Assembly: GCA_016214855.1 (NCBI GenBank)
Contig: JACRMT010000003.1
Location: 1-64,000, forward strand
Length of the DNA: 64,000 nucleotides
Source: Nitrospirota bacterium
Lineage (GTDB): Bacteria > Nitrospirota > Thermodesulfovibrionia > Thermodesulfovibrionales > UBA6898
Reading direction: 5' to 3'
Under the pieces are notes generated by a model that had not been told where the DNA came from, did not search any database, and worked only from the letters and a program-made list of their open reading frames with translations. The position numbers were made by a program, and so were the translations under genes. Below are positions 1 to 64,000 of this stretch, in pieces. The stretch's first letter is position 1, and each line of letters starts with the position of its first letter.

Positions 1-109
1 GGTGTATGCCCCCTAAAGGTCGGTGGTAGACTACCACTTCGATAGGCTGGAGGTGTAAGCGTAGTAATATGTTCAGCTGACCAGTACTAATTGACCGTGT
101 GGCTTGACC
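1..109 (+). rRNA. rrl: 23S rRNA, 3' end (partial)
   Basis: The first ~109 bases match the conserved 3' end of bacterial 23S rRNA, including the stretch 'gaccagtactaattgaccg' followed by 'tgtggcttgacc'. The gene runs in from the left edge, so only its last domain is present. A 5S gene follows about 87 bases downstream, as in a normal 16S-23S-5S operon. The exact 3' end is set by eye. Confidence 0.93.
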
Positions 110-196
110 CTTATTTCTCTTCCCTCCTGTTGTCAAAAAACAGGTTGACAAACAACCGTTCTTTGATGTTATAATAGCGTCTCTGGAAATTAAGGT

Positions 197-313
<117 letters not shown>

Positions 314-322
314 TTATACATG

Positions 323-355
323 AAAGGCCCCGAATTATATTCGGGGCCTTTTTTT
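323..355 (+). terminator. rRNA operon terminator
   Basis: A perfect 13-bp stem (323-335 with 339-351) and a 3-base loop run into a T tract. This is a strong intrinsic terminator directly after the 5S gene. It also separates the rRNA operon from the convergent formate dehydrogenase operon, but the opposite strand lacks a good T tract. Confidence 0.92.
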
Positions 356-385
356 GGTTGCCGAGCTATGCTGTTTTTTTCTTTC

Positions 386-3064
386 TTATGCTGCAGATAC
401 GCCTGCAGTAGTTATCGCTACTGCGCAGACCTTCAGCTCCGGTATCTTCACCTGGGGATCGAGCGCATCAATGGTGAGCACATTGGCAGCAGCCTCACGG
501 TAGTGCATGGGTATGAAGACCGTGCCCTCCTGCACCCTATGCGTTATTCGCGCCTTAATGGCAATCTCGCCCCTGCGCGACCTCACCTTGATAAGATCGC
601 CGTTGCTGATCCCGAGGTTCCTGCTGTCAAAAGGATTTATCTCAACATAGGGCTCACCCGCATGCGATTCTATTGGCTCAACGCGCCGTGTCATGGAGCC
701 GGAGTGATACTGGAACAGATTGCGCCCGGTTGTCAGAACAAAGGGATATTCACTGTCGCACACTTCAGCAGGCGGCTGGTATGCAACCGGCAGAAATGAG
801 ACTTTGCCCTTTGGAAAGCCGTCCTTATATAGATAGGGCGTGCCGGGATGGTCTGCTGCAGGGCAGGGCCAGCAGAGCCCGCGCTTCTCAAGCCGCGTAT
901 AGGACACCCCTGATATTGCCGGCCAGAGCTGCCGGTATTCTTCAAATATCTTCTCGGGTGAATGTGCCATATCAAGGCCGATACGTTTCGAGATCTCCGC
1001 GATGATCCAGAGATCATCCTTTGCCTCTCCAGGAGGGTTAACTGCCTTGCGCACCCTTTGAATTCTCCGCTCCGTATTGGTGAACGTGCCATTCTTCTCG
1101 AACGAGCAGGCAGCCGGTAGCACAACATCTGCAAGCTTTGCCGTATCGGTCAGAAAGATGTCCTGCACGACCAGAAGATCAAGATGTTCGAGAGCTTTGA
1201 TCGTGTGATGCATGTTCGGATCAGTGATGATCGGGTTCTCCCCCATAATGTACATGGCCTTGAGGTTTCCTTCAGCAGCCTCGTTTATCATCACCGTAGA
1301 CATCATGCCGACCTTCGGAGACAGAGGACGTCCCCAGGCCTTTTCGAATTTATTTCTGATCTCAGGATCGTCAACCTTTTGATACCCCGGATAGACATTC
1401 GGAAGACAGGCGGCGTCAGAGGCACCCTGGACATTGTTCTGGCCCCTAAGCGGATTGATGCCGGTGGATTCCCTGCCGATATTGCCGGTAAGGGATACAA
1501 GGTTAGCAAGAGCTGTAACATTGTCGGTGCCGCATGCATGCTGGGTTATCCCCATGGTGTAAAAGACCCCTGCCTTGCGCGATGAGCCGTACATACGCGC
1601 AGCCCTGATGATCTCATCTTTCGGAACGCCCGTGATCTTTTCCGCATACTCAGGGGTAAACGACTCGATAGACGCTTTCCATGCATCGAATCCCTCGGTC
1701 TTTTCTCCTATGAACTCTTCGTTCTGAAGCCCTTCGCGCAGGATAATACAGGCCATGCTGTTCAGGAGCGCGATATCAGACCCCGGACGGATCTGCAGGT
1801 GGATATCCGCGAATTTCACCATCGGAATCTTTCTCGGGTCTGCAATGATGATCTTTGCGCCCTTGCGGCGGGCCTTGATCATGCGGTTTGCGATGACCGG
1901 GTGCGTCTCCTTGGTGTTGGATCCGATGATAAAGATCACTTCCATGCCCTCGATCTCCCATATGGAGTTCGTCATTGCTCCTGAACCGAATATTTTGGCC
2001 AGACCGGCCACGGTGGGGGAGTGTCAAAGTCGGGCGCAGTGATCTACGTTGTTGGTGCCGATGCCTGCCCTGATAAGTTTTTGGAACGCATAGTTCTCTT
2101 CATTGGTGCAGCGAGCAGAAGAAAGTCCGCCGATGGAATCAGCGCCGTATCCGGCTTTTATCTCCGCAAGCCGCTTCGCCACGTGATCGAGGGCCTCGGT
2201 CCATGACGCCTTTTCGAACTCGCCGTTTCGCTTAATCAGCGGATGGGTCAGTCGCTCCTGGCTGTTCACAAAGCGGTACCCGAACCTTCCCTTTACGCAA
2301 AGCCAGCCCTCATTCAGGGTCTGTTCCTTTGATGTTATCTTGAGGATCTCGTTGTCCTTTACATGGGCGGTGATAGTGCAGCCGGTGCCGCAATACGTAC
2401 AGATCGTATCCACTTCTGTCTGATGATCTTTCCTGCCTTTTTTACTCCAGAGCTTGCCGGTGAGCGCCCCGGTAGGGCAGACACTGACACACTGTCCGCA
2501 GAACTCGCAGTCCAGGTCCTCCTCATAGCTGGTGCAGATCTTGGAATTAAAGCCGCGGTATCCGAAGTCGATCGCCTCGACGCCCTGTATCTCATCGCAG
2601 GCCTTTACGCACCTGCCGCAGAGGATGCATTTTTCGAGGTCCCTTTCTATGAACGGGTTGTTGTCACGTTTAGAATATGTCCTTCTCTCTCCCTTAAATC
2701 TGTTCTCTCTGATGCCGTAGTCATAGGCAAGGTTCTGCAGGTCGCAGCTGCCGGCTTTTTCGCAGATCATGCAGTCATTCGGATGGTCAGAGAGGATCAG
2801 CTCAAGCACGGTCTTCCTTAATTCCTGAAGGTATGGGCTCGATGTTGTGATTTCCATGCCATTGCTTACGGTGGTGGTGCATGACGTGACCGGCTTCGGC
2901 ATACCCTTTACCTCGACAATGCAGAGTCTGCAGCCGCCAAAGGGGGTAAGCTTGGGATGATGGCAGAGCGTAGGTATCGGAATTTTGAGCAGCTTTGCAG
3001 CCTGAAGGATCGTGGCAGTATCAGCCACTTCGATCGTCTTGCCGTCAATCGTGATCTTTGCCAT
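386..3064 (-). CDS. fdhA: Selenocysteine formate dehydrogenase alpha subunit 1, with NuoG-like N-terminus
   Basis: Catalytic subunit of a soluble Mo/W formate dehydrogenase, read as one 892-residue selenoprotein. A conventional ORF finder splits it at an in-frame TGA (2024-2026), codon 347, inside the conserved context CARL-U-HSPTVAGL; E. coli FdhF has Sec at the matching place. Visible domains: [2Fe-2S] ferredoxin (C34, C45, C48, C62); NuoG-type His/Cys cluster (H94, C98, C101, C107); two [4Fe-4S] clusters (C146-C156 and C186-C196); the molybdopterin enzyme's N-terminal [4Fe-4S] (C222, C225, C229, C256); then bis-PGD domains ending in a molydopterin-binding C-terminal domain (residues ~770-890). 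It follows the NuoF-like gene by one base, so NuoE-NuoF-FdhA form one operon. The reaction, formate to CO2 with electrons passed to NuoEF, is known for the family; the direction in this cell is unknown. Confidence 0.95.
1996..2026 (-). promoter_or_regulatory. Bacterial SECIS element of fdhA1
   Basis: On the minus strand the Sec UGA (2026-2024) is followed after 13 bases by a 5-bp hairpin, TGGCC-GGTCT-GGCCA (2010-1996). The loop GGUCU is the same as in the E. coli fdhF SECIS that binds SelB, and the spacing is similar. The element lies inside the coding region, as bacterial SECIS elements do. Confidence 0.87.
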
Positions 3065-3065
3065 C

Positions 3066-4847
3066 TTAATCCCTTCCTACGGACTTGAACTTGCAGACCT
3101 CGAAGCAGGCGCCGCATTTGACGCAGAGCTCCGGGTCTATTTTGTGGGGTTTCTTCTTTTCGCCGGTGATCGCTCCTGCAGGGCATGCCCTGAGACAGGC
3201 GCCGCACCCTTTGCAGGCATCCTCAATAACAGAATAGGTTATCAGGTCCTTGCAGACCTTGGCAGGGCACTTTTTTTCCCTGACATGTGCTTCGAACTCT
3301 TCCCTGAAATATTTCAGCGTGCTCAGCACGGGATTGGGAGCGGTCTGGCCGAGGCCGCAGAGCGAGGTGGCCTTGATGCTGTTGCTCAGGGTTTCAAGAA
3401 GCTCAAGGTCACTCTCCTTGCCTTGCCCTTTGGTTATCCGCTGCATGATCTCTAAGAGTCTCTTGGTGCCTATCCTGCAGGGCACGCATTTGCCGCAGGA
3501 CTCTTCCTGGGTGAACTGGATAAAGTACTTTGCCATGTTCACCATGCAGTTGTCCTCGTCAAGGACGATCATCCCGCCGGAGCCGACGATCGATCCGACC
3601 TTTGCGAGCGACTCATAATCCACGTTAATATCAAGCATATTGGCCGGGATACAGCCGCCTGACGGCCCGCCGGTCTGGACTGCCTTCAGCTTTTTCCCGC
3701 CTTCGATGCCTCCACCGATGTCCTCGATGATCTCCCGCAGCGTGATCCCCATGGGCACTTCGATCAGGCCCGGGTTCTTGATCTTACCGGTCAGGGCAAA
3801 GACCTTTGTTCCCTTCGAGCGCTCTGTTCCATGTGACGCATACCACCGATAGCCTCTTCTCATGATGTAAGGGACGTTGGCAAGGGTTTCAACGTTATTG
3901 ATGACCGTTGGCCTCTGCCACAGCCCCTTGTTCACCGGGAACGGCGGCTTCGGTCTCGGCATGCCGCGCTGGCCTTCGATAGAAGCTATGAGTGCTGTCT
4001 CTTCGCCGCAGACAAATGCGCCGGCACCCAGTTTGACCTGTATGTCAAAGTCGAAGATTGTTCCAAAGATATTGTTACCGAGAAAGTGGCGTCGTCTTGC
4101 CCTGTCTATGGCGAGCCTTAGCCGCTCCACCGCAAGAGGATATTCTGCGCGGATATAAACGTACCCGTGATGGGCGCCGATGGCATAGGCGGCAATGATC
4201 ATGCCTTCGATGACCGCATGAGGATTTCCTTCAATGACCGCGCGGTCCATAAATGCACCGGGGTCCCCCTCATCCGCATTGCAGACGATATATTTTATGT
4301 CGCCTCGGGCCTTGCGCCCCAGTTCCCACTTGAGTCCGGTAGGAAACCCGGCGCCGCCGCGACCTCTCAGTCCTGATGCCTTGATCTCTGCGATAACCTC
4401 ATCCGGCAGCCACTCTGTCAGCACGTCCCGCGCAGTCCCGTATCCTCCGACCGCATGATAGTCATCAGGGTCCTCAGGATCTATCTTCCCGCAGTCCGAG
4501 AGCACGATCTTGACCTGTTTGTGATGAAAATTCTTGTAGTCTTCGCCGACCTGCCATTCAGCTATGGGAGTTCTTCCGAGAATATGTTCCGTGACGATCC
4601 TCGGCACCATGTCAGGCTTAATGAACTGATAGGTGGTTACTGCCCCGTCGGTGAGAACGTCGACAAGCACATCCTTGGCACAGAGTCCCCGGCAGCCGAC
4701 ACGATGGGCCAAACAATGCTCTTTGACGATTGCCGGAAAATCTGCCGCCTCCAGCTCTGCACGAAATGCCTGCAAGACCTCGGCACCACCTGAGGCCATG
4801 CCGCCCGTACCCATGCAGACATTAATAACGGTCTTATTCTTTGTCAT
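3066..4847 (-). CDS. NuoF/HndC-like NADH-binding subunit of formate dehydrogenase 1
   Basis: A 593-residue diaphorase subunit that passes electrons between FdhA and NAD(H) through FMN and Fe-S clusters. Order: thioredoxin-like [2Fe-2S] domain (~1-115), NuoF core with FMN loop RGRGGAGFPTGLKWE (~161-175), nucleotide motif NADEGDPGAF (190-199), CGEETAL, [4Fe-4S] motif ESCGKCVPC, then a two-cluster ferredoxin tail (CKGCGACLRACP and CVKCGACFEVCK). All key motifs look intact, so NAD(H) is the expected partner. Its start overlaps the end of the NuoE-like gene by 14 bases and its stop is one base from fdhA, which supports translational coupling. It resembles HndC/HydB subunits of multimeric hydrogenases and FDHs. 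Confidence 0.93.
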   Translation of the reverse strand: MTKNKTVINVCMGTGGMASGGAEVLQAFRAELEAADFPAIVKEHCLAHRVGCRGLCAKDVLVDVLTDGAVTTYQFIKPDMVPRIVTEHILGRTPIAEWQVGEDYKNFHHKQVKIVLSDCGKIDPEDPDDYHAVGGYGTARDVLTEWLPDEVIAEIKASGLRGRGGAGFPTGLKWELGRKARGDIKYIVCNADEGDPGAFMDRAVIEGNPHAVIEGMIIAAYAIGAHHGYVYIRAEYPLAVERLRLAIDRARRRHFLGNNIFGTIFDFDIQVKLGAGAFVCGEETALIASIEGQRGMPRPKPPFPVNKGLWQRPTVINNVETLANVPYIMRRGYRWYASHGTERSKGTKVFALTGKIKNPGLIEVPMGITLREIIEDIGGGIEGGKKLKAVQTGGPSGGCIPANMLDINVDYESLAKVGSIVGSGGMIVLDEDNCMVNMAKYFIQFTQEESCGKCVPCRIGTKRLLEIMQRITKGQGKESDLELLETLSNSIKATSLCGLGQTAPNPVLSTLKYFREEFEAHVREKKCPAKVCKDLITYSVIEDACKGCGACLRACPAGAITGEKKKPHKIDPELCVKCGACFEVCKFKSVGRD

Positions 4848-5307
4848 CAGATGGGCCTTTCAGGGCGCGGAGTTCTTTCATGATCTTGTCCGTTGTTGCC
4901 TTGCCATAGACCTTCTTGTCCAGAATGAGAACCGGCGCAATGCTGCAGGCTCCGACGCAGTTCACCTGTTCAAGGGTTAACTCTCCGTCTTTTGTGGTGT
5001 CTGCTTCCGGCTCAAGTTTCAACTCGATCTGGAGGCTATTAAGGATGCGATCTGAGCCGCGGACATGGCAGGCGGTTCCGCAGCAGACGGTTATCTTGTG
5101 TCTGCCGGTCGGCCTCATGCGGAACTGGGCATAGAACGTTACAACCCCGAAGAACCGGCTTGGTGCGATACCGAGGGTCTGGGAGAAGTAGTCTATCGCC
5201 TCCCTCGGTATGTAGCCGAAGGCGTCCTGGGTGTCCTGCAGAAGAGAGATAATATTTCCCCCGTTCTGCCGGTATTGACTGACTATGGTTTCAAATGTTT
5301 CAATCAT
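4834..5307 (-). CDS. NuoE/HndA-like [2Fe-2S] subunit of formate dehydrogenase 1
   Basis: 157 residues, the usual length of the 24-kDa complex I subunit (NuoE). It has a helical N-terminus, then a thioredoxin-like fold carrying one [2Fe-2S] cluster; the four ligands lie in CCGTACHVRG and CVGACSIAP. It is first in the fdh1 operon. It should accept or donate single electrons next to the NuoF-like flavin subunit. The start ATG at 5307 lies just downstream of a palindromic operator-like site. Confidence 0.93.
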   Translation of the reverse strand: MIETFETIVSQYRQNGGNIISLLQDTQDAFGYIPREAIDYFSQTLGIAPSRFFGVVTFYAQFRMRPTGRHKITVCCGTACHVRGSDRILNSLQIELKLEPEADTTKDGELTLEQVNCVGACSIAPVLILDKKVYGKATTDKIMKELRALKGPSDDKE

Positions 5308-5325
5308 AAGGTTATTTTATGAAGC

Positions 5326-5342
5326 TATGATAACTTATCATA
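5326..5342. promoter_or_regulatory. Fur/PerR-like palindrome upstream of fdh operon 1
   Basis: A perfect 8-1-8 inverted repeat, TATGATAA-C-TTATCATA, lies 19 bases upstream of the first gene of the fdh1 operon. Its TGATAA/TTATCA half-sites resemble the Fur-family 7-1-7 box and also occur in the large palindrome before the perR-like gene at 60196-60228. A role as operator is inferred from position and sequence only. Confidence 0.5.
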
Positions 5343-5407
5343 AAGTCCCTTATTTTTTCCATGCGAATTTTTTTGGGCAGCTATGCATTTGCGAGGGGTA
5401 ATTCTCG

Positions 5408-5489
5408 TCCCCTTTCCAGGGGAGGAATAAGGTGGGGTAATAACAAAACAGATCAACCTCCCCATCCCCCTCCTTGGTAAGGAGGGGAT
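5408..5489. repeat. REP-like palindromic repeat, copy 1
   Basis: In the 236-base gap between the two fdh operons lie two G/C-rich palindromes: one around 'cctttccagg' and one with arms ccctcctt/aaggaggg (5468-5486). The same CCCCTCCTT-AAGGAGGGG core recurs at five other places in the window. No coding potential was seen in the gap apart from the operator at 5326. Confidence 0.75.
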
Positions 5490-5543
5490 TCCTGGGCAGT
5501 TCAATTCAAAACTGAAAATTGCGGATTACTGCAGAAGGGCTTT

Positions 5544-5975
5544 TTAATATCCTGCTATATAGTCCTTGAGATAATGGATCTCAGTAGTCATCTTGTGGAC
5601 CTGGGACAGAACGATATCCCGGATCGAGAGCATGCCTATGACCTTTCCCATGTCAACAACCGGCAGATGGCGGATGTTCTTTTCGACCATGACAGCCATG
5701 ACGCTGTTGAGGTCATCGCCGAGTTCTGCAACCATAAGGTTCTTTGTCATGGACTCGCTGACCGGAATGTCGTGGAACCTCCTCCCATCCTTGTTGATAT
5801 AGCAGCGGACAACATCGCGTTCCGTAAAGATCCCTGCAGTGCGGTCATTCTCCTCAATGATGATCGCGCTGATCTTTTTGCTGTCCATGAACCGGATCGC
5901 ATCCTCAACCGAGCCTGATGCGTCCATCGAAAAAACCTCTTTCCCCTTTGTCTCAAGCAGCTCCTGAACTTTCAT
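5544..5975 (-). CDS. Tandem CBS-domain protein
   Basis: 143 residues made almost wholly of two CBS domains (~8-62 and ~75-132); no catalytic domain is attached. Such free-standing CBS pairs usually bind adenine nucleotides or SAM and act as regulators; the ligand here is unknown. It has a strong ribosome site (AAAGGAGG) before ATG 5975. It is the last gene of the fdh2 operon, 68 bases after the cyclic-nucleotide-binding-fold gene, which suggests a role in controlling FDH2 or sensing energy state. That role is inferred from position. Confidence 0.85.
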   Translation of the reverse strand: MKVQELLETKGKEVFSMDASGSVEDAIRFMDSKKISAIIIEENDRTAGIFTERDVVRCYINKDGRRFHDIPVSESMTKNLMVAELGDDLNSVMAVMVEKNIRHLPVVDMGKVIGMLSIRDIVLSQVHKMTTEIHYLKDYIAGY

Positions 5976-6043
5976 CTTCTATCCTCCTTTTGGTTTAATG
6001 CTATTGCCTGGGACAGCCCCAGGGACTTTGCAGATCTCCTGCC

Positions 6044-6499
6044 CTAATAATTAACCAGTGCCTTCAGGAACTTCTCATTCATGCGCCTCACGTTGAGGGC
6101 CGAGACAATGGCTATATTCTTTATGATCTTGAGCATGCAGTGCGGCTCCTTCTTTTCGAGCTCCGTAAAGGCCTCTTTGGAGAAGAGGACCAGTTCCGTG
6201 TTTTCGAGCGCCCGAGCGTCGGTTGCATGGTCGGTCTTTTCAAGGGTCGCTATCTCGCCGATGAAGCTCCCGGGGGTTACGATCACGAGGGGCTGTTTCC
6301 ATCCGTCTGTTGTGGTCTTGGATATCTCTATCCTGCCGCTCTTGACCATATGGATGCCTTTGCATATGCCTTTCTCCCGGAAAACATGTTCATCCCTGAG
6401 CAGCCTGACCATAGACACCATAGGCAGGAGTTTTTCGAGCTCTGCATTATCGAGACCCTCAAGCAATGTCTGTGACGTTAATTCCTGAACTGTCAGCAT
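6044..6499 (-). CDS. Cyclic-nucleotide-binding-fold protein (Crp effector domain only)
   Basis: 151 residues forming one Crp/cNMP-binding beta-roll (~10-125) and a C-terminal helix; there is no helix-turn-helix, so it is not a DNA-binding Crp/Fnr regulator. The phosphate-binding cassette is recognisable (GSFIGEIATLEKTDHATDARA), but the usual Arg that contacts the cyclic phosphate appears to be His or missing, so ligand binding is doubtful. The gene begins one base after the fdhA2 stop codon and must be co-translated with it. A regulator or assembly partner of FDH2 is a reasonable inference; no enzymatic role is visible. Confidence 0.8.
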   Translation of the reverse strand: MLTVQELTSQTLLEGLDNAELEKLLPMVSMVRLLRDEHVFREKGICKGIHMVKSGRIEISKTTTDGWKQPLVIVTPGSFIGEIATLEKTDHATDARALENTELVLFSKEAFTELEKKEPHCMLKIIKNIAIVSALNVRRMNEKFLKALVNY

Positions 6500-6500
6500 A

Positions 6501-9206
6501 TTAGTCTCCCTCCCTGAAGGGTTCTACCCTGACTGCGGTGATCTTGAAGCCGGGTGTTTTTGAGATCGAGTCGATATTGGTATCGCTCGTAAGAACGTTC
6601 ACTGCTGCTTCTGCATAATGCATGGGTATGAATACCGTGCCGGGGCTGACACGGTCTGTACTCCTGACCCGGAGGACGATGCTGCCCTGCGATGAGGAGA
6701 CCTTTGCGGGGTCACCGTCCTGCATGTTGGCCCGGGCTATATCATCAGGATGCATCTCGATATACGCCTCTCCTGCGTGCTTCTCAAGCAGAGGCACCCT
6801 TCGCGTCATGGATCCGAAGTGATACTGGAAAAGGTTTCTGCCAGAGTTGAGAATGAAGGGATACTCTGTATCAGTGCTCCCGGCAGACCGCTCAAAGGGT
6901 ACAGGGGTAAAGGCTGCCCTTCCCCGGGGAAATCCGCCCTTGTATAAATGCTCGGTCCCCGGATGGTTCTTGGTCGGGCAGGGCCACTGTACGCCCCGGG
7001 ATTCGATCCGTGTATAACTTATCCCTTCAACTGCAGACCAGAGGCTGCCGAATTCTTCGAATACGCCCTCCGGAGAACTGCAGCTCATCTCATATCCCAT
7101 TCTACGGGATAGTTCCGTGATCACCCAGGAGTCGTCTCTTGCCATGCCCGGTGCTGCGACGGCCTTTCTTACCCGCTGGACCCTTCGTTCAGTATTGATG
7201 AAGGTGCCGTTTTTTTCGGCAAAGCAGGAAGAGGGGAAGACCACGTCTGCGAGTTTACCTGTCTCTGTCAGAAAGATGTCCTGAACGATAAGCAGTTCGA
7301 GCGTTTCAAACCCCTTTTTCGTATGGCTGACGTTGGCATCGCCCAGAACGGGATTTTCGCCCATCACGTACGCGGCCCTGATGCTGCCGTCCAGGGCCTT
7401 CTGTGCAAGCTCGGAAGCGGCTATGCCCGGCCGGGCAGAAAGCGACCTTCCCCATGCTGCCTCAAACTTCTCCTGTATCTCGGGAATATCGACCCGCTGG
7501 TACCCGGGGAATATGTTCGGCAGGCACCCAGCATCGCACGCGCCCTGCACGTTGTTCTGACCTCGCAGCGCATTGATACCCGTGAACTCCCTTCCGATAT
7601 TACCGGTCAGGAGTGCGAGATTTGCGATTGCGTTCACATTGGCTGTTCCGTTCACATGCTGGGTAATACCCATCCCGTAATAGATGGCCGCTTTTCTTGA
7701 TCCGCCATAGAGCCTTGCTGCGTGTATGATCTTTTCCCTGGGCACGCCGGTCAGTTTTTCTCCGACCTCTGGCGTGAACTCTTCAATGCTCTTTTTCCAG
7801 TCGTCAAACTGGCGGGTCTGGGCTTCGATGAATTCGCTGTTCTGCAGCCCTTCTGCAAGAATAACATGACTGATGCTGTTCAGAAGAGCTATGTCCGTCC
7901 CCGGCCTCTGCCTGAGCCATGTCTCGGCAAAGCGGCACATGGCCAGCTTCCGCGGATCAGCGACAATGATCTTCGCTCCCTTCTGATGCGCCCTGATCAT
8001 GGCGTTTGCTATGACCGGATGGGCTTCCTTGGTGTTTGACCCGACGATGAAGATTACTTCATTGCCCTCGATCTCACGGACCGAATTGGTCATTGCTCCT
8101 GAACCGAATACAGTGGCCAGACTGGCCACAGTGGCGGCGTGTCAAAGCCGGGCGCAGTGGTCAACATTGTTCGTGCCGACTGCTGCCCGCATGAACTTCT
8201 GAAAGAGGTAATTCTCCTCAGTAGTGCAGCGCGCAGAAGAAAGCCCGGCAATGGCATCAGGACCATGCGCTTCTTTTATTTTGTTTAATTTATTTGCCGC
8301 AAAATCCAGGGCCTCTTCCCATGAGGCAGCCTGGAGCCTGCCATCTTTTCTGATGAGGGGTTGCTTAAGTCTGTCAGGGCTTGATACAAAACTGTAACCG
8401 AACCTGCCTTTTACGCAGAGCAGCCCTTTGTTCACAACACTGTCCGGCCGTGAAGAGACCCTGATGATCTCATTGTTCTTTACATGAAGTGTAATGCTGC
8501 AGCCAACGCCGCAATACGAGCAGGTGGTGTCGACCTCCCGTATCTTCCAGTATCGTCCTTTGCCGATCCAGTCCCGGCCGACAAGGGCGCCGGTAGGGCA
8601 TGCCATGACGCACTGGCCGCAGAACTCGCAGTCGAGGTCTCGTTCAAACGGAGGGCAGACCTTGGTGCCGAACCCCTTGTACGCGAAATCGATCGCTCCT
8701 ACGCCCTGGACCTCATCGCAGATCTTTACACACCGTCCGCAGAGGATGCACTTTTCCATGTCGCGCTCAATAAAACGGTTGGCATCTTTTTTGTCGTATA
8801 TTCTCCGCTCACCGCTGAAGAGGGGTTTCCTGATGTTATACATATAGGCAAGTTCCTGCAGTTCGCACTCGCCTGTCTTCTGGCAGACCATGCAGTCGTA
8901 AGGATGATCGCTCAGGATCAGGTCAATGGTGTCCCTTCTGAGGTCTTCAATATACGGAGAGTTCGTGATGACCTCCATATCCTTTTCGACCGGTGTAGTG
9001 CAGGATGTTACCGGGGTCCCATTTACCTCAACAATGCAGACCCTGCATGCGCCTGACTGGCTGATCATCGGGTGATTGCAGAGCGCCGGGATATAGATGC
9101 CGATCTCCTTTGCTGCTTCGAGGATCGTCCTGCCTTCAACAACATCAATGACCTGGCTGTTGATCCTGAGCCTGACCGTCTTATTTATCTCTTTCTTAGT
9201 GCTCAT
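6501..9206 (-). CDS. fdhA: Selenocysteine formate dehydrogenase alpha subunit 2, with NuoG-like N-terminus
   Basis: Second FDH catalytic subunit, 901 residues when the in-frame TGA at 8142-8144 (codon 355) is read as Sec in CARL-U-HAATVASL. The architecture is that of fdhA1: [2Fe-2S] domain (C43, C54, C57, C69), HPYDCMVCQKTGEC cluster, two ferredoxin clusters (CILCGRCVKIC, CEFCGQCVMACP), CSYCGVGC cluster, bis-PGD domains. The start ATG overlaps the stop of the NuoF-like gene as ATGA. The two FdhA proteins are clearly similar along their length but differ at many positions, so the duplication is not recent. Unlike fdh1, this operon goes on into two sensor-fold genes. Confidence 0.95.
8113..8144 (-). 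promoter_or_regulatory. Bacterial SECIS element of fdhA2
   Basis: The Sec UGA (8144-8142) is followed after 12 bases by a perfect 6-bp hairpin, GTGGCC-AGTCT-GGCCAC (8129-8113). The loop AGUCU differs by one base from the fdhF-type loop GGUCU seen in fdhA1. Stem position and size match the fdhF SECIS. Confidence 0.87.
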
Positions 9207-10969
9207 TGTTTTTTGATCGCCTTGAACTTGCAGGCCTTATAGCAGGCCCCGCACTTTATGCAGGCAGCAGCATCGATCCGGTGCGGTTTCTTCACCTCTC
9301 CCGAGACAGCCCCTGCAGGGCAGACCTTTTTGCAGAGGGTGCAGCCCTTGCATTGCTCTTCAATAATGGAAAAAGTTATCAGCGCCGTGCAGACGCCGGC
9401 AGGACATCTCTTCTCTTTAATATGCGCCAAATACTCGTCGCGGAAATGGTTCAGGCCGGTGATGAACGGGTTCGAAGCGCTCCTGCCGAGGCCGCAGAGA
9501 GACGAGGTCTTCATCAGTCCGCTCAGCCGCTCAAGCGTTGCAAGGTCCTTATATTCAGCAGTGCCTTCTGTTATCTTTGTCAGCAGTTCCAGCATCCTTT
9601 TCGTGCCGATCCTGCAGGGCGGACACTTGCCGCAGGATTCCCGCTGCAGGAACTCCATAAAGAACTTTGTGATCGATACGATGCAGTCGTCTTCATTGAA
9701 GACGACCATACCGCCCGAACCGACAATGCTGCCGATCTTCGAAAGGTTTTCGTAATCAAGTCCCATATCGAGCATTGAGGCAGGGATAAGGCCGCCTGAA
9801 GGTCCGCCGACCTGTACTGCCTTTAAGGCCCGGCCGCCTTCCATGCCGCCGCCGATGCCGTACACAATATCCCGGAACGGCATGCCCATAGGGATCTCGA
9901 CAAGTCCGACATTTTTCACCTTGCCTGAAAGCGTGAACACCTTCGTGCCTGTGCTCTCTTTTGTTCCGATGGACGAGAACCAGTCCGGGCCTTTGCCGAT
10001 GATAAGCGGGATATTCGAAAAGGTTTCTGCATTATTGATCACCGTCGGTTTTCCCCAAAGGCCTTTCTGCACAGGGAAGGGCGGCCTGACCCTTGGCATG
10101 GCCCTCTTGCCTTCGATCGATTCCATTAGTGCGGTCTCTTCGCCGCAGATGAAGGCCTCTGTCCCGAAACTGAACTCAATAGCAAAGCAGAAGTCAGTGC
10201 CGAAGATATTTCTGCCGATGAACCCTTTATCCTTTGCCTGGTCTATGGCGGCGCGAAGTCTTTCAACAGACAGATGATATCTCTCCCGTATATAGATGAA
10301 TCCTTTTTCAGCACCGATTGCATATCCGCCGATCAGCAGGCCTTCAATAATAGCGTGGGGGTTTCCTTCGGCCAGGGGTCGGTTCACTTCACCCACATTG
10401 CAGATGATATATTTTGTTTCATCAGGCTGGTTCTTGCAGAGTTCCCATTTCGTGCCTGCGGGGAACCCGCTTCCGCCCCTGCCCCTGAGTCCTGACCGTA
10501 TAACGTTTTTTATGACGTCATCACGCCTCATTTTTGAGATCGCCTTTTTCGCAGCCCGGTATCCCTTTATGGCAAGGTAGTCGTCAATGCTTTCCGGGTC
10601 TATCTCACCGCAGGGACCGAGCACGATCTTGTGTTGTCTGCTCTGAAAGGATTCGTAATCCTCTTTGGTGAGCCACTCGGCAACCGGTTCACCCTTAAGG
10701 ATATGTTCTGCTACGATCTTCTCGACCATGGTCGGCTTGACCGACTGATAGGTGACTTTCTGATCGTTGATGATCACATCCACCAGCACGTCCTTGGAAC
10801 AGAAGCCTCTGCAGCCGACCTTCGTATAACTGCACCTCTTGCCGATCTGCGCTTCGATCCCGTTCAGCTGAATGAGCTTCTGAAAAATGCTCATGACATC
10901 TGCACCTCCGGATGCCTTTCCCGAGGTGCCGAGACAGACCTTTATGCTCACTGTCTGCTGCTCAGTCAT
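9203..10969 (-). CDS. NuoF-like subunit of formate dehydrogenase 2, altered nucleotide loop
   Basis: 588 residues from the ATG at 10969. That start was chosen because a longer frame only adds sequence inside the NuoE-like gene, and because the protein then begins like its paralog (VCLGTSGKASGGADV against VCMGTGGMASGGAEV). Fe-S motifs are kept (ESCGKCPPC; CKGCTLCKKVCP; CIKCGACYKACK) and the FMN loop is RGRGGSGFPAGTKWE. The motif that holds FMN and NADH in the paralog (NADEGDPGAFMDR, residues 190-202) is replaced by NVGEVNRPLAEG (191-202), six residues shorter, and GAGAF before CGEETAL is FGTEAF. NAD(H) use is therefore doubtful; another electron carrier is possible. Overlaps its neighbours by 8 and 4 bases. 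Confidence 0.9.
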   Translation of the reverse strand: MTEQQTVSIKVCLGTSGKASGGADVMSIFQKLIQLNGIEAQIGKRCSYTKVGCRGFCSKDVLVDVIINDQKVTYQSVKPTMVEKIVAEHILKGEPVAEWLTKEDYESFQSRQHKIVLGPCGEIDPESIDDYLAIKGYRAAKKAISKMRRDDVIKNVIRSGLRGRGGSGFPAGTKWELCKNQPDETKYIICNVGEVNRPLAEGNPHAIIEGLLIGGYAIGAEKGFIYIRERYHLSVERLRAAIDQAKDKGFIGRNIFGTDFCFAIEFSFGTEAFICGEETALMESIEGKRAMPRVRPPFPVQKGLWGKPTVINNAETFSNIPLIIGKGPDWFSSIGTKESTGTKVFTLSGKVKNVGLVEIPMGMPFRDIVYGIGGGMEGGRALKAVQVGGPSGGLIPASMLDMGLDYENLSKIGSIVGSGGMVVFNEDDCIVSITKFFMEFLQRESCGKCPPCRIGTKRMLELLTKITEGTAEYKDLATLERLSGLMKTSSLCGLGRSASNPFITGLNHFRDEYLAHIKEKRCPAGVCTALITFSIIEEQCKGCTLCKKVCPAGAVSGEVKKPHRIDAAACIKCGACYKACKFKAIKKQ

Positions 10970-11453
10970 ATTCAAAGCCTGTGTACTCCCCTTCTTTTTC
11001 GAAGCCCTTGACCAGCTTAACCACCTGCTCTGAGTCCACGTTGCCATATACCTGATTGTTCAGGATCGCCACAGGCGCAATGCTGCAGGCCCCGATGCAG
11101 GTTGCGTTCTGGACCGTAAAGGAGAGGTCCTGTGTGGTGTCCTCACCTTTGCCGAGACCGAGAGCTGACCTGACCTCAGAGAGGATCTGGTCAGCGCCTT
11201 TAATGTGGCATGCAGCGCCGCAGCATACGGTTATGGTGTTCTTGCCTGTCGGTTTGAGATGGAACTGGGAATAGAATGTTGCAATGCCGAAGAACCTGCT
11301 CTCCGGGATGTCCAGTCTTTTCGAAAACCAGACAACCGCTTCTTCGGGAAGATACCCAAATGCCGCCTGCGTCTGCTGAAGCAGGGTGATAAGAGTCCCT
11401 TTCGACTTCATATGAGTGTCGAGAACAGCTTTTAGCTTATGGTCCATGATCAT
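10962..11453 (-). CDS. NuoE/HndA-like [2Fe-2S] subunit of formate dehydrogenase 2
   Basis: 163 residues; a NuoE-like thioredoxin fold with [2Fe-2S] ligands in CCGAACHIKG and CIGACSIAP. First gene of the fdh2 operon. Two in-frame ATGs (11453 and 11447) are possible starts and neither has a well-spaced ribosome site. A TATAAT lies at 11516-11511 on the minus strand, about 58 bases upstream, without a clear -35 box. No palindrome like that before fdh1 was seen here, so the two operons are probably controlled differently. Confidence 0.92.
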   Translation of the reverse strand: MIMDHKLKAVLDTHMKSKGTLITLLQQTQAAFGYLPEEAVVWFSKRLDIPESRFFGIATFYSQFHLKPTGKNTITVCCGAACHIKGADQILSEVRSALGLGKGEDTTQDLSFTVQNATCIGACSIAPVAILNNQVYGNVDSEQVVKLVKGFEKEGEYTGFEYD

Positions 11454-11624
11454 GATCGTGTTGGAATTCCCGCCCTCCCGCGGCAGAAATGAGGTTTGAA
11501 CTATGCGATTATTATACCTGCGGCGCTGGGCGGTAAGTTATTTAAAATTACAATACGATTATTTGCCGTATTCACCGGGATCCTGTCCAAAGGCCTGCCG
11601 GAAGTCTTAGAAAAAACGCAGAGT

Positions 11625-11795
11625 TCAGAACTTTCGGAAAAGCGGAACGTGCTCTTTTTTTTTCTTTGCTTTTTTTGAGGAGGGACAGTCCAAGGACTTG
11701 CAGAGGCTGCACCGGGTTTCGCTGCATCCCTGGCAGAAATCGCAGTCAGGACAGGGGTTCTTCTTCTGCAGCAGCAGGATCGGTTTCTTCTCCAT
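11625..11795 (-). CDS. 56-residue Cys-rich protein, possibly leaderless
   Basis: A short ORF of 56 codons plus stop. It starts MEKKPILLLQKKN, then has seven Cys in 23 residues (C15, C18, C21, C24, C29, C32, C37; core CPDCDFCQGC, then RCSLC), then a lysine-rich stretch and the end VPLFRKF. The regular C-x2-C spacing suggests an Fe-S or zinc site; I do not recognise the family. A consensus promoter (TTTACG, 17 bases, TATAAT) ends six bases before the ATG, supporting expression as a leaderless mRNA. It lies alone between fdh2 and a REP-like repeat. Confidence 0.6.
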   Translation of the reverse strand: MEKKPILLLQKKNPCPDCDFCQGCSETRCSLCKSLDCPSSKKAKKKKEHVPLFRKF

Positions 11796-11801
11796 GCTTT
11801 T

Positions 11802-11830
11802 ATTATATGCACTGCCTGACCTGCCGTAAA
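11802..11830 (-). promoter_or_regulatory. Sigma70-type promoter for the Cys-rich small gene
   Basis: Minus-strand -35 TTTACG (11830-11825), a 17-base spacer, and a perfect -10 TATAAT (11807-11802). The ATG begins seven bases after the -10 box, which places the expected transcription start on the start codon. No ribosome site is present. Confidence 0.6.
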
Positions 11831-11876
11831 GATCAAGATCAGCTTAACCCCTCCAATGAACAGGGGAATTATCATT

Positions 11877-11953
11877 AAATCTCCCCTCGCCCCTCTTTGC
11901 CAAAGAGGGGAATTGTTTCTCCCTTTGGCAAAGGGAGGCTAGGAGGGATTTAT
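11877..11953. repeat. REP-like palindromic repeat, copy 2
   Basis: Two adjacent palindromes, one with arms cccctctttg/caaagagggg and one with ccctttg/caaaggg, flanked by 'aaatctccc' and 'gggattt'. It is nearly identical in part to the copy at 22652-22692. It fills the gap between the Cys-rich gene and the DUF1847 gene. Confidence 0.78.
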
Positions 11954-11991
11954 TAATAGTAGGCTATCCCCTTTTAACTGAAGCCTTACGA

Positions 11992-12705
11992 TTAGCGTTC
12001 CACATCCACCTGTTCGGTCAAGAGCCGCCGGTAGTAGAAGTTCTGTCCATACAGTACGCTGACAGGGTTATGACCGGTGACGCGGTCTTTCGTGATCAGG
12101 GTAGTGACCGGGGCAACGGAGTGTTTGGTGAAGAGCATGTCGTGGCCTACACAGAGGCCCACGATGATGTTCATATCTGTGCCGGCATCGTTCAGGAGTC
12201 GCGCCTGGGCAATAGGGTTACAGGCAGGTTCGAAGGTCGACGGTCTCACCTTGTCCTCTTCCGTGACGCCGAGTTCGAGCTTGTCGATGCTCCCGCTTTT
12301 GCAGCAGACCGAAAGCGGTGTGAACCCCTGGGCAGAGAGGATGCGACTGAGGCGCTCAGTCTCATCGAGCAGGCCGATACAGGTGGCGATGCCGATCCTG
12401 CTGTAGCCCATAAGTTTGGCAAAGGCGATCGTATCTTCGACCCTTGTCCAGCGGGCACGGATCGCTGTGCTTCCCTGCTGATGTTCGTAGCAGAGACCTT
12501 CTACGCGTGTGGCGACCTGAGCCATCTTTGCGTCTGCGCTGTCTCCTTTGTAACAGTCGAAGCTTTCCTGAATAACGTTCATATGTTCCTGCGAGGGACA
12601 GTACCCGGGCTTCGGCGGCTTTTCATCAGGGTTAGCGCTCCAGCAGTTCGTCTTGCCGTTCTTCTGCCAGACAGCGCCGCAGCTGCTGCAACTGAATTCC
12701 TTCAT
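11992..12705 (-). CDS. DUF1847 metal-binding-type protein
   Basis: 237 residues. The N-terminus has a zinc-ribbon-like Cys pair (CSSCG, residues 6-10) with further Cys at NCW and GYCPS. The rest matches the DUF1847 family (conserved RVEDTIAFAKLMGYSRIGIATCIGL, and later FEPACNPIAQA and GLCVGHDMLF). The family occurs in anaerobes; its function is not known and the conserved Cys suggest a metal or redox centre. It has an AAAGGAGA-type ribosome site and lies 78 bases after an HD-domain gene on the same strand, so the two may be co-transcribed. Confidence 0.8.
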   Translation of the reverse strand: MKEFSCSSCGAVWQKNGKTNCWSANPDEKPPKPGYCPSQEHMNVIQESFDCYKGDSADAKMAQVATRVEGLCYEHQQGSTAIRARWTRVEDTIAFAKLMGYSRIGIATCIGLLDETERLSRILSAQGFTPLSVCCKSGSIDKLELGVTEEDKVRPSTFEPACNPIAQARLLNDAGTDMNIIVGLCVGHDMLFTKHSVAPVTTLITKDRVTGHNPVSVLYGQNFYYRRLLTEQVDVER

Positions 12706-12783
12706 CGTATGATCTCCTTTAATAAGATGCCATCATAAGAGCCGTCGGGTGAAAGCCTATCCCGGCCATACGTCAAGCCGTGC

Positions 12784-13971
12784 TTACTCAAAATCAGCGT
12801 AGATCTCGCCAAAGTTGATGCCTGCTATGGTCGATTTCTCGAACCTGTTCCGGATCGAGAGCTTTGCCTCTACAAGTCCCTGACTTGGGCTGCCGTTGTG
12901 TATGGCTACTGACGCTTCAATGAACGCTGCCAGGGAGTCGGCAGCCTTTACCAGTTCCCCGTCGCGCGGGTTGAACTGATTGTCATTATAGCAATCATTG
13001 ATCTCGTCGCTGGTGACCTTCATTGTCTGACCGTTTACGGTCACGATGCTATTGAATTCATCTTCAGTAAAGCTTTTGATATCTGCATGCCACGCCCTGG
13101 GGATAAGGCTGTACACCTCACGCTCCATCTCCTCTTTCTCATACACTTTGATCAGCTCGGAAAGCCCTTCGATGGACCGTTTTACCGGAGAGATGATGTC
13201 CCGTGTAAGCACTTCGGGCAGGTCATGGAACAGGCCGGTGAAATAATTGTTCACGCAGCGCTTTGAGCAGGCCAGGTTCTCGAGCGAGAAGAAATACGAG
13301 AGGATAGCGACAAAGAGCGAGTGGCCCATAACCGAGGTTTTTGGTACTCGGTGAAGGTTTGCCCAGCGTATCTGGAAGCGCAACTGTCCACACATGTCGA
13401 GGAAGTGCCTGTACCGCTCACTCCGGGAAAGCTGCTCCATGCCTTTGAGGTCGCTGTATTCGTTCTGTTTGTCCTGAAGGCGCTTCCTGATCGCGCCCAT
13501 CTCAAAGCTCTGGGGATGGATCTTCTCGATGATGTCGAACTCCCATTTGGTTGCGTAAAAGTGCGCAGCATTCAGGATCCGTCGATTGATATTTTCGGTC
13601 TCGTCAGAGAAGTAATCCTGGAAGAGCGAGCAGAAATCCTTGCCGAGCGGGGAGAGCACCGGTTCAAGCTCCTGATAGACCCACTCGTTCAGCTTACGGT
13701 ATTTGGCCTTGTCCTCTTTGATCCTGTAGAAGATCGGGGGCTTAAGATCGGTCAGGACGATGCGCTGCAGGAGTTCGAAGATGCCGCCTTCAATGATCTC
13801 GATCCAGCTGAACCTGGGGTTGTCTTCCTCAAACTTGCCCAAAAAATAAGCGATGACCATCTTCTGCGCCTGTTTGTCAAGCTCGACGAACTCGACCGGC
13901 CGCACACGGTCGTTCCATCGCTGGATGTATGCCGCATCAAAAAGCTTTAAAAGAAGCGATTTTCTGATCAT
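12784..13971 (-). CDS. YfbR-like HD-domain hydrolase
   Basis: 395 residues. The middle contains the HD metal motif: His in VMGHSLFVAIL (~215), then FHDLPEVLTRDIISPVK (~248-264), as in YfbR/HDDC2-type 5'-deoxynucleotidases, with a downstream Asp in VKAADSLAAFIEA. The N-terminal ~190 residues are not part of the classic YfbR fold and may set specificity. A nucleotidase or phosphohydrolase acting on dNMPs or a related compound is likely, but the substrate cannot be read from sequence. ATG 13971 has no strong ribosome site. Confidence 0.78.
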   Translation of the reverse strand: MIRKSLLLKLFDAAYIQRWNDRVRPVEFVELDKQAQKMVIAYFLGKFEEDNPRFSWIEIIEGGIFELLQRIVLTDLKPPIFYRIKEDKAKYRKLNEWVYQELEPVLSPLGKDFCSLFQDYFSDETENINRRILNAAHFYATKWEFDIIEKIHPQSFEMGAIRKRLQDKQNEYSDLKGMEQLSRSERYRHFLDMCGQLRFQIRWANLHRVPKTSVMGHSLFVAILSYFFSLENLACSKRCVNNYFTGLFHDLPEVLTRDIISPVKRSIEGLSELIKVYEKEEMEREVYSLIPRAWHADIKSFTEDEFNSIVTVNGQTMKVTSDEINDCYNDNQFNPRDGELVKAADSLAAFIEASVAIHNGSPSQGLVEAKLSIRNRFEKSTIAGINFGEIYADFE

Positions 13972-14054
13972 GAATAGTTCCCCCGTTGTTCTGTCTGCTA
14001 TTATACCTTATCAAAAAGTCTTTGGTGCCTGAATAATACAGGGGAAATGGGCAT

Positions 14055-14084
14055 AAAAAAGGGCCCGGTAAAGGGCCCTTTTTT
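14055..14084 (-). terminator. Terminator after the small lipoprotein gene
   Basis: A perfect 12-bp stem (aaaaaagggccc with gggcccttttt(t)) and a 6-base loop. T runs lie on both sides, so it can work in either direction. It stands 24 bases after the lipoprotein gene's stop codon on the minus strand. Confidence 0.92.
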
Positions 14085-14107
14085 AAGGTAATGATGTACT
14101 GGTTTTC

Positions 14108-14302
14108 TTACTTCTTAGGAGCCTCAGCAGGCTTAGGAGCCTCAGCCGGAGCTGCTGCAGGAGCCGGGGCAGGTGCAGGAGCCGGAGCCTCAGCCTTCGG
14201 GGCCTCCTTCGGAGCCTCAGGCTTCTTCTGCTCGCAACCAACGGTGAGAGCAAGAGCAAGAACCATGAGAACTGAAAGTGCAAGTGCAAAGATCTTCTTC
14301 AT
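14108..14302 (-). CDS. Small Ala/Pro/Lys-rich lipoprotein
   Basis: 64 residues from ATG 14302. A GTG 12 bases upstream is in frame but is part of the ribosome site AAAGGAGGTG, so the later start is preferred. A lipoprotein signal peptide (MKKIFALALS...) ends in the lipobox LTVGC, followed by an EQKKPEAPKEAPKAE start and an Ala-Pro repeat tail. The mature part is an extended, low-complexity chain, as in small envelope lipoproteins. It has its own promoter and terminator, typical of an abundant single-gene transcript. No specific function can be assigned. Confidence 0.9.
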   Translation of the reverse strand: MKKIFALALSVLMVLALALTVGCEQKKPEAPKEAPKAEAPAPAPAPAPAAAPAEAPKPAEAPKK

Positions 14303-14376
14303 AATGTAAAACACCTCCTTTCGTTACAGAATGTTGTTCAAAATAGCCATAATCAGGATATTTTTTACTACCGCAA

Positions 14377-14405
14377 ATTTTATATGTTCGCTTGACTTCT
14401 GTCAA
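14377..14405 (-). promoter_or_regulatory. Sigma70-type promoter for the small lipoprotein
   Basis: Minus strand: -35 TTGACA (14405-14400), 17-base spacer, -10 TAAAAT (14382-14377). The -35 box sits in an inverted repeat (TTGAC-TTCT-GTCAA on the plus strand, 14392-14405), which could be an operator. The leader to ATG 14302 is about 70 bases. Confidence 0.78.
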
Positions 14406-14475
14406 TATAAAATTGGCTATTTATATACAGAAGAGTTGATTATTTTCCTTGATCCGTGAGATGCCGCAGCCTTTC

Positions 14476-14504
14476 TTGAGAATAAGGCCGTTACGGTATA
14501 TAAT
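14476..14504 (+). promoter_or_regulatory. Promoter of thiD, likely leaderless transcript
   Basis: -35 TTGAGA (14476-14481), 17-base spacer, -10 TATAAT (14499-14504). The thiD ATG is at 14512, where transcription should start, and no ribosome site is present between. The geometry matches that at 11802-11830. Confidence 0.6.
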
Positions 14505-14511
14505 CCATTTT

Positions 14512-15273
14512 ATGAAAAAAGCCCTTACTATCGCCGGGTTTGACCCTTCCGGAGGCGCCGGTCTTCAGGCTGACCTGAAGGTATTTCAGGCACTCGGTGT
14601 GTACGGCCTATCTGCTGTGGCTGCGCTCACGGCCCAGAATACCCGGGGTGTTGACAGTGTGGAGCCGGTTAGCGGGCGATTTTTGAAAAAACAGCTCAGT
14701 GTGCTTCTGTTTGACCTTGTTCCGGACGCAACCAAGATGGGTATGCTTCTGACCGAAGATAATGTCAGGATTGTTGAACGCATTGCCCGGGAATATTCAT
14801 TGAAGAATCTGGTGCTTGATCCGGTCATGATTTCAACTTCCGGAAAGAAACTTGCGCAGAGAAATGTGCCGAAAGTGCTCAGGGAAAAGATATTGCCTCT
14901 CTGCTCAATAATTACACCGAACATCTCTGAAGCCTCTGTGCTGAGCGGCCTGAAGATCAGTTCCCGGAAAGATATGGAGAAGGCAGCAGTTATTCTTAAG
15001 GCAGCCGGCCCGGATATGGTCATCATAACCGGAGGCCATCTTGAAGGATCTGCCATGGATGTCATGTACGACGGTTCATTCCATTACCTGAGAGCAAAGA
15101 AAAGGCAGGGAGAATATCACGGGACAGGCTGTACCTTCTCTGCAGCGCTCACGGCCTTTCTCGCGCAGGGATGCTCCAGCCTCGATGCTGCAAAAAAAGC
15201 CAAAACATTTATGACAAAGGTTTTTCAGAGGACGCTTGGAACCGGCAGCGGAATGAAGCTTTTTACGATCTGA
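14512..15273 (+). CDS. thiD: Hydroxymethylpyrimidine/phosphomethylpyrimidine kinase
   Basis: 253 residues from ATG 14512. The frame is open for 21 more codons upstream, but conserved sequence starts at MKKALTIAGFDPSGGAG. It makes HMP-pyrophosphate in thiamine synthesis by two phosphorylations in the cytoplasm. Motifs: GFDPSGGAGLQADLK near the start, VLDPVM in the middle, and the ribokinase-type anion hole GTGCTFSAALTAFLA near the end. Length is normal for ThiD. No other thi gene or TPP riboswitch is visible nearby. The start overlaps the predicted transcription start. Confidence 0.93.
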   Translation: MKKALTIAGFDPSGGAGLQADLKVFQALGVYGLSAVAALTAQNTRGVDSVEPVSGRFLKKQLSVLLFDLVPDATKMGMLLTEDNVRIVERIAREYSLKNLVLDPVMISTSGKKLAQRNVPKVLREKILPLCSIITPNISEASVLSGLKISSRKDMEKAAVILKAAGPDMVIITGGHLEGSAMDVMYDGSFHYLRAKKRQGEYHGTGCTFSAALTAFLAQGCSSLDAAKKAKTFMTKVFQRTLGTGSGMKLFTI

Positions 15274-15292
15274 ATCTTACTTGGAGGGAATT

Positions 15293-18200
15293 ATGAAGGG
15301 GACGCTGTGCCGAATATTATTTCTGTCTCTCATGTTCGTATTTGTAATCCTGTCTGTTTCGCATGCTGAAGAGATGAAGCAGACTGAAACGCCAGTACCT
15401 CCACCGGCACCGACAGCATCAATCGAGATATTTTCTCCGCAGGGAGAGGTGAAGAGTGTCAGGCAGGTCTCGGCGCGCTTCTCAGAGCAGATGGTGCCCT
15501 TCGGAGACCCGCGTATTACAGAACCCTTTGATATCCAATGTCCTGAAAAAGGAAGAGGCCGCTGGGCAGATGGGAAAAATTGGGTCTATGATTTTGATAA
15601 GGACCTGCCGGCTGGTGTTGTCTGTGAGTTCTTTCTGAAGCCCGATCTCAAAAGCCTTTCGAATACGGCCATGTCAGGCCAACAGAAATTTGCCTTCACC
15701 ACCGGGGGGCCTGCGATCAGAGAAGCTATTCCTGGCGAAGGAAGCGAATCTATCAGCGAAGATCAGATCTTCATCCTGAAGCTTGATGCAGAGGCAACCG
15801 AAGGATCCATCCTTGCGAATGTCTTCTGTTCAATAGAAGGCATACAGGAGCGAGTGCCGGTAAGGCTTATCAGGGGCGAGGAAAAAGAGAAGATAATAAA
15901 AGAGCAATACCGTCTCAAGGACGTCCCTCATCTGCTGGTGCAGTGCAGCCAGAACTTTCCGAATCATGCCATGGTAAAGCTGATCTGGGGCAAGGGAATA
16001 ACTTCCGTTAGCGGTGTGAAAAGATCGACAGACCAGATATTGACCTATAGGACGCGAGATCCCTTTAAGGCCTCATTCAGGTGCGAGAGAGAGAACGCAA
16101 AGGCCAACTGCATGCCGATCCTGCCGATGCAACTCAATTTCTCGGCCCCTGTTTTGTGGGAGAGCGCGAAAAGGATTGTGCTGAAAGCACAGGGCAAGAC
16201 GTACAAGCCGGAAAAAGTGGTTTCTTACGGATATGGTGAAGAAGAATCCGAAGGGGGAACCGAGGGCCCGGCGCCTGCGGAGACAGATGAGAACACGGTG
16301 TATGGTGTGACATTCAGAGGACCTTTCCCTGAGAACAGCTCCTTTTCTATCGAACTGCCGAAGGGTCTGAAAGACGATGCAGGCAGGAGCCTTGAGAAAA
16401 AAGACCGCTTTCCCCTTGTTGTGAAGACCGATGCTTTTCCGCCGCTGGCAAAGTTCTCTGCGCGGTTCGGCATCATCGAACTCAAGGGAGATGCGACATT
16501 ACCGGTAACACTCAGGAACCTTGAGCCTCAAATCAGGACGAGGCTCAGCAAGGTTGATGAAAGAAAAGAAGGTGTTGTTGAGAATGCCAAAGAAGGGATG
16601 CTTGATACGTCAATCAAGGCAGGAGATGCAGTAAATTCAATTCTTCCCGATCCCATGAAGGCTAAAGGCGTGGAAGTTGTTTCCGGACTGAAGGGTAAGC
16701 TGAAGAAGATCAGGATGGGAAAAGAAGAGAAGATCATCGAATGGCTCAGGAAGGTTGCATCAGGCCGCAGGGACGCATCGATCCTGAAAGCAGAGTCAGA
16801 AGCCCGGGAATTTTCCCTGCCCAAGCCTGAAGGCGCAAAGGCCTTTGAAGTTGTCGGCATTCCTCTTAAGGACCCGGGTTTCTATGTTGTTGAGATGGAG
16901 AGTCAGATTCTCGGCGCATCGCTGCTTGGTTACCAATCGCCGCTCTTTGTGCCGACAGCAGCGCTTGTGACGAATCTGTCTGCACACTTCAAATGGGGCA
17001 GGGAATCTTCGCTGGTATGGGTCTCAACTCTGGACAAGGCAGGGCCGGTCAAGGACGCTGATATTTCGATACGCGACTGCAATGGCAGGGAAATCTGGAA
17101 GGGCAAGACCGATCTGAACGGTATTGCCTCAGTGAAAAAGCAGCTGCCCTCTGAAAGCGAACTGCCATTCTGCCAGGGGAATATCAACCACGGTGAGGCT
17201 GCATCCGCCCTGCAGGGGATCAACAGCGGACTATTCGTCTTCGCAAAGACAAAAAACGACATGACCTTTGTCCACTCGAACTGGGATGAGGGCATTGAAC
17301 ACTGGCGATTCAGCCTACCGGGTGCAGATTACCGGGGACCAATAAAAGCGCATACGATATTTGACCGCAGCCTGCTCAGGGCCGGTGAGACCGTTCATAT
17401 GAAGCATCTCATCCGCAAGCATGTCATGTCAGGGTTTTCCCAGGTCGACGAACTGCCCAAGGCTCTTCTGATCCAGCACGACGGAAGCTCACAGCGGTAT
17501 GAATTCCCGCTGAAGTGGGACAATCAGGGCATTGCTGAAACCGATTGGGAGATCCCGAGAGATGCGAAGCTCGGCATGTATGAGGTCTATTTCCTGAAGA
17601 AGCTTTCTGAAAAGAAGCGTGAGAAGACCGCGATCGGCGGTTACGAAGCAGGGGACGAATCCTATTACGTTCCTGACGGCTGGGTCTCAGGCTCTTTCAG
17701 GGTTGAGGAATTCAGAGTGCCGGTGATGAAGGCGATCATACAGCCGCCGAAAGAACCGCTTATCAGGGCGAAGCAGGCTGAATTCGATCTCTACGTGTCC
17801 TATCTTTCCGGCGGAGGATCAGGAGCGATTGCTGTCAAAATGCGGAGTCAGGTGCTGCGTAAATTTCTGAGCTACCCTGATCACGAGGATTTCATCTTCG
17901 CAAACGGCGAGGTGAAGGAGGAGATCCTGAGGAGGGGACGATACGATGCTGAGGACGAGGCACAGCGTACCAAACCGAAGATACAGACGAGAGAGCTTGT
18001 TCTGGAGAAGACCGGGAGCCTGAGGACAACGATCCCGGATCTGCCGGCAGTAAGACAGCCCCACGACATACAGACAGAGCTTGAGTTTCGGGACCCGAAT
18101 GGCGAGATACAGACCGTTTCACAGAAGATACCGCTCTGGCCGTCAAACGTGAATATCGGTATCAAGCCCGATTCATGGGCAGCAGCAAAGGAGGCCTTCA

Positions 18201-21187
18201 AGTTCCATGTTGTTGTCCTGGATATTGCAGGCAAGCCTGCTGCTGAGCGCGATGTGAAGGTCGATCTCTTTCAGAAGAAGTTCTTCTCCCACAGGAAGAG
18301 GCTCGTGGGAGGGTTTTATTCATACGAGCATGTTTCCGAGACAAAGAAGATCAAGCAGATCTGCGAAGGCAAGACAGATGCAAAGGGACTTCTGATCTGC
18401 GAGGTGCGGTCGCCGGTAACAGGCAATGTCATCCTCCAGGCAAAGACTGCAGATGACCTTGGCAACGCCTCGGTTGCTCACAGGGAAGTCTGGATCGCAG
18501 GAAAAGGGCAGTGGTGGTTTGATGTTTCTGACCATGACAGGATCGACCTGCTGCCGGAGAAGAAACGGTATGAGCCAGGCGACACGGCAAAGTTCCAGGT
18601 GCGTATGCCGTTCAGGGATGCGACCGCACTGGTCTCTGTTGAGCGCGAAGGCATTATCGATACGTATGTGAAGAAGCTTTCCGGCGCTGCCCCGATGATC
18701 GAGGTGCCGATCAAAGATAACTATGCGCCGAATGTTTTCGTCTCTGCATTGATCGTCAGAGGCAGGGTCTCTGATATTCAGCCAACGGCAATGGTAGATC
18801 TCGGCAAGCCGGCATTTAAACTCGGCATAGCAGAGATCAACGTGGGCTGGAAGGCACATGAGCTGAACGTTTCGGTCACACCTGAGAGAGAGGTCTATAA
18901 GGTCAGGGAAAAAGCGAGGGTCCAGATCAGGGTGAAGCGGGCTGATGGAAAGGCGCTTCCCAAAAACAGCGAGGTGGCAATCGCTGCTGTCGATGAAGGT
19001 CTTCTGGAGCTGATGCCGAACCAGAGCTGGAAACTGCTCGATGCCATGATGGGCAGACGGGGTTATGAAATACATACAGCTACTGCGCAGATGCAGGTTG
19101 TCGGCAAGAGGCATTATGGCCTCAAGGCCCTGCCGCAGGGCGGCGGCGGAGGAAAACAGGCAACAAGAGAACTCTTTGACACCCTGCTGCTCTGGAAGGG
19201 AAGAGTGAAGCTCAATGAAAAGGGCGAGGCCAATGTGGAGATACCGCTCAATGACTCGCTCACTGGATTCAGGATCGTTGCTGTTGCACACAGCGGGACC
19301 GGGCTCTTCGGGACAGGCCGGGCAGGCATACGCACTACGCAGGATATCATGCTGCTTGCCGGTATTCCGCAGGTCGTGAGGGAAGGGGATCTGTATAAGG
19401 CAGGTTTCACGATCCGGAACGCCTCTGACCGGAAGATGGATATTGAGGTCAGCGGTGTAATGAAGGGCTATGAAGACAAGGTTCTTGAGCCTTTAGTCGA
19501 GACCCTTGGAGCTGGCGAGGCAAAAGACGTGGCATGGGAGATCAAGGTGCCGATGGGCATATCCGGGCTGAACTATGAGGTATCAGCAAAGGAGAAGGGC
19601 GGCACTGCGGAAGACAGCCTGAAAGTTAAACAGAAGGTTGTTGAGGCGGTCCCTGTGAGGATATTCCAGTCAACGCTTGCGCAGGTCGAAACCTTCCTAG
19701 ATATGGACGTGCAGCGGCCAAAGGATTCAGTGCCGGGCAAGGGCGGGATCACGATCGCGCTCAAACCCAAAATAGCGACTGGTCTTGGCGGGGTCACCTG
19801 GTACATGAAGCAGTACCCATACACCTGCATGGAGCAGAAGACGTCAAAGGCAGTGGCGCTCAGGGATGAAGAGCTCTGGAAGAAGGTCATTGCAGAACTT
19901 CCTGCTCATCTTGACGGCGACGGCTTGGTGAAATACTTCCCGATCATGCGAAGCGGAAGCGACAGCCTTACGGCATATATGCTCGCCATATCTGATGAGG
20001 CAGGATGGCCCATACCGCAGGACATAAAAGCGAGAATGGAAGATGGGCTTAAGGGTTTTGTCGAAGGCCGCGTCATCCGGTATTCATCACTGCCCACGGC
20101 TGACCTCTCGATACGCAAGCTTTCAGCGATCGAGGCCCTCTCCAGGACCGGCAATGCTGAACCGAAGATGCTCGGTTCGATCATGCTGGAGCCGAACCTC
20201 TGGCCGACCTCTGCAGTCCTGGACTGGACGAAGCTCCTCGTCCGCATGAAGGATATTGGAGACCGTGATAAGAGGCTGAAAGAGGCTGAGCAGATCGTAC
20301 GTGCACGCCTGAACTTTCAGGGCACGACCATGGGCTTTTCGACAGAGAGCACGGACAACCTCTGGTGGCTCATGCTCTCTGCTGATGTCAATGCGGTCAG
20401 GAGTGTGCTTACCTTCCTGAACAGGGATGCCTGGAAAGAGGATATGCCGCGGCTGGTGCGCGGCGCTCTGAGCAGGCAGTATAAAGGCCACTGGGGTCTG
20501 ACCACGGCAAATGCCTGGGGCGTGCTTGCGATGGAGAAGTTCTCGAAAAAGTTCGAGGCAGTGCCGCTTACCGGTACAACGTCAGCTACGCTGGATCAGA
20601 TCACGAGGAAGATGGACTGGACCGGAACTGACGAAGGTCTGAGCCTCAGGTTCAGCTGGCCAAAAGGCAAGGAGCTGTTGAGCATACATCATGACGGCAG
20701 GGGCAAGCCCTGGGTCATGCTCCAGAGCCTTGCCGCGATACCGCTCAAGGAGGCGCTGTCGAGCGGGTATAAGATCAAGAAAACGCTTCTCCCGATCGAG
20801 CAGAAGAACAAAGGGAAATGGTCAAAGGGCGATGTGATGAGGGTGAGGCTCGAGATAGAGGCCCAGTCAGACATGACCTGGGTTGTTGTTCAGGACCCGA
20901 TACCGTCAGGAGCGAATATCCTCGGCACCGGGCTCGGCAGGGATTCGCAGATCATGACGTCGGGTGAGAAGCGTGAGGGCTGGGTATGGCCTGCATTTGA
21001 GGAACGCTCGTTCGAGGCTTTCAGGGCATATTATGAATTTGTCCCGAAAGGATCATGGACCGTTGAATACACGGTAAGGCTGAACAACAGCGGCACATTC
21101 TCCCTACCCACAACACGTGCTGAAGCGCTGTATGCTCCTGAGATGTTCGGCGAACTGCCGAACAAGAAGATCGAGGTGGTGGAATAG
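15293..21187 (+). CDS. Bacterial alpha-2-macroglobulin with thioester motif
   Basis: 1964 residues from ATG 15293, which follows the ribosome site TTGGAGGG; the frame's TTG 12 bases upstream is part of that site. A signal peptide (hydrophobic to ~residue 22, ending SVSHA) directs export; there is no lipobox, so it is probably periplasmic and soluble. It carries MG/MG2-type beta domains, the A2M family signature (GKQATRELFDTLLLWKGRVKLNEKGEANVEIPL region, ~1285-1320) and the thioester motif CMEQ at C1512, so it can trap proteases covalently. It stands just upstream of pbpC, the same link seen for E. coli YfhM and PBP1C, where A2M is thought to guard a broken cell wall. Confidence 0.92.
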   Translation: MKGTLCRILFLSLMFVFVILSVSHAEEMKQTETPVPPPAPTASIEIFSPQGEVKSVRQVSARFSEQMVPFGDPRITEPFDIQCPEKGRGRWADGKNWVYDFDKDLPAGVVCEFFLKPDLKSLSNTAMSGQQKFAFTTGGPAIREAIPGEGSESISEDQIFILKLDAEATEGSILANVFCSIEGIQERVPVRLIRGEEKEKIIKEQYRLKDVPHLLVQCSQNFPNHAMVKLIWGKGITSVSGVKRSTDQILTYRTRDPFKASFRCERENAKANCMPILPMQLNFSAPVLWESAKRIVLKAQGKTYKPEKVVSYGYGEEESEGGTEGPAPAETDENTVYGVTFRGPFPENSSFSIELPKGLKDDAGRSLEKKDRFPLVVKTDAFPPLAKFSARFGIIELKGDATLPVTLRNLEPQIRTRLSKVDERKEGVVENAKEGMLDTSIKAGDAVNSILPDPMKAKGVEVVSGLKGKLKKIRMGKEEKIIEWLRKVASGRRDASILKAESEAREFSLPKPEGAKAFEVVGIPLKDPGFYVVEMESQILGASLLGYQSPLFVPTAALVTNLSAHFKWGRESSLVWVSTLDKAGPVKDADISIRDCNGREIWKGKTDLNGIASVKKQLPSESELPFCQGNINHGEAASALQGINSGLFVFAKTKNDMTFVHSNWDEGIEHWRFSLPGADYRGPIKAHTIFDRSLLRAGETVHMKHLIRKHVMSGFSQVDELPKALLIQHDGSSQRYEFPLKWDNQGIAETDWEIPRDAKLGMYEVYFLKKLSEKKREKTAIGGYEAGDESYYVPDGWVSGSFRVEEFRVPVMKAIIQPPKEPLIRAKQAEFDLYVSYLSGGGSGAIAVKMRSQVLRKFLSYPDHEDFIFANGEVKEEILRRGRYDAEDEAQRTKPKIQTRELVLEKTGSLRTTIPDLPAVRQPHDIQTELEFRDPNGEIQTVSQKIPLWPSNVNIGIKPDSWAAAKEAFKFHVVVLDIAGKPAAERDVKVDLFQKKFFSHRKRLVGGFYSYEHVSETKKIKQICEGKTDAKGLLICEVRSPVTGNVILQAKTADDLGNASVAHREVWIAGKGQWWFDVSDHDRIDLLPEKKRYEPGDTAKFQVRMPFRDATALVSVEREGIIDTYVKKLSGAAPMIEVPIKDNYAPNVFVSALIVRGRVSDIQPTAMVDLGKPAFKLGIAEINVGWKAHELNVSVTPEREVYKVREKARVQIRVKRADGKALPKNSEVAIAAVDEGLLELMPNQSWKLLDAMMGRRGYEIHTATAQMQVVGKRHYGLKALPQGGGGGKQATRELFDTLLLWKGRVKLNEKGEANVEIPLNDSLTGFRIVAVAHSGTGLFGTGRAGIRTTQDIMLLAGIPQVVREGDLYKAGFTIRNASDRKMDIEVSGVMKGYEDKVLEPLVETLGAGEAKDVAWEIKVPMGISGLNYEVSAKEKGGTAEDSLKVKQKVVEAVPVRIFQSTLAQVETFLDMDVQRPKDSVPGKGGITIALKPKIATGLGGVTWYMKQYPYTCMEQKTSKAVALRDEELWKKVIAELPAHLDGDGLVKYFPIMRSGSDSLTAYMLAISDEAGWPIPQDIKARMEDGLKGFVEGRVIRYSSLPTADLSIRKLSAIEALSRTGNAEPKMLGSIMLEPNLWPTSAVLDWTKLLVRMKDIGDRDKRLKEAEQIVRARLNFQGTTMGFSTESTDNLWWLMLSADVNAVRSVLTFLNRDAWKEDMPRLVRGALSRQYKGHWGLTTANAWGVLAMEKFSKKFEAVPLTGTTSATLDQITRKMDWTGTDEGLSLRFSWPKGKELLSIHHDGRGKPWVMLQSLAAIPLKEALSSGYKIKKTLLPIEQKNKGKWSKGDVMRVRLEIEAQSDMTWVVVQDPIPSGANILGTGLGRDSQIMTSGEKREGWVWPAFEERSFEAFRAYYEFVPKGSWTVEYTVRLNNSGTFSLPTTRAEALYAPEMFGELPNKKIEVVE

Positions 21188-21191
21188 ACTG

Positions 21192-22214
21192 ATGTGGAAG
21201 AAACGGTTAAAGAAGATCGCCGTTATTATATCCATAGTCCTGGTTGTTCTTTGGTTTCTGAGCAATTTGGGGATATATCTTTTCTTTAAGACTACGTTTG
21301 ACGCAGCTCACAAGAAGGGAATTGACTACAATTCAGTTCCGGAAAAATTAAGACTTGCATCAGAAGATAATGCAGTTGAGTTGCTCCCCCTGATGGGTGT
21401 TTCCCTTCAACTGCCCATAGATAAGGATGAGATAGGCAAAATAACGCCGATGTTTTCAGATAATAGGTTGGATCGCATTACGATTAGAGTCACGAACAAA
21501 GATAAGCTGCCACTTATCTTTATGAGCTATTTTTCAGATGACCTGCGATCCGGTGCAGGCTCATTAGTAGAAAAAGCAAAAGCTTTTTTTAGTGTTCTGC
21601 GCTATATATTCACCGACTCTGTACTCGCCAGTATCAATTATGCAAGCCTTGTTAAATACGATTCATTTACCGACCTTGAGCACACAAGTCTCTATGCAAG
21701 ATTAGAAGATCTTAGCTGGTGGAATCTCATTCATAATCTAAGGCTGAGCCTCCTGCTAAGGACAAAGTCTATGATTCATGATGATTATGGAAGTATTTCC
21801 GGCAGCTATAGGATCTATGATCTGGAGACACCTTATATGAAGGGTCTGCTTGTTGAGGTGCAGAACAAGCCCCGTGGATCATTGATCGATTTCGTTTTCG
21901 CGTTGGACGGCCAAAAGCACTCTTTAACTTTTTTTAGCGTGAGAGACTCTTTTAAAGATGAGGTCAGAAAGACTGTTGCCAGCGTCCAGCCTGTACGTGA
22001 CGTGCAAAAGATATATCAGGAGATGGAGAAGGCATACAGGAACAAAGAATCATCTCGATATCCTGAAGAGCTGCTCCTTATGTCGATGATTTCTCTTAAG
22101 ACGCCGACAGTCTCCGATCTGAAAGAACTCCTTGCCGTTATGGAACGCAAACAGTATGCAGGCTTTCCTATCGAACACCTGAAGGAAACGATCCGTGATC
22201 TTGAGAAGAAATGA
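21192..22214 (+). CDS. Membrane-anchored protein of unknown function
   Basis: 340 residues from ATG 21192, four bases after the A2M stop; upstream extension of the frame lies within the A2M gene. One N-terminal membrane anchor (~9-33, KKIAVIISIVLVVLWFLSNL) follows a positive MWKKRLKK, leaving ~300 residues outside. I recognise no domain. The region has fewer G/C-ending codons than the A2M gene. Its place between A2M and PBP1C suggests a periplasmic partner of that pair; this is inference. Confidence 0.72.
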   Translation: MWKKRLKKIAVIISIVLVVLWFLSNLGIYLFFKTTFDAAHKKGIDYNSVPEKLRLASEDNAVELLPLMGVSLQLPIDKDEIGKITPMFSDNRLDRITIRVTNKDKLPLIFMSYFSDDLRSGAGSLVEKAKAFFSVLRYIFTDSVLASINYASLVKYDSFTDLEHTSLYARLEDLSWWNLIHNLRLSLLLRTKSMIHDDYGSISGSYRIYDLETPYMKGLLVEVQNKPRGSLIDFVFALDGQKHSLTFFSVRDSFKDEVRKTVASVQPVRDVQKIYQEMEKAYRNKESSRYPEELLLMSMISLKTPTVSDLKELLAVMERKQYAGFPIEHLKETIRDLEKK

Positions 22215-22242
22215 TATTTCAGAAAACGATATTTGCAAGTAA

Positions 22243-22279
22243 GTCCCCACTTTAGCAAAGGGGGGTGAGGGGGGATTTG
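22243..22279. repeat. REP-like palindromic repeat, copy 3 (left of DUF559 gene)
   Basis: 'gtccccactttagcaaagg' followed by 'ggggtgaggggggattt' is a degenerate copy of the family core (ccc-cttt-gcaaag-ggg). It lies 19 bases before the DUF559 gene, which has another copy at its 3' end. Confidence 0.65.
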
Positions 22280-22298
22280 CTAATGCCGGGGCCTGACA

Positions 22299-22646
22299 AT
22301 GCTTTCGTATAATAAGAAGATTAAACAGCTATCGAGAAACCTCAGAAGTAACATGACAGATACCGAGATGTTGCTGTGGTCAAGACTCAGAGGAAAGCAG
22401 TTAAAGGGCCTGCAGTTTTACAGACAGAAGATTATAGGCAACTACATTGCTGATTTTTATTGTCCGAAAGCAAGGCTGGTTATTGAGGTTGATGGAGCGC
22501 AGCATTTTGACTTGGAGGGACGAGAGCAAGACAGGGGAAGAGATGACTACATGGTGAAGGCAGGAATAACTGTTCTGAGATTTTCAAACACTGAGGTGTT
22601 AGGGAATATTGAAGCGGTTTTGAAAATGATTTGGAGTAAAATATGA
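22299..22646 (+). CDS. DUF559 endonuclease-like protein
   Basis: 115 residues, the usual size of a free DUF559 domain (restriction-endonuclease-like fold related to very-short-patch repair nucleases). Key region: FYRQKIIGNYIADFYCPKA then LVIEVDGAQHF (~48-75), holding the Asp and Glu expected to bind metal. It lies between two REP-like palindromes and splits the A2M/pbpC cluster. Its stop codon overlaps the next start (ATGA at 22643). The function of these proteins is not established; the arrangement recalls REP-associated elements. Confidence 0.85.
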   Translation: MLSYNKKIKQLSRNLRSNMTDTEMLLWSRLRGKQLKGLQFYRQKIIGNYIADFYCPKARLVIEVDGAQHFDLEGREQDRGRDDYMVKAGITVLRFSNTEVLGNIEAVLKMIWSKI

Positions 22647-24853
22647 TCAATAAATCTCCCCTCGCCCCTCTTTGCCAAAGAGGGGAAAGAGGTAAAATAA
22701 CCCACTCACTTTCACGAGTCCTTATCTTATCGAATGTTTTTTTGAGATGGCTTCTGGTTTGGCTCATTCTTGTGGCGTGCCCATCAAACAGTTCTGCCCT
22801 GCCGACGTTTGAGGAGGTAAAGAAGTCGTACAAGAAATCGGATGCTGTTCTGCTGGACAGGCACGGCGCGGTGATCCACGAGCTCAGGGTGGATGCAAAG
22901 GGAAGAAGGCTCGACTGGAAGGCACTGAAAGAGATTTCCCCTGCATTGATCAAAGTTGTTCTCCATACAGAGGACAAGCGGTTCTATGAACATAGTGGCG
23001 TTGACTGGAAGGCTGCAGGCGCCGCGGCAATAAAGAACGTCTTCTCAGCCGAGAAGCGCGGTGCGAGCACGATCACCATGCAGGTAGCTGCAATGCTCGA
23101 TAAAGAGCTCAGGCCAAAGACAAAGAAGCGGAGCATGGCACAGAAATGGGACCAGATGCAGGCTGCACGTCAGCTTGAGGGTTCATGGAAAAAGGACGAG
23201 ATCCTTGATGCGTACCTGAATCTCGTCACCTTCAGGGGAGAGCTCCAGGGCATCACCTCTGCTTCGAGAGGGCTTTTCGAAAAGGATGCAAGCGGTCTTG
23301 ATGATCAGGAATCAGTGATCCTTGCCTCACTGATCAGGGGACCCAATGCTTCCCCGGATGCGGTTGCCAAACGTGCATGCCTTCTTGCAGAGGCCATGCG
23401 CAATACGTCAACATGCGATAATCTGAAGGCCCTTGCAGCCAAGGCCCTTGTCGGTCCCTATGGCGTGAAGCAGAGGACCGGCCTTGCCCCGCAGGTTGCG
23501 CAGAAACTCCTGAAGAACAACATGACATCAGCCGCATCAACGCTTGATGGTGGTCTTCAGCGTTTCGCATCTGATACGCTCACCTATCATCTTGCTGCAG
23601 TGAGAAAGCAGAATGTCCATGACGGGGCAGTGCTCGTTGTTGATAACAGGACAGGAGAGATACTTGCCTATGTTGCCAACAGCGGGGACCTTTCGACTGC
23701 GCGCCATCTGGACGGAATCATTGCCCGCAGGCAGGCAGGTTCAACGCTCAAGCCTTTTTTGTACGGACTTGCCTTTGACCGGCAGCTGCTGAGGCCCACA
23801 TCAGTGCTCGTTGACAGCCCGCTCGATGTTCCCACGGTCTTCGGCGTGTACAGACCTGAAAACTATGACAATGACTTTAAGGGGCCTGTGCAGGCACGTG
23901 ATGCACTCGCTTCATCATTAAACGTGCCTGCGGTCAAGACTCTCACGCTTGTTGGGGTTGGGGCCTTTGTGAGCAAACTGGGCGAGGTCGGATTCAGTCA
24001 GCTCGAATCTGACGAGCATTACGGTTTTTCGATCGCACTCGGCACAGCCGATGTCACTCTGTATGAACTGGTGAATGCTTACAGGACCCTGGCAAATCGC
24101 GGCGTATGGTCAGAACTGAAAATAACGCCCGTAAAGATGAAAGCTAAAAAGCGGAGGGTCTATTCTGAGGAGGCTGCTTTTCTTGTTTCTGATATATTGT
24201 CGGACAGGGAGGCGCGGAGCCTGACCTTCAGTCTTGAGAATCCCCTTGCCACAAAATTCTGGACAGCAGTGAAGACCGGAACATCCAAAGACATGCGGGA
24301 CAACTGGTGCATCGGATACTCGGAAAGATACACGGTTGGCGTTTGGGTCGGCAATTTTAATGGCGAGCCCATGTGGAATGTCTCGGGCGTGACCGGTGCT
24401 GCGCCAATCTGGCATGAGGTGATGAGTTATCTTCATGCAAAGGAGACGAGCAGGTCCCCGAAGATGCCGAAAGATATGATCATACAGGCAAAGAATGAAA
24501 GAACGTCTGATGCCCGGAATAAGGAACTCGCCATCAAAGGCACTGAGCCTGCTTCCCTGCAGCGGGAAACGACTGCTCAGACAGAGTCGTCTTCGTTCAT
24601 GCAGAGGATCACCTATCCGGCAGAGGGTATGATCATTGCCCTGGACCCTGATATCCCGGAAGACCAGCAGAGGGTCTTCTTTGAGGCGAACAGAGCGGGT
24701 GATCACCTCCGCTGGAGACTGAATAGCAGGGAGATAGGCCGGGCATCAGAGATAATATCCTGGCAACCTGTCCCCGGAACATATACAATATCACTGGTTG
24801 ATACTGGCGATGCGATCATTGATTCAGTCCATTTCATGGTAAAAGGCAACTAA
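22643..24853 (+). CDS. pbpC: Penicillin-binding protein 1C
   Basis: 736 residues. Bifunctional wall synthase: glycosyltransferase motifs HTEDKRFYEHSGVDW (~112) and GASTITMQVA, then transpeptidase motifs STLK (SxxK), SLN and KTGT, and a C-terminal PBP1C-specific domain (~ITYPAEGMIIALDPDIP onward). The first ~20 residues (INKSPLAPLCQRGERGK) are encoded by a REP-like repeat, before the hydrophobic anchor (~25-48). ATG 22643 has GGAG six bases upstream and overlaps the previous stop, so it may be used. PBP1C acts in the inner membrane facing the periplasm. Confidence 0.92.
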   Translation: MINKSPLAPLCQRGERGKITHSLSRVLILSNVFLRWLLVWLILVACPSNSSALPTFEEVKKSYKKSDAVLLDRHGAVIHELRVDAKGRRLDWKALKEISPALIKVVLHTEDKRFYEHSGVDWKAAGAAAIKNVFSAEKRGASTITMQVAAMLDKELRPKTKKRSMAQKWDQMQAARQLEGSWKKDEILDAYLNLVTFRGELQGITSASRGLFEKDASGLDDQESVILASLIRGPNASPDAVAKRACLLAEAMRNTSTCDNLKALAAKALVGPYGVKQRTGLAPQVAQKLLKNNMTSAASTLDGGLQRFASDTLTYHLAAVRKQNVHDGAVLVVDNRTGEILAYVANSGDLSTARHLDGIIARRQAGSTLKPFLYGLAFDRQLLRPTSVLVDSPLDVPTVFGVYRPENYDNDFKGPVQARDALASSLNVPAVKTLTLVGVGAFVSKLGEVGFSQLESDEHYGFSIALGTADVTLYELVNAYRTLANRGVWSELKITPVKMKAKKRRVYSEEAAFLVSDILSDREARSLTFSLENPLATKFWTAVKTGTSKDMRDNWCIGYSERYTVGVWVGNFNGEPMWNVSGVTGAAPIWHEVMSYLHAKETSRSPKMPKDMIIQAKNERTSDARNKELAIKGTEPASLQRETTAQTESSSFMQRITYPAEGMIIALDPDIPEDQQRVFFEANRAGDHLRWRLNSREIGRASEIISWQPVPGTYTISLVDTGDAIIDSVHFMVKGN
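22652..22692. repeat. REP-like palindromic repeat, copy 4 (inside pbpC start)
   Basis: Palindrome with arms cccctctttg/caaagagggg, preceded by 'aaatctccc', as in copy 2. It is read in frame as the N-terminus of PBP1C. It forms the right flank of the DUF559 gene. Confidence 0.78.
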
Positions 24854-24856
24854 CGT

Positions 24857-26221
24857 ATGGCAAAAACAAAGACCTTCTTCCAATGCCAATCCTGCGGATA
24901 TGGCAGTCCCAAGTGGCTTGGCAAATGCCCTGACTGCAATGCATGGAACAGCTTTGTGGAGGAGCGGGAAATTCCATCAGGCCGAAAGGGGTCGTCGCTC
25001 CAGCCTTCGACAAAGACTGCGCCGGTTCTGCTCCAGGCAATAGAGGGTATTTCCGAAAAAAGGATCTCTACAGGCATACAGGAGTTCGACAGGGTATTGG
25101 GCGGCGGCGTTGTTGCAGGGTCGGTGATCCTTGTCGGCGGCGACCCTGGCATCGGCAAGTCAACGCTCCTGCTTCAGGCATTCTCAGGCCTCTCGAAAAA
25201 GACCGGAAAGCTGCTTTATGTCTCGGGCGAGGAGTCGCCCCAGCAGATAAAGATGCGGGCAGAGAGGCTTTCGATCGATTCCGAGAAGATCATCCTGCTG
25301 CCTGAAACATCACTTGAAGGCATTCTTGATGCAGCGATAAAGATAAAGCCTGATGCCATGGTGGTGGATTCGATCCAGACCGTGTACACGCAGGAGCTTC
25401 TGTCAGCCCCCGGTTCTGTGGGACAGGTGCGGGAGTGCGCTGCACGGCTCATGCTCCATGCAAAAAGATCTGATCTGCCGGTCTTCCTCGTCGGTCATGT
25501 GACGAAAGATGGCTCTATTGCCGGGCCGCGCGTGCTTGAACATATTGTGGACACGGTCCTTTATTTCGAAGGAGATCGCGGTCATTCGTATCGTGTCCTG
25601 AGGACCATGAAGAACCGCTTCGGCTCGACCAATGAGATCGGCATTTTCGAGATGTCGGATGCAGGCCTCAGGGAAGTGAGCAACCCTTCAGAGCTTTTCC
25701 TTTCAGAAAGGCCGCAGAATGTATCGGGCTCGACCGTTGTTGCCTGCCTCGAAGGCACGCGGCCGCTTATGGTCGAGATACAGGCGTTGGTGTCCCAGAC
25801 AAACTTCGGCATGCCGAGGAGGACCTCGATTGGTGTTGACTTCAACAGGGTGAACCTCCTGATCGCCGTCCTTGAGAAGCGTGCCGGCCTGCATCTTGGC
25901 GGCATGGACATCTTTATCAATATTGTCGGCGGGCTGAAGATCATAGAGCCGGCAGTCGATCTGGGCATTATCGCAACCATAGCATCATCAGGCCGGGAAA
26001 AACCTGTCGAGCCGAGGACCTGCGTTTTTGGCGAGGTTGGGCTCTCAGGAGAGATCAGGGCGGTCGCACAGGCAGAAATGCGCTTGAAAGAGGCCGCAAA
26101 GATCGGGTTTGAGCGGGCTGTTATTCCGGCAGGTAATGCTGAAAAGATGAAGGGAAAACAGGACATCGAGATCATAGGAGTCAGGAACTGTGACGAATTT
26201 CTTAAAGCTGTTCTTCGTTAG
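24857..26221 (+). CDS. radA: DNA repair protein RadA
   Basis: 454 residues, the standard length. Zinc finger CQSCG-x9-CPDC at the N-terminus, Walker A GGDPGIGKSTLL (~94-105), the RadA signature KNRFG (~250), and the C-terminal Lon-like domain (GLKIIEPAVDLGIIATIASS). It is a RecA-like ATPase that drives branch migration in recombination repair. It starts three bases after pbpC and its 3' end overlaps the next lipoprotein gene by 32 bases, so the run of genes is probably one transcript. Confidence 0.96.
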   Translation: MAKTKTFFQCQSCGYGSPKWLGKCPDCNAWNSFVEEREIPSGRKGSSLQPSTKTAPVLLQAIEGISEKRISTGIQEFDRVLGGGVVAGSVILVGGDPGIGKSTLLLQAFSGLSKKTGKLLYVSGEESPQQIKMRAERLSIDSEKIILLPETSLEGILDAAIKIKPDAMVVDSIQTVYTQELLSAPGSVGQVRECAARLMLHAKRSDLPVFLVGHVTKDGSIAGPRVLEHIVDTVLYFEGDRGHSYRVLRTMKNRFGSTNEIGIFEMSDAGLREVSNPSELFLSERPQNVSGSTVVACLEGTRPLMVEIQALVSQTNFGMPRRTSIGVDFNRVNLLIAVLEKRAGLHLGGMDIFINIVGGLKIIEPAVDLGIIATIASSGREKPVEPRTCVFGEVGLSGEIRAVAQAEMRLKEAAKIGFERAVIPAGNAEKMKGKQDIEIIGVRNCDEFLKAVLR

Positions 26222-26816
26222 CATTTTCGTGCTGGCAGCAGCATGTGCGCCTAAAAGGGTCGAGATGCCTGCTGTTGAGCAACGCAGCATTGATGTTGTG
26301 CTTGCAGAGCGGAGATCTATTGAGAGAATAGATGCTGCCATGTCCGTGGTCTTTGAGAAGACCGACTCCGAGATGTATGGTGATGCGGTCCTCGACATTG
26401 GGCAGGACGGAAATCTGCATATGAAGGTCTACACGCTCGGCATCCTTGCGATGGATCTTACCTCAAAGAACGGTCTGGTAAAGAGCACGCCGAAGCTGGA
26501 CAAGAACAAGACCGCGATCCTTACCCAGGGGTTACGGGACAGTCTCTTCTGGTGGGATCTTAAAGATTTTACGGTCCGGGAGGAGAAGGATCAGCTTATT
26601 CTGCAGAATGCGACCCGGCAGGTTGTGATCGACCGGAAGACAATGCTTCCCCAAAAACAGGTGATCTCTTTTGATGACGGGAAGCAGCTGAAGATTTCCT
26701 ATGACAATCCTGCTCAGGCACAGGGTGTGTGGTACCCGTCAAAAATGCGGATAGAGCTTTCCCGCTATACGGTAACGCTGACTGTGCGGGAGATTACTTT
26801 TAGCGTGAAGGGTTAG
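26190..26816 (+). CDS. Outer-membrane-type lipoprotein (LolB/DUF4292-like)
   Basis: 208 residues from a GTG inside the end of radA. A short signal peptide (MTNFLKLFFVSIFVLAAAC) ends in the lipobox LAAAC, so the mature protein starts at Cys19. The rest looks like a beta-rich LolA/LolB-type fold (DUF4292-like), with alternating strands such as QVVIDRKTMLPQKQVISF. The family call is tentative. The gene is translationally coupled to radA and ends four bases inside the convergent ExeA-like gene. Confidence 0.72.
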   Translation: MTNFLKLFFVSIFVLAAACAPKRVEMPAVEQRSIDVVLAERRSIERIDAAMSVVFEKTDSEMYGDAVLDIGQDGNLHMKVYTLGILAMDLTSKNGLVKSTPKLDKNKTAILTQGLRDSLFWWDLKDFTVREEKDQLILQNATRQVVIDRKTMLPQKQVISFDDGKQLKISYDNPAQAQGVWYPSKMRIELSRYTVTLTVREITFSVKG

Positions 26817-27628
26817 CTCTCAAGGCCAAGGTCGATCGCCACGGTCTTGATGATCGAATCGTCTACTGCCGTATTTTTGAACAGGAACCCTTCGAGGAGC
26901 GCATTGTCGCAGATCGTATTGATCAACCGCGGTACGCCGTTCGAATATTTGTAGATCATGGATATGGCTTTGTCGGTGAAGATCTGGTCGACAGCGCCTG
27001 CTACTTTTAACCGGTGCCGGATATAGTCCTTGGTATCCGCTTCCGAGTATGCGTTCAGTCTTATCCTGATCGCTACCCTCTGCTTGAGCGGTTCATCGAG
27101 AGAGAGTACCTGATCGAGATCAGGCAGGCCGAAGAAAACAAAGTTGACCATCTTGCCTTCAGAGGTCTCCATATTCAAGAGGCCCCTGAACTCCTCCATG
27201 ATCTCGGCCGAGTTCAGCATCTGTACTTCATCCATCAGAACGACCGCTCTTTTGCCCTGCTCATTGATCTCGTGGAGCCTGCGGTAGATCTCGCTCAGTA
27301 TTTCAATTTTACTGTCAGGGACGTTCTTGACCCCTAACTGGATCGCAAACTTCTTAAAGAGCCACTCCGAACTTACGGAGGAGTGAATGATCACGAGAAG
27401 AGCTGCTTCATAGTGGTCCTCATCGAGCTCCTCAAGCATCTTGCGTGCGAGGGTGGTCTTGCCTGCGCCTATGTTGCCGATCACGACAGCGAGACCCTTT
27501 TTCGTATCAATGGCGTATTTCAGTTTGACCAGTGCCTGCACCTGTTCAGGACTGTTATAGTAGAACCTGCTGTCAACGACATTCGAAAACGGATGTTCTG
27601 CAAGTTTAAAATATTCGAGATAGTCCAT
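26813..27628 (-). CDS. ExeA/GspA-like AAA ATPase
   Basis: 271 residues. The N-terminus MDYLEYFKLAEHPFSN is typical of the ExeA family, followed by Walker A GNIGAGKTTLARK (~48), Walker B RAVVLMDEVQ (~125) and the sensor region of AAA proteins. Members power assembly of secretion channels or bind peptidoglycan with partners; here there is no C-terminal peptidoglycan-binding domain. It lies three bases after the large TPR gene on the same strand. No other type II secretion or pilus gene is seen nearby. Confidence 0.85.
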   Translation of the reverse strand: MDYLEYFKLAEHPFSNVVDSRFYYNSPEQVQALVKLKYAIDTKKGLAVVIGNIGAGKTTLARKMLEELDEDHYEAALLVIIHSSVSSEWLFKKFAIQLGVKNVPDSKIEILSEIYRRLHEINEQGKRAVVLMDEVQMLNSAEIMEEFRGLLNMETSEGKMVNFVFFGLPDLDQVLSLDEPLKQRVAIRIRLNAYSEADTKDYIRHRLKVAGAVDQIFTDKAISMIYKYSNGVPRLINTICDNALLEGFLFKNTAVDDSIIKTVAIDLGLES

Positions 27629-27631
27629 ATA

Positions 27632-30535
27632 TTAGAGGTAGGATACCCTATCTTTCCTTTCTTTAGGCTTTTCTTTTGCCTGTTCCCTTTCTTTTTCAGC
27701 AGTTGGCGGGGCTTGTGCCCTCAACTGACTCATTTTATCAGAAACATCCCGGAATTTCGCACTCCATCCGTACACGCCGGTGTACAGGTCAAGGGCCTCT
27801 TTCAGATTCTTGTTCTTTTCGTGGGCCTCTGCAAGTTCATAGATCAGAGCCCAGTAGGAATCATCCTTCTCCTTCATCTCAAGCGAGGCCTTGTTCAAGA
27901 CATCGATAGCAAGGGGGTAAAGGCCTTTCTCCATGTAACAGACGCCCAGCATGGTAGATGACTGAATGAACCGTGCAGGATCACTCCGCGATGTCTGGAA
28001 CTCCTTGATGGCATCATCAACAAGGCCCATCTCCTTGTAAGCGATACCGAGGTTGTAGTGGGTTTCGGAATCTGCGTCACCAAGTTCTTTCTCGATACCC
28101 TTTTTGAATTCCTGAAATATCTCGAGCACGTCATTATCGAGCGCCGGCTCGGGCATTTCCTGGGCATCCATGAGATCGTCGTCAGAAAAGGAGAAGTTTT
28201 CGAATTCTGTTTCCTTCGGCGGTTCAGCGGCTTTTGGCGCGGTCTCCTGCACTGGTGCAAACTCTTCCTGAAATGTGGCTTCAATGACCGGCGCTGTTTC
28301 TATAACCTTCACTTCTTCGATCGAAGCGGTAACCGGCTCTTCAATGCCCTGTTCTTCAATAACAACTTCGCCTGCCGGTGCTGCTGCTTTTTCAGGCTCT
28401 TCAAAGATATCGAACATCTCATGTTTGTCCGGAAGCTCAAAAGCCTCATGATATTCACCTTCGCGGGATGTCTCAGGCTCTTCGTCCGATCCGAAGATCC
28501 CGGGTATTTCGAACGTTGACGGGCCTTCAACGGTTTCAGGCATATCAAAGGCATCATGCATTTCCAGGCCTGCAAGTTCGTCAGTTTCGAGTCCATGGCC
28601 GGTCTGCCCCAGGGCGTTCAGACGCTCATTGATATTCTTGTTCTCCGGGAAAAGCTTCTGCAGTTTTTCAAGGATCTTGATAGCCTCTGTAGCAAGCCCC
28701 TGGCGGGAATAAAAATCAGCCTCGGCTATCTCCTCCTCGTAGTCTTCGATATCAAGTTCTCGCGACGAAACCGTTTCAGCAAAATTTGCCGGCTGACGGG
28801 AAGAAAATGAGGTCTGCTCAATAAGATGGGCAAAGCCCTGTTCAGCAAGACGCGGATCTTCAGGGCTGATATTGAGGGCGTCTTTCATGACCTGTTCGGC
28901 ATTTGTGTCATCGCCCTGATGCCTGTATAGTTCATTCAGGATAATGCACTCGGCAACAGCAGCTTCCTTGTTGTGCGTGTCGGTGTACACGGATTTTAGC
29001 CGCATATGAATATCGATGCTGTCCGGGAACCTCTGCTTTAATCCCTCGAGCAGACGCTGAGCTTCACTGAGAAGGCCGTACCGGGAAAAGATATCAGCCT
29101 CGGTGATCACCTCGTCAAACGCTTTTTCTGCTCTGATCGTTATGCTCTCCGGCTCAGCCTTCTTCCCCACAGCAGGGAATTCGAACTGTTCCAGGATCGG
29201 CTCTGCCGGTTCAGCGGATAGGGGTTCGTCAGATATGATCGTCTCCGGCAGATCGATCGGCTCATCAAATATATTGATCTCAGGTATGGAAGGAGCTTCA
29301 CGTTCAATGACCGGTTCCTGTATCAAGGTATCCGGGATCTCTATTTCCGGGATCGTCGGTTCAGGCATGACCGGCTCAAACTCAAGATCGGACGGTGCAA
29401 GTCTCTTTCTCACATCTGCATGGAGAGGGTTGATCTGTTCAGCTTCGGCATAGCAGGACCGTGCATCATCTTCCATCCCTTTTTCAGCATACAGATCCCC
29501 CATTGAGATCAGCTCTGTCACGGCACGGTCATCTTCATTCAACTGTTTGTAAAGAGAAACCAGCCTCTTACCAGTTTCTATGGGTTCAATGCTTCTGAAG
29601 GTGGTGAGGAAACTGATGGCATCTTCAAACTTCTGATCCAGGAGGACCTCATCAAGGATCGGCAGGTATTGTGCCCAGGCCATTCCGGTTTCAGATGCCT
29701 TGAGATACAGTTCGCCTAACATCCTGCGTGCCTTGATGTTCTTCGGTTCTTTTTCCGATATTCGGAGAAGGCATTTTACCGCAAGGTCGGTATTGTCGGT
29801 GATGACTGCAAGCTCAGCGCAGCGGAAGAGAATGCCCAGGTCCTCAGGAAAAAGCACCATAGCCTCTTTCATCTGTTCCATGGCCTGCCGGAGCTCCCCA
29901 GTCTTCTCAAAAACACTGTTGAGGCCCAAGGTGGCTTCCTTGTTCAAAGGCTGCAGATCGATCGTCTTTTGGAAGAATTCCCTGGCCTTCTGCATATCTC
30001 CTTTTTCATCATGGATCCGTGCTATATGCACAAACTCGCTCGCTGCATCCGATTTGAGGCCTTCCTTGATATAGATATCGGCGACTTTTATCCTGAGCGG
30101 AATGTTTGCCGGCGAAAGGGAAAGGATCTTTGCATAGACATCGAGTATCTTCTCTTTTTTGCCTTCCTTTGCAAGGAGGTCCGCTACCACAAGATAATAC
30201 TTGATGGCCTCTGCCAGCATGCCCTTTTCTTCGCAGATCTCGCCAAAGGCAATGAGAGCGTCAGTGTCAGCAGGGTTGATGTTCAATACCTTTTTGTACA
30301 GTGCCTGTGCCTTCTGGGAGAATCCTTCCTGTCTGAAAAACATGGCCGCTTTCTGATAATGCTCTATGGCGGACTTCTGTGTGCCTTTTCTGAGGTAAAT
30401 ATCACCTATCATGTTATAGGTGTTGCCATCCGGGCTTTCTTTGACAAGCCTCTCCAATTCGGAAATGGCTTTGTCGAGCGCACCTTTGGCTAAATACTTC
30501 TGGGCATCTTTTAATATTGCAGCTTTATCTAACAT
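27632..30535 (-). CDS. Large TPR-repeat protein
   Basis: 967 residues with no signal peptide. Tetratricopeptide repeats fill ~1-395, a Pro/Glu-rich linker follows (~396-460), a second TPR block spans ~475-640, another acidic linker spans ~650-800, and a last TPR block lies near 815-915. The end is charged. Such proteins are scaffolds. The coupled ExeA-like ATPase suggests a role at the inner face of an envelope machine, such as type IV pilus or secretion, though no such genes are in the window. Confidence 0.85.
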   Translation of the reverse strand: MLDKAAILKDAQKYLAKGALDKAISELERLVKESPDGNTYNMIGDIYLRKGTQKSAIEHYQKAAMFFRQEGFSQKAQALYKKVLNINPADTDALIAFGEICEEKGMLAEAIKYYLVVADLLAKEGKKEKILDVYAKILSLSPANIPLRIKVADIYIKEGLKSDAASEFVHIARIHDEKGDMQKAREFFQKTIDLQPLNKEATLGLNSVFEKTGELRQAMEQMKEAMVLFPEDLGILFRCAELAVITDNTDLAVKCLLRISEKEPKNIKARRMLGELYLKASETGMAWAQYLPILDEVLLDQKFEDAISFLTTFRSIEPIETGKRLVSLYKQLNEDDRAVTELISMGDLYAEKGMEDDARSCYAEAEQINPLHADVRKRLAPSDLEFEPVMPEPTIPEIEIPDTLIQEPVIEREAPSIPEINIFDEPIDLPETIISDEPLSAEPAEPILEQFEFPAVGKKAEPESITIRAEKAFDEVITEADIFSRYGLLSEAQRLLEGLKQRFPDSIDIHMRLKSVYTDTHNKEAAVAECIILNELYRHQGDDTNAEQVMKDALNISPEDPRLAEQGFAHLIEQTSFSSRQPANFAETVSSRELDIEDYEEEIAEADFYSRQGLATEAIKILEKLQKLFPENKNINERLNALGQTGHGLETDELAGLEMHDAFDMPETVEGPSTFEIPGIFGSDEEPETSREGEYHEAFELPDKHEMFDIFEEPEKAAAPAGEVVIEEQGIEEPVTASIEEVKVIETAPVIEATFQEEFAPVQETAPKAAEPPKETEFENFSFSDDDLMDAQEMPEPALDNDVLEIFQEFKKGIEKELGDADSETHYNLGIAYKEMGLVDDAIKEFQTSRSDPARFIQSSTMLGVCYMEKGLYPLAIDVLNKASLEMKEKDDSYWALIYELAEAHEKNKNLKEALDLYTGVYGWSAKFRDVSDKMSQLRAQAPPTAEKEREQAKEKPKERKDRVSYL

Positions 30536-30598
30536 GTAGGTAACTCTAATATTATCGCACGCAAATTAAAAGTGTCAATGAAAACAACAAGTTATTTG

Positions 30599-31099
30599 CT
30601 ATTTGTGGTGTTTTTGGGAAGGTGGAATATTCATTAGGACAGTTTCGAAACTCATAATCATTTCGGTGCGTAATTCAGTGATCCTTCTGAGCATTTTCAT
30701 GAATTTTCTGTGTTCGGCAAGGGGCATCTGTTCCTCGATCACTTCGATCAGCGGCGAACAGAAAAACCAGGTGCAGCGGTAAGGTCTTTCCGAGCGTTTA
30801 CGGAGGCATCCCCTTGCGCCCAGGAACCGGCAAGGGTCAGTGAATTCGACCGCAGGGTCATCTGCCGGTATTTCCCTTCCGAGGGATGACATGAATATGA
30901 CATCGCTGTAGTCAAAACGCGAGTGCCTGTTGACGCAGCAGACTGATCTGCAGTCAGGACAGACCCTTGCTGTGTGGGATTCGATGATCAGGCTGATTGC
31001 CTCGATGGTCTCTTCTGCCTTCTCTGCAGCGTGTCTTGTGCTTTGGAGTTCTGTCCCGTGCTTTGAGAAGATCAGCGGGATCTTGTCAGTGCCGATCAA
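30599..31099 (-). CDS. YkgJ-like Cys-cluster protein
   Basis: 166 residues from a TTG start (31099); no better start is seen. The Cys pattern CPDCRSVCC, then PCRFLGARGCLRKRSERPYRCTWFFC, matches the YkgJ family of predicted Fe-S or zinc cluster proteins (C-x2-C-x3-CC and a later C-x7-C-x10-C). It is divergent from a second YkgJ-like gene at 31443. Function unknown; the low-quality start makes the N-terminus uncertain. Confidence 0.68.
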   Translation of the reverse strand: MIGTDKIPLIFSKHGTELQSTRHAAEKAEETIEAISLIIESHTARVCPDCRSVCCVNRHSRFDYSDVIFMSSLGREIPADDPAVEFTDPCRFLGARGCLRKRSERPYRCTWFFCSPLIEVIEEQMPLAEHRKFMKMLRRITELRTEMIMSFETVLMNIPPSQKHHK

Positions 31100-31263
31100 A
31101 ACTGCTCACCGAAAACGCAGAAAAGGATTTGAGCGGATTTTCCCTGCTTTCTTCATAATAGTTCGTCTCAAGCCGGCCCACGATGATGGTTTCGATCTGC
31201 ATGCTTAATTATACGCAAAGCAGGAGGTTTCAAAAAGCCTGCGCTATTGGATACAATAAAACC

Positions 31264-31446
31264 GTGAAAGATACGAACCTCACATGCCGGGCCTGCAATG
31301 GTCCGATCAAGCTGCAGTTTGGTTGAAGGGCAATTACTCTGCGCTGCATGGACTGCGGCAAAAGATACGGCATAGCAGACTATGCTGAAGAACTTGACCA
31401 GGAAACCTGGGACATCATCTCATCGCGGTCCTGCAATAGGGCATGA
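31264..31446 (+). CDS. Two-CxxC zinc-ribbon protein with in-frame UGA (Sec candidate or pseudogene)
   Basis: 60 codons from GTG 31264. Codon 21 (31324-31326) is TGA: the read is MKDTNLTCRACNGPIKLQFG, then stop, then RAITLRCMDCGKRYGIADY and so on to a TGA at 31444. The two halves together give one zinc ribbon (C8-x2-C11 and C28-x2-C31), and the end overlaps the next start as ATGA, so the frame is preserved on both sides. A TACAAT box ends six bases before GTG. UGA may be decoded as Sec, since the cell does so in fdhA, but no clear SECIS hairpin is visible; a recent nonsense mutation is the alternative. Confidence 0.5.
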
Positions 31447-32066
31447 GCATCTTCTCTCTTCTTCTCACTGCTGACAAGGATAGCATAGAAAGGGCAACAG
31501 GCAAGATGCGGGACCTGTATGGCCGTATGGGCAAGGCCTATGAAAGCGCTGCGTTGGGCTATAATTTTTCCTGCAATGGCTGTGCAGAGAGCTGCTGCGA
31601 AGAGCGTTTTTATCATCATACCCTTTCCGAGTTCCTTTACCTGCTTCGAGGGCTGCAGACTCTGGACGAGGGGACGAGAAAAGAGATATTCGCCCGCGCC
31701 AGAGAGGTGGCAGAGTTGTACAGGATGCATGATATGGAGGGGCAGGCAAGGCGCATCATGTGCCCGCTCAATAAGGACGGCCACTGCAGTTTTTATGATC
31801 ACCGGCTCATGATCTGCAGGCTCCACGGCGTGCCTTACAACATGCGGAGGCCTGACGGAACTGAAACGCAGGGCAGCGGCTGCCACAGGGTCGACTGGGA
31901 CATGTCTTCTGAAAAGAGCAGTGACCGCATGCTTGACCGGACAGACCTCTATCGGGAACTGTCAGGCATTGAGATTGAATTACGACAGAAACTCGGCTTC
32001 GGCCATCGGATAAACATGACCATTGCGGAGATGATAACGGATATTGAAAAACTGCTGGCGAAGTAG
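31443..32066 (+). CDS. YkgJ-family Cys-cluster protein
   Basis: 207 residues. Cys motif SCNGCAESCC (~41-50), then CPLNKDGHCSFYDHRLMICRLHGVP (~108-132), is the YkgJ/UPF0153 pattern thought to hold an Fe-S or zinc cluster. The start overlaps the preceding zinc-ribbon frame (ATGA), implying coupled translation. Function unknown. With the divergent gene at 30599 and the zinc ribbon it makes a compact group of Cys-metal proteins. Confidence 0.83.
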   Translation: MSIFSLLLTADKDSIERATGKMRDLYGRMGKAYESAALGYNFSCNGCAESCCEERFYHHTLSEFLYLLRGLQTLDEGTRKEIFARAREVAELYRMHDMEGQARRIMCPLNKDGHCSFYDHRLMICRLHGVPYNMRRPDGTETQGSGCHRVDWDMSSEKSSDRMLDRTDLYRELSGIEIELRQKLGFGHRINMTIAEMITDIEKLLAK

Positions 32067-32109
32067 AGCGTATTTAAGTCAAAGCAATTGAGTTGATGCG
32101 ACGGGTTGA

Positions 32110-32195
32110 ATCCCCTCCTTACCGAGGAGGGGTTGGGGAGGTTTTGGTAATATTATCTATACCCCTCCATAGCCTCCCCTTGGAAAGGGGAGGAT
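32110..32195. repeat. REP-like palindromic repeat, copy 5
   Basis: Two facing palindromes: cccctcctt-accg-aggagggg and cctcccctt-gg-aaaggggagg, about 35 bases apart. This is the same double arrangement as copies 1 and 6. It lies in the 210-base gap before the PurH-like gene, which otherwise shows nothing. Confidence 0.8.
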
Positions 32196-32276
32196 CATTA
32201 TAGCCATAACTGAATTGTTGCGATGAGTGCCATGATTTTTGTTGTATCATAATGTCAAAAAGATTACAGGGGGAAT

Positions 32277-32984
32277 ATGAGCATCAGAGAAAATATCCAT
32301 CAGGTCATTGATCTTATTAACCCGCAGCATATCCTTGTGAGCGTCTTTGACAAGGCCGGACTTGAAGAGCTGATTAATGGCATTCTTGCGGCGAATCCGA
32401 AGGCCAGATTCTACTCCACCGGCGGCACAGGCAAGAAGATCGCCGAGATCCTTGGTGCAGGAGCATCAAAAAATTATATTTCGGTTGAAGAGTTTACCGG
32501 CGCGCCTGAGATGGAGGGCGGACTGGTCAAGACGCTCCATCCCAAGATCCATGCAGGCCTGCTTGCAGAGCGGGGCAATCCGGCGCATGAGGAATATTTG
32601 TATAAAACACTTGCAGCAGGCAGCAACTATGCCGGCGTATATTTCGATATTTTCGTCGGCAACCTTTATCCCTTCACCTCTGTCATAGAAAAAGAGGGCA
32701 CCACCTCTGAGACAGCACGGGTGAATATCGACATCGGCGGGCCTGCCATGACCATGGCATCAGCAAAGAACTGGCACAGCATTGCAGCGCTTACGTCTTC
32801 GTCCCAGTATGCAGATTTTCTCGCAGTCTTGAGGAACAACGGCGGAAGGATCAGCCTTGAGCAGAGGTTCAATCTCGCAACTCAGGCAATGAAGTCCATC
32901 GGCGATTACCGCTCAGCGATCGGTGCTTATTTCACGAAACTGGACTTTAATAAAGATGTGAAGCCCTTTCTGGATGTGAAGTGA
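32277..32984 (+). CDS. Stand-alone IMP cyclohydrolase (PurH N-terminal domain)
   Basis: 235 residues covering only the MGS-like cyclohydrolase half of PurH; the AICAR transformylase half (~300 residues) is absent and the frame ends cleanly. Motifs kept: STGGTGKKI, VKTLHPKIHAGLLAERG, NLYPF, NIDIGGPAM-x4-AKN. It should close FAICAR to IMP, the last step of purine synthesis, in the cytoplasm. A separate transformylase (full PurH or PurP type) must be encoded elsewhere if the pathway is complete. Ribosome site AGGGGG precedes ATG. LarC follows 15 bases later. Confidence 0.87.
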   Translation: MSIRENIHQVIDLINPQHILVSVFDKAGLEELINGILAANPKARFYSTGGTGKKIAEILGAGASKNYISVEEFTGAPEMEGGLVKTLHPKIHAGLLAERGNPAHEEYLYKTLAAGSNYAGVYFDIFVGNLYPFTSVIEKEGTTSETARVNIDIGGPAMTMASAKNWHSIAALTSSSQYADFLAVLRNNGGRISLEQRFNLATQAMKSIGDYRSAIGAYFTKLDFNKDVKPFLDVK

Positions 32985-32999
32985 TTTTGTCACGAGGCA

Positions 33000-34193
33000 T
33001 TGAAATTGAAGATAGTATATTTTGACTGTTTTTCCGGGATCAGCGGGGACATGTGCCTTGGCGCGTTTGTTGACGCAGGCGTGCCGCTCAAAGAGATCGA
33101 AAAGGGCCTGAAGAAGCTCAAGCTCAAGGGATACACTCTGAGGGAGCAGAAGGTCCTGCGTGCAGGGATCGCTGCGACAAAGGTTGATGTTGAACTGAAG
33201 AAAGCGGTCAGCGGTCAGCAGTCAGCACTCAGAAAGTGGAAGGATATTCAAAAGATCATCAAAGATTCGACTCTGCCGGACAATATAAAGAGGCAGGGAC
33301 TGCAGGTATTCAAGAATCTTTTTGAGGCAGAGGCAAAGGTGCATGGAAGCACGATCAACACAACGCACCTTCACGAACTGGGATGTGTTGACTGTCTTGT
33401 AGATATCTTCGGCACGCTGATCGGTCTGTCTTATCTCAGCATAGATAACGTCTTCGCATCTCCAGTCAATCTCGGCAGCGGCTCAACAAGAACCGCTCAC
33501 GGTATGATGCCTGTGCCTGCACCTGCAACGGCAGAATTGCTGAAAGGCGTTTCCTGTTATTCGTCCGGGCCTGCATTTGAGATGACAACGCCGACAGGTG
33601 CTGTTCTCCTGAAAACACTCTCATCCGGGTTTGGATCAATGCCCTCATTCTCCTCAGAAATGATCGGCATTGGTGCAGGGAACAAGGACCCGGAAGAACG
33701 TCCGAATATCCTCAGGATCATGGTCGGCGAAACAGATAAAACCGTTCAGGATGAAACCATAACGGTTATCGAGACGAACATCGATGACATGAACCCGCAG
33801 GTCTATGAATATGTGATGGAGCGCCTCTTTGATGCCGGAGCGCTTGATATTTTTCTGACACAGGTGATCATGAAGAAATCACGGCCGGGCGTCTTGCTTA
33901 CGGCGCTCTGCAGCGCTGAAAAGAAGAACGATCTTGTCAATATCATCCTGAAAGAGACCACCACGATCGGTATCCGTTTTTATGAAGCCGGCAGAGTTAC
34001 GATGAAGCGTGAGATAAAACAGAGCCAGACAAGATTCGGCAAGATCAGGGTTAAACAGTCGGCACGTGGCAGCTCGCTGAGAGTCACGCCGGAATACGAA
34101 GACTGCAAAAGGATCGCGAGGAATACGGGATCATCGCTGCTTGATGTGATGGAGAACGCCCGGGACAGCATAGCGGGAAAGCGTCAGACGTAA
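33000..34193 (+). CDS. larC: Nickel-pincer cofactor synthesis protein LarC
   Basis: 397 residues. Matches LarC (TIGR00299 family), which inserts Ni into the pincer nucleotide cofactor of lactate racemase and related enzymes. Conserved parts: IVYFDCFSGISGDMCLGAFVDAG at the start, THLHELGCVDCLVDIFG, TPTGAVLLKTL, and NIDDMNPQVYEYVMERLF in the C-terminal half. It is one continuous frame, unlike the frameshifted larC of Lactobacillus. The start is uncertain: TTG at 33000 or TTG at 33006, the latter better spaced from GAGG. larB and larE are not seen here. Confidence 0.88.
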   Translation: MKLKIVYFDCFSGISGDMCLGAFVDAGVPLKEIEKGLKKLKLKGYTLREQKVLRAGIAATKVDVELKKAVSGQQSALRKWKDIQKIIKDSTLPDNIKRQGLQVFKNLFEAEAKVHGSTINTTHLHELGCVDCLVDIFGTLIGLSYLSIDNVFASPVNLGSGSTRTAHGMMPVPAPATAELLKGVSCYSSGPAFEMTTPTGAVLLKTLSSGFGSMPSFSSEMIGIGAGNKDPEERPNILRIMVGETDKTVQDETITVIETNIDDMNPQVYEYVMERLFDAGALDIFLTQVIMKKSRPGVLLTALCSAEKKNDLVNIILKETTTIGIRFYEAGRVTMKREIKQSQTRFGKIRVKQSARGSSLRVTPEYEDCKRIARNTGSSLLDVMENARDSIAGKRQT

Positions 34194-34305
34194 CTGTCAA
34201 TAGCGCTAGGGAAAGTCAGCTGATTTAACATTGACTTATCCTGAAAAGCCTGTGATACAATGCAGACAGCCTTTGAACTTGTCACATGTCAATAGGGGGA
34301 GCGTA

Positions 34306-35757
34306 ATGACTGAGGGTATCACCGTCCGGGTGCTGGGTGACTATGGCCCATTCTCCAGAATGGGCAAGAGCATCGGGTATCTGGTCACGCTGGGCAATTC
34401 GCAGTATCTGCTCGATTGCGGCACGCCGCTTTTTCAACAGATCGGGGGCCATGGCCTCAAGAATATCAAGGGTCTGATCATTACCCATTGTCACGATGAT
34501 CACAAGAGATGGTTTTCCGATCTCGCGTTGTTCAATATGTACGCTCCGGACTTTGCAACAAAGCTTTTTCTTCTGACCAGTGAACAGGTCAACAAAGATC
34601 TTAAACGCGCTTCCGGCCCTGCCCTTGAGAGAAGTCTTTCCCTTGACGGCAGGAGGGTGGTAGATATCTCCTATGAGACCTACATAGAGCACAAGCTGCT
34701 TGGCCCCAGGTCGAAGTACAGGATTGCAGGAACGGAGATGGGCAATGGTGAGAGAGGCCTTGTTGTCGAAGGCCCTGACAAGAGGCCGGTCGGACCTGAG
34801 CGTGCGAAGATCGTTATCAGCACTGTCACAGGGCTTGCCCGCATGCTCTTTAAGGACCCCGAGTCTCAGGAGTGGGTCGAGCCCGAATCGTTCTATTCTT
34901 TTTCCTCTGATACGTTTTATGAACAGGAGAGGAATCTTTTCATTGACCCTGAGGGATGTGCCATAGAAGCCTTTAATGCGCCTGTCTGGCACGGCCTTCC
35001 GAGCATCGGGCTGAAGTTCAGCAATGGGAAGGAATCGCTGCTCTTTAGTTCTGACACGGTGCATGATATTGACCTTTGGAAGGAGCTCGCGTTCGAAAAA
35101 AGAGCTATGAGGCATAACCTGCCGGAGAAGGAATTTGAGGCAGCCTCAGTACTTTGGGGCGACATTAATGATTTTATTGAGCGTGCCTGGAGCCATGAGA
35201 GATATGAACAGGCACGGCGCACTTTTGATTCAGGCGTGGTTATCCATGATATCGCCTCAAAAAAGAGTGTGGTGCATACGGACTACAGCCGGCTTGCACA
35301 TACGGCTCTGATGAAGAGCAGGACTATCCTTACCCATAGCCCTGACCTGATGACGTCGGAATGGGTACTCAGCAGGACCGACAAGCTGTTCAGAGTGCTT
35401 GGCGACGATTTTTTTGAAGTGGTAGGGGAACAGCTCTACCCGCTGAATGCCGATGTTTATCATAAAGAGGCCGGACGCTATTATGTGGGGTACAAAAATC
35501 CTGAAGGTGCTTTCAGTGTCTGTGAGCAGGAAGGCCTGCTGTCGCTGTCCGGGGCTTGCGGCAAGGGTAAGACGCTGTTCCGCGTTGACCTGTACGAGGA
35601 TATCGGCGGGAGATATTTCCCGAAGCTGGACAATGACAGCGATATGTATTTCGAACGCAAGGACGGCCTTGTGGAGCGCATCAGCTTTTCCAAAAAGGGC
35701 AGCAGCGGAGAACTGGTCGTCTGCCAGCGCGACAGGCTTTCGAAAAGGGTTTCTTAG
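34306..35757 (+). CDS. MBL-fold metallohydrolase
   Basis: 483 residues from ATG 34306 (ribosome site GGGGGAG; the longer frame adds only untranslated leader). The N-terminal half is a metallo-beta-lactamase fold with the metal motif ITHCHDDH (HxHxDH, ~60-67) and a later metal Asp in LLFSSDTVHD, closest in style to RNase Z or cyclic-nucleotide phosphodiesterase members. The C-terminal ~120 residues are a separate beta-rich region that I do not recognise. A promoter-like TTGACT (34232) and TACAAT lie upstream, with long spacing. Substrate unknown. Confidence 0.8.
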   Translation: MTEGITVRVLGDYGPFSRMGKSIGYLVTLGNSQYLLDCGTPLFQQIGGHGLKNIKGLIITHCHDDHKRWFSDLALFNMYAPDFATKLFLLTSEQVNKDLKRASGPALERSLSLDGRRVVDISYETYIEHKLLGPRSKYRIAGTEMGNGERGLVVEGPDKRPVGPERAKIVISTVTGLARMLFKDPESQEWVEPESFYSFSSDTFYEQERNLFIDPEGCAIEAFNAPVWHGLPSIGLKFSNGKESLLFSSDTVHDIDLWKELAFEKRAMRHNLPEKEFEAASVLWGDINDFIERAWSHERYEQARRTFDSGVVIHDIASKKSVVHTDYSRLAHTALMKSRTILTHSPDLMTSEWVLSRTDKLFRVLGDDFFEVVGEQLYPLNADVYHKEAGRYYVGYKNPEGAFSVCEQEGLLSLSGACGKGKTLFRVDLYEDIGGRYFPKLDNDSDMYFERKDGLVERISFSKKGSSGELVVCQRDRLSKRVS

Positions 35758-35944
35758 GTCCCGGCAGGACTCCTCCAAAGCAAAAGCAGACTCTTCCGCA
35801 CTCTCCGGAACATACGTTTTCCGAAAGATAAATCGACTCTTCGAAAGGGCTGGAGGCATTTTGCCGACATAAGCAAGGATCATGGGTCAGCTTATCCAGC
35901 ACCGAAAACTTGATATCATCTTTGCTTATGTATTCACGTGTTTG

Positions 35945-36053
35945 TTTAAGAAACTGCCTGATATTTCCTATGTGCAATCCCAGCCATTTTTTAGGCTTTA
36001 TATCCATCCTTCAGCTTTGACGACTTTTTTTAAAAAGCCTTCAGGTTGATCCT
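35945..36053. repeat. Imperfect direct repeat, left copy, beside the DUF4143 ATPase
   Basis: About 109 bases, running from 'tttaagaaactgcctgatat' to 'tcaggttgatcctg', are repeated with roughly 80% identity (by eye) at 37309-37422. Together the two flank the ATPase gene in the same orientation. Read on the minus strand both carry the phrase WLGLHIGNIR, so they look like remnants of a coding region. The gap 35758-36067 holds nothing else. Confidence 0.7.
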
Positions 36054-36067
36054 GCTCAACTGGCAAA

Positions 36068-37234
36068 TCATAATTCAAGTTGTATTCCATTAATAGCCTT
36101 CACGTCTTTACCGATTGCATGATCTTTTTTGACCCGGCAGACGACATACTTCTTCAACACGGAATCTTCTCCGTAGTAGTTCCTGAAATAATTAAAGCCC
36201 TTTGCTTCATCAAGGGTTGGGGCACCGGTCAATTTAGCCTCAATCGCCATGAACTGACCGCCCTTTTCAATAATAAAATCGACCTCTCTGCCGTCCTTGG
36301 TCCGCCAGTAGTAAAGCGGCGGATTGTTGATCCCCTGGGAAAGCAGATGGCGTTGTATCTGACTGAATGCGTAGGTCTCCCAAAGTGCCCCTGCCATGGG
36401 AGAATTGGCTATATCCTGCCAGGAATAAAGTCCCATCAGGTTAGCGGCAAGTCCGGTATCAAGAAAATAGAGTTTGGGCGACTTCACAAGCCTTTTACCA
36501 ATACTTCTGTGGTAGGGTTCAAGTAAATGGATCATATGCGATGCCTCAAGCACCGAGATCCATGCCTTTACGGTATTGGGCGCAACTCCAACATCCCTTG
36601 CAAGATCCGCAAACGACAGGGTTTGTGCTGTCCGGATTGCTGCAGCCCGAAGGAATCGATTAAAGTCCCGCAAACTGCCAACATGCATGATATTTCGGAC
36701 ATCCCTCTCAAGGTAGGTTGCTATATATGAAGGGTACCAATGCTGCCGGTTAATATCCTTATCTGCATATAGAGCGGGGAAGCCTCCGGTGCTTATGTAG
36801 TCCTCAACAGAAGTAAGTCTGTTCCCTCGTTCCAATTCGTGAGCAGACAGTGGCTGGAGATTGACTATGCCACAGCGTCCGGCCAGGCTTTCTGAAAGAT
36901 TCTGCATAAGCGGAAAACTCTGTGAGCCTGTTATGAAAAACTGTCCCTTTTGTTTTGCCTTGTCAACGGTTAGCTTGATATACCTGAAGAGGTCAGGCGC
37001 ATACTGCGCCTCATCTATAATGGCAGGAAATTTCAGTGCATCTATGAAATCCTGTGGCGCATTTGCTGCCTCTGCTGCCCGTGCCGGGTCATCCAACGTT
37101 ACATAAGATAAACCCGGGAACAGGTGATTTAAAATACTTGTTTTACCAACCTGACGGGCACCGGTGACAAAGACTACCGGGAACTGCTTCCCGAGCTCCC
37201 TAATCAGGCCTTCCGCATTTCTCTTTATCCACAT
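36068..37234 (-). CDS. AAA_14/DUF4143 ATPase
   Basis: 388 residues. N-terminal P-loop ATPase (Walker A VTGARQVGKTSIL, ~21; Walker B FPAIIDEAQY, ~70) and C-terminal DUF4143 domain (~195-360, with YWRTKDGREVDFIIE, a nuclease-like fold segment). These proteins are widespread, often on mobile or strain-variable segments, and their function is not settled. It is bracketed by imperfect direct repeats and followed by a tRNA cluster, which fits acquisition or duplication of the locus. The ATG at 37234 has no strong ribosome site. Confidence 0.88.
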   Translation of the reverse strand: MWIKRNAEGLIRELGKQFPVVFVTGARQVGKTSILNHLFPGLSYVTLDDPARAAEAANAPQDFIDALKFPAIIDEAQYAPDLFRYIKLTVDKAKQKGQFFITGSQSFPLMQNLSESLAGRCGIVNLQPLSAHELERGNRLTSVEDYISTGGFPALYADKDINRQHWYPSYIATYLERDVRNIMHVGSLRDFNRFLRAAAIRTAQTLSFADLARDVGVAPNTVKAWISVLEASHMIHLLEPYHRSIGKRLVKSPKLYFLDTGLAANLMGLYSWQDIANSPMAGALWETYAFSQIQRHLLSQGINNPPLYYWRTKDGREVDFIIEKGGQFMAIEAKLTGAPTLDEAKGFNYFRNYYGEDSVLKKYVVCRVKKDHAIGKDVKAINGIQLEL

Positions 37235-37308
37235 GTGGATATTATGCAGTTGCTTTGCATAAATGTCCAGCCTGATTGTTAGGAATAACCGCTGGCGATC
37301 AGATACTA

Positions 37309-37422
37309 TTTAAAAAACTTCCTGATATTTCCTATATGCAATCCCAGCCATTCTTTTTTATAGTCTTTAGATGTATCCTCCAGCCTTGACGCCTTTTCTT
37401 TTTGAAGACTTCAGGTTGATCC
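37309..37422. repeat. Imperfect direct repeat, right copy, and gene remnant
   Basis: Second copy of the repeat at 35945-36053. The 37235-37681 gap around it holds no intact gene. On the minus strand it carries short reading frames that look like the end of a lost gene (phrases LSGETDQDVPVIKLDSSR and, in another frame, EWLGLHIGNIRKFFK before a stop). The remainder of the gap up to the tRNA shows nothing clear. Confidence 0.65.
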
Positions 37423-37681
37423 TGGAGGAGTCGAGCTTGATAACCGGAACGTCCTGATCTGTTTCCCCTGACAGATTGTGTAGGCAAAGAGAGAGCTTTT
37501 ATTGTGTCAACGGGGTTATAAGGTCTGAATATTTCATTTAATTTTCTTCCTGTGGTATTATATTCAGTCAGTTTCATCGGTGGTGGGTAGTGGTGGTGAA
37601 AATGGAAAAAAAGCCCTCTCTCAATCCAATCTATCCAATTAATCCACCAGAAAGAATTGAGTAAATCGGTAAGTTATTCAT

Positions 37682-37758
<77 letters not shown>

Positions 37759-37886
37759 ATTATATTTAAAAAGCCTTACGTTGCGACCGCTTATTGGTGA
37801 TGAGCGGCAGAGATGCTATGATTTTCCCGGTTTTTTCGTTTATACTATTGCGTAATCGAGGCTTTGCCGGTAAAGAGTTTTTTTAT

Positions 37887-37964
37887 GGTGGGTGTAGCTC
37901 AGTTGGTTAGAGCACCAGGTTGTGGCCCTGGTGGTCGGGGGTTCGAGCCCCCTCACTCACCCCA
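37887..37964 (+). tRNA. tRNA-His (GUG)
   Basis: Anticodon loop TTGTGGC (anticodon GTG). The extra G(-1) at 37887 pairs with discriminator C37961, the identity mark of tRNA-His. Encoded CCA at 37962-37964. Confidence 0.95.
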
Positions 37965-38021
37965 TTTAACCATTGCCCGGAGATGTTACGGGATGATTAA
38001 CCTTGATATCCGTTTCTCTTT

Positions 38022-38097
38022 GCGCCTGTAGCTCAGTGGATAGAGCATCAGCCTCCGGAGCTGAGGGCCGGAGGTTCGAATCCTCTCAGGCGCGCCA
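38022..38097 (+). tRNA. tRNA-Arg (CCG)
   Basis: Acceptor GCGCCTG/CAGGCGC, anticodon loop CTCCGGA (anticodon CCG, reads CGG), T-loop GGTTCGAATCC, encoded CCA at 38095-38097. Its 5' end is identical to the Arg(UCU) tRNA upstream. Confidence 0.95.
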
Positions 38098-38208
38098 ACT
38101 CTTGATCGTTCCGGTGACACACGAAAGTTTTATTGAAGATGGCAGTTTTGGTTGACTCTGAAAATTATTTTGATTAATATATCGTTTCACTGATACCAGT
38201 TATTCAAT

Positions 38209-38284
<76 letters not shown>

Positions 38285-38292
38285 TTTATATC

Positions 38293-38339
38293 AAGGGGTT
38301 GCAAGGGGTTACAGAGCCTTGAAATCCCTTTTGTTTTTT
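38293..38339 (+). terminator. Terminator after the tRNA cluster
   Basis: A 13-bp stem with one mismatch (AAGGGGTTgCAAGG pairing with CCTTGaAATCCCTT), a 10-base loop and then TTGTTTTTT. It ends the tRNA transcript before the convergent patatin gene. Confidence 0.85.
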
Positions 38340-38350
38340 CTCAGCTGAAC

Positions 38351-39742
38351 TTATTGCTTCAAGTCGCGCAGCAGCTGCTGGAACTCCCTGGACTCTGTAA
38401 GTATTCTGCCGGCTGCAGCACGGAGATTGTCTACATCCTCGGGGGGAAGGGCGAAAGAAGTCGATAGTCGCTTATAATACCAGCGCTCCATCTCGTCTTT
38501 CAGCGCATCAAACTTGACCTCTACCATATAGAACTGTATGTCTCCACAGGAACCGGGATCTGTTGACAATGTTTTCCCGGTGCAGCGCTGAGCCCGGACC
38601 TGCTCAGCCCATTCCTTCAGGTTCTCCTTCAGGAGCGCGACGGTCTCGACATTATACCGCTCTATAGCAATAGTCGAATAGGATTCAAGCATGGCAGCAA
38701 GCGCCGGGGGACTCTCCATACCGTCCAATTTGGAATCAGGCTGGGTTTCGGCGTTAACCACAATGAAGACAACTTTGTGGACATTTTCATGATGGGTATT
38801 CCTGATCGTTTTCCAGAAATCCCCTCTGAAGATTATCCTGTCCACAATTGCCCTGAGGCCAAGGTTGTCCGCAACCCCGCCGTCGATCAGATGGAGATAA
38901 GGTTTTTTTTCAGCGTCAAGAAAGGGCCTGATGTTATTGACGAGATGGAACCGCCGGTCTGTTATATCATCTTCTTTGAGGACCTGCTCGATAGGTTCCG
39001 GCATTCTGTAATTACAGCTTCCGGCATAGTTCCGGACGGTCAGGGGACTCAGTATAACAGGTACTGCGGAAGATGCTGCCACAGCCCGCCCTACGGGGAA
39101 ATTCGTAAGGTCAGAACAGATCATATCGAACATGTCCTGGGTAAACCCGACCCTTACACCGTAGGTCATGTCCGTAGCATTAATAATGATCATCGGACCC
39201 TTCCGGGCTGCGATGTCACCAATAGTGCCGCCATCAAAGATGTACCGATCATAATACTCGGCAGCCAAATCGCTGCGGTCGAAATAGGGGGAGAGAAGGC
39301 GGGCCACGTTAACCGGGTTAAAGACCTTTGCAAAAAGTTCTCCCTGAATATTTTTTTTCAGGAACCTGCTTTCAAAGTCCTGGAAGATGCGGTCGCCAAA
39401 AAGTCCGTAATAGCCCGCGGTGAAGCTTCCGCCGGAAACGCTCGATATGGTGTCTACTTCATCCAGGAGCCTTCGCCCTTTCCCCTCTGCCACGATCACA
39501 GTATTGGCGAGCAGTTCAAGAACGCCATAGGAAAAGGCTGCAGCCCTGGTTCCGCCCCCCGATAACGTAAGAAAAATGAGCATGTCATCGGATTTCCCCG
39601 GCGCTCTCATGCTCTTCGCCCGGTACCCGGCTGCCGGGTTATATTCTTTAAGGGGCTGATTTATAGGATAATGTGCACAGCCAGACAGGAGAAGGGAAAT
39701 GATAATTACGACAGAAAGGCAGTATATCACTCTTCCGCGCAT
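38351..39742 (-). CDS. Patatin-like phospholipase lipoprotein
   Basis: 463 residues. Signal peptide with lipobox LLLSGC (C22), so it is lipid-anchored, probably in the outer membrane facing the periplasm. The patatin catalytic parts are present: oxyanion loop SGGGTRAAAF (61-70), nucleophile Ser in SVSGGSF (S103), and catalytic Asp in LIDGGVADNLG (~285). It should hydrolyse acyl lipids through a Ser-Asp dyad. The gene for a SYLF lipid-binding protein lies 113 bases upstream on the same strand, a possible functional partner. Start ATG 39742. Confidence 0.9.
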   Translation of the reverse strand: MRGRVIYCLSVVIIISLLLSGCAHYPINQPLKEYNPAAGYRAKSMRAPGKSDDMLIFLTLSGGGTRAAAFSYGVLELLANTVIVAEGKGRRLLDEVDTISSVSGGSFTAGYYGLFGDRIFQDFESRFLKKNIQGELFAKVFNPVNVARLLSPYFDRSDLAAEYYDRYIFDGGTIGDIAARKGPMIIINATDMTYGVRVGFTQDMFDMICSDLTNFPVGRAVAASSAVPVILSPLTVRNYAGSCNYRMPEPIEQVLKEDDITDRRFHLVNNIRPFLDAEKKPYLHLIDGGVADNLGLRAIVDRIIFRGDFWKTIRNTHHENVHKVVFIVVNAETQPDSKLDGMESPPALAAMLESYSTIAIERYNVETVALLKENLKEWAEQVRAQRCTGKTLSTDPGSCGDIQFYMVEVKFDALKDEMERWYYKRLSTSFALPPEDVDNLRAAAGRILTESREFQQLLRDLKQ

Positions 39743-39854
39743 AAATGTTCTTTAGGGGAAAACGCGGAGTCCGTTCATGGTGTTCTATCCTGCCCAATGT
39801 TCTGCATGCAATAGTTCTTGTCCCTTGGCTGTTAGATCTGATGTCCAATTACCA

Positions 39855-40394
39855 TCAAAAAGGTTCAAAACCAAACCGCTGGCCGCTTATGCTTGCCTCG
39901 GCCATGAATCCAGCGGTCGGCAGGATAAAGACAGCCACTCCATCCGTATAGGTTCCAGCCTTGCCTACGCCTTCGGTCACTACAATGGCTGATAGCTGAG
40001 CCCCTGCCTCAAAACGGCCGTTTTTGAAGTCCTCAGCCCGGTCTTTGTCGCGAAAAAAAACGACCTCCCGGTAAGCCTGCCCGCCGATTTGAGCTCCGGC
40101 GCTCAACTGTGTAATGCTCACTTTTCCTATCGGTTTTCCGTTTTCAAAGAACCATCCTCTTCCATATCCTACGCCTCCTATGAAAGCGCCCTTGCCGACG
40201 GTCGGCAGCACGGCATATGCGTATGCCTTGTCAAAATATATCTGCAGGCTTGGATCGATCGACAGGAGGCGGCTTATCGTATCTTTCACGGCCCGCTCCT
40301 CGTCCTCCCTGTCCCGCGGATCCCAACCGGCGTATGATGATGAAAGAAAAAGAATTAATAAGAAAGCCATACTTGACATGATGATTTTTTTCAT
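39855..40394 (-). CDS. SYLF/Ysc84-domain secreted protein
   Basis: 179 residues from ATG 40394; an ATG 12 bases upstream is part of the ribosome site (ATGAGGTGG). Signal peptide MKKIIMSSMAFLLILFLSSSYA, then a SYLF domain (conserved AYAYAVLPTVGKGAFIGGVGYGRG and ILPTAGFMAEASISGQRFGF). SYLF domains bind phosphoinositides in eukaryotes; in bacteria they are periplasmic and of unknown role. A Lys/Gly rich hairpin end is normal. The gene precedes the patatin lipoprotein gene. Confidence 0.88.
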   Translation of the reverse strand: MKKIIMSSMAFLLILFLSSSYAGWDPRDREDEERAVKDTISRLLSIDPSLQIYFDKAYAYAVLPTVGKGAFIGGVGYGRGWFFENGKPIGKVSITQLSAGAQIGGQAYREVVFFRDKDRAEDFKNGRFEAGAQLSAIVVTEGVGKAGTYTDGVAVFILPTAGFMAEASISGQRFGFEPF

Positions 40395-40692
40395 TGTCCA
40401 CCTCATTATGAGAAAATTAAGTCGGGGTGACTATCGGCGAGTCACTTGTTCTCATTATATGCTGATGGCGGCTCAGTGTCAAAGCCAACATGTCCGGTAT
40501 TCCTCTGCCGCTTAAAGCGCCTGCTTCTGGTACGTGTCAGGTTCATACGGTGCAAGCGTATTACCTTTCTCCGCGCATGAGCCGTTATTGCTTGCTCTTG
40601 AAACAATGCGTGGTAGAATGTGTTTAATTGGTCAGTGAAGATGTTTCTTCCGTAATGTTACAGAGTGGCATTTGAGATGCTGAGGAGGAATT

Positions 40693-41994
40693 ATGAAGAT
40701 ACTGAAAGTGGTTAATCAGGCAGTCAGTTTCCTTGTCATGTTAGTCCTTGCCCTGCCGCTGCAGGCGCTGGCTCAGGTTGAGGGGGGCGGCACCCAATCT
40801 GCGGCGTTTAGCAAAGAGGAGCTTGCCCAGATGCTGGCGCCTGTTGCCCTGTTCCCCGATGCCCTTCTTTCCCAGGTTCTGATGGCCTCCACGTATCCGC
40901 TCGAAGTGGTTGAGGCAGACCGATGGGTGAAGAAGAATGCCGGACTCGGCGGCGATGCGCTGGACGAAGCTCTCGTGGATAAAGAGTGGGATCCGAGCGT
41001 TAAGTCCCTCTGTCATTTCCCTTCCATTCTCAGTTCCATGAGCGATAAGATCGCCCAGACAACCAGACTTGGTGATGCCTTTCTCGCCCAACAGGACGAT
41101 GTAATGGCCATGGTTCAGGAACTCAGGGCGAAGGCCCGCGAGGCGGGCAGCCTTAAACCTACAAAAGAGCAGAACGTGATCGTCGAAAAAGAGACGATCA
41201 TCATCGAATCGGCAAACCCTGAAGTGGTTTATGTGCCGTCATACGATCCTTATTATGTATATGGACCGTGGTGGTATCCGGCCTATCCTCCCTATTACTG
41301 GTGGCCAAGACCAACGATCATAGGTTCCGGCCTGGTTTTCTGGCCAGGGATAGTTGTCGGTGTTTCCGCAGGTTACTGGAGCTTCTTTGACTGGTATAAC
41401 CACGTTATCATTATTGATTGGAGCAGGACACATAAGTTTCATCGTCACCGTGGCGACAGGGATGGCAGGGACAGGGATAGGTGGCGTCACGATGCAGACC
41501 ACAGGAGAGGTGTTGCGTACAGGGACAGGGAGACGGCCAGGAAGTTCGGTCAGGCTGCTGAGCGGTCCCGGGAGTCGAGACGTGAACTTCGCGGGTTCCC
41601 GGAGCGCCGCACAATGGACAGACAGACAAGGGAAACTATACAGCGGGATTTTGAAAGGGCTCCTCTGAGGGGCGGCGAGACAGTCCGCCCGGAAAGGGGC
41701 AGGATGCGGGAACAAATTGACCGGAGGGAGCGGCCGGCAATGCCGCGGAGAGAAAGTATCTTTGGCGGCGGCGGAGATGCCGGGAGAGAACGTATGGAAA
41801 GTGAACGCGGCCGGAGCAGTCGTGAAAATATCAACAGGGGCAGCCGTGAAGGCGTTGGTCAGAGCCCGGGTATCAGCAGGGGGTCTGACGGCAGAAGAGG
41901 GCAGGTCGGCAGCCAGGGCACCAGTAAAGGCAGTAGCAAGGGTCAGAGCTCCGGGCAAGACAGACCCGGAGACCGAGGGAGGGTGGGAAGATGA
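40693..41994 (+). CDS. DUF3300 secreted protein
   Basis: 433 residues with a signal peptide (cut near ALAQ, ~28). The N-terminal DUF3300 domain has FSKEELAQMLAPVALFPDALLSQVLMASTYP and a Tyr/Trp/Pro-rich stretch (VVYVPSYDPYYVYGPWWYP, ~177-205). The C-terminal ~180 residues are Arg/Asp/Gly-rich, low complexity and strongly charged. Ribosome site GAGGAGG. The stop overlaps the next gene as ATGA. Role unknown; the DUF3300-DUF2950 pair recurs in many diderm bacteria. The 298-base gap before it shows nothing but this ribosome site. Confidence 0.88.
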   Translation: MKILKVVNQAVSFLVMLVLALPLQALAQVEGGGTQSAAFSKEELAQMLAPVALFPDALLSQVLMASTYPLEVVEADRWVKKNAGLGGDALDEALVDKEWDPSVKSLCHFPSILSSMSDKIAQTTRLGDAFLAQQDDVMAMVQELRAKAREAGSLKPTKEQNVIVEKETIIIESANPEVVYVPSYDPYYVYGPWWYPAYPPYYWWPRPTIIGSGLVFWPGIVVGVSAGYWSFFDWYNHVIIIDWSRTHKFHRHRGDRDGRDRDRWRHDADHRRGVAYRDRETARKFGQAAERSRESRRELRGFPERRTMDRQTRETIQRDFERAPLRGGETVRPERGRMREQIDRRERPAMPRRESIFGGGGDAGRERMESERGRSSRENINRGSREGVGQSPGISRGSDGRRGQVGSQGTSKGSSKGQSSGQDRPGDRGRVGR

Positions 41995-42995
41995 CGATAC
42001 GTTATGAACATATACAGAGTGCAGGTACGCTAACCACAGTAATGCTGAAGAGGAAGGGGCGGTTATCTGCATGGGCAGTTGTTCTGCTGATCCTATGGGT
42101 GGCTTTTTTTGCAGGCTCTGCCTTTGCGAAGACCGGAGCCGTGGCAAAGCAGAGGACCTTTGCATCGCCCGAAGAGGCAGTCAAAGCCCTGACTGCAGCG
42201 GTCAGAAACGATAATAATAAGGAATTGGCTGCTATCCTCGGTCCGCGATCAGGAGACCTGGTCTCATCCGGCGACGAGGTTGATGACAGGGCCGGAAAAG
42301 GGCGGTTTCTGAAGGCATACGAAGAAAAGAACAGTATAGAATTGAAGGGAGATAACAAGGCATTACTGCATATTGGCGGTCAGGACCGGGTTTTCCCTAT
42401 CCCTGTTGTCAGGAAGGCAGACCGGTGGTCCTTTGATACAAAGGCCGGCAAGGAAGAACTGCTCTGCAGGAGGGTCGGCAGGAACGAGCTGAATGTCATG
42501 GATGTGCTCCAGGCTTACACTGACGCTCAGCGTGAGTACGCCTCCAAAGATCGGGACAATGATGGTGTTCTTGAATTTGCCCAGGGTCTGATCAGTGCAA
42601 AGGGGAAGAAAGATGGGCTTTATTGGGAGGTGAAAGAGGGGGAAGAGGAAAGTCCCTTTGGGCCGCTTATCGCAAAGGCTGCAGAAGAGGGATATAAGGA
42701 TCGGACCAAGATGGAGCCTTTCCATGGATATTATTTCAGAATTATAAAGGCTCAGGGTTCAAATGCAAGGGGCGGGGCCTTTGATTATGTGGTCAGAGGC
42801 AATATGGTCCTCGGATTCGGGCTTCTTGCCTATCCTGCCAAATACGGGTCATCGGGGATCATGACCTTTATGGTGAATCAGGAAGGAGTGATCTATCAGA
42901 AGGACCTCGGTAAGAAGACTGTCAGGGCATCGAAAATAACCAGATATGATCCTGATAAGACCTGGAAGAAGGTCGAGGAAACGGCAAAGAAGTAG
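41991..42995 (+). CDS. DUF2950 secreted protein
   Basis: 334 residues; the start overlaps the DUF3300 stop (ATGA). A long N-region (~22 residues) precedes the signal/anchor hydrophobic segment (WAVVLLILWVAFFAGSAFA, ~28-46), so translation may instead start at the ATG of MLKRKG (42042). The body matches DUF2950 (FASPEEAVKALTAAV near 57; AYTDAQREYASKDRDNDGVLEFAQ; PFHGYYFRIIKAQG; DYVVRGNMVLGFGLLAYPAKYGSSG). Periplasmic; role unknown, probably working with DUF3300. Confidence 0.88.
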   Translation: MTIRYEHIQSAGTLTTVMLKRKGRLSAWAVVLLILWVAFFAGSAFAKTGAVAKQRTFASPEEAVKALTAAVRNDNNKELAAILGPRSGDLVSSGDEVDDRAGKGRFLKAYEEKNSIELKGDNKALLHIGGQDRVFPIPVVRKADRWSFDTKAGKEELLCRRVGRNELNVMDVLQAYTDAQREYASKDRDNDGVLEFAQGLISAKGKKDGLYWEVKEGEEESPFGPLIAKAAEEGYKDRTKMEPFHGYYFRIIKAQGSNARGGAFDYVVRGNMVLGFGLLAYPAKYGSSGIMTFMVNQEGVIYQKDLGKKTVRASKITRYDPDKTWKKVEETAKK

Positions 42996-43015
42996 CGCCG
43001 ATCTTTATCAAATGG

Positions 43016-43050
43016 AAAAGGGCATGACCAAAACTTGGTCATACCCTTCT
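43016..43050 (+). terminator. Terminator after the DUF3300-DUF2950 pair
   Basis: Stem AAGGGcATGACCA/TTGGTCATaCCCTT (one mismatch) with a 3-4 base loop and a short T-rich tail (TTCTTAT). It stands just past the stop codon at 42995. Confidence 0.7.
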
Positions 43051-43086
43051 TATATCTGAAGGGTTACCCCCTCCTGGATCTGATGT

Positions 43087-43413
43087 TCAGTATATAGACC
43101 GAAGCCTGCCGGTCTTTCTGTCGAAGATCACCTTATCCACCCGTTTACTGTTCTGCAGCACCTCTGCCTCGATGAATCTTCCCTTATGCGCAACATTGCC
43201 GAGACGATATCCCCGCTCTTCATAATATTTTCTGAGTGACTGTATCGCCACCCCGGGGGGGATTGCCTCCTTGCATGCGCCGTACACTGCGCAGTCTTTG
43301 CAGTATCCGCCATAGGGCGTCACCGGCCCTTCGCCTCCAAAAGAGAAAGAGGCTGCAGAGAGCAGCAGGAATGCTGATAGTGCTGATCTGGTGACAATAT
43401 GCAGAGTTTTCAT
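43087..43413 (-). CDS. Small exported protein, unknown family
   Basis: 108 residues. Signal peptide (MKTLHIVTRSALSAFLLLSAASFSFGG), then GGYCKDCAVYGACKEA with three Cys and a C-terminal half (KGRFIEAEVLQNSKRVDKVIFDRKTGRLRSIY) that resembles a PepSY-like strand pattern. No family recognised with confidence. Likely periplasmic. It lies alone, convergent with the DUF2950 gene. Confidence 0.72.
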   Translation of the reverse strand: MKTLHIVTRSALSAFLLLSAASFSFGGEGPVTPYGGYCKDCAVYGACKEAIPPGVAIQSLRKYYEERGYRLGNVAHKGRFIEAEVLQNSKRVDKVIFDRKTGRLRSIY

Positions 43414-43468
43414 AATCTCCTGCTGTTATCCTACGCCACAGTGATGAAGAAATTATGAAGGATTGCCT

Positions 43469-43753
43469 TCAAGCGATCTCCTCAATGCCGCTGATCTCAA
43501 CCACTTTTCTTTTTGATGACTGACCCCTGATAACCCTTACCTGTGATCTTTTCACCTGCAGTTCCTCTGCAAGCACCTCGATCAGCTGTTCGTTCGCCGC
43601 CCCCTCAACAGGCGGTGATGTGAGCTTTACTTTCAGGACATTGTTGTCCATCACACCGGCAATGCCTTTTTGCGAAGACCTGGGCTCGACCTTCACCTCG
43701 ATCGTTATACCGTTCTTTGTCCTCTTATAAGGGATGTTCATAAGTATTTTCAA
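43469..43753 (-). CDS. DUF167 (YggU) family protein
   Basis: 94 residues with the DUF167 core: VKVEPRSSQKGIAGV, LKVKLTSPPVEGAANEQLIEVLAEEL, and VIRGQSSKRKVVEI. These small conserved proteins have no proven function. Length is normal. Confidence 0.88.
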   Translation of the reverse strand: MKILMNIPYKRTKNGITIEVKVEPRSSQKGIAGVMDNNVLKVKLTSPPVEGAANEQLIEVLAEELQVKRSQVRVIRGQSSKRKVVEISGIEEIA

Positions 43754-43798
43754 TTCTTTTGCATAACCTCGTTTGCCGTGACATTAATTACTTTAAAA

Positions 43799-43896
43799 CC
43801 CCACCTGACCTCCCCTTGGTAAGGGGAGGAAGTAACCCTTTTTGAGTCTTGCCACTTTTCCCCCTCCTTACCAAGGAGGGGTTAGGGGAGGTTAGG
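43799..43896. repeat. REP-like palindromic repeat, copy 6
   Basis: Two palindromes, cctcccctt-ggt-aaggggagg and cccctcctta-cc-aaggagggg, in the same facing arrangement as copies 1 and 5. Its right end runs into the 3' end of the histidine kinase gene and supplies its stop codon (TAA at 43884-43882). Confidence 0.82.
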
Positions 43897-45228
43897 TATC
43901 CATATTCTGAACGCTGAGCCTTTTCCGTCTACGCTCTTTACCTCTATTGTTCCTGCCATGGCATCGACCAGTTCCTTGACAATGGCGAGGCCAAGTCCAA
44001 TGCCATTTGATTCCTCACCCCGGTAAAACCTTTTGAAGATGTCCTGTACCCTGTCCTGGGCTATACCCTTTCCCGTGTCAGTGATCTCGATGAAAAAACC
44101 GCTGCTGTCTTTGCCGACATCAATGGATATCGAACCGTTATCTGTATATTTCAGCGCATTGGAGAGGATGTTTTGCACAATCCGTTCCAGTTTTTCAGGA
44201 TCAGAAGATACGGGCAGTTCCCCTCTGCCTGAAAGCGTTATCGCCAGTCCCTTTTCCGTGGCAAGGGGCAGCATCCTCTCCCTGATGCGCACGAGCAGCT
44301 CCCTGAGGTCAAACTGCACAATGTTCTTTTTTGTAAAAAAACTGGCCTCGGCCTTGGTAACATCTTCGATGCCCTGCACGAGTTTTATCAGATTTTCGGT
44401 CTCAGCCCGGATATTTTCAAGACCTATGGTCTGATCAGCGATGACGCCGTCGCTCATTGCCTCTATTGTTGCCTTCATGACAGCAAGCGGCGTGCGAAGT
44501 TCATGGGCAATATTGGACGTCAGATGTCTGCGCAGGGCCTCTTCGCGCTCCAGCGCCTCTGCCATGTAGTTAAAGCTGCGGCTTAGCTGGCCGAGTTCGT
44601 CTCCCGAATATACCGGGACGCGCACGCTGAAATCGCTTGCTGCAAGGGTTTCTACAGCCTCTTTCATCTTTTTCATCGGCCGCGAAAAGAAGAGACTGAA
44701 GAACAGGGAGAGAAGAACTGCCCCGCCGCCCGCAATGGCAAAGGCAACGATCAGAAAATAGATCCCTCTTTTTCTGAAGACGGTTTCTTTCTCTTCAATG
44801 CCAGGCCTGTTCAGCCGTCTCACCTGCATGGTGCCGATCTCCCTTCCTTCCTGATAGAGGGGATAGGGTTCATATTCCCCCTTTGCAGAGTTGAGGTCGG
44901 TGATCGCAAGCATCCGCTTCTTCATGGAGGGTGTGAGCATGGCAATGGCGGCTGTTGAACTCATCACCTCACGGTTTTCAGAATCATCTATCCTCGCATC
45001 GAATCCCAGCATTATGGCCCAGTGCAGGGCCTCGTGCAGCGCAGCATGGTCCCATCTGCCGTCGCTATAACTGCCTTCAACGGCTGCCATGATCCAGTAC
45101 AGCCGGTCTTCTCTGGCGCCGCTCACATATTCTTCAAAATCTCTTGTGATAAGACGTTCATAGATAAGCCCTGAGATAAGTGCAAGGAGGACAACAGCGA
45201 GAAAAGAAAGAAAAAGCTTATTCCTCAT
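43882..45228 (-). CDS. HAMP-type sensor histidine kinase
   Basis: 448 residues. Two membrane segments (~4-24 and ~157-181) frame a periplasmic sensor of ~130 residues; then HAMP (~182-230), HisKA with phospho-His H242 (SNIAHELRTPL), and HATPase_c (NILSNALKYTD, DTGKGIA, GIGLGLAIVKEL). It sits with the response regulator gene, overlapping it by 11 bases, so the two form one system. The stimulus is unknown. The stop codon lies inside a REP-like repeat. Confidence 0.93.
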   Translation of the reverse strand: MRNKLFLSFLAVVLLALISGLIYERLITRDFEEYVSGAREDRLYWIMAAVEGSYSDGRWDHAALHEALHWAIMLGFDARIDDSENREVMSSTAAIAMLTPSMKKRMLAITDLNSAKGEYEPYPLYQEGREIGTMQVRRLNRPGIEEKETVFRKRGIYFLIVAFAIAGGGAVLLSLFFSLFFSRPMKKMKEAVETLAASDFSVRVPVYSGDELGQLSRSFNYMAEALEREEALRRHLTSNIAHELRTPLAVMKATIEAMSDGVIADQTIGLENIRAETENLIKLVQGIEDVTKAEASFFTKKNIVQFDLRELLVRIRERMLPLATEKGLAITLSGRGELPVSSDPEKLERIVQNILSNALKYTDNGSISIDVGKDSSGFFIEITDTGKGIAQDRVQDIFKRFYRGEESNGIGLGLAIVKELVDAMAGTIEVKSVDGKGSAFRIWIPNLP

Positions 45229-45922
45229 CAGGTATTCCGATGAATTTGTACCCTACGCCATACACGGTCTGTATGAACTCGGGCGACTTCGAGTCTTTCT
45301 CTACTTTGTGGCGCAGATTTTTTACATGTGCATCAATGGTCCTGTCGTATCCTTCAAAATCGAATCCCTGGACAATATTCACGATCTGGTTGCGTGAGAG
45401 TATCCTGCCGTGGTTTTCGGCCAGGGATGTGAGGATCTTGAACTCGGTGAGCGTAAGCTGCAGGGACTTGCCGTCCAGAAAAACCTCGTGACGGTCCAGG
45501 TCAACCGAAAGTCTGCCCTTGTTGTATCTGAGATGATGTCTCTTTGTTTTGCCTGACCGTCTTAAATGCGCTTTTACACGGGCAACAAGTTCTTTCGGAC
45601 TGAAGGGTTTGACCACATAATCGTCTGCACCGATGCCGAGTCCCCTGACCCTGTCTTCCTCACCGCTCTTTGCCGTAAGCATGATGATCGGGACATCAGA
45701 GGTCTGCCTGATCGTGGCGCAAAGCTCTTCCCCTGCCATATCAGGGAGCATCAGGTCCAGAATGATCAGGTCAGGAGCTTCCTTCAGCAGTTTGAGCGCA
45801 GCTGATCCGTTTTCAGCAACCCGTATCCTGAACCCTTCTTTGTCAAGATAGGCCTTGACGATATCAGAGATCTTTTTTTCATCCTCAACGATCAGAATGA
45901 ATTCTTTTCTGCCAGTATCCAT
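45218..45922 (-). CDS. OmpR-family response regulator
   Basis: 234 residues: receiver domain (acidic pair ED14-15, phospho-acceptor D56 in LILDLMLPD, K106-type Lys in KPFSPKEL) and a C-terminal OmpR winged helix (~130-230; SRNQIVNIVQGFDFEG...VYGVGYKFIG). Partner of the histidine kinase downstream. Its start overlaps the end of the PAP2 gene by 38 bases. Target genes cannot be told from the sequence. Confidence 0.95.
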   Translation of the reverse strand: MDTGRKEFILIVEDEKKISDIVKAYLDKEGFRIRVAENGSAALKLLKEAPDLIILDLMLPDMAGEELCATIRQTSDVPIIMLTAKSGEEDRVRGLGIGADDYVVKPFSPKELVARVKAHLRRSGKTKRHHLRYNKGRLSVDLDRHEVFLDGKSLQLTLTEFKILTSLAENHGRILSRNQIVNIVQGFDFEGYDRTIDAHVKNLRHKVEKDSKSPEFIQTVYGVGYKFIGIPDEE

Positions 45923-46769
45923 AATAGGCGCCTCCGAAAAAGAAGGTCAGGGCTGTCAGGCTGAACCCTGCCAATACATCTACCACATAATGATACCTGA
46001 GGTAAACCGTAGAAAAGATGAGTGCTGCGACAAAGGGCAGAAATATCCAAAAGAGCTTTTTCTCGAACTTGAATGCAAGGAAGAGGACGGTAAGGGCGAT
46101 GCCGGTGTGACCGCTCGGAAAGGCGTCACGCTTTATGCCTTCAAGACGGTTCAGCAGTTCCTGTATCGGCGCAGTCAGAACAAAGCCCTGGAGGTCAGTA
46201 GTCTGCAGATGCATCATGGTGAAGCGCGGGCCGAGCGCAGGGAAGAGCAGATACCCGGCGTAGGAAAGATAGAAGCAGAGCATGATCATAAAAAGGGCAT
46301 AGTCGAACTCCCGCTCACGTTTTTGTGCAAGAAGCACGATGCCGATCGTGAACGGCAGAAGATAGTAGCTGGAATAGGCGACCTGGAGCGCATCCGTAAG
46401 CAGGGGGTGCATGATCTTTTCCATCATGACAGTAGGATGACCGCCAAAAAAAACGAAATCGAGCTTTATCAGAATCGGGTCTATGTCCTGGGGATTGACA
46501 GCATGAACAATATATTCCAGACTGTCGAAGATGGCGAGAATCGATATGGTCGGAAAGATCAGATGATAGACCCAGTGCATAAACCGGCCTTTATCCCTGA
46601 ACAGGAGCAGGAGCGCCTGAACAAGGAACATAGCACTATAGAGAAGAATAAGAAGGGATGCATGGTCGATCACGCGGCTGAATATGACGGCGATGACCGT
46701 AAGCGCCGTCAGCGAGAGGAAATTCAGGGCATCAGCGGGTCTGAGCAGTGCAAGGAAGTTTCTGGTCAT
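45885..46769 (-). CDS. PAP2-family membrane phosphatase
   Basis: 294 residues with about six membrane segments. The phosphatase motifs are in the C-terminal half: FPSGHTGIAL (C2) and YLRYHYVVD (C3, Arg-x2-His-x3-Asp style). Such enzymes dephosphorylate lipid phosphates, for example undecaprenyl-PP or phosphatidic acid, at the membrane's outer face. The start overlaps the YacP-like gene end by four bases, and its end overlaps the response regulator, so all four genes seem co-transcribed. Confidence 0.87.
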   Translation of the reverse strand: MTRNFLALLRPADALNFLSLTALTVIAVIFSRVIDHASLLILLYSAMFLVQALLLLFRDKGRFMHWVYHLIFPTISILAIFDSLEYIVHAVNPQDIDPILIKLDFVFFGGHPTVMMEKIMHPLLTDALQVAYSSYYLLPFTIGIVLLAQKREREFDYALFMIMLCFYLSYAGYLLFPALGPRFTMMHLQTTDLQGFVLTAPIQELLNRLEGIKRDAFPSGHTGIALTVLFLAFKFEKKLFWIFLPFVAALIFSTVYLRYHYVVDVLAGFSLTALTFFFGGAYYGYWQKRIHSDR

Positions 46770-47302
46770 AGTTTTCTGAGCACTCGCATGAGAGCCTTCT
46801 CTCTTTTTGATCGTTGTCGCGAACTGCCTTTCTGCCTCATATCATCATCCTCATCATCAGCTGGCTGTTCGTTGTCGCCATCAGTGAGCATGTTCCCATT
46901 CTTACCAAGGCGGAGCTGGGGGCGGTTGAGATGAATGCTCTGCTCAAGCCTGCTTAAGAACTGGGCAGAAGGAACCGGCACTGAACTGTTGTTCCAGGCA
47001 TGGTCCATGATCTCCCTGTCCGAACTGATCACGACCCACTCTTTCCGGTCCTGCTCTATCATGGTCTTGATCACCTCGTCTGCCTTGTCACCCAGACGCG
47101 AGTAGATAACGCGGACACCTGCGGTAACGGCCTCCTCCTGGCGACTGCCTCCCGATTTCCAGCCATCAAATACAACGGTGATGTCATGACCTTTCAGTTT
47201 TCGGTATGCAATAAGCTGCTGAATAAGCTGTTCCCGCTCTTTCTGCAGATCCCGGTGCTGTATGCCGATGAGATTATACCCGTCTATGATTATCGAAGAA
47301 AT
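46766..47302 (-). CDS. YacP-like NYN-domain nuclease, probable AUU start
   Basis: 178 residues if translation begins at ATT 47302. No ATG, GTG or TTG lies in frame between the upstream stop (TGA near 47373) and the conserved start IIIDGYNLIG. ATT 47302 has a perfect ribosome site (GGAGG, seven bases away). Taking the first normal codon (GTG 47074) would delete the first 76 residues, including the NYN catalytic Asp (IIIDGYN) and VVFDGW. Later parts: SRLGDKADEVIKTM, WVVISSDREI, then an acidic/charged C-terminal tail. NYN proteins of the YacP type are predicted RNA nucleases in ribosome-associated decay. First gene of the PAP2/two-component operon. Confidence 0.8.
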   Translation of the reverse strand: MSSIIIDGYNLIGIQHRDLQKEREQLIQQLIAYRKLKGHDITVVFDGWKSGGSRQEEAVTAGVRVIYSRLGDKADEVIKTMIEQDRKEWVVISSDREIMDHAWNNSSVPVPSAQFLSRLEQSIHLNRPQLRLGKNGNMLTDGDNEQPADDEDDDMRQKGSSRQRSKREKALMRVLRKL

Positions 47303-47332
47303 AGCTCTGCCTCCGGTGATATAGGTGGTGAT

Positions 47333-47341
47333 ATTATAGCA
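47333..47341 (-). promoter_or_regulatory. Extended -10 promoter of the yacP-like gene
   Basis: Minus strand TGCTATAAT (47341-47333), an exact extended -10 box, 30 bases before the AUU start. No clear -35 box is needed for this class. It supports transcription of a gene that starts at 47302 rather than at 47074. Confidence 0.65.
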
Positions 47342-47588
47342 TTGCCCTGTCTTGTCGGAACCTCATAAAGATAAACAGCCAGCTGTCTGGTTTTGCTCAT
47401 AAGCCGGCCACAGGAGTCATAGGCTCGCACTTCAGAGCGTAAACACTCCGGAGTGTAAACCTGCTTCCGGCAGCTGCAATGCACTATTATTGCTCATTGG
47501 TGTTATAATTCATGAATATTTTTCTGAGGACAATGGATTGCAAGATAGCGTACTTAAGGCGAGGAGATATTAAGACAGGTGCAGCGTA

Positions 47589-49634
47589 ATGCATATTGAT
47601 CCCATGCAGCTTGCCGGTTCAGCGGTTCTCCTGCTTCTCGGATCGGCAGTTTTGGCAATGTTCCTTGGCAGATTCCAGCGCCTGCTTGTTGCGGTCAGTT
47701 TTACCCTTGCCTCTGCAGCCTCTCTGCTTGCCCTTGCTGCCGGAGTATGGGCAGTAAACAGCAACAGCATTAGTCAGGCTATGATGGCCATGGGCCTGCC
47801 TGATCTGCCGTTTCATCTCAGGCTCGACCCGCTTGCAGGATTTTTTCTCACGATCGTCAGCGCTCTTTCGTTCATTGTTTCGATCTATTCGCTTGGGTAT
47901 GTTAAAGGCATTATCGTTCAGAGGCCGGTCACAAGGCTTGTTGTCTTTTATGCGCTCTTCCTTGCCGGCATGTTCATGGTCATTCTTGCTGATGATGCCC
48001 TGTTCTTCCTCATCGCCTGGGAGGTGATGGCTGCAGCTTCATACTTCCTTGTGCTTTTTGAGGACGAACGCATAGAAAATCGGCGGGCAGCATTCCTCTA
48101 TATAGTTGTTGCACATGTCGGTGCCATTGCCATACTCCTTTCTTTTGGGGTCATGGCCGGCCTGGTGACAGGATTTGAAGGGTTTCATGGATACACCTTT
48201 GACGCCATGCGGCAGGCTCAGTTCACACCGGCATGGGCGACTGCTGCGTTTTTGCTGGCCTTTTTCGGTTTTGCTGCAAAGGCAGGAATGATCCCCCTGC
48301 ATGTCTGGCTTCCTGAGGCTCACCCTGTTGCTCCGTCAAATGTCTCTGCCCTGATGAGCGGTGTTATGCTCAAGACCGCCATTTACGGGATCGTCCGGGT
48401 GACCTTTGATCTTATCCGTATTTTCCCCTGGTGGTGGGGAGCGCTGGTGCTGGTGCTGGGCCTGGTATCTGCCGTGATCGGCGTGCTGTTTGCGCTGATG
48501 CAGAATGATCTGAAGAGACTCCTTGCCTATTCTTCGGTTGAGAATATAGGGATCGTGCTTATCGGCATCGGGCTTGCCATGATATTTACCTCATTTCAGC
48601 TGCCCCTGCTTGCTGCTCTTGCTCTTACCGCAGGCCTTTATCACGCGCTGAACCATGCCATGTTCAAAGGGCTTCTTTTCATGGGCGCCGGAGGTGTACT
48701 CCATGCTGCACATGAAAGAAATATGGAGAAGATGGGCGGTCTCATTCATCTGCTCCCCTGGACCTCTGCGCTTTTCCTCGTCGGCTGCGTCTCCATATCA
48801 GGGCTGCCGCCCTTCAATGGTTTTGTGTCTGAGTGGCTTACTTTTCAGGCATTTCTGCTCTCTCCTTCTCTGCCGAGCCCGCTGATGAAACTGCTGATCC
48901 CGATGGGAGCTGCGCTCCTTGCACTTACTGCTGCGCTGTCTGCTGCCTGTTTTGTGAAGGCCTTTGGCGTTACCTTCCTCGGCCAGTGGCGCGGCCAGCA
49001 TGCCCCTCATATCCAGGAGGTGAACTGGCCCATGAAGCTGGGCATGATCATGGCCGCGGTCTGCTGCCTTTTCCTCGGCATTCTGCCGACCCTGGTCATC
49101 GACTGGATGGATGCCGTGCCTGAGCTGCTTGTCGGTTCGAAGATCAGCACCTCGGCAGGTGCGTTTGGCTGGATGTGGCTGACACCGGTTGCGCGCGAGA
49201 GGGCCTCATACTCCGGGCCGATGGTATTTTTCGTGATCCTCGCGGTCATTATCATTGCCTATCTTCTGCTGCATGTCAGATCAGGCTCGATCAAACGGGT
49301 TCCTCTCTGGGACTGCGGTTTTGAGAAAGTGACACAGCGTATGCAGTATACGTCTACGTCTTTTGCGATGCCCATACGGCGGATCTTCGGTTTTTTCTTC
49401 AGCATCAGGGAGCGGGTGAAACTTGATGGCCATGCAGCGCACAGGGCATTTCCCGTGAGGATGCATTATTATCTCCGCATACGCGACCGCTTCTGGGGCT
49501 GGTTCTATAAACCGCTTATTGATGCCAGTTTCTGGGTCTCACGCAGGGTAGGCATGCTGCAGCAGGGCCGCATACAGACCTATCTCATCTATTCTTTTGT
49601 GACCATTATTATCCTGCTGATATTTACACGATGA
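47589..49634 (+). CDS. hyfB: Hyf/Ehr complex subunit B (NuoL-like ion pump)
   Basis: 681 residues, about 15-16 membrane segments. It belongs to the NuoL/M/N antiporter family (conserved PLHVWLPEAHPVAPSNVSALMSG, ~237-257, with the Lys/Glu residues of the proton path) and is closest in form to HyfB/HycC. A TATAAT at 47504-47509 lies 80 bases before it, but the -35 is unclear. It is the first gene of a six-gene membrane-complex cluster; its stop overlaps the next start (ATGA). Acts in the inner membrane. Confidence 0.9.
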   Translation: MHIDPMQLAGSAVLLLLGSAVLAMFLGRFQRLLVAVSFTLASAASLLALAAGVWAVNSNSISQAMMAMGLPDLPFHLRLDPLAGFFLTIVSALSFIVSIYSLGYVKGIIVQRPVTRLVVFYALFLAGMFMVILADDALFFLIAWEVMAAASYFLVLFEDERIENRRAAFLYIVVAHVGAIAILLSFGVMAGLVTGFEGFHGYTFDAMRQAQFTPAWATAAFLLAFFGFAAKAGMIPLHVWLPEAHPVAPSNVSALMSGVMLKTAIYGIVRVTFDLIRIFPWWWGALVLVLGLVSAVIGVLFALMQNDLKRLLAYSSVENIGIVLIGIGLAMIFTSFQLPLLAALALTAGLYHALNHAMFKGLLFMGAGGVLHAAHERNMEKMGGLIHLLPWTSALFLVGCVSISGLPPFNGFVSEWLTFQAFLLSPSLPSPLMKLLIPMGAALLALTAALSAACFVKAFGVTFLGQWRGQHAPHIQEVNWPMKLGMIMAAVCCLFLGILPTLVIDWMDAVPELLVGSKISTSAGAFGWMWLTPVARERASYSGPMVFFVILAVIIIAYLLLHVRSGSIKRVPLWDCGFEKVTQRMQYTSTSFAMPIRRIFGFFFSIRERVKLDGHAAHRAFPVRMHYYLRIRDRFWGWFYKPLIDASFWVSRRVGMLQQGRIQTYLIYSFVTIIILLIFTR

Positions 49635-50575
49635 ACCTTTATCCCTTTATAACAGAGATACTGCAGATCCTGATCATCCTGGTCATTGCTCCGGCTTATG
49701 TCGGGTGGGTCAGGACGCTGAAGTGCTGGCTCCAGGGCCGGACCACGGCCGGACTGTTACAGCCCTACCGCGACCTCATAAAGCTCTTTGCCAAAGACGT
49801 GATCCTGGCCGGGAATGCTTCCTGGATATTCAGGTTCACCCCGTATATTGTCTTTGGCACTGCAACCCTTGCGGGAGGGATCATCCCGATGCTGTCAATT
49901 GACCTGCCTCTTGCAGCGTCTGCTGATGTCATTGTACTGGTGGCCCTCTTTGCTATTGCACGATTTTTTACTGCCCTGGCAGGCATGGACATCGGCACCG
50001 CATTCGGCGGCATGGGATCGAGCAGAGAGATGACCATAGCTTCCTTGGCTGAGCCTGCCATGCTCATGGCCATATTTACGGTCTCCCTGGCTGCAAGGTC
50101 AACATCGCTTTCTCAGATCGTGGAGGTCGTGTACAACGGCCAGTCTCTGCTGCGGCCGTCACTTGCCTTTGCATTCCTGGCCTTTGTACAGGTAAGTCTC
50201 GCAGAGACCGGCCGGATACCGGTTGATAACCCATCTACGCATCTGGAACTGACCATGATCCATGAGGCGATGATCCTTGAATATTCAGGGCGGCATCTGG
50301 CACTTCTCGAATGGGCAGGCATGATGAAGCTTACCCTTTTTATGGCGCTCGGTGCAGTACTCTTCTTTCCCTGGGGCATTGACGCGACAGGGAGTCCGGT
50401 TGCTTCAGGCATGGCATTTATATTTCTGCTGCTTAAGCTCGCTGCATCGGGAGTGGTGCTGGTCCTGATAGAGACCGGCCTGGCAAAGATGCGGCTTTTC
50501 CGTTTGACCGAATTTCTGGGATCAGCTTTTTTAATGGCAACCCTTGGTATGTTGTCATTTTTTATTCTGGAGTGA
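49631..50575 (+). CDS. hyfC: Hyf/Ehr complex subunit C (NuoH-like)
   Basis: 314 residues, ~8 membrane helices; HycD/HyfC/NuoH family. Contains the conserved cytoplasmic motif AETGRIPVDNPSTHLELTMIHEAM (~190-213). It anchors the peripheral arm to the ion-pumping arm. ATGA overlap with hyfB. A short gap of 87 bases with a run of G/A then C-rich bases separates it from hyfE. Confidence 0.92.
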   Translation: MNLYPFITEILQILIILVIAPAYVGWVRTLKCWLQGRTTAGLLQPYRDLIKLFAKDVILAGNASWIFRFTPYIVFGTATLAGGIIPMLSIDLPLAASADVIVLVALFAIARFFTALAGMDIGTAFGGMGSSREMTIASLAEPAMLMAIFTVSLAARSTSLSQIVEVVYNGQSLLRPSLAFAFLAFVQVSLAETGRIPVDNPSTHLELTMIHEAMILEYSGRHLALLEWAGMMKLTLFMALGAVLFFPWGIDATGSPVASGMAFIFLLLKLAASGVVLVLIETGLAKMRLFRLTEFLGSAFLMATLGMLSFFILE

Positions 50576-50662
50576 GAGGGAGAAGAAGGGATTAGAGATG
50601 AGGGGTCAGGGATTGGTAAAGAACCAACCCCAAAACCCTAAACCCCAGTCCCCAAATAAGAC

Positions 50663-51328
50663 ATGAACCTGCATATTGCGGCTCAGATAAACAGCTTTCT
50701 TGCGGCCCTGGTCCTTCTTACCGCATTCGGCATGCTGGTGCAGAAGAGGGTGTACGGCCTTATCCATCTCTTTGCCTGGCAGGGCTTCTTTCTTTCTCTG
50801 AATACCGCCATTGTCGGCTTTGTTGCAGACAAGCATCATTTGTACATATCGTCCGTGCTGACCCTTTCTCTGAAGGTCTTTCTGCTTCCCTACATCCTCC
50901 ATGTGCTTATCAATCGCCTCAAGATCCGCAAAGAGGTCGAAACGATCGTGAATATTCCGATGACCATGATGATCGGCATTGCGCTGGTAATATTTTCCTA
51001 TCATCTTACCGCTCCTGTCAGGGAGCTCTCGAATCTCATAACACGCTCGACCCTTGCGGTAGCGCTGGCTACGGTCATGCTCGGGCTTCTGATGATGATC
51101 ACCAGGAAACATGCGGTCACCCAGATCATAGGGTTTCTCGCGCTCGAAAACGGGCTCTTCTTCGCGGCGACGAGCGCGACATACGGCATGCCTCTTGTTG
51201 TTGAACTCGGCGTTGCCCTTGATGTGCTCATTGCAGCCTTTATCTTCGGCATCTTCTTCTTCCATATCCACAAGACCTTTGACAGTCTGGATGTTGAACA
51301 GATGGCACGTCTGAAGGAGGGGGATTAG
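50663..51328 (+). CDS. hyfE: Hyf/Ehr complex subunit E (NuoK-like)
   Basis: 221 residues, six or seven membrane helices; HyfE family, whose C-terminal half is like NuoK (AVTQIIGFLALENGLFFAATSATYGMPLVVELGVALDVL). The glutamates in the middle helices are in the usual places for ion transfer. It has an ATG start without a strong ribosome site. Confidence 0.88.
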   Translation: MNLHIAAQINSFLAALVLLTAFGMLVQKRVYGLIHLFAWQGFFLSLNTAIVGFVADKHHLYISSVLTLSLKVFLLPYILHVLINRLKIRKEVETIVNIPMTMMIGIALVIFSYHLTAPVRELSNLITRSTLAVALATVMLGLLMMITRKHAVTQIIGFLALENGLFFAATSATYGMPLVVELGVALDVLIAAFIFGIFFFHIHKTFDSLDVEQMARLKEGD

Positions 51329-51536
51329 AGCGTGAAGGCTTCAGACCGGACAAGCGGCTTCAAAGCCTTTCAAGGCGATATAATTTCTCTGGGCATTAGC
51401 GGTATGTGGAATAAGGCGATTTTTGCATATTCGCTCTCTTGGAGGATTTGGTGTCGGTGCTTGCGATGCGCTAAGGAATCGCTGCGAAAGGCTTTTGAGC
51501 CATCCTGCCCGGTCCTTCATCTTACGAGGGGTGGGT

Positions 51537-52997
51537 ATGAATAGCAGTACAATGCTTCTGATCCTGTTGGGCGTTCCTCTTTGTGCGGCTGCAATATTGG
51601 CGTTTGTGGGAGACAGGAAATTTGCTCCAGAGATCAACATCTTCGGTTCTGCTGCAACGCTTGCAGCCGGTGCCGGGCTTGCGCTTGAGGTATATCTGCA
51701 GGGTCCCATGCTTGCAGGAGGGAAGTTCTTTTTTGTTGATGCCTTTAATATTTATCTCTCGGTGCTCACTTCTTTTGTCTCGATGACCACTGCCATGTTC
51801 AGCAGAGGATACATGAGGAGAGAGCGGGAGCATGGCCGTGTCGGCCATGTTGGTATGCGGTTTTACCATGCCATGTTCCAGCTTTTTATCTTTGCCATGC
51901 TGCTCTGTCTTCTGACGAATAACGTCGGCGTGCTCTGGATAGCCATGGAACTGGCAACCCTTTCGACAGTCCTGCTTGTCTCTCTGTATCGCACGCCCAC
52001 AGCGATCGAAGCTGCATGGAAATACTTCATCCTCTGCGGCGTAGGCATAGCGCAGGCCCTGTTCGGGACCGTGCTGCTCTACTTTGCGGCAGAGAAGGTG
52101 TTAGGCGAAGGGGGAGAAGCCCTTCTCTGGACGAACCTGAGCAGGGTGAGCGGGAGCCTTGAACCGACCGTGCTTTCCCTTGCCTTTGTCTTTCTGATGG
52201 TGGGGTATGGGACCAAGGTCGGGCTTGTGCCGCTGCACAACTGGCTGCCGGATGCACACAGCGAAGGACCTACGCCCATATCTGCGGTGCTCTCTGGTCT
52301 CCTGCTCAATATTGCGCTGTATGCTCTTGTGCGGTGCAAGGTGCTGGTTGACGGATCAACCCATACGCATCAGGCAGGCAATATCATGATGGGCTTCGGG
52401 CTTCTTTCTATTCTCGTTGCGGCATTTTCTCTGCTCAGACAGAAGGATATCAAGCGCATGTTCTCCTATTCATCCATAGAACATATGGGCATAGCGACCT
52501 TTGCCTTTGGCCTCGGCGGTCCTATCGCCACCTTTGGGGCGCTTCTTCATATGCTTGTTCACAGTCTGGCGAAGTCAGCCATCTTCTTTACGGTCGGTCA
52601 TGCCTCACAGATGCACCGGACCCAGGAGATGGACAGGATCAGGGGGCTTTTCAAGGGCAATCCTCTTGTCGGCTGGGGCCTTATGATAGGCGTAATGGCA
52701 ATTGTCGGCATGCCGCCCTTCGGGATCTTTGCGAGCGAATTTCTGATACTTACTGCTACCATGAAGGACGCGCCTTATTTGACGCCCTTTCTTCTTCTCG
52801 GTCTTGGCGTCACCTTTGCCGCGCTGTTCAGAAAAGTTCAGCCCATGGTCGCCGGAGATATTCCGTCCTATCAAAAACCGGTCAAGGCCGCGCATCTGCC
52901 GGTGCTGCTCCATCTGGCCCTGGTGCTGATCATCGGCATTTATATGCCTGCTTTTCTGAACACGTGGTTTCATACGGCAGTGGAGTTATTGAAATGA
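51537..52997 (+). CDS. hyfF: Hyf/Ehr complex subunit F (NuoN/M-like ion pump)
   Basis: 486 residues from ATG 51537 (ribosome site GAGGGG); the frame is open 38 codons earlier but that part is not conserved. About 14 membrane helices; antiporter motif VGLVPLHNWLPDAHSEGPTPISAVLSG (~229-255), then KMFSYSS-type motif DIKRMFSYSSIEHMG. A 208-base spacer precedes it (see findings). It is the second NuoL/M/N-type subunit, so the complex has two pump modules. The next gene follows by seven bases. Confidence 0.9.
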   Translation: MNSSTMLLILLGVPLCAAAILAFVGDRKFAPEINIFGSAATLAAGAGLALEVYLQGPMLAGGKFFFVDAFNIYLSVLTSFVSMTTAMFSRGYMRREREHGRVGHVGMRFYHAMFQLFIFAMLLCLLTNNVGVLWIAMELATLSTVLLVSLYRTPTAIEAAWKYFILCGVGIAQALFGTVLLYFAAEKVLGEGGEALLWTNLSRVSGSLEPTVLSLAFVFLMVGYGTKVGLVPLHNWLPDAHSEGPTPISAVLSGLLLNIALYALVRCKVLVDGSTHTHQAGNIMMGFGLLSILVAAFSLLRQKDIKRMFSYSSIEHMGIATFAFGLGGPIATFGALLHMLVHSLAKSAIFFTVGHASQMHRTQEMDRIRGLFKGNPLVGWGLMIGVMAIVGMPPFGIFASEFLILTATMKDAPYLTPFLLLGLGVTFAALFRKVQPMVAGDIPSYQKPVKAAHLPVLLHLALVLIIGIYMPAFLNTWFHTAVELLK

Positions 52998-53004
52998 GGG
53001 TGTC

Positions 53005-54579
53005 ATGCTGAAAGAGGCCATCATATCAGTTTTTGGTGACGAAGCACGCTTTGAAAGCAGCCAGCATCCTGCAGCTGTGACCACCTGTATTGTGCAGCGG
53101 GGCAGATTTGCAGAGGCTGCAAAGGTGATGAAGAAGGCTTATGCGCTTCTGGCAGCAGAATGGGCGACTGACGAGACTGCCTTTGGCAGGGGGTTTGGTG
53201 TTTATGCCTGTTATCGGTGGGGGGCAGAGTATCTGATCGTTAAAACCGAACTGCCGTCAGACGATCTCAGGTTCCCGAGCCTGACGAAGAAGTTTGTCCC
53301 TGCATTCCGTTTCGAGCGGCAGATACAGAGCTTTATGGGCATTACGCCGGCAGGCAATCCTGATGCACGGCCCTGGATCAAGTTCGAGGACTGGCCTGCT
53401 GATGCCTGGCCGTTGCGGAAAACCTTTGATGCATCAAAACCCCTGGCCAGAGTGGCGGGGGAATACGCATGGGTCAGGGCAGAGGGTGAAGGTGTCTATG
53501 AGATACCGGTCGGTCCGGTACATGCAGGTATTATAGAGCCGGGCCATTTCCGTTTTCAGGCACTGGGGGAAGATGTGATCAACCTCGAAGAGCGGCTCGG
53601 TTATGTGCATAAAGGCATCGAGAAGAAATTCGAGTCACTTTCCTGGAAAGACGGTGCTCAGCTTGCGGGAAGGGTTTCAGGCGACACAACGGTGGCTCAC
53701 AGCATTGCATACTGCATGGCGCTGGAATCCATGACCGGATGCCGGGTGCCTGAGCGTGCGCATTGGCTTAGAGCGCTGTTTCTTGAGCGGGAGAGGATCG
53801 CAAACCATCTTGGCGATATCGGTGCTATCTGCAATGATGCTGCTTTTGCATTTATGCTTTATCAGCTTGCACGTCTGCGGGAAATGATGGTCAGTACGAA
53901 CTTAAAGCTCTTCGGCCATCGGTTCATCATGGACCGCGTAATTCCCGGGGGCGTATCGGTGGATATCGATCTTGCCGGCAGGGAAGCGATCCTGGCTGAA
54001 ATGGATGTCCTTTCTAAAGATTTTGAAAGACTTGTTGTCATCTACGATGAGCATTCGTCTCTTGAAGACCGGGTGAGGGATACCGGTGTGCTCACTCCGG
54101 AAAGGGCAAGGGAGCTTTGCGTTGTCGGAATCGTTGCGAGGGCGAGCGGCATGAATCTTGACTGCCGCATATTCAATCCTTTTCCTCCCTATGATAAACA
54201 CGACTACCTTGAGCTTGATGTGCCGGTGCTGATATCGGGGGATGTTCATGCACGGGCCTGGGTCAGGATACAGGAGGTCAGGGAGTCGATCAGGATCATC
54301 AGGAAATTCCTCGAAGATACGCCTGGAGGAGAGATAGCAGTTCCGGTCGCATTGCCGAGGCCTGACATATCGGGTTTTGCCGCGGTGGAGGGCTGGCGGG
54401 GCGAGATCATCTACTGGCTTCAGTCAGGGCCGCATAGCGAGGTGAACCGCTGTATGGTAAGGGACCCGTCCAGCGTCAACTGGCTTGCCCTTGAGCTGGC
54501 AGTATTAGGAAACATCGTGCCTGATTTTCCGCTCTGCAATAAGAGTTTCAACCAGTCGTATTCAGGACACGATCTGTAA
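53005..54579 (+). CDS. hyfG: Hyf/Ehr complex large subunit (HyfG-like), Ni ligands lost
   Basis: 524 residues: NuoC-like N-terminal domain (~1-130) and NuoD/[NiFe]-hydrogenase large-subunit-like C-terminal domain. In real group 4 hydrogenases the nickel is held by R-x-C-G-x-C near the start of this domain and D-P-C-x-x-C at the end. Here the first site is RVSGDTT (Ser225 and Thr228) and the second is DFPLCNKSF (Cys511, then Ser514), so three of four ligands are gone. It cannot bind NiFe in the known way. This is the hallmark of Ehr-type (hydrogenase-related) complexes, of which Geobacter examples are described. Function unknown; perhaps electron or proton coupling from formate. Confidence 0.9.
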   Translation: MLKEAIISVFGDEARFESSQHPAAVTTCIVQRGRFAEAAKVMKKAYALLAAEWATDETAFGRGFGVYACYRWGAEYLIVKTELPSDDLRFPSLTKKFVPAFRFERQIQSFMGITPAGNPDARPWIKFEDWPADAWPLRKTFDASKPLARVAGEYAWVRAEGEGVYEIPVGPVHAGIIEPGHFRFQALGEDVINLEERLGYVHKGIEKKFESLSWKDGAQLAGRVSGDTTVAHSIAYCMALESMTGCRVPERAHWLRALFLERERIANHLGDIGAICNDAAFAFMLYQLARLREMMVSTNLKLFGHRFIMDRVIPGGVSVDIDLAGREAILAEMDVLSKDFERLVVIYDEHSSLEDRVRDTGVLTPERARELCVVGIVARASGMNLDCRIFNPFPPYDKHDYLELDVPVLISGDVHARAWVRIQEVRESIRIIRKFLEDTPGGEIAVPVALPRPDISGFAAVEGWRGEIIYWLQSGPHSEVNRCMVRDPSSVNWLALELAVLGNIVPDFPLCNKSFNQSYSGHDL

Positions 54580-54583
54580 TGAT

Positions 54584-54716
54584 AAACGGCTTCGTAAAAA
54601 GTCCGTATACTGCGTTGCGCTTCAAAACTCGTCACTGCGACGTATCGTTAGATACGCCTCTTTCCTCATTATTTCTTGCGCGCCTTGCCTCCGGAGTTTT
54701 TTACAAACCCGTCTCC
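54584..54716. repeat. Dispersed-type repeat between hyfG and hyfI
   Basis: About 130 bases from 'acggcttcgtaaaaagtccg' to 'ttttttacaaacccgtc', with near-inverted ends (CGTAAAAAGTCC and GGAGTTTTTTACAAACC). The style is that of a dispersed inverted-end repeat known in related anaerobes from memory. Only one copy is in this window. It interrupts the hyf cluster and leaves hyfI with its own ribosome site. Confidence 0.6.
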
Positions 54717-54751
54717 TGTTGCACTCATTTTCGACGTTATACGAGGTTGTC

Positions 54752-55258
54752 ATGATACGGATACTGCGGCAGATATTTCGGACCGGCATGGTAACCGAGC
54801 CGCTCCAGCCGGATATTGAGGCAGAGATCCGGGAGGTCGGGACGCGCCTTGAGGAGGCGATCAGGAAGAGGTTCAGGCGGAGTCTTACGATCAGACAGGT
54901 GGATGCGGGCTCCTGTAATGGCTGCGAACTGGAGATCCATGCCATGAATAACCCGGTCTACAACTGTGAACGGTTCGGCATGCACTTCACCGCATCTCCG
55001 CGTTTTGCTGACCTTCTGCTGGTAACCGGCCCGGTAACGCATAACATGGCGATCGCGCTCCGGAGGACCTATGATGCAACACCTGCACCCAAGCTGGTCG
55101 TGGCAGTGGGCGATTGCGGATGCAACGGCGGTGTTTTCGGCCAGAGCTATGCTTCGCTGGGAGGTGTTGACAAGGTCCTCCCTGTGGATGCCTATATCCC
55201 CGGTTGCCCGCCGACACCAACAGCCTTATTAAACGGGATATTGAAGGCGCTCAGCTAA
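54752..55258 (+). CDS. hyfI: Hyf/Ehr complex small subunit (HyfI/NuoB-like)
   Basis: 168 residues from ATG 54752 (GAGG ribosome site; the longer frame includes repeat sequence). Holds one [4Fe-4S] cluster with ligands in DAGSCNGCELE, VGDCGCNGG and IPGCPPT, as in NuoB and HyfI. It sits next to the large subunit in the complex. No HyfH or HycB-like ferredoxin gene follows, so the electron input partner is missing from this cluster. Confidence 0.92.
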   Translation: MIRILRQIFRTGMVTEPLQPDIEAEIREVGTRLEEAIRKRFRRSLTIRQVDAGSCNGCELEIHAMNNPVYNCERFGMHFTASPRFADLLLVTGPVTHNMAIALRRTYDATPAPKLVVAVGDCGCNGGVFGQSYASLGGVDKVLPVDAYIPGCPPTPTALLNGILKALS

Positions 55259-55590
55259 GATTATCTTGTTGCGTATTGAAGACTATCTGCAAGGGAAGCT
55301 TCAATGCAAAATGAAATGTTTCTTGACAACTCCTTTGTCTTCCGCTACGCTGATGAAAATACCAAAGCTCCAATTCCTTGGGAGGGGACGATGAGACATA
55401 AACCGCAATGCGGATGCCGCAATGTATCAAAAGCTGGTTCTTTTCCATTTTTGCTTCAATCTTCAATCACATTCCTTACCCAACGAGTCATTTAGAGGTT
55501 CGTTGAAAATCGCGCCCTCAAGTGAAGCGTTCTCCATTTGCCCGACGTATTGAGCGAATAATGATATTTTTTGCTATAAGGAGGAACAGG

Positions 55591-58500
55591 ATGAGTTACC
55601 CGACAAAACATCTATTACGAACAAGATTACGCTTTATTGTGGCGCTAATATTCCTGGCAAGTTTATTCTTAGGTTTATCGTCAGCAAGGGCTGGCGATTT
55701 CCTCGGGGCAGATGGAGTAATATCACTTGTCAAGAAGGCAACCGGATCTGCCGATAAGCAAGCAGCTGATCCCGGCAAGGAAGAAGCAAAACGGATAATG
55801 CGTGATCTTGAGAGTTTCAAGATGGCCCGGGCCAAGCTTCCGGTAGCGGAAGCAGTTGAACGCTGGTTGAAATTTTACGACCGCTTTCGGATGTTGCCGC
55901 CGGACGCCTTGAAGTCACAGCGTATAAACCCTTATGCACCGCCAAGCGCTGATGAATTGTCGATGAGAGCCCTTATCTCCGCCATCCCGTCGCCTGCAGC
56001 GTGGGACGAACTGAAGGCTCATGTTCTCGTGCGACAAACGACAGACGGCGGTAATCAGGAAGTCGTGCTTCGAATGCTGGTATATTTTTTGACTCAGGAC
56101 AAAGCAAATCTGGAAAAGGCAGTTGCTGAATTTAAAACAAATGCTGCTCTGGGCGGGAACCGCGCTTCGTCATATCCGCTTCGGGAGTTTCGTGTCGATA
56201 TGCAATTGCAGAAAAATGCAAAACGGACTGATGCCATTGTGGACACTTTCGATGCATATCTGCAATCGCTCAAGGGAGAGCGGCCAGAGGGACGTATAAC
56301 GGTTCAGGTCCCTGACCTTGTGACGCTTGCTGGCGAAAAACGCGCAGAGGAACTGATTCTTAACGCCACCGCTATATCCGGTCTTTCCCTCAACGTCCCT
56401 TCGGGCGGCGCTACACTGGAACTTACCAAGCGATTGTTGCTGAAAAATATTGAGAAGATCACAGAGCCCCAATGGGAACTGGTTACTGGTATCTATGACG
56501 TTACCCTATACGAGGCATTGGACAAACGATTCCCCGACAAAGCAGGGAAAAAAGAGTCGTCACCCGATATCTTCCAGTCAGTCAATAAATATGGGTATCG
56601 CTCCACTATGGATGACAGTAGCCGTCGAAGAGCCAAGATATTTTACATCATGGGGCTTATCGCTCAAAATCGGATAACGGAAGCCACGGAAAAGGCGAAG
56701 GGGATGGAGTCTGCGGATTTCCAAAACAAGGACTTTGAAAAGAGCTGGCACTCCTTTGATAAATTACGATTTGCAACTGAATTGAACCAATTTTGTAAAG
56801 ATCTGCTGACCAATCGTCCTGAGTTACAGCTTTGGAAAGAGTGCGGCTTAATTGCCGGTAGTGGCAAAGATTCAGAAGTCCTTATTACCATGATAGATGC
56901 AGCTGCCCAAAAGCCCAATATCGGTCTGGAATCGCGGCTCGGGATTCGAGAGCGGCAGATTGAGCTTCTGCTTGCTATGGATCGTGTGGATGATGCCGTT
57001 TCCCTGCTGCACGAAACGCTTATGGTCGATGCCGGACGGGAGACGCCCCAGGTCCAACTTGCAGTTACGCGGAGTAAGCTTAAACTGGCCTCGCGCATGT
57101 TCATCGTAGGAAGGCTGTTGGAGCGCAAGGAGCTGATACGGGAAGGTGAAGAAGTATTTCTTTCAGCTCTCAAGGATGCGGGACAGCGGATCAGCATTAC
57201 GGATATGTCGAGTTGGAATGTGCGAGGTTCAGAATCGCCAATAGGGATGATGATTGATGCGTATTGGGAAAATGGTGATTTGGCAGGTGCGGAAAGGATG
57301 GTCGTGGCGGTGATACAGGCATTTCTTAAGGCTCCTGAGTTGAATGCGCAGCCAGCCGCACGCGATTGGGCGCTCAGCAGTGGCGTTCTTGCCGGACACC
57401 TGCTCAGACTGGCCGAAATCTATGACCGGGCCGGCCGTCATGAAGACGTATTGACGCTTTTGGAAAAAGCGGCATGGTGGGGAGGTGTCGATCTCATCGA
57501 TATAGCTGATGAAAATATAGCACTGATCGCGATAACGGCAAAGGCTCTTCATTTGGCAGGACGCGACACCGAAGCGGTCGAAATGCTCAAGAGTCATCTA
57601 TTGGGGAATCCGGGGGATGATTCAGCTTATATCATCCTGACCGAAATCCTCGGTGCTGCCGCAATCCCCTGGCTCGATACATTATATCTCCGCGACAGAT
57701 TTGAGGAGCGCCCTCTCATCTGGAAGGCACATCTCCTGAAGAAGAATGGTAAGTTGGATGAGGCCGAAGCAACCATTCGGCAGGCACTGAAGATCGACCC
57801 CACTGATGGTGAGCAAAAGGCCGGAGATCGGGGGCGGGCCTATGTAGAACTTGTCGAGATACTCAAGGCCAAAGGAAAGACGGAAGATTCAGCTTTCTTC
57901 GAGCGGGTCGTTACTTCCATCAGAACCGCCGAGAGGGGGGATAAGTTCACCGAGGCGGGTCTTATACGGAAAAGTCTGGCCATGTATGAAGAAGCATCGA
58001 AAAGTTTTGCAGATGCCTATTGTGTTCAATGGCGTCTTGCCGAGCGCCTCTCCTCAATGGGGGATATGGAGGCGGCCAGAAAGCACTACGAAATAGCTTT
58101 CGAACGGATGCCGGAGCAGTTTGGTCAGGTTGCCAGGTTTTGTTTCGGCTGCGAGGGGGTATTCACACACCAGCAGAGCGTCAGCATTGCTGAAGAGGTG
58201 TTGACCGGGCTGGCTAAGACAGCGCCCCGTAAACCACAGGTTCATTATTTACTTGGGCAGCTTCGCGAGAGCCAGGGACGCAAGGACGAAGCTTACCGTC
58301 ACTTCCGCACTGCTGCAGAAATCGACCTGCAATATCTGGATGCCTTGAAGGCAGCCTATTCACTTCGCAAAGATGTATTCCTGAGTCAGACTGAAGCTGA
58401 TGAAATTGCGTTGCGTATGGTCAGGCTCGACCCTCGCAGCAGGCATGACAATCTCAGTGCCGATGAAATCGACGATTTGAAAGGCCTCTGGTCTATCTAC

Positions 58501-58740
58501 GAGGACATTGGCAAAGAGAAGGTCAATATACCGAAGGGGTTATTAACTCTGACAGCGAGCAAGCAGGAATTGGAAGCACTGGTCAAAAAATTCGGTGTAG
58601 GCAGTGAATTCCTGGAATGGAAACGAAATAGCTATCGGGAGAATCGGGTCATTCCGGAGCCTGGTGACGCTGTGGTCAAAAACAATTTCATAAAGAAACT
58701 GCTCCAGGTTACAAGCCAAGGCGGCATGATGTTTGAGTAG
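55591..58740 (+). CDS. Large exported TPR-type protein, unknown function
   Basis: 1049 residues from ATG 55591 (AAGGAGGAACAGG ribosome site). Signal peptide ends near LSSARAGDF (~34). The remainder is almost all helical, with TPR-like repeats best seen at ~640-690, ~700-770 and ~860-945 (HYLLGQLRESQGRKDEAYRHFRTAAEIDLQ). It should be periplasmic or surface exposed. No catalytic motif is recognised. Codon choice (more A/T at third positions in parts) differs from the hyf genes, which may mean transfer. It has no clear operon partner. Confidence 0.8.
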   Translation: MSYPTKHLLRTRLRFIVALIFLASLFLGLSSARAGDFLGADGVISLVKKATGSADKQAADPGKEEAKRIMRDLESFKMARAKLPVAEAVERWLKFYDRFRMLPPDALKSQRINPYAPPSADELSMRALISAIPSPAAWDELKAHVLVRQTTDGGNQEVVLRMLVYFLTQDKANLEKAVAEFKTNAALGGNRASSYPLREFRVDMQLQKNAKRTDAIVDTFDAYLQSLKGERPEGRITVQVPDLVTLAGEKRAEELILNATAISGLSLNVPSGGATLELTKRLLLKNIEKITEPQWELVTGIYDVTLYEALDKRFPDKAGKKESSPDIFQSVNKYGYRSTMDDSSRRRAKIFYIMGLIAQNRITEATEKAKGMESADFQNKDFEKSWHSFDKLRFATELNQFCKDLLTNRPELQLWKECGLIAGSGKDSEVLITMIDAAAQKPNIGLESRLGIRERQIELLLAMDRVDDAVSLLHETLMVDAGRETPQVQLAVTRSKLKLASRMFIVGRLLERKELIREGEEVFLSALKDAGQRISITDMSSWNVRGSESPIGMMIDAYWENGDLAGAERMVVAVIQAFLKAPELNAQPAARDWALSSGVLAGHLLRLAEIYDRAGRHEDVLTLLEKAAWWGGVDLIDIADENIALIAITAKALHLAGRDTEAVEMLKSHLLGNPGDDSAYIILTEILGAAAIPWLDTLYLRDRFEERPLIWKAHLLKKNGKLDEAEATIRQALKIDPTDGEQKAGDRGRAYVELVEILKAKGKTEDSAFFERVVTSIRTAERGDKFTEAGLIRKSLAMYEEASKSFADAYCVQWRLAERLSSMGDMEAARKHYEIAFERMPEQFGQVARFCFGCEGVFTHQQSVSIAEEVLTGLAKTAPRKPQVHYLLGQLRESQGRKDEAYRHFRTAAEIDLQYLDALKAAYSLRKDVFLSQTEADEIALRMVRLDPRSRHDNLSADEIDDLKGLWSIYEDIGKEKVNIPKGLLTLTASKQELEALVKKFGVGSEFLEWKRNSYRENRVIPEPGDAVVKNNFIKKLLQVTSQGGMMFE

Positions 58741-58875
58741 CGCGGCATTCATAAGAAGATAAGAATCGTTGCAGAAGCAGAGGAGCGGCAAGACAGGCAG
58801 CTGAGCGGAGCAGCAGGTTTGCCCGAAGACTGATAATGATTTGAAATTATGAAGAAAGCCTTTTGAGAAAGCCTT

Positions 58876-58921
58876 TTGGGGACGTTGTTGAATTAGTTAA
58901 CTTGTTGGTGAGGGTTGAAAT
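58876..58921. repeat. Direct repeat, left copy, beside RAYT remnant
   Basis: A run beginning 'ttggggacgttgttgaa' and ending 'agggttgaaat' recurs with minor changes at 59052-59098. The two enclose the transposase remnant. Just before it is a 13-base tandem (agaaagccttttg twice). Confidence 0.65.
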
Positions 58922-58929
58922 AATAGTTC

Positions 58930-59067
58930 ATGCCAAGGCAGGCGAGACTAGATTTTCCCGGCACATTACACCACGTAATATGCAGAGGGATAGAGAAAAG
59001 GGACATAGTCGCAGATGACAAAGACAGAGACAACTTTATCGGGGAAACATATTGGGGCCGTTGTTGA
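58930..59067 (+). pseudogene. Truncated REP-associated (IS200-like, RAYT) transposase remnant
   Basis: From ATG 58930 the read MPRQARLDFPGTLHHVICRG, then IEKRDIVADDKDRDNFI, is the N-terminus of a Y1/REP-associated tyrosine transposase, with the HxH-type LHHV start. After residue 37 it jumps to GETYWGRC and a stop, so the catalytic Tyr helix is missing. An internal deletion joined the first and last parts. It is bounded by direct repeats and is not functional. Confidence 0.8.
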
Positions 59068-59098
59068 AGCAGTTAACTTATTGAGGAAGGGTTGAAAT
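59052..59098. repeat. Direct repeat, right copy, beside RAYT remnant
   Basis: Second copy of the repeat at 58876-58921, sharing TTGGGG-CGTTGTTGAA and AGGGTTGAAAT. Part of it is read in frame as the last residues of the remnant. Confidence 0.65.
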
Positions 59099-59132
59099 GA
59101 GGAAGAAGGGATCATGGGGGCAGGATTGACTA

Positions 59133-59273
59133 TTGACTGACGCGCAGACCAGCAGGACTTTTACGACTGCAAAACACACTGCTGCCGGAAGCTACACAAG
59201 TTCCACTGCAGTGGCCTGGACAGGGACGACAAGCGCGTGGTCAGGATTGGTTGTCGTTTCTCTACAGCCGTAG
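59133..59273 (+). pseudogene. C-terminal gene fragment, Ser/Thr-rich
   Basis: A 46-codon frame from TTG 59133 to a stop at 59273 (AAGSYTSSTAVAWTGTTSAW in the middle, ending GLVVVSLQP) looks like the end of an exported beta-rich repeat protein. No start or ribosome site is present. It is probably a leftover from a deleted gene; the 58741-59339 gap is otherwise remnant DNA. Confidence 0.35.
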
Positions 59274-59339
59274 AACAGTGAAATGGCTATGCCGTAATTA
59301 CTAAATCCTCGTTGACTTCGCTGATTGTTTATCGTGCGG

Positions 59340-60008
59340 TTATGCCCCGCCGGAGATGAACTGCGTAAGGTCCTGGGCTTCCTTTTCCGATAACTGTCTG
59401 AAGGTTACGCCATAGAATACCGAACTGCCGGTCGGTGTTGATGTCTTTCTCACAACCTCTGACTTAAGCGAGAACCTGCTGCGATTCTTCGGGTTTACAA
59501 AGCTGACCTGAAGCTTTTCTCCGACCGGGAAATCGGAAACGCATTCAAAGGCCATACCGCTTTCACTGAAGTCCATGGATATGCCTGAGTAGCGGAGATT
59601 GCTCCCGTCCTGCTGAACGTTCACCAGGATGCGGAAAACGCGACGAGGTGACCGCAACAGGAACTTGGAGATCGCCGTCTGGAACTTGAGCTTTTCCACA
59701 GGAATGAAAAAGGTCTCCTGCACATCGAGGCTTCTGCACTCTCCCTGGGTAATGGTTGCGTTGAAGGGCAGTATCAGGATTTTCGGGACCTTCACAAACG
59801 AAGGGTTGTCTTTCAGGTCGGCAATATCAGCCCGGATCTCCTGAAAACTGTCGCTGCCGAACAGTACGATAAGAGCCGGCATGTCCGGGGACAGAAGAGC
59901 CTCGCGCACGTTCTCAAAAGAAATGTAAAGAAGATTGTCCTCTTTGAGGTAATGCTTCACCGTGTTGAAGACGTCTGCAGACCTTTCGATAACAAATATC
60001 TTTTTCAT
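59340..60008 (-). CDS. PilZ-domain protein with degenerate receiver-like N-terminus
   Basis: 222 residues from ATG 60008 (weak ribosome site GGA); an ATG eight codons earlier (60032) is possible. The C-terminal PilZ domain has the c-di-GMP motifs RRVFR (RxxxR) and DFSESG (DxSxxG). The N-terminal ~110 residues resemble a response-regulator receiver in strand pattern (MKKIFVIERSADVFNTVKHYL, ALIVLFGSDSF) but lack clear phospho-acceptor residues. A c-di-GMP effector is likely. Output unknown. Confidence 0.82.
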   Translation of the reverse strand: MKKIFVIERSADVFNTVKHYLKEDNLLYISFENVREALLSPDMPALIVLFGSDSFQEIRADIADLKDNPSFVKVPKILILPFNATITQGECRSLDVQETFFIPVEKLKFQTAISKFLLRSPRRVFRILVNVQQDGSNLRYSGISMDFSESGMAFECVSDFPVGEKLQVSFVNPKNRSRFSLKSEVVRKTSTPTGSSVFYGVTFRQLSEKEAQDLTQFISGGA

Positions 60009-60195
60009 ACGTTCCAAAACATATTGTAGCATGTTATCGTGATGTTTTTGCTATCATCTTCTTAATACATCTGCTTCCGGTTTCTAATGTTTTCCCTGTC
60101 TGTTTTTGAAAAGGTGATCTGCGTTCTGATATGCAGTTTTCAGTCTCCCTTCCCTCTGAGGGCTGCTGGCCGTGATTTTTTTCTTGACAAGAATA

Positions 60196-60228
60196 ATTAT
60201 TGTATGATAAAAATTATCAGACAATAAT
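60196..60228. promoter_or_regulatory. Large palindromic operator upstream of perR-like gene
   Basis: A 33-base palindrome with 15-base arms (one mismatch) and a 3-base centre; its inner half-sites are TGATAA/TTATCA. It overlaps the -10 region of a promoter whose -35 TTGACA is at 60184-60189. The gene's start is 15 bases further. Autoregulation by the encoded Fur-family protein is the natural inference. Confidence 0.7.
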
Positions 60229-60243
60229 GAGTATCAATACAAT

Positions 60244-60645
60244 ATGCACAAATTTAGAGACATAGGTCTGAAGCTCACGCCGCAGCGGCTTGCCATACTC
60301 GATTTCCTCGATGGCAATACTGATCATCCGTCAGCGGATGATATCTATAAGGCGGTTTCTGTTCAGCATCCGACCATGTCCTTTGCAACGGTCTATAACA
60401 CCCTGGACACGTTGAGGGAAAAAGGTCATATCCTTGAGCTGACGATCGATCCGGACAAAAAAAGATTCGATCCCTGCACAGACCCCCACCATCATCTTAT
60501 CTGTTTGTCATGCAAGAGGGTCCAGGATATCCATATGACGTTCAACCTTGACCTGCCGGAAGCGATGAAAGGCAAATTCAGGATCACCGGAAACCATATC
60601 GAATTCTACGGGATCTGCCCTGTCTGCAGGACGAAGACCCATTAA
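60244..60645 (+). CDS. perR: Fur-family regulator, PerR-like
   Basis: 133 residues, typical of PerR. Winged-helix N-terminus (LTPQRLAILDFLDGNTDHPSADDIY), metal-site PHHHLICLSC (~81-90), and structural zinc Cys C87, C90, C125, C128. His at 28 (DHPSADD) matches the PerR/Fur metal ligand. It heads a run of oxygen-defence genes (rubredoxin, desulforedoxin, rubrerythrin), which favours PerR over Fur or Zur. A palindromic operator overlaps its promoter. No ribosome site is visible. Confidence 0.88.
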   Translation: MHKFRDIGLKLTPQRLAILDFLDGNTDHPSADDIYKAVSVQHPTMSFATVYNTLDTLREKGHILELTIDPDKKRFDPCTDPHHHLICLSCKRVQDIHMTFNLDLPEAMKGKFRITGNHIEFYGICPVCRTKTH

Positions 60646-60659
60646 AAGGAGGAGTATGT

Positions 60660-61097
60660 ATGTGCATGGATCATAAAAAGACCTGCGTCTGCGGTGCGCA
60701 GACAGCAAGCTTTAATTTTCGCGACGAGGTGATGCCTGCGGAGCTCGTTGACAGGCTCTACTGCCCCCAGTGCAGTTCTTCTGTTGCCTTCGATGACCGG
60801 ACCATGATCAGAGACAATGACTGGATAATAGACTTTGATATGGACATAGCACGGTTCTCCGGTCACAAGCTCTGCGGCGCAGAGATAACACCGGAGTATC
60901 TCTTTGATCAGGGGTACTGCACCTGGCGCGGAGTTTATCCGATGGACCATATCGACTCGGTGAAAGAGCGGGAAGAACTGGTCAAACTCTCCAGGATCAA
61001 CCCGAAAAAGTACATCGAGGAGATCAGGAGATGGGGTATTGACCGGATGGACAGACTTGCGCGCGAGGGTTGGAGGAAGGCTCATGCAGGGCAGTGA
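60660..61097 (+). CDS. Unknown Cys-rich cytoplasmic protein in PerR locus
   Basis: 145 residues with strong ribosome site AAAGGAGG, 14 bases after perR. Cys pairs KTCVCGAQ (9, 11) and YCPQCSS (35, 38) suggest a zinc ribbon at the N-terminus; later single Cys at KLCGAE and GYCTW. The C-terminal part is helical and charged. I do not recognise the family. Its position between perR and other redox genes suggests oxidative-stress or Fe-S roles. Confidence 0.78.
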   Translation: MCMDHKKTCVCGAQTASFNFRDEVMPAELVDRLYCPQCSSSVAFDDRTMIRDNDWIIDFDMDIARFSGHKLCGAEITPEYLFDQGYCTWRGVYPMDHIDSVKEREELVKLSRINPKKYIEEIRRWGIDRMDRLAREGWRKAHAGQ

Positions 61098-61263
61098 TAT
61101 CAGCCAGAAGAAGAGCCCCTGCAGCACCAGGAATATTCCGGTGCCGGAATTCATTGCCTGCATCAAATGCGGCAATGAGATAGAGATATGGACGGATGAG
61201 GATGAAACGATCTGTCACACCTGCGGCCATAAGATCTTCAAGAAGGAATCAATAATTCACTGA
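61084..61263 (+). CDS. 59-residue zinc-ribbon protein
   Basis: 59 residues from ATG 61084, overlapping the previous gene by 14 bases, with a GGAGG ribosome site inside it. Two Cys pairs, ACIKCG and ICHTCGHK, form a rubredoxin-like or zinc-ribbon knuckle. The longer frame upstream is not conserved-looking. Function unknown; co-translated with the gene before. Confidence 0.75.
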   Translation: MQGSDISQKKSPCSTRNIPVPEFIACIKCGNEIEIWTDEDETICHTCGHKIFKKESIIH

Positions 61264-61305
61264 CTGTTTCATTCGAAACAGGACCCTTGACCACTGGAGC
61301 AAAGC

Positions 61306-61785
61306 ATGGAAATATCTCTTGAAAAGATACCCGGAGGCCTGAGAGTGGACGGCCTTGATCTGAAGAACGGCAAATGCGGCTGCACATCAGTGCTGCCCTG
61401 CTGTTACAGCTGGACAAAAGTGAAGAGGAGCGGGAACACAGTCAGCTTTTCAGGCAAGGCAACAGGGCCGGAGTCTGTTGAACTGTTCGACTGGGGCTAT
61501 AGCGTAAGAAAAGGCGATCTGACCGTCGAAGTGTCGATGGAGGACACTCGTGACAAAATAATATTCTCGGGATACTATCCGCCCCGTATTGAGGAATGGA
61601 TAGAGAAGGGTTGGGAAGTTGTTTCAAGAACAGGCGAGCGGGAGGATTTCGGCCTCTGGCGTTGTGCCACCTGCAAATGGCTGTACAAAGAGAAGGATCA
61701 GGTTGCGAAGTTCGAAGATCTGCCGGACGACTGGAAATGCCCCACCTGCAAAGTCGGCAAGAATGCCTTTGAGAAGATTGGATAG
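61306..61785 (+). CDS. Protein with C-terminal rubredoxin domain
   Basis: 159 residues. The last ~50 form a rubredoxin: WRCATCKWLY and DDWKCPTCKVGKNAFEKI, with the four Cys that bind one Fe. The first ~105 residues are unlike known rubredoxin fusions that I recall; they hold GKCGCTSVLPCCYSW with four Cys near 24-33, perhaps a second metal site. Likely an electron carrier for peroxide or superoxide reduction along with rubrerythrin. Confidence 0.83.
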   Translation: MEISLEKIPGGLRVDGLDLKNGKCGCTSVLPCCYSWTKVKRSGNTVSFSGKATGPESVELFDWGYSVRKGDLTVEVSMEDTRDKIIFSGYYPPRIEEWIEKGWEVVSRTGEREDFGLWRCATCKWLYKEKDQVAKFEDLPDDWKCPTCKVGKNAFEKIG

Positions 61786-61840
61786 GAAACGTTTCAGGAA
61801 AGAACACTCATACCAAAAAAAATAATCAGGGGAAAAGCTT

Positions 61841-61957
61841 ATGACAAAAAAAGGCGAGAACTACAAGTGTGCAGTATGCGGCAATGAAGTTGCGGTTACA
61901 ACCGGCGGTGGCGGCACCCTTTTTTGCTGCGGGAAGCCGATGGAAAAGATCGGCTGA
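61841..61957 (+). CDS. Desulforedoxin (38 residues)
   Basis: 38 residues from ATG 61841 (ribosome site GGGG). The whole protein is one desulforedoxin domain: YKCAVCGNEVAV with C-x2-C (C10, C13), then LFCCGKPMEKIG with adjacent Cys (C29, C30). These hold a tetrahedral Fe(Cys)4 in a homodimer. Usually it is the N-terminal domain of desulfoferrodoxin, but here it stands alone without the superoxide reductase domain. An electron carrier for rubrerythrin or a reductase outside the window is likely. Confidence 0.9.
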   Translation: MTKKGENYKCAVCGNEVAVTTGGGGTLFCCGKPMEKIG

Positions 61958-62053
61958 TATCAGGTCCGGCAGAAATGCAACTATAGTATAATGAGTTCTG
62001 AATACCGTGGAACACCGCATATCAAGATAACCATTACATAAGGAGGAGTCAGC

Positions 62054-62551
62054 ATGGCATCAAAATCAGAGAAGAATCTTAAAGAGGCGTTTGCCGGGGA
62101 ATCGCAGGCAAACAGGAAATACCTTGCCTTTGCCAAAAAGGCAGAAACAGAAGGTTACAAGCAGGCAGCAAAGCTTTTCAGGGCAGCAGCCGAGGCAGAG
62201 ACCGTGCATGCGCATAACCATCTGAGGGAATTCGGCGGCATCAGATCGACAAAAGAGAACCTTGAGGCTGCCATCGGCGGCGAGACCTTCGAATTCGAGA
62301 GCATATACCCGAAGATGATCGCCGAGGCAAAGGCTGAAGGCAATGCCCTTGCAGAAAGGACCTTTGTATATGCGAACGAGGTGGAGAAGATCCATGCTGA
62401 CCTGTATAAGAAGGCGCTTGAGACCCTGGGCAGGAATGCCGAGACGGATTACTATGTATGTCAGGTCTGCGGCAACACGGTAGAGGACCATGCGCCTGAT
62501 GAATGCCCGATCTGCAAGGCGAAGAAACAGGCGTTCAGAAAGATCGACTGA
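62054..62551 (+). CDS. rbr: Rubrerythrin
   Basis: 165 residues. Di-iron four-helix bundle (AFAGESQANRKYLAFA; AAEAETVHAHNHL; EVEKIHADLY, with EXXH motifs) and a C-terminal rubredoxin-like domain (YYVCQVCGNTV...CPICKAKKQAF). Reduces peroxide in anaerobes. Ribosome site AAGGAGGAG. It is the core of the stress block, between desulforedoxin and a flavoprotein. Confidence 0.95.
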   Translation: MASKSEKNLKEAFAGESQANRKYLAFAKKAETEGYKQAAKLFRAAAEAETVHAHNHLREFGGIRSTKENLEAAIGGETFEFESIYPKMIAEAKAEGNALAERTFVYANEVEKIHADLYKKALETLGRNAETDYYVCQVCGNTVEDHAPDECPICKAKKQAFRKID

Positions 62552-62554
62552 ACC

Positions 62555-63130
62555 ATGAAGGTGCTCGCTTTTTTAGGCAGCCCGAGAGTTGACGGCAATA
62601 CTGAGCTTCTGCTCAATGAGGCGATAAGGGCCGTTCAGGAGCAGGGGCATGAGGTGAAGATCTGCAAGCTTAACTACCTGCGCATCAAACCCTGTCAGGA
62701 CTGCGGCGGATGTGACAAGAACGGTGTCTGTATCATTAATGACGACATGACCGAAATCTATCAGGATATCAGGGAGGCAGACAGGATCATCCTTGCCTCC
62801 CCGATCTTTTTCTTCGGCATGAGCGCCCAGGCAAAGGCTATGATAGACCGCTGTCAGTCATTCTGGTGTGAGAAGTACCTCCTGAAAAAGACGATACCTG
62901 AGGGTCTGCATGGCAGAAAAGGGCTTCTTATTCTTGTCGGCGGCATGAAAAAGGATATCGGCATCCAGTGCGGCGATGCTGCTGCAAAGGCATTCTTCAG
63001 GACGATCAGTGTCCCGAGCCATGAAGTGCTCGGTTTTCTCGGCGTCGATGCGAAGGGAGCAATTTCCGATCACCCCACTGCCCTGAAGGATGCATATGAG
63101 GCTGGAAAAAGGCTTGTGCAGACCCTGTAG
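62555..63130 (+). CDS. Iron-sulfur flavoprotein, NADPH-FMN reductase family
   Basis: 191 residues with a flavodoxin-like FMN fold (GSPRVDGNTELLL, ASPIFFFGMSAQAKAMIDR) and the compact Cys motif CQDCGGCDKNGVC (48-60 region) that holds a [4Fe-4S] in iron-sulfur flavoproteins. Such proteins move electrons to rubrerythrin or oxygen and peroxide reductases. Starts three bases after rubrerythrin; likely last gene of the block, followed by a terminator. Confidence 0.9.
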   Translation: MKVLAFLGSPRVDGNTELLLNEAIRAVQEQGHEVKICKLNYLRIKPCQDCGGCDKNGVCIINDDMTEIYQDIREADRIILASPIFFFGMSAQAKAMIDRCQSFWCEKYLLKKTIPEGLHGRKGLLILVGGMKKDIGIQCGDAAAKAFFRTISVPSHEVLGFLGVDAKGAISDHPTALKDAYEAGKRLVQTL

Positions 63131-63151
63131 CAGATCCCTGCTGCTTTTCTT
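63127..63151 (+). terminator. Terminator after the oxygen-defence block
   Basis: A 7-bp stem GTAGCAG/CTGCTGC (one G-U pair) with a 4-base loop, followed by TTTTCTT. It overlaps the flavoprotein stop codon. It closes the perR-to-flavoprotein run. Confidence 0.7.
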
Positions 63152-63336
63152 CCATCGGGCACTTCGCCTGCACGTTGACGGCATTTCACACCGTATCATC
63201 TGATATCACACAGCGTCTATTTATGCGGGGTTGCGAGAAATTGACTATCAGGTGAACTACATAAAAACTACATACTGTTTCCTTGACGGAATTTTCCTGT
63301 ATAGTCTGATAAAATAGGACATCAGGAGGTAATACC

Positions 63337-63549
63337 ATGCAGGCAACATTACAGAAGCAGGCAAAGAAAGCTATAGACAATCTACCTGAAGACAAGTTGA
63401 AGGTGGTTATTGATTTTATGGGGTATCTGCAGGCAAAGGAGAAGATCCCCAATGCCTTGACGCGAGCAACATTCAAAAAGACCGATGAGGGGAAAGAATT
63501 AACCACTTACAAGGATGTTGACGAATTTTTTACGGAAATGGGCCTTTAA
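63337..63549 (+). CDS. RelB-like antitoxin
   Basis: 70 residues. The N-terminus MQATLQKQAKKAIDNLPEDKLKVVIDFMGYL is a helical DNA-binding/dimer part, and the C-terminal tail (TYKDVDEFFTEMGL) would wrap the toxin. Ribosome site AGGAGG. Its stop overlaps the toxin start as TAATG. TTGACG at 63281 lies upstream but the -10 box is unclear. Confidence 0.82.
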   Translation: MQATLQKQAKKAIDNLPEDKLKVVIDFMGYLQAKEKIPNALTRATFKKTDEGKELTTYKDVDEFFTEMGL

Positions 63550-63824
63550 TGCTTATATTTCGTACAACAACCCTATTCAAAAAAGACTTTAAGAAGGCTC
63601 AGAAACGCGGCAAGGACGTTGAAAGGCTGCGGGGGCTTATGAGATCACTTGCCAATGAAGACTCCCTCCCGGCGCGTCACCGTGACCATGCACTTACAGG
63701 CAATTACAAAGGCCGTCGGGAATGTCATATCGAACAGGACTGGCTGCTTATTTATAAGGTGGATCTTAAGGCAAGGGAGATCATCTTTGAGCGCACCGGC
63801 ACACATTCTGATTTATTCGGCTGA
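63549..63824 (+). CDS. YafQ-type mRNA interferase toxin
   Basis: 91 residues; RelE/ParE superfamily, YafQ branch. The conserved run RHRDHALTGNYKGRRECHI is followed by DWLLIY and RTGTHSDLF. Residues in place of the YafQ catalytic set: H47, H60, D64, H86 and F90 (matching E. coli H50, H63, D67, H87, F91). It cuts mRNA in the ribosome; the paired RelB-like protein should block it. All catalytic positions look intact. Confidence 0.92.
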   Translation: MLIFRTTTLFKKDFKKAQKRGKDVERLRGLMRSLANEDSLPARHRDHALTGNYKGRRECHIEQDWLLIYKVDLKAREIIFERTGTHSDLFG

Positions 63825-64000
63825 TATTAATACTCTGCCATAAACCGGCAAGAGCTGCATGAAATGCTCCGAGATCATGTCCTCTAAGGCTTATCACATT
63901 GCCATTGCGCAACCTCACTGCGGAGCCCTCAACAAACTTGACTATAATAGCATTCTCGAAATTATCGACAGGAATTCTACTATGCGCAGGTTTCTTTGGG
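63825..64000. other. Right-end spacer
   Basis: 176 bases with no clear gene. A TTGACTATAATAG stretch near 63938-63950 is -10-like, and an ATG at 63981 (MRRFLW...) could begin a gene that runs off the edge, but there is too little sequence to tell. Confidence 0.3.

What the first reader, a model, noticed from the sequence alone, without database searches (positions are those of the whole stretch)
22243..22692. DUF559 nuclease gene bracketed by REP-like palindromes
Copies 3 and 4 of the repeat family sit immediately before and at the end of the DUF559 gene, which splits the A2M-pbpC pair. The layout resembles REP with a RAYT transposase, but with a nuclease of a different fold. DUF559 may be the enzyme that moves or cuts these palindromes, an undescribed element type.
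Basis: inference. Interest (0 to 1): 0.65.

Follow-up and report, generated by a model that had tools for sequence, protein, structure and literature searches.

The report
Mobile nuclease gene with triplex-forming ends
A tiny nuclease gene found across many bacterial phyla is almost always bracketed by short DNA repeats that can fold into triple helices and are scattered through the same genomes, so it is probably the long-missing enzyme that spreads them.

Summary
The 115-aa DUF559 gene at 22299-22646 has a G/C-rich palindrome with a purine/pyrimidine tail on each side. The genome's only other DUF559 gene is also bracketed, by a different palindrome family.

With one hairpin definition, both flanks carry a palindrome in 35/58 small DUF559 genes of relatives and 60/77 from other phyla. 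Controls score 4/345 and 5/357 (other ORFs), 0/21 (RAYT/Y1 transposases), 0/22 (toxins) and 0/8 (DUF559 domains inside large proteins).

Palindrome family follows DUF559 clade rather than genome (Mantel r 0.65 and 0.49). Each tail co-varies with its own stem so that an intrastrand purine triplex can form. Related units at unrelated loci are alike only out to the outer palindromes. A sister species lacks DUF559, nearly lacks the repeats, and shows empty sites.

The repeats are the known orphan BoxC/PIT/triplex motifs. The DUF559 link appears undescribed in the open literature searched.

Best reading: a REP-RAYT-like mobile system built on a Vsr/EDxHD-fold nuclease. Association and mobility are strongly supported. 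That DUF559 catalyses the movement is inferred (about 0.66); the main rival is a homing-endonuclease passenger.

The parts
22245..22265 (.). Upstream palindrome (CCCCACTTT-AGC-AAAGGGGGG), outer end of the unit
   Evidence: homology with the copy in G003 (L072) stops at its outer edge
22266..22281 (+). Upstream third-strand tail TGAGGGGGGATTTGCT, facing the gene
   Evidence: triplex rule tested on 223 units (this upstream unit was not scored there because its stem has a mismatch)
22299..22646 (+). DUF559 nuclease gene (PF04480; Vsr/EDxHD fold), 115 aa
   Evidence: dN/dS 0.20 against L072
22652..22664 (+). Downstream tail AAATCTCCCCTCG, facing the gene
22665..22685 (.). Downstream palindrome CCCCTCTTTGCCAAAGAGGGG, outer end of the unit
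11877..11951 (.). Dispersed non-autonomous doublet M1 (tail-palindrome-8 bp-palindrome-tail, tails outward), same palindrome class as the DUF559 unit; region absent in G002
5408..5487 (.). Dispersed doublet M2 (palindrome-tail-spacer-tail-palindrome, tails inward; clade-2 unit without gene); sequence absent from the orthologous spacer of G002
32108..32193 (.). Dispersed doublet M2; about 200-bp insert relative to G002 and G003 (14-16 bp there)
43797..43897 (.). Pair of clade-2 type repeats, tails outward

Best explanation
The locus is a minimal mobile unit: palindrome-tail-DUF559 gene-tail-palindrome, about 450 bp. Each end can fold, as single-stranded DNA, into a hairpin whose purine arm is bound by the G-rich tail, giving an intrastrand purine-motif triplex. 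The DUF559 protein, a small nuclease with the Vsr / EDxHD homing-endonuclease fold, is proposed to recognise its own family of triplex ends and to nick or cut there (most likely in ssDNA at replication forks). It would thereby mobilise its own gene unit and, in trans, the gene-less single and double repeats scattered in the genome (the known BoxC/PIT/'intrastrand triplex motif' repeats). Shown: the association, the co-diversification of nuclease and repeat, the stem-tail covariation, the unit borders, gains and losses at orthologous sites, and purifying selection on the gene. Inferred: recognition, the strand that is cut, the cut position, and how the new copy is joined.
For: (1) Palindromes on both sides: 35/58 and 60/77 DUF559 genes against 4/345 and 5/357 other ORFs, 0/21 Y1/RAYT, 0/22 Gp49 toxins (P down to 1e-51), 0/8 large-protein DUF559. 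(2) Palindrome family tracks DUF559 clade, not genome: Mantel r 0.65 upstream and 0.49 downstream, P 2e-4 each. (3) Tail matches its own purine arm by triplex rules: 0.893 of triads against 0.756 +/- 0.010 with swapped tails in relatives, 0.787 against 0.725 in other phyla, 0 of 1000 shuffles each. Where a triplex tail can be placed it is on the gene side in 145 cases and outside in 21. (4) Unit borders: homologous units at unrelated loci are alike only out to the outer palindromes (window vs L072 86.8% over 448 bp; L054 vs L056 84.7% over 452 bp). (5) Dependence: genomes with at least 5 copies of a repeat are 13/44 with DUF559 against 2/57 without (P1), 4/44 vs 0/57 (P2), 8/44 vs 1/57 (P4), 13/44 vs 2/57 (P5). 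The strongest clade association is the cognate one for P2, P4 and P5. (6) Sister species G002 (91% in gyrA) has no DUF559, 1 and 2 repeats against 46 and 24 here, and shows empty sites. (7) dN/dS 0.02-0.22 and conserved D52, E63, D65, H69. (8) E. coli's only listed TM_ECO repeat between 0.62 and 3.05 Mb lies 166 bp from its DUF559 gene ycjD.
Against: No cleavage or transposition was shown. Target duplications could not be fixed; indels around empty sites are 40-70 bp longer than the conserved core. The M2 repeats here have no cognate DUF559 in this genome and sit in a frame with TTCAGTTA inverted ends that another transposase may use. A few DUF559-less genomes have 5-8 copies (G038, G068, G009, G016). 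P1 tracks clade 3 slightly better than its own clade 1. The gene unit has tails inward while the M1 doublets have tails outward, which no simple cut-and-paste scheme explains. In vivo footprinting did not detect stable triplexes in E. coli (PMC4666352).
Confidence: 0.66

Rival explanations
1. DUF559 is a homing-endonuclease-like passenger: it cuts and invades pre-existing triplex repeats, so its gene sits between two repeats, but the repeats spread by another route.
For: Closest characterised relative in sequence and structure is the homing endonuclease I-Bth0305I. Two orthologous sites have a solo repeat in G000 where G003 has the full unit, as expected if a gene inserted into a repeat. Standalone DUF559 has been called an EDxHD homing endonuclease (PMC9403480).
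Against: Genomes without DUF559 rarely carry many repeats. Units with both palindromes are shared between species at unrelated loci. Repeat family and nuclease clade co-diversify. The same two sites can be read as loss of the gene by recombination, leaving a solo repeat.
Confidence: 0.19
2. The palindromes are parts of ordinary MITEs moved by an unrelated transposase, and DUF559 is cargo.
For: M2 copies lie within a TTCAGTTA...TAACTGAA frame of about 140 bp, and one insert shows a near-perfect 11-bp duplication.
Against: DUF559 gene units and most M1 copies lack this frame; their similarity ends at the palindromes or tails. Y1/RAYT and toxin genes are not bracketed. Different DUF559 clades have different repeats in the same genome.
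Confidence: 0.08
3. DUF559 is a host repair or mismatch nuclease (Vsr-like) and the palindromes are its terminators or regulatory sites.
For: The fold resembles Vsr; Caulobacter VsrA, a DUF559 protein, is linked to cytosine methylation and DNA damage (PMC12907096). A hairpin downstream could end transcription.
Against: Palindromes lie on both sides with tails facing the gene, occur at dozens of unrelated sites, differ by clade, and move with the gene between loci. PIT repeats showed no promoter or terminator activity (earlier work cited in PMC4666352).
Confidence: 0.05

Closest known systems
REP / REPIN with RAYT (TnpA-REP, HUH Y1 transposase)
   Same: Small nuclease gene bracketed by inverted palindromic repeats; many gene-less single and double copies; repeat family specific to the enzyme clade; asymmetric ends
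   Different: Nuclease has the PD-(D/E)XK/EDxHD (Vsr) fold, not HUH; no GTAG/CGTC tag; tail is a triplex third strand; Y1/RAYT genes of the same genomes are not associated (0/21)
BoxC / PIT / intrastrand triplex motif (TM_ECO) repeats
   Same: Same repeat design and, for clade 5, nearly the same sequence (CCCTCTCCC..GGGAGAGGG-NNN-GGGTGAGGG); A/B pairs in inverted orientation (PMC4666352)
   Different: Described as orphan repeats with no mobility genes nearby; here tied to DUF559 and extended to several sequence families, a few with a mini-hairpin in the linker
EDxHD homing endonuclease I-Bth0305I (3r3p)
   Same: Same fold and active-site layout (Foldseek E 5e-4; profile E 9e-5)
   Different: That enzyme sits in a group I intron; here there is no intron, and the ends are triplex palindromes
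NGO0050 of Neisseria gonorrhoeae (3hrl) and E. coli YcjD
   Same: DUF559 family members; an N. gonorrhoeae DUF559 locus and ycjD both have triplex-type repeats close by
   Different: Only one nearby repeat was seen for ycjD; function of both unknown

Membership tests
REP-RAYT (REPtron) | Gene encodes a HUH Y1 transposase | tested here: not met
   PF04480, fold of 3hrl/3r3p/1vsr; no Y1 hit
REP-RAYT (REPtron) | Repeats carry GTAG or CGTC tag next to the hairpin | tested here: not met
   tails are C/G-rich triplex strands such as AAATCTCCCCTnn, CCCTCACCCTAA
REP-RAYT (REPtron) | Gene flanked by inverted repeats that are also dispersed in high copy | tested here: met
REP-RAYT (REPtron) | Enzyme cleaves the cognate repeat as ssDNA | not testable with these tools
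   Needs purified protein
BoxC/PIT intrastrand triplex motif | C-arm, loop, G-arm, short linker, G-rich third strand obeying triplex rules | tested here: met
   146 of 223 units have at least 88% of the scored triads; covariation beyond shuffles
BoxC/PIT intrastrand triplex motif | Triplex forms in vitro | not tested
   Shown for the E. coli motif in PMC4666352, not for these sequences
EDxHD / Vsr-like nucleases | Fold and catalytic acidic residues and histidine conserved | tested here: met
   D52, E63, D65, H69 invariant; Foldseek 3hrl, 3r3p
Homing endonuclease genes | Gene lies in an intron or intein, or occupies a fixed target site absent from it in alleles | tested here: inconclusive
   No intron seen; two sites have a solo repeat in G000 and the full unit in G003; insertion and loss cannot be told apart
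Insertion sequence with target duplication | Short direct duplication of target | tested here: inconclusive
   one M2 insert with 10/11-bp duplication; others blurred by divergence

The most novel reading that the evidence does not exclude
A widespread class of bacterial mobile DNA in which a 115-aa EDxHD-fold nuclease recognises intrastrand DNA triplexes as its ends and disperses triplex repeats, making DUF559 the missing enzyme behind BoxC/PIT and RIME-like repeats across phyla.
Probability: 0.55. Interest if true: 0.93.

Novelty: categorically new. Interest (0 to 1): 0.86.

Why it matters
BoxC/PIT/triplex repeats have been known since the 1990s, are reported in more than 260 genomes and are linked to genome instability, yet no gene for their spread was known; PMC4666352 says mobility genes were never found beside them. 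DUF559 is a very common family of unknown function with a solved structure. Joining the two gives each a testable role, adds a second, unrelated enzyme type to REP-like repeat dispersal, and would be a case of a nuclease adapted to triplex-forming DNA. YcjD and TM_ECO in E. coli K-12 offer a ready laboratory test.

Tried and rejected
RAYT as the true partner: Y1_Tnp genes are present in 73/101 relatives, including G002, but 0/21 are bracketed. Generic bracketing of small mobile genes: Gp49 toxins 0/22. Upstream 341-aa ORF as a marker for the empty site: no homologue in the family. Viral contigs: no relatives of the window protein. First genome-contig scan with the 26-protein alignment failed because it was too diverse. 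Azospirillum replicons: unit present at the same site in all, so no empty site. Listing E. coli repeats by whole-genome search: record not held; the published table was used instead.

Full report
OBSERVATION. The window carries a 115-aa DUF559 gene (22299-22646, +) with a palindrome plus tail on each side: 22245-22281 upstream and 22652-22685 downstream. Five such palindromes occur in the window against 0.04 expected. The genome (3.30 Mb) has 104 matches against 1 for the reversed control, but only two DUF559 genes. The second DUF559 (G000:C7:82549, between gyrA and rsmG) is also bracketed, by a different palindrome family, CCCTCTCC..GGAGAGGG with tail CCCTCACCCCTA.

ASSOCIATION TESTED. DUF559 was sought in 101 relatives (44 positive) and 60 further loci were fetched. 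With strict stems, 31 of 58 small DUF559 genes have a C/T-arm hairpin within 150 bp on both sides, against 4 of 345 other ORFs in the same loci (odds ratio 98, P 5e-26). Most of the exceptions have degenerate copies. In a scan of named species genomes, 61 of 80 DUF559 loci from many phyla (Pseudomonadota, Desulfobacterota, Chloroflexota, Nitrospinota, Bacteroidota, Cyanobacteriota, Spirochaetota and others) have both, 13 one side, 6 none. With one definition for all groups: DUF559 35/58 and 60/77; Y1/RAYT 0/21; Gp49 toxins 0/22; neighbouring ORFs 5/357, P 1e-51. DUF559 domains inside proteins of 393-1705 aa: 0/8. Caveats: the C/T-arm definition was set after seeing the first relatives, though the other phyla and the control families were tested afterwards; loci are not phylogenetically independent; the broad set was chosen by similarity to one clade.

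CO-DIVERSIFICATION. Protein distance and repeat distance correlate (Mantel r 0.65 for upstream units, 0.49 for downstream, P 2e-4 each). Divergent DUF559s within one genome have unlike repeats (distance 0.77, all-pair mean 0.68), while similar DUF559s in different genomes have similar repeats (0.42-0.47). For example, the window unit matches G003:C99, and the gyrA-rsmG unit matches G003:C73.

STRUCTURE OF THE ENDS. Written from the hairpin outwards, each end reads purine arm, short linker, G-rich tail. The tail fits the mirrored purine arm by the rules of a purine-motif triplex (G on G-C, A or T on A-T). Own tails fit 0.893 of triads in relatives against 0.756 +/- 0.010 for tails swapped between units, and 0.787 against 0.725 +/- 0.007 in the other phyla; no shuffle of 1000 reached the observed values. 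The tail is on the gene side in 145 placed cases and on the outer side in 21. So stem and tail change together across families, which argues that the folded form matters. Some alphaproteobacterial ends appear to carry a mini-hairpin in the linker; they resemble RIME1 of rhizobia, but that comparison is from memory.

BORDERS AND MOBILITY. Homologous units at unrelated loci are similar only between the outer palindromes, although 1.2 kb of flank was available: window against L072 (another species, beside a tRNA gene) 86.8% over 448 bp; L054 against L056 84.7% over 452 bp; L098 against L103 in one genome 78.5% over 438 bp. At gyrA-rsmG, two species have the unit with doublets, while gyrA and rsmG lie about 60-150 bp apart in five other members of the genus. 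At two more sites the outgroup G002 is empty, G000 has a solo repeat and G003 the full unit, so units come and go and can leave or use a solo repeat. dN/dS is 0.02-0.22 for 14 DUF559 pairs.

DISPERSED COPIES. G002, sister to this genome (91% in gyrA), has no DUF559 and 1 and 2 copies of two repeats that number 46 and 24 here. Comparison with fetched orthologous DNA shows inserts of roughly 115-230 bp carrying the repeats here, and 0-33 bp at most of those sites in G002. Two doublet types occur. M1 has the window gene's palindrome class, tails outward, and a conserved core of about 85 bp (AAATCCCTCC...GGGGAGATTT). M2 is the clade-2 unit without its gene, tails inward, inside a frame with TTCAGTTA ends. 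The cognate clade-2 DUF559 is absent here but present in G003. M2 may therefore be moved by another transposase, which is the main caution.

DEPENDENCE ON DUF559. Genomes with at least 5 copies: P1 13/44 with DUF559 against 2/57 without; P2 4/44 vs 0/57; P4 8/44 vs 1/57; P5 13/44 vs 2/57. P2, P4 and P5 associate most strongly with their own DUF559 clade (1e-8, 4e-6, 1e-7). P1 does so for clades 1 and 3 (5e-4, 1e-4). Exceptions without DUF559 exist (G009, G016, G038, G068). These tests do not correct for phylogeny.

THE PROTEIN. Profile search: 3hrl of N. gonorrhoeae E 3e-36, I-Bth0305I (3r3p) E 9e-5. The AlphaFold model (pLDDT 89) matches 3hrl, 3r3p and, more weakly, Vsr (1vsr). D52, E63, D65 and H69 are invariant. 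E. coli YcjD is the same family. A Caulobacter DUF559 protein causes DNA damage in cells lacking a cytosine methyltransferase (PMC12907096), which is indirect evidence that such proteins cut DNA.

WHAT IS KNOWN. The repeats are the BoxC/PIT/intrastrand triplex motifs. PMC4666352 reports a stable triplex in vitro, more than 260 genomes, 23 copies in MG1655, inverted pairs always of types A and B, raised local genome variation, and no mobility genes nearby. Copy 9 (1,351,204-1,351,239), the only one listed between 0.62 and 3.05 Mb, is 166 bp downstream of ycjD. In the open-access library no paper links DUF559 to palindromes or triplex repeats; subscription journals are not covered.

MECHANISM. 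Most likely the single-stranded repeat folds into a triplex hairpin that the DUF559 protein recognises by family and nicks, freeing or copying the unit and, in trans, gene-less repeats. Shown: bracketing, co-diversification, stem-tail covariation, borders, gains and losses, selection. Not shown: binding, cutting, joining, target choice. Why gene units have tails inward and M1 doublets tails outward is unexplained. The main rival is a homing nuclease that invades repeats moved by something else.

Noticed in passing
window 22643-24853: The pbpC ORF as listed starts inside the downstream repeat (MINKSPLAPLCQRGERG...); the true start is probably further in. Several DUF559 C-termini are likewise translated repeat (SPSPQPSPQRGEGG type).
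   Followed up: partly
L058 (G048:C9), about 5000-5560: DUF559 with its palindromes read in frame inside what looks like a type I restriction specificity (hsdS-like) gene.
   Followed up: no
L057 and L060 (G010:C257, C229): DUF559 with palindromes in frame inside a BRO-type antirepressor-like gene, apparently replacing its middle part, in two duplicated copies.
   Followed up: no
L230:7030-7153 and other M2 copies: M2 repeats sit in a MITE frame with TTCAGTTA...TAACTGAA ends; one shows a 10/11-bp target duplication. The transposase was not sought.
   Followed up: partly
L147 (Devosia), L152 (Kaistia), L076 (G000:C7): DUF559 gene bracketed by a full doublet (tail-palindrome-spacer-palindrome-tail) on each side instead of single repeats.
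   Followed up: partly
window 21189-22211: 341-aa ORF between A2M and DUF559 with no Pfam match and no homologue in 26 genomes of the family.
   Followed up: partly
window 1-5000 and 6100-11100: Two diverged tandem copies of a gene cluster (65-76% identical DNA, offset about 6.1 kb).
   Followed up: no
L198 (A. argentinense MTCC4035) 709-1873: About 1.16 kb of extra DNA inserted beside the DUF559 upstream palindrome relative to sister strains.
   Followed up: no
L216-L217 (G003:C36, about 95500-102800): 7.3-kb insertion in G003 between the orthologues of pbpC and the next window gene.
   Followed up: no
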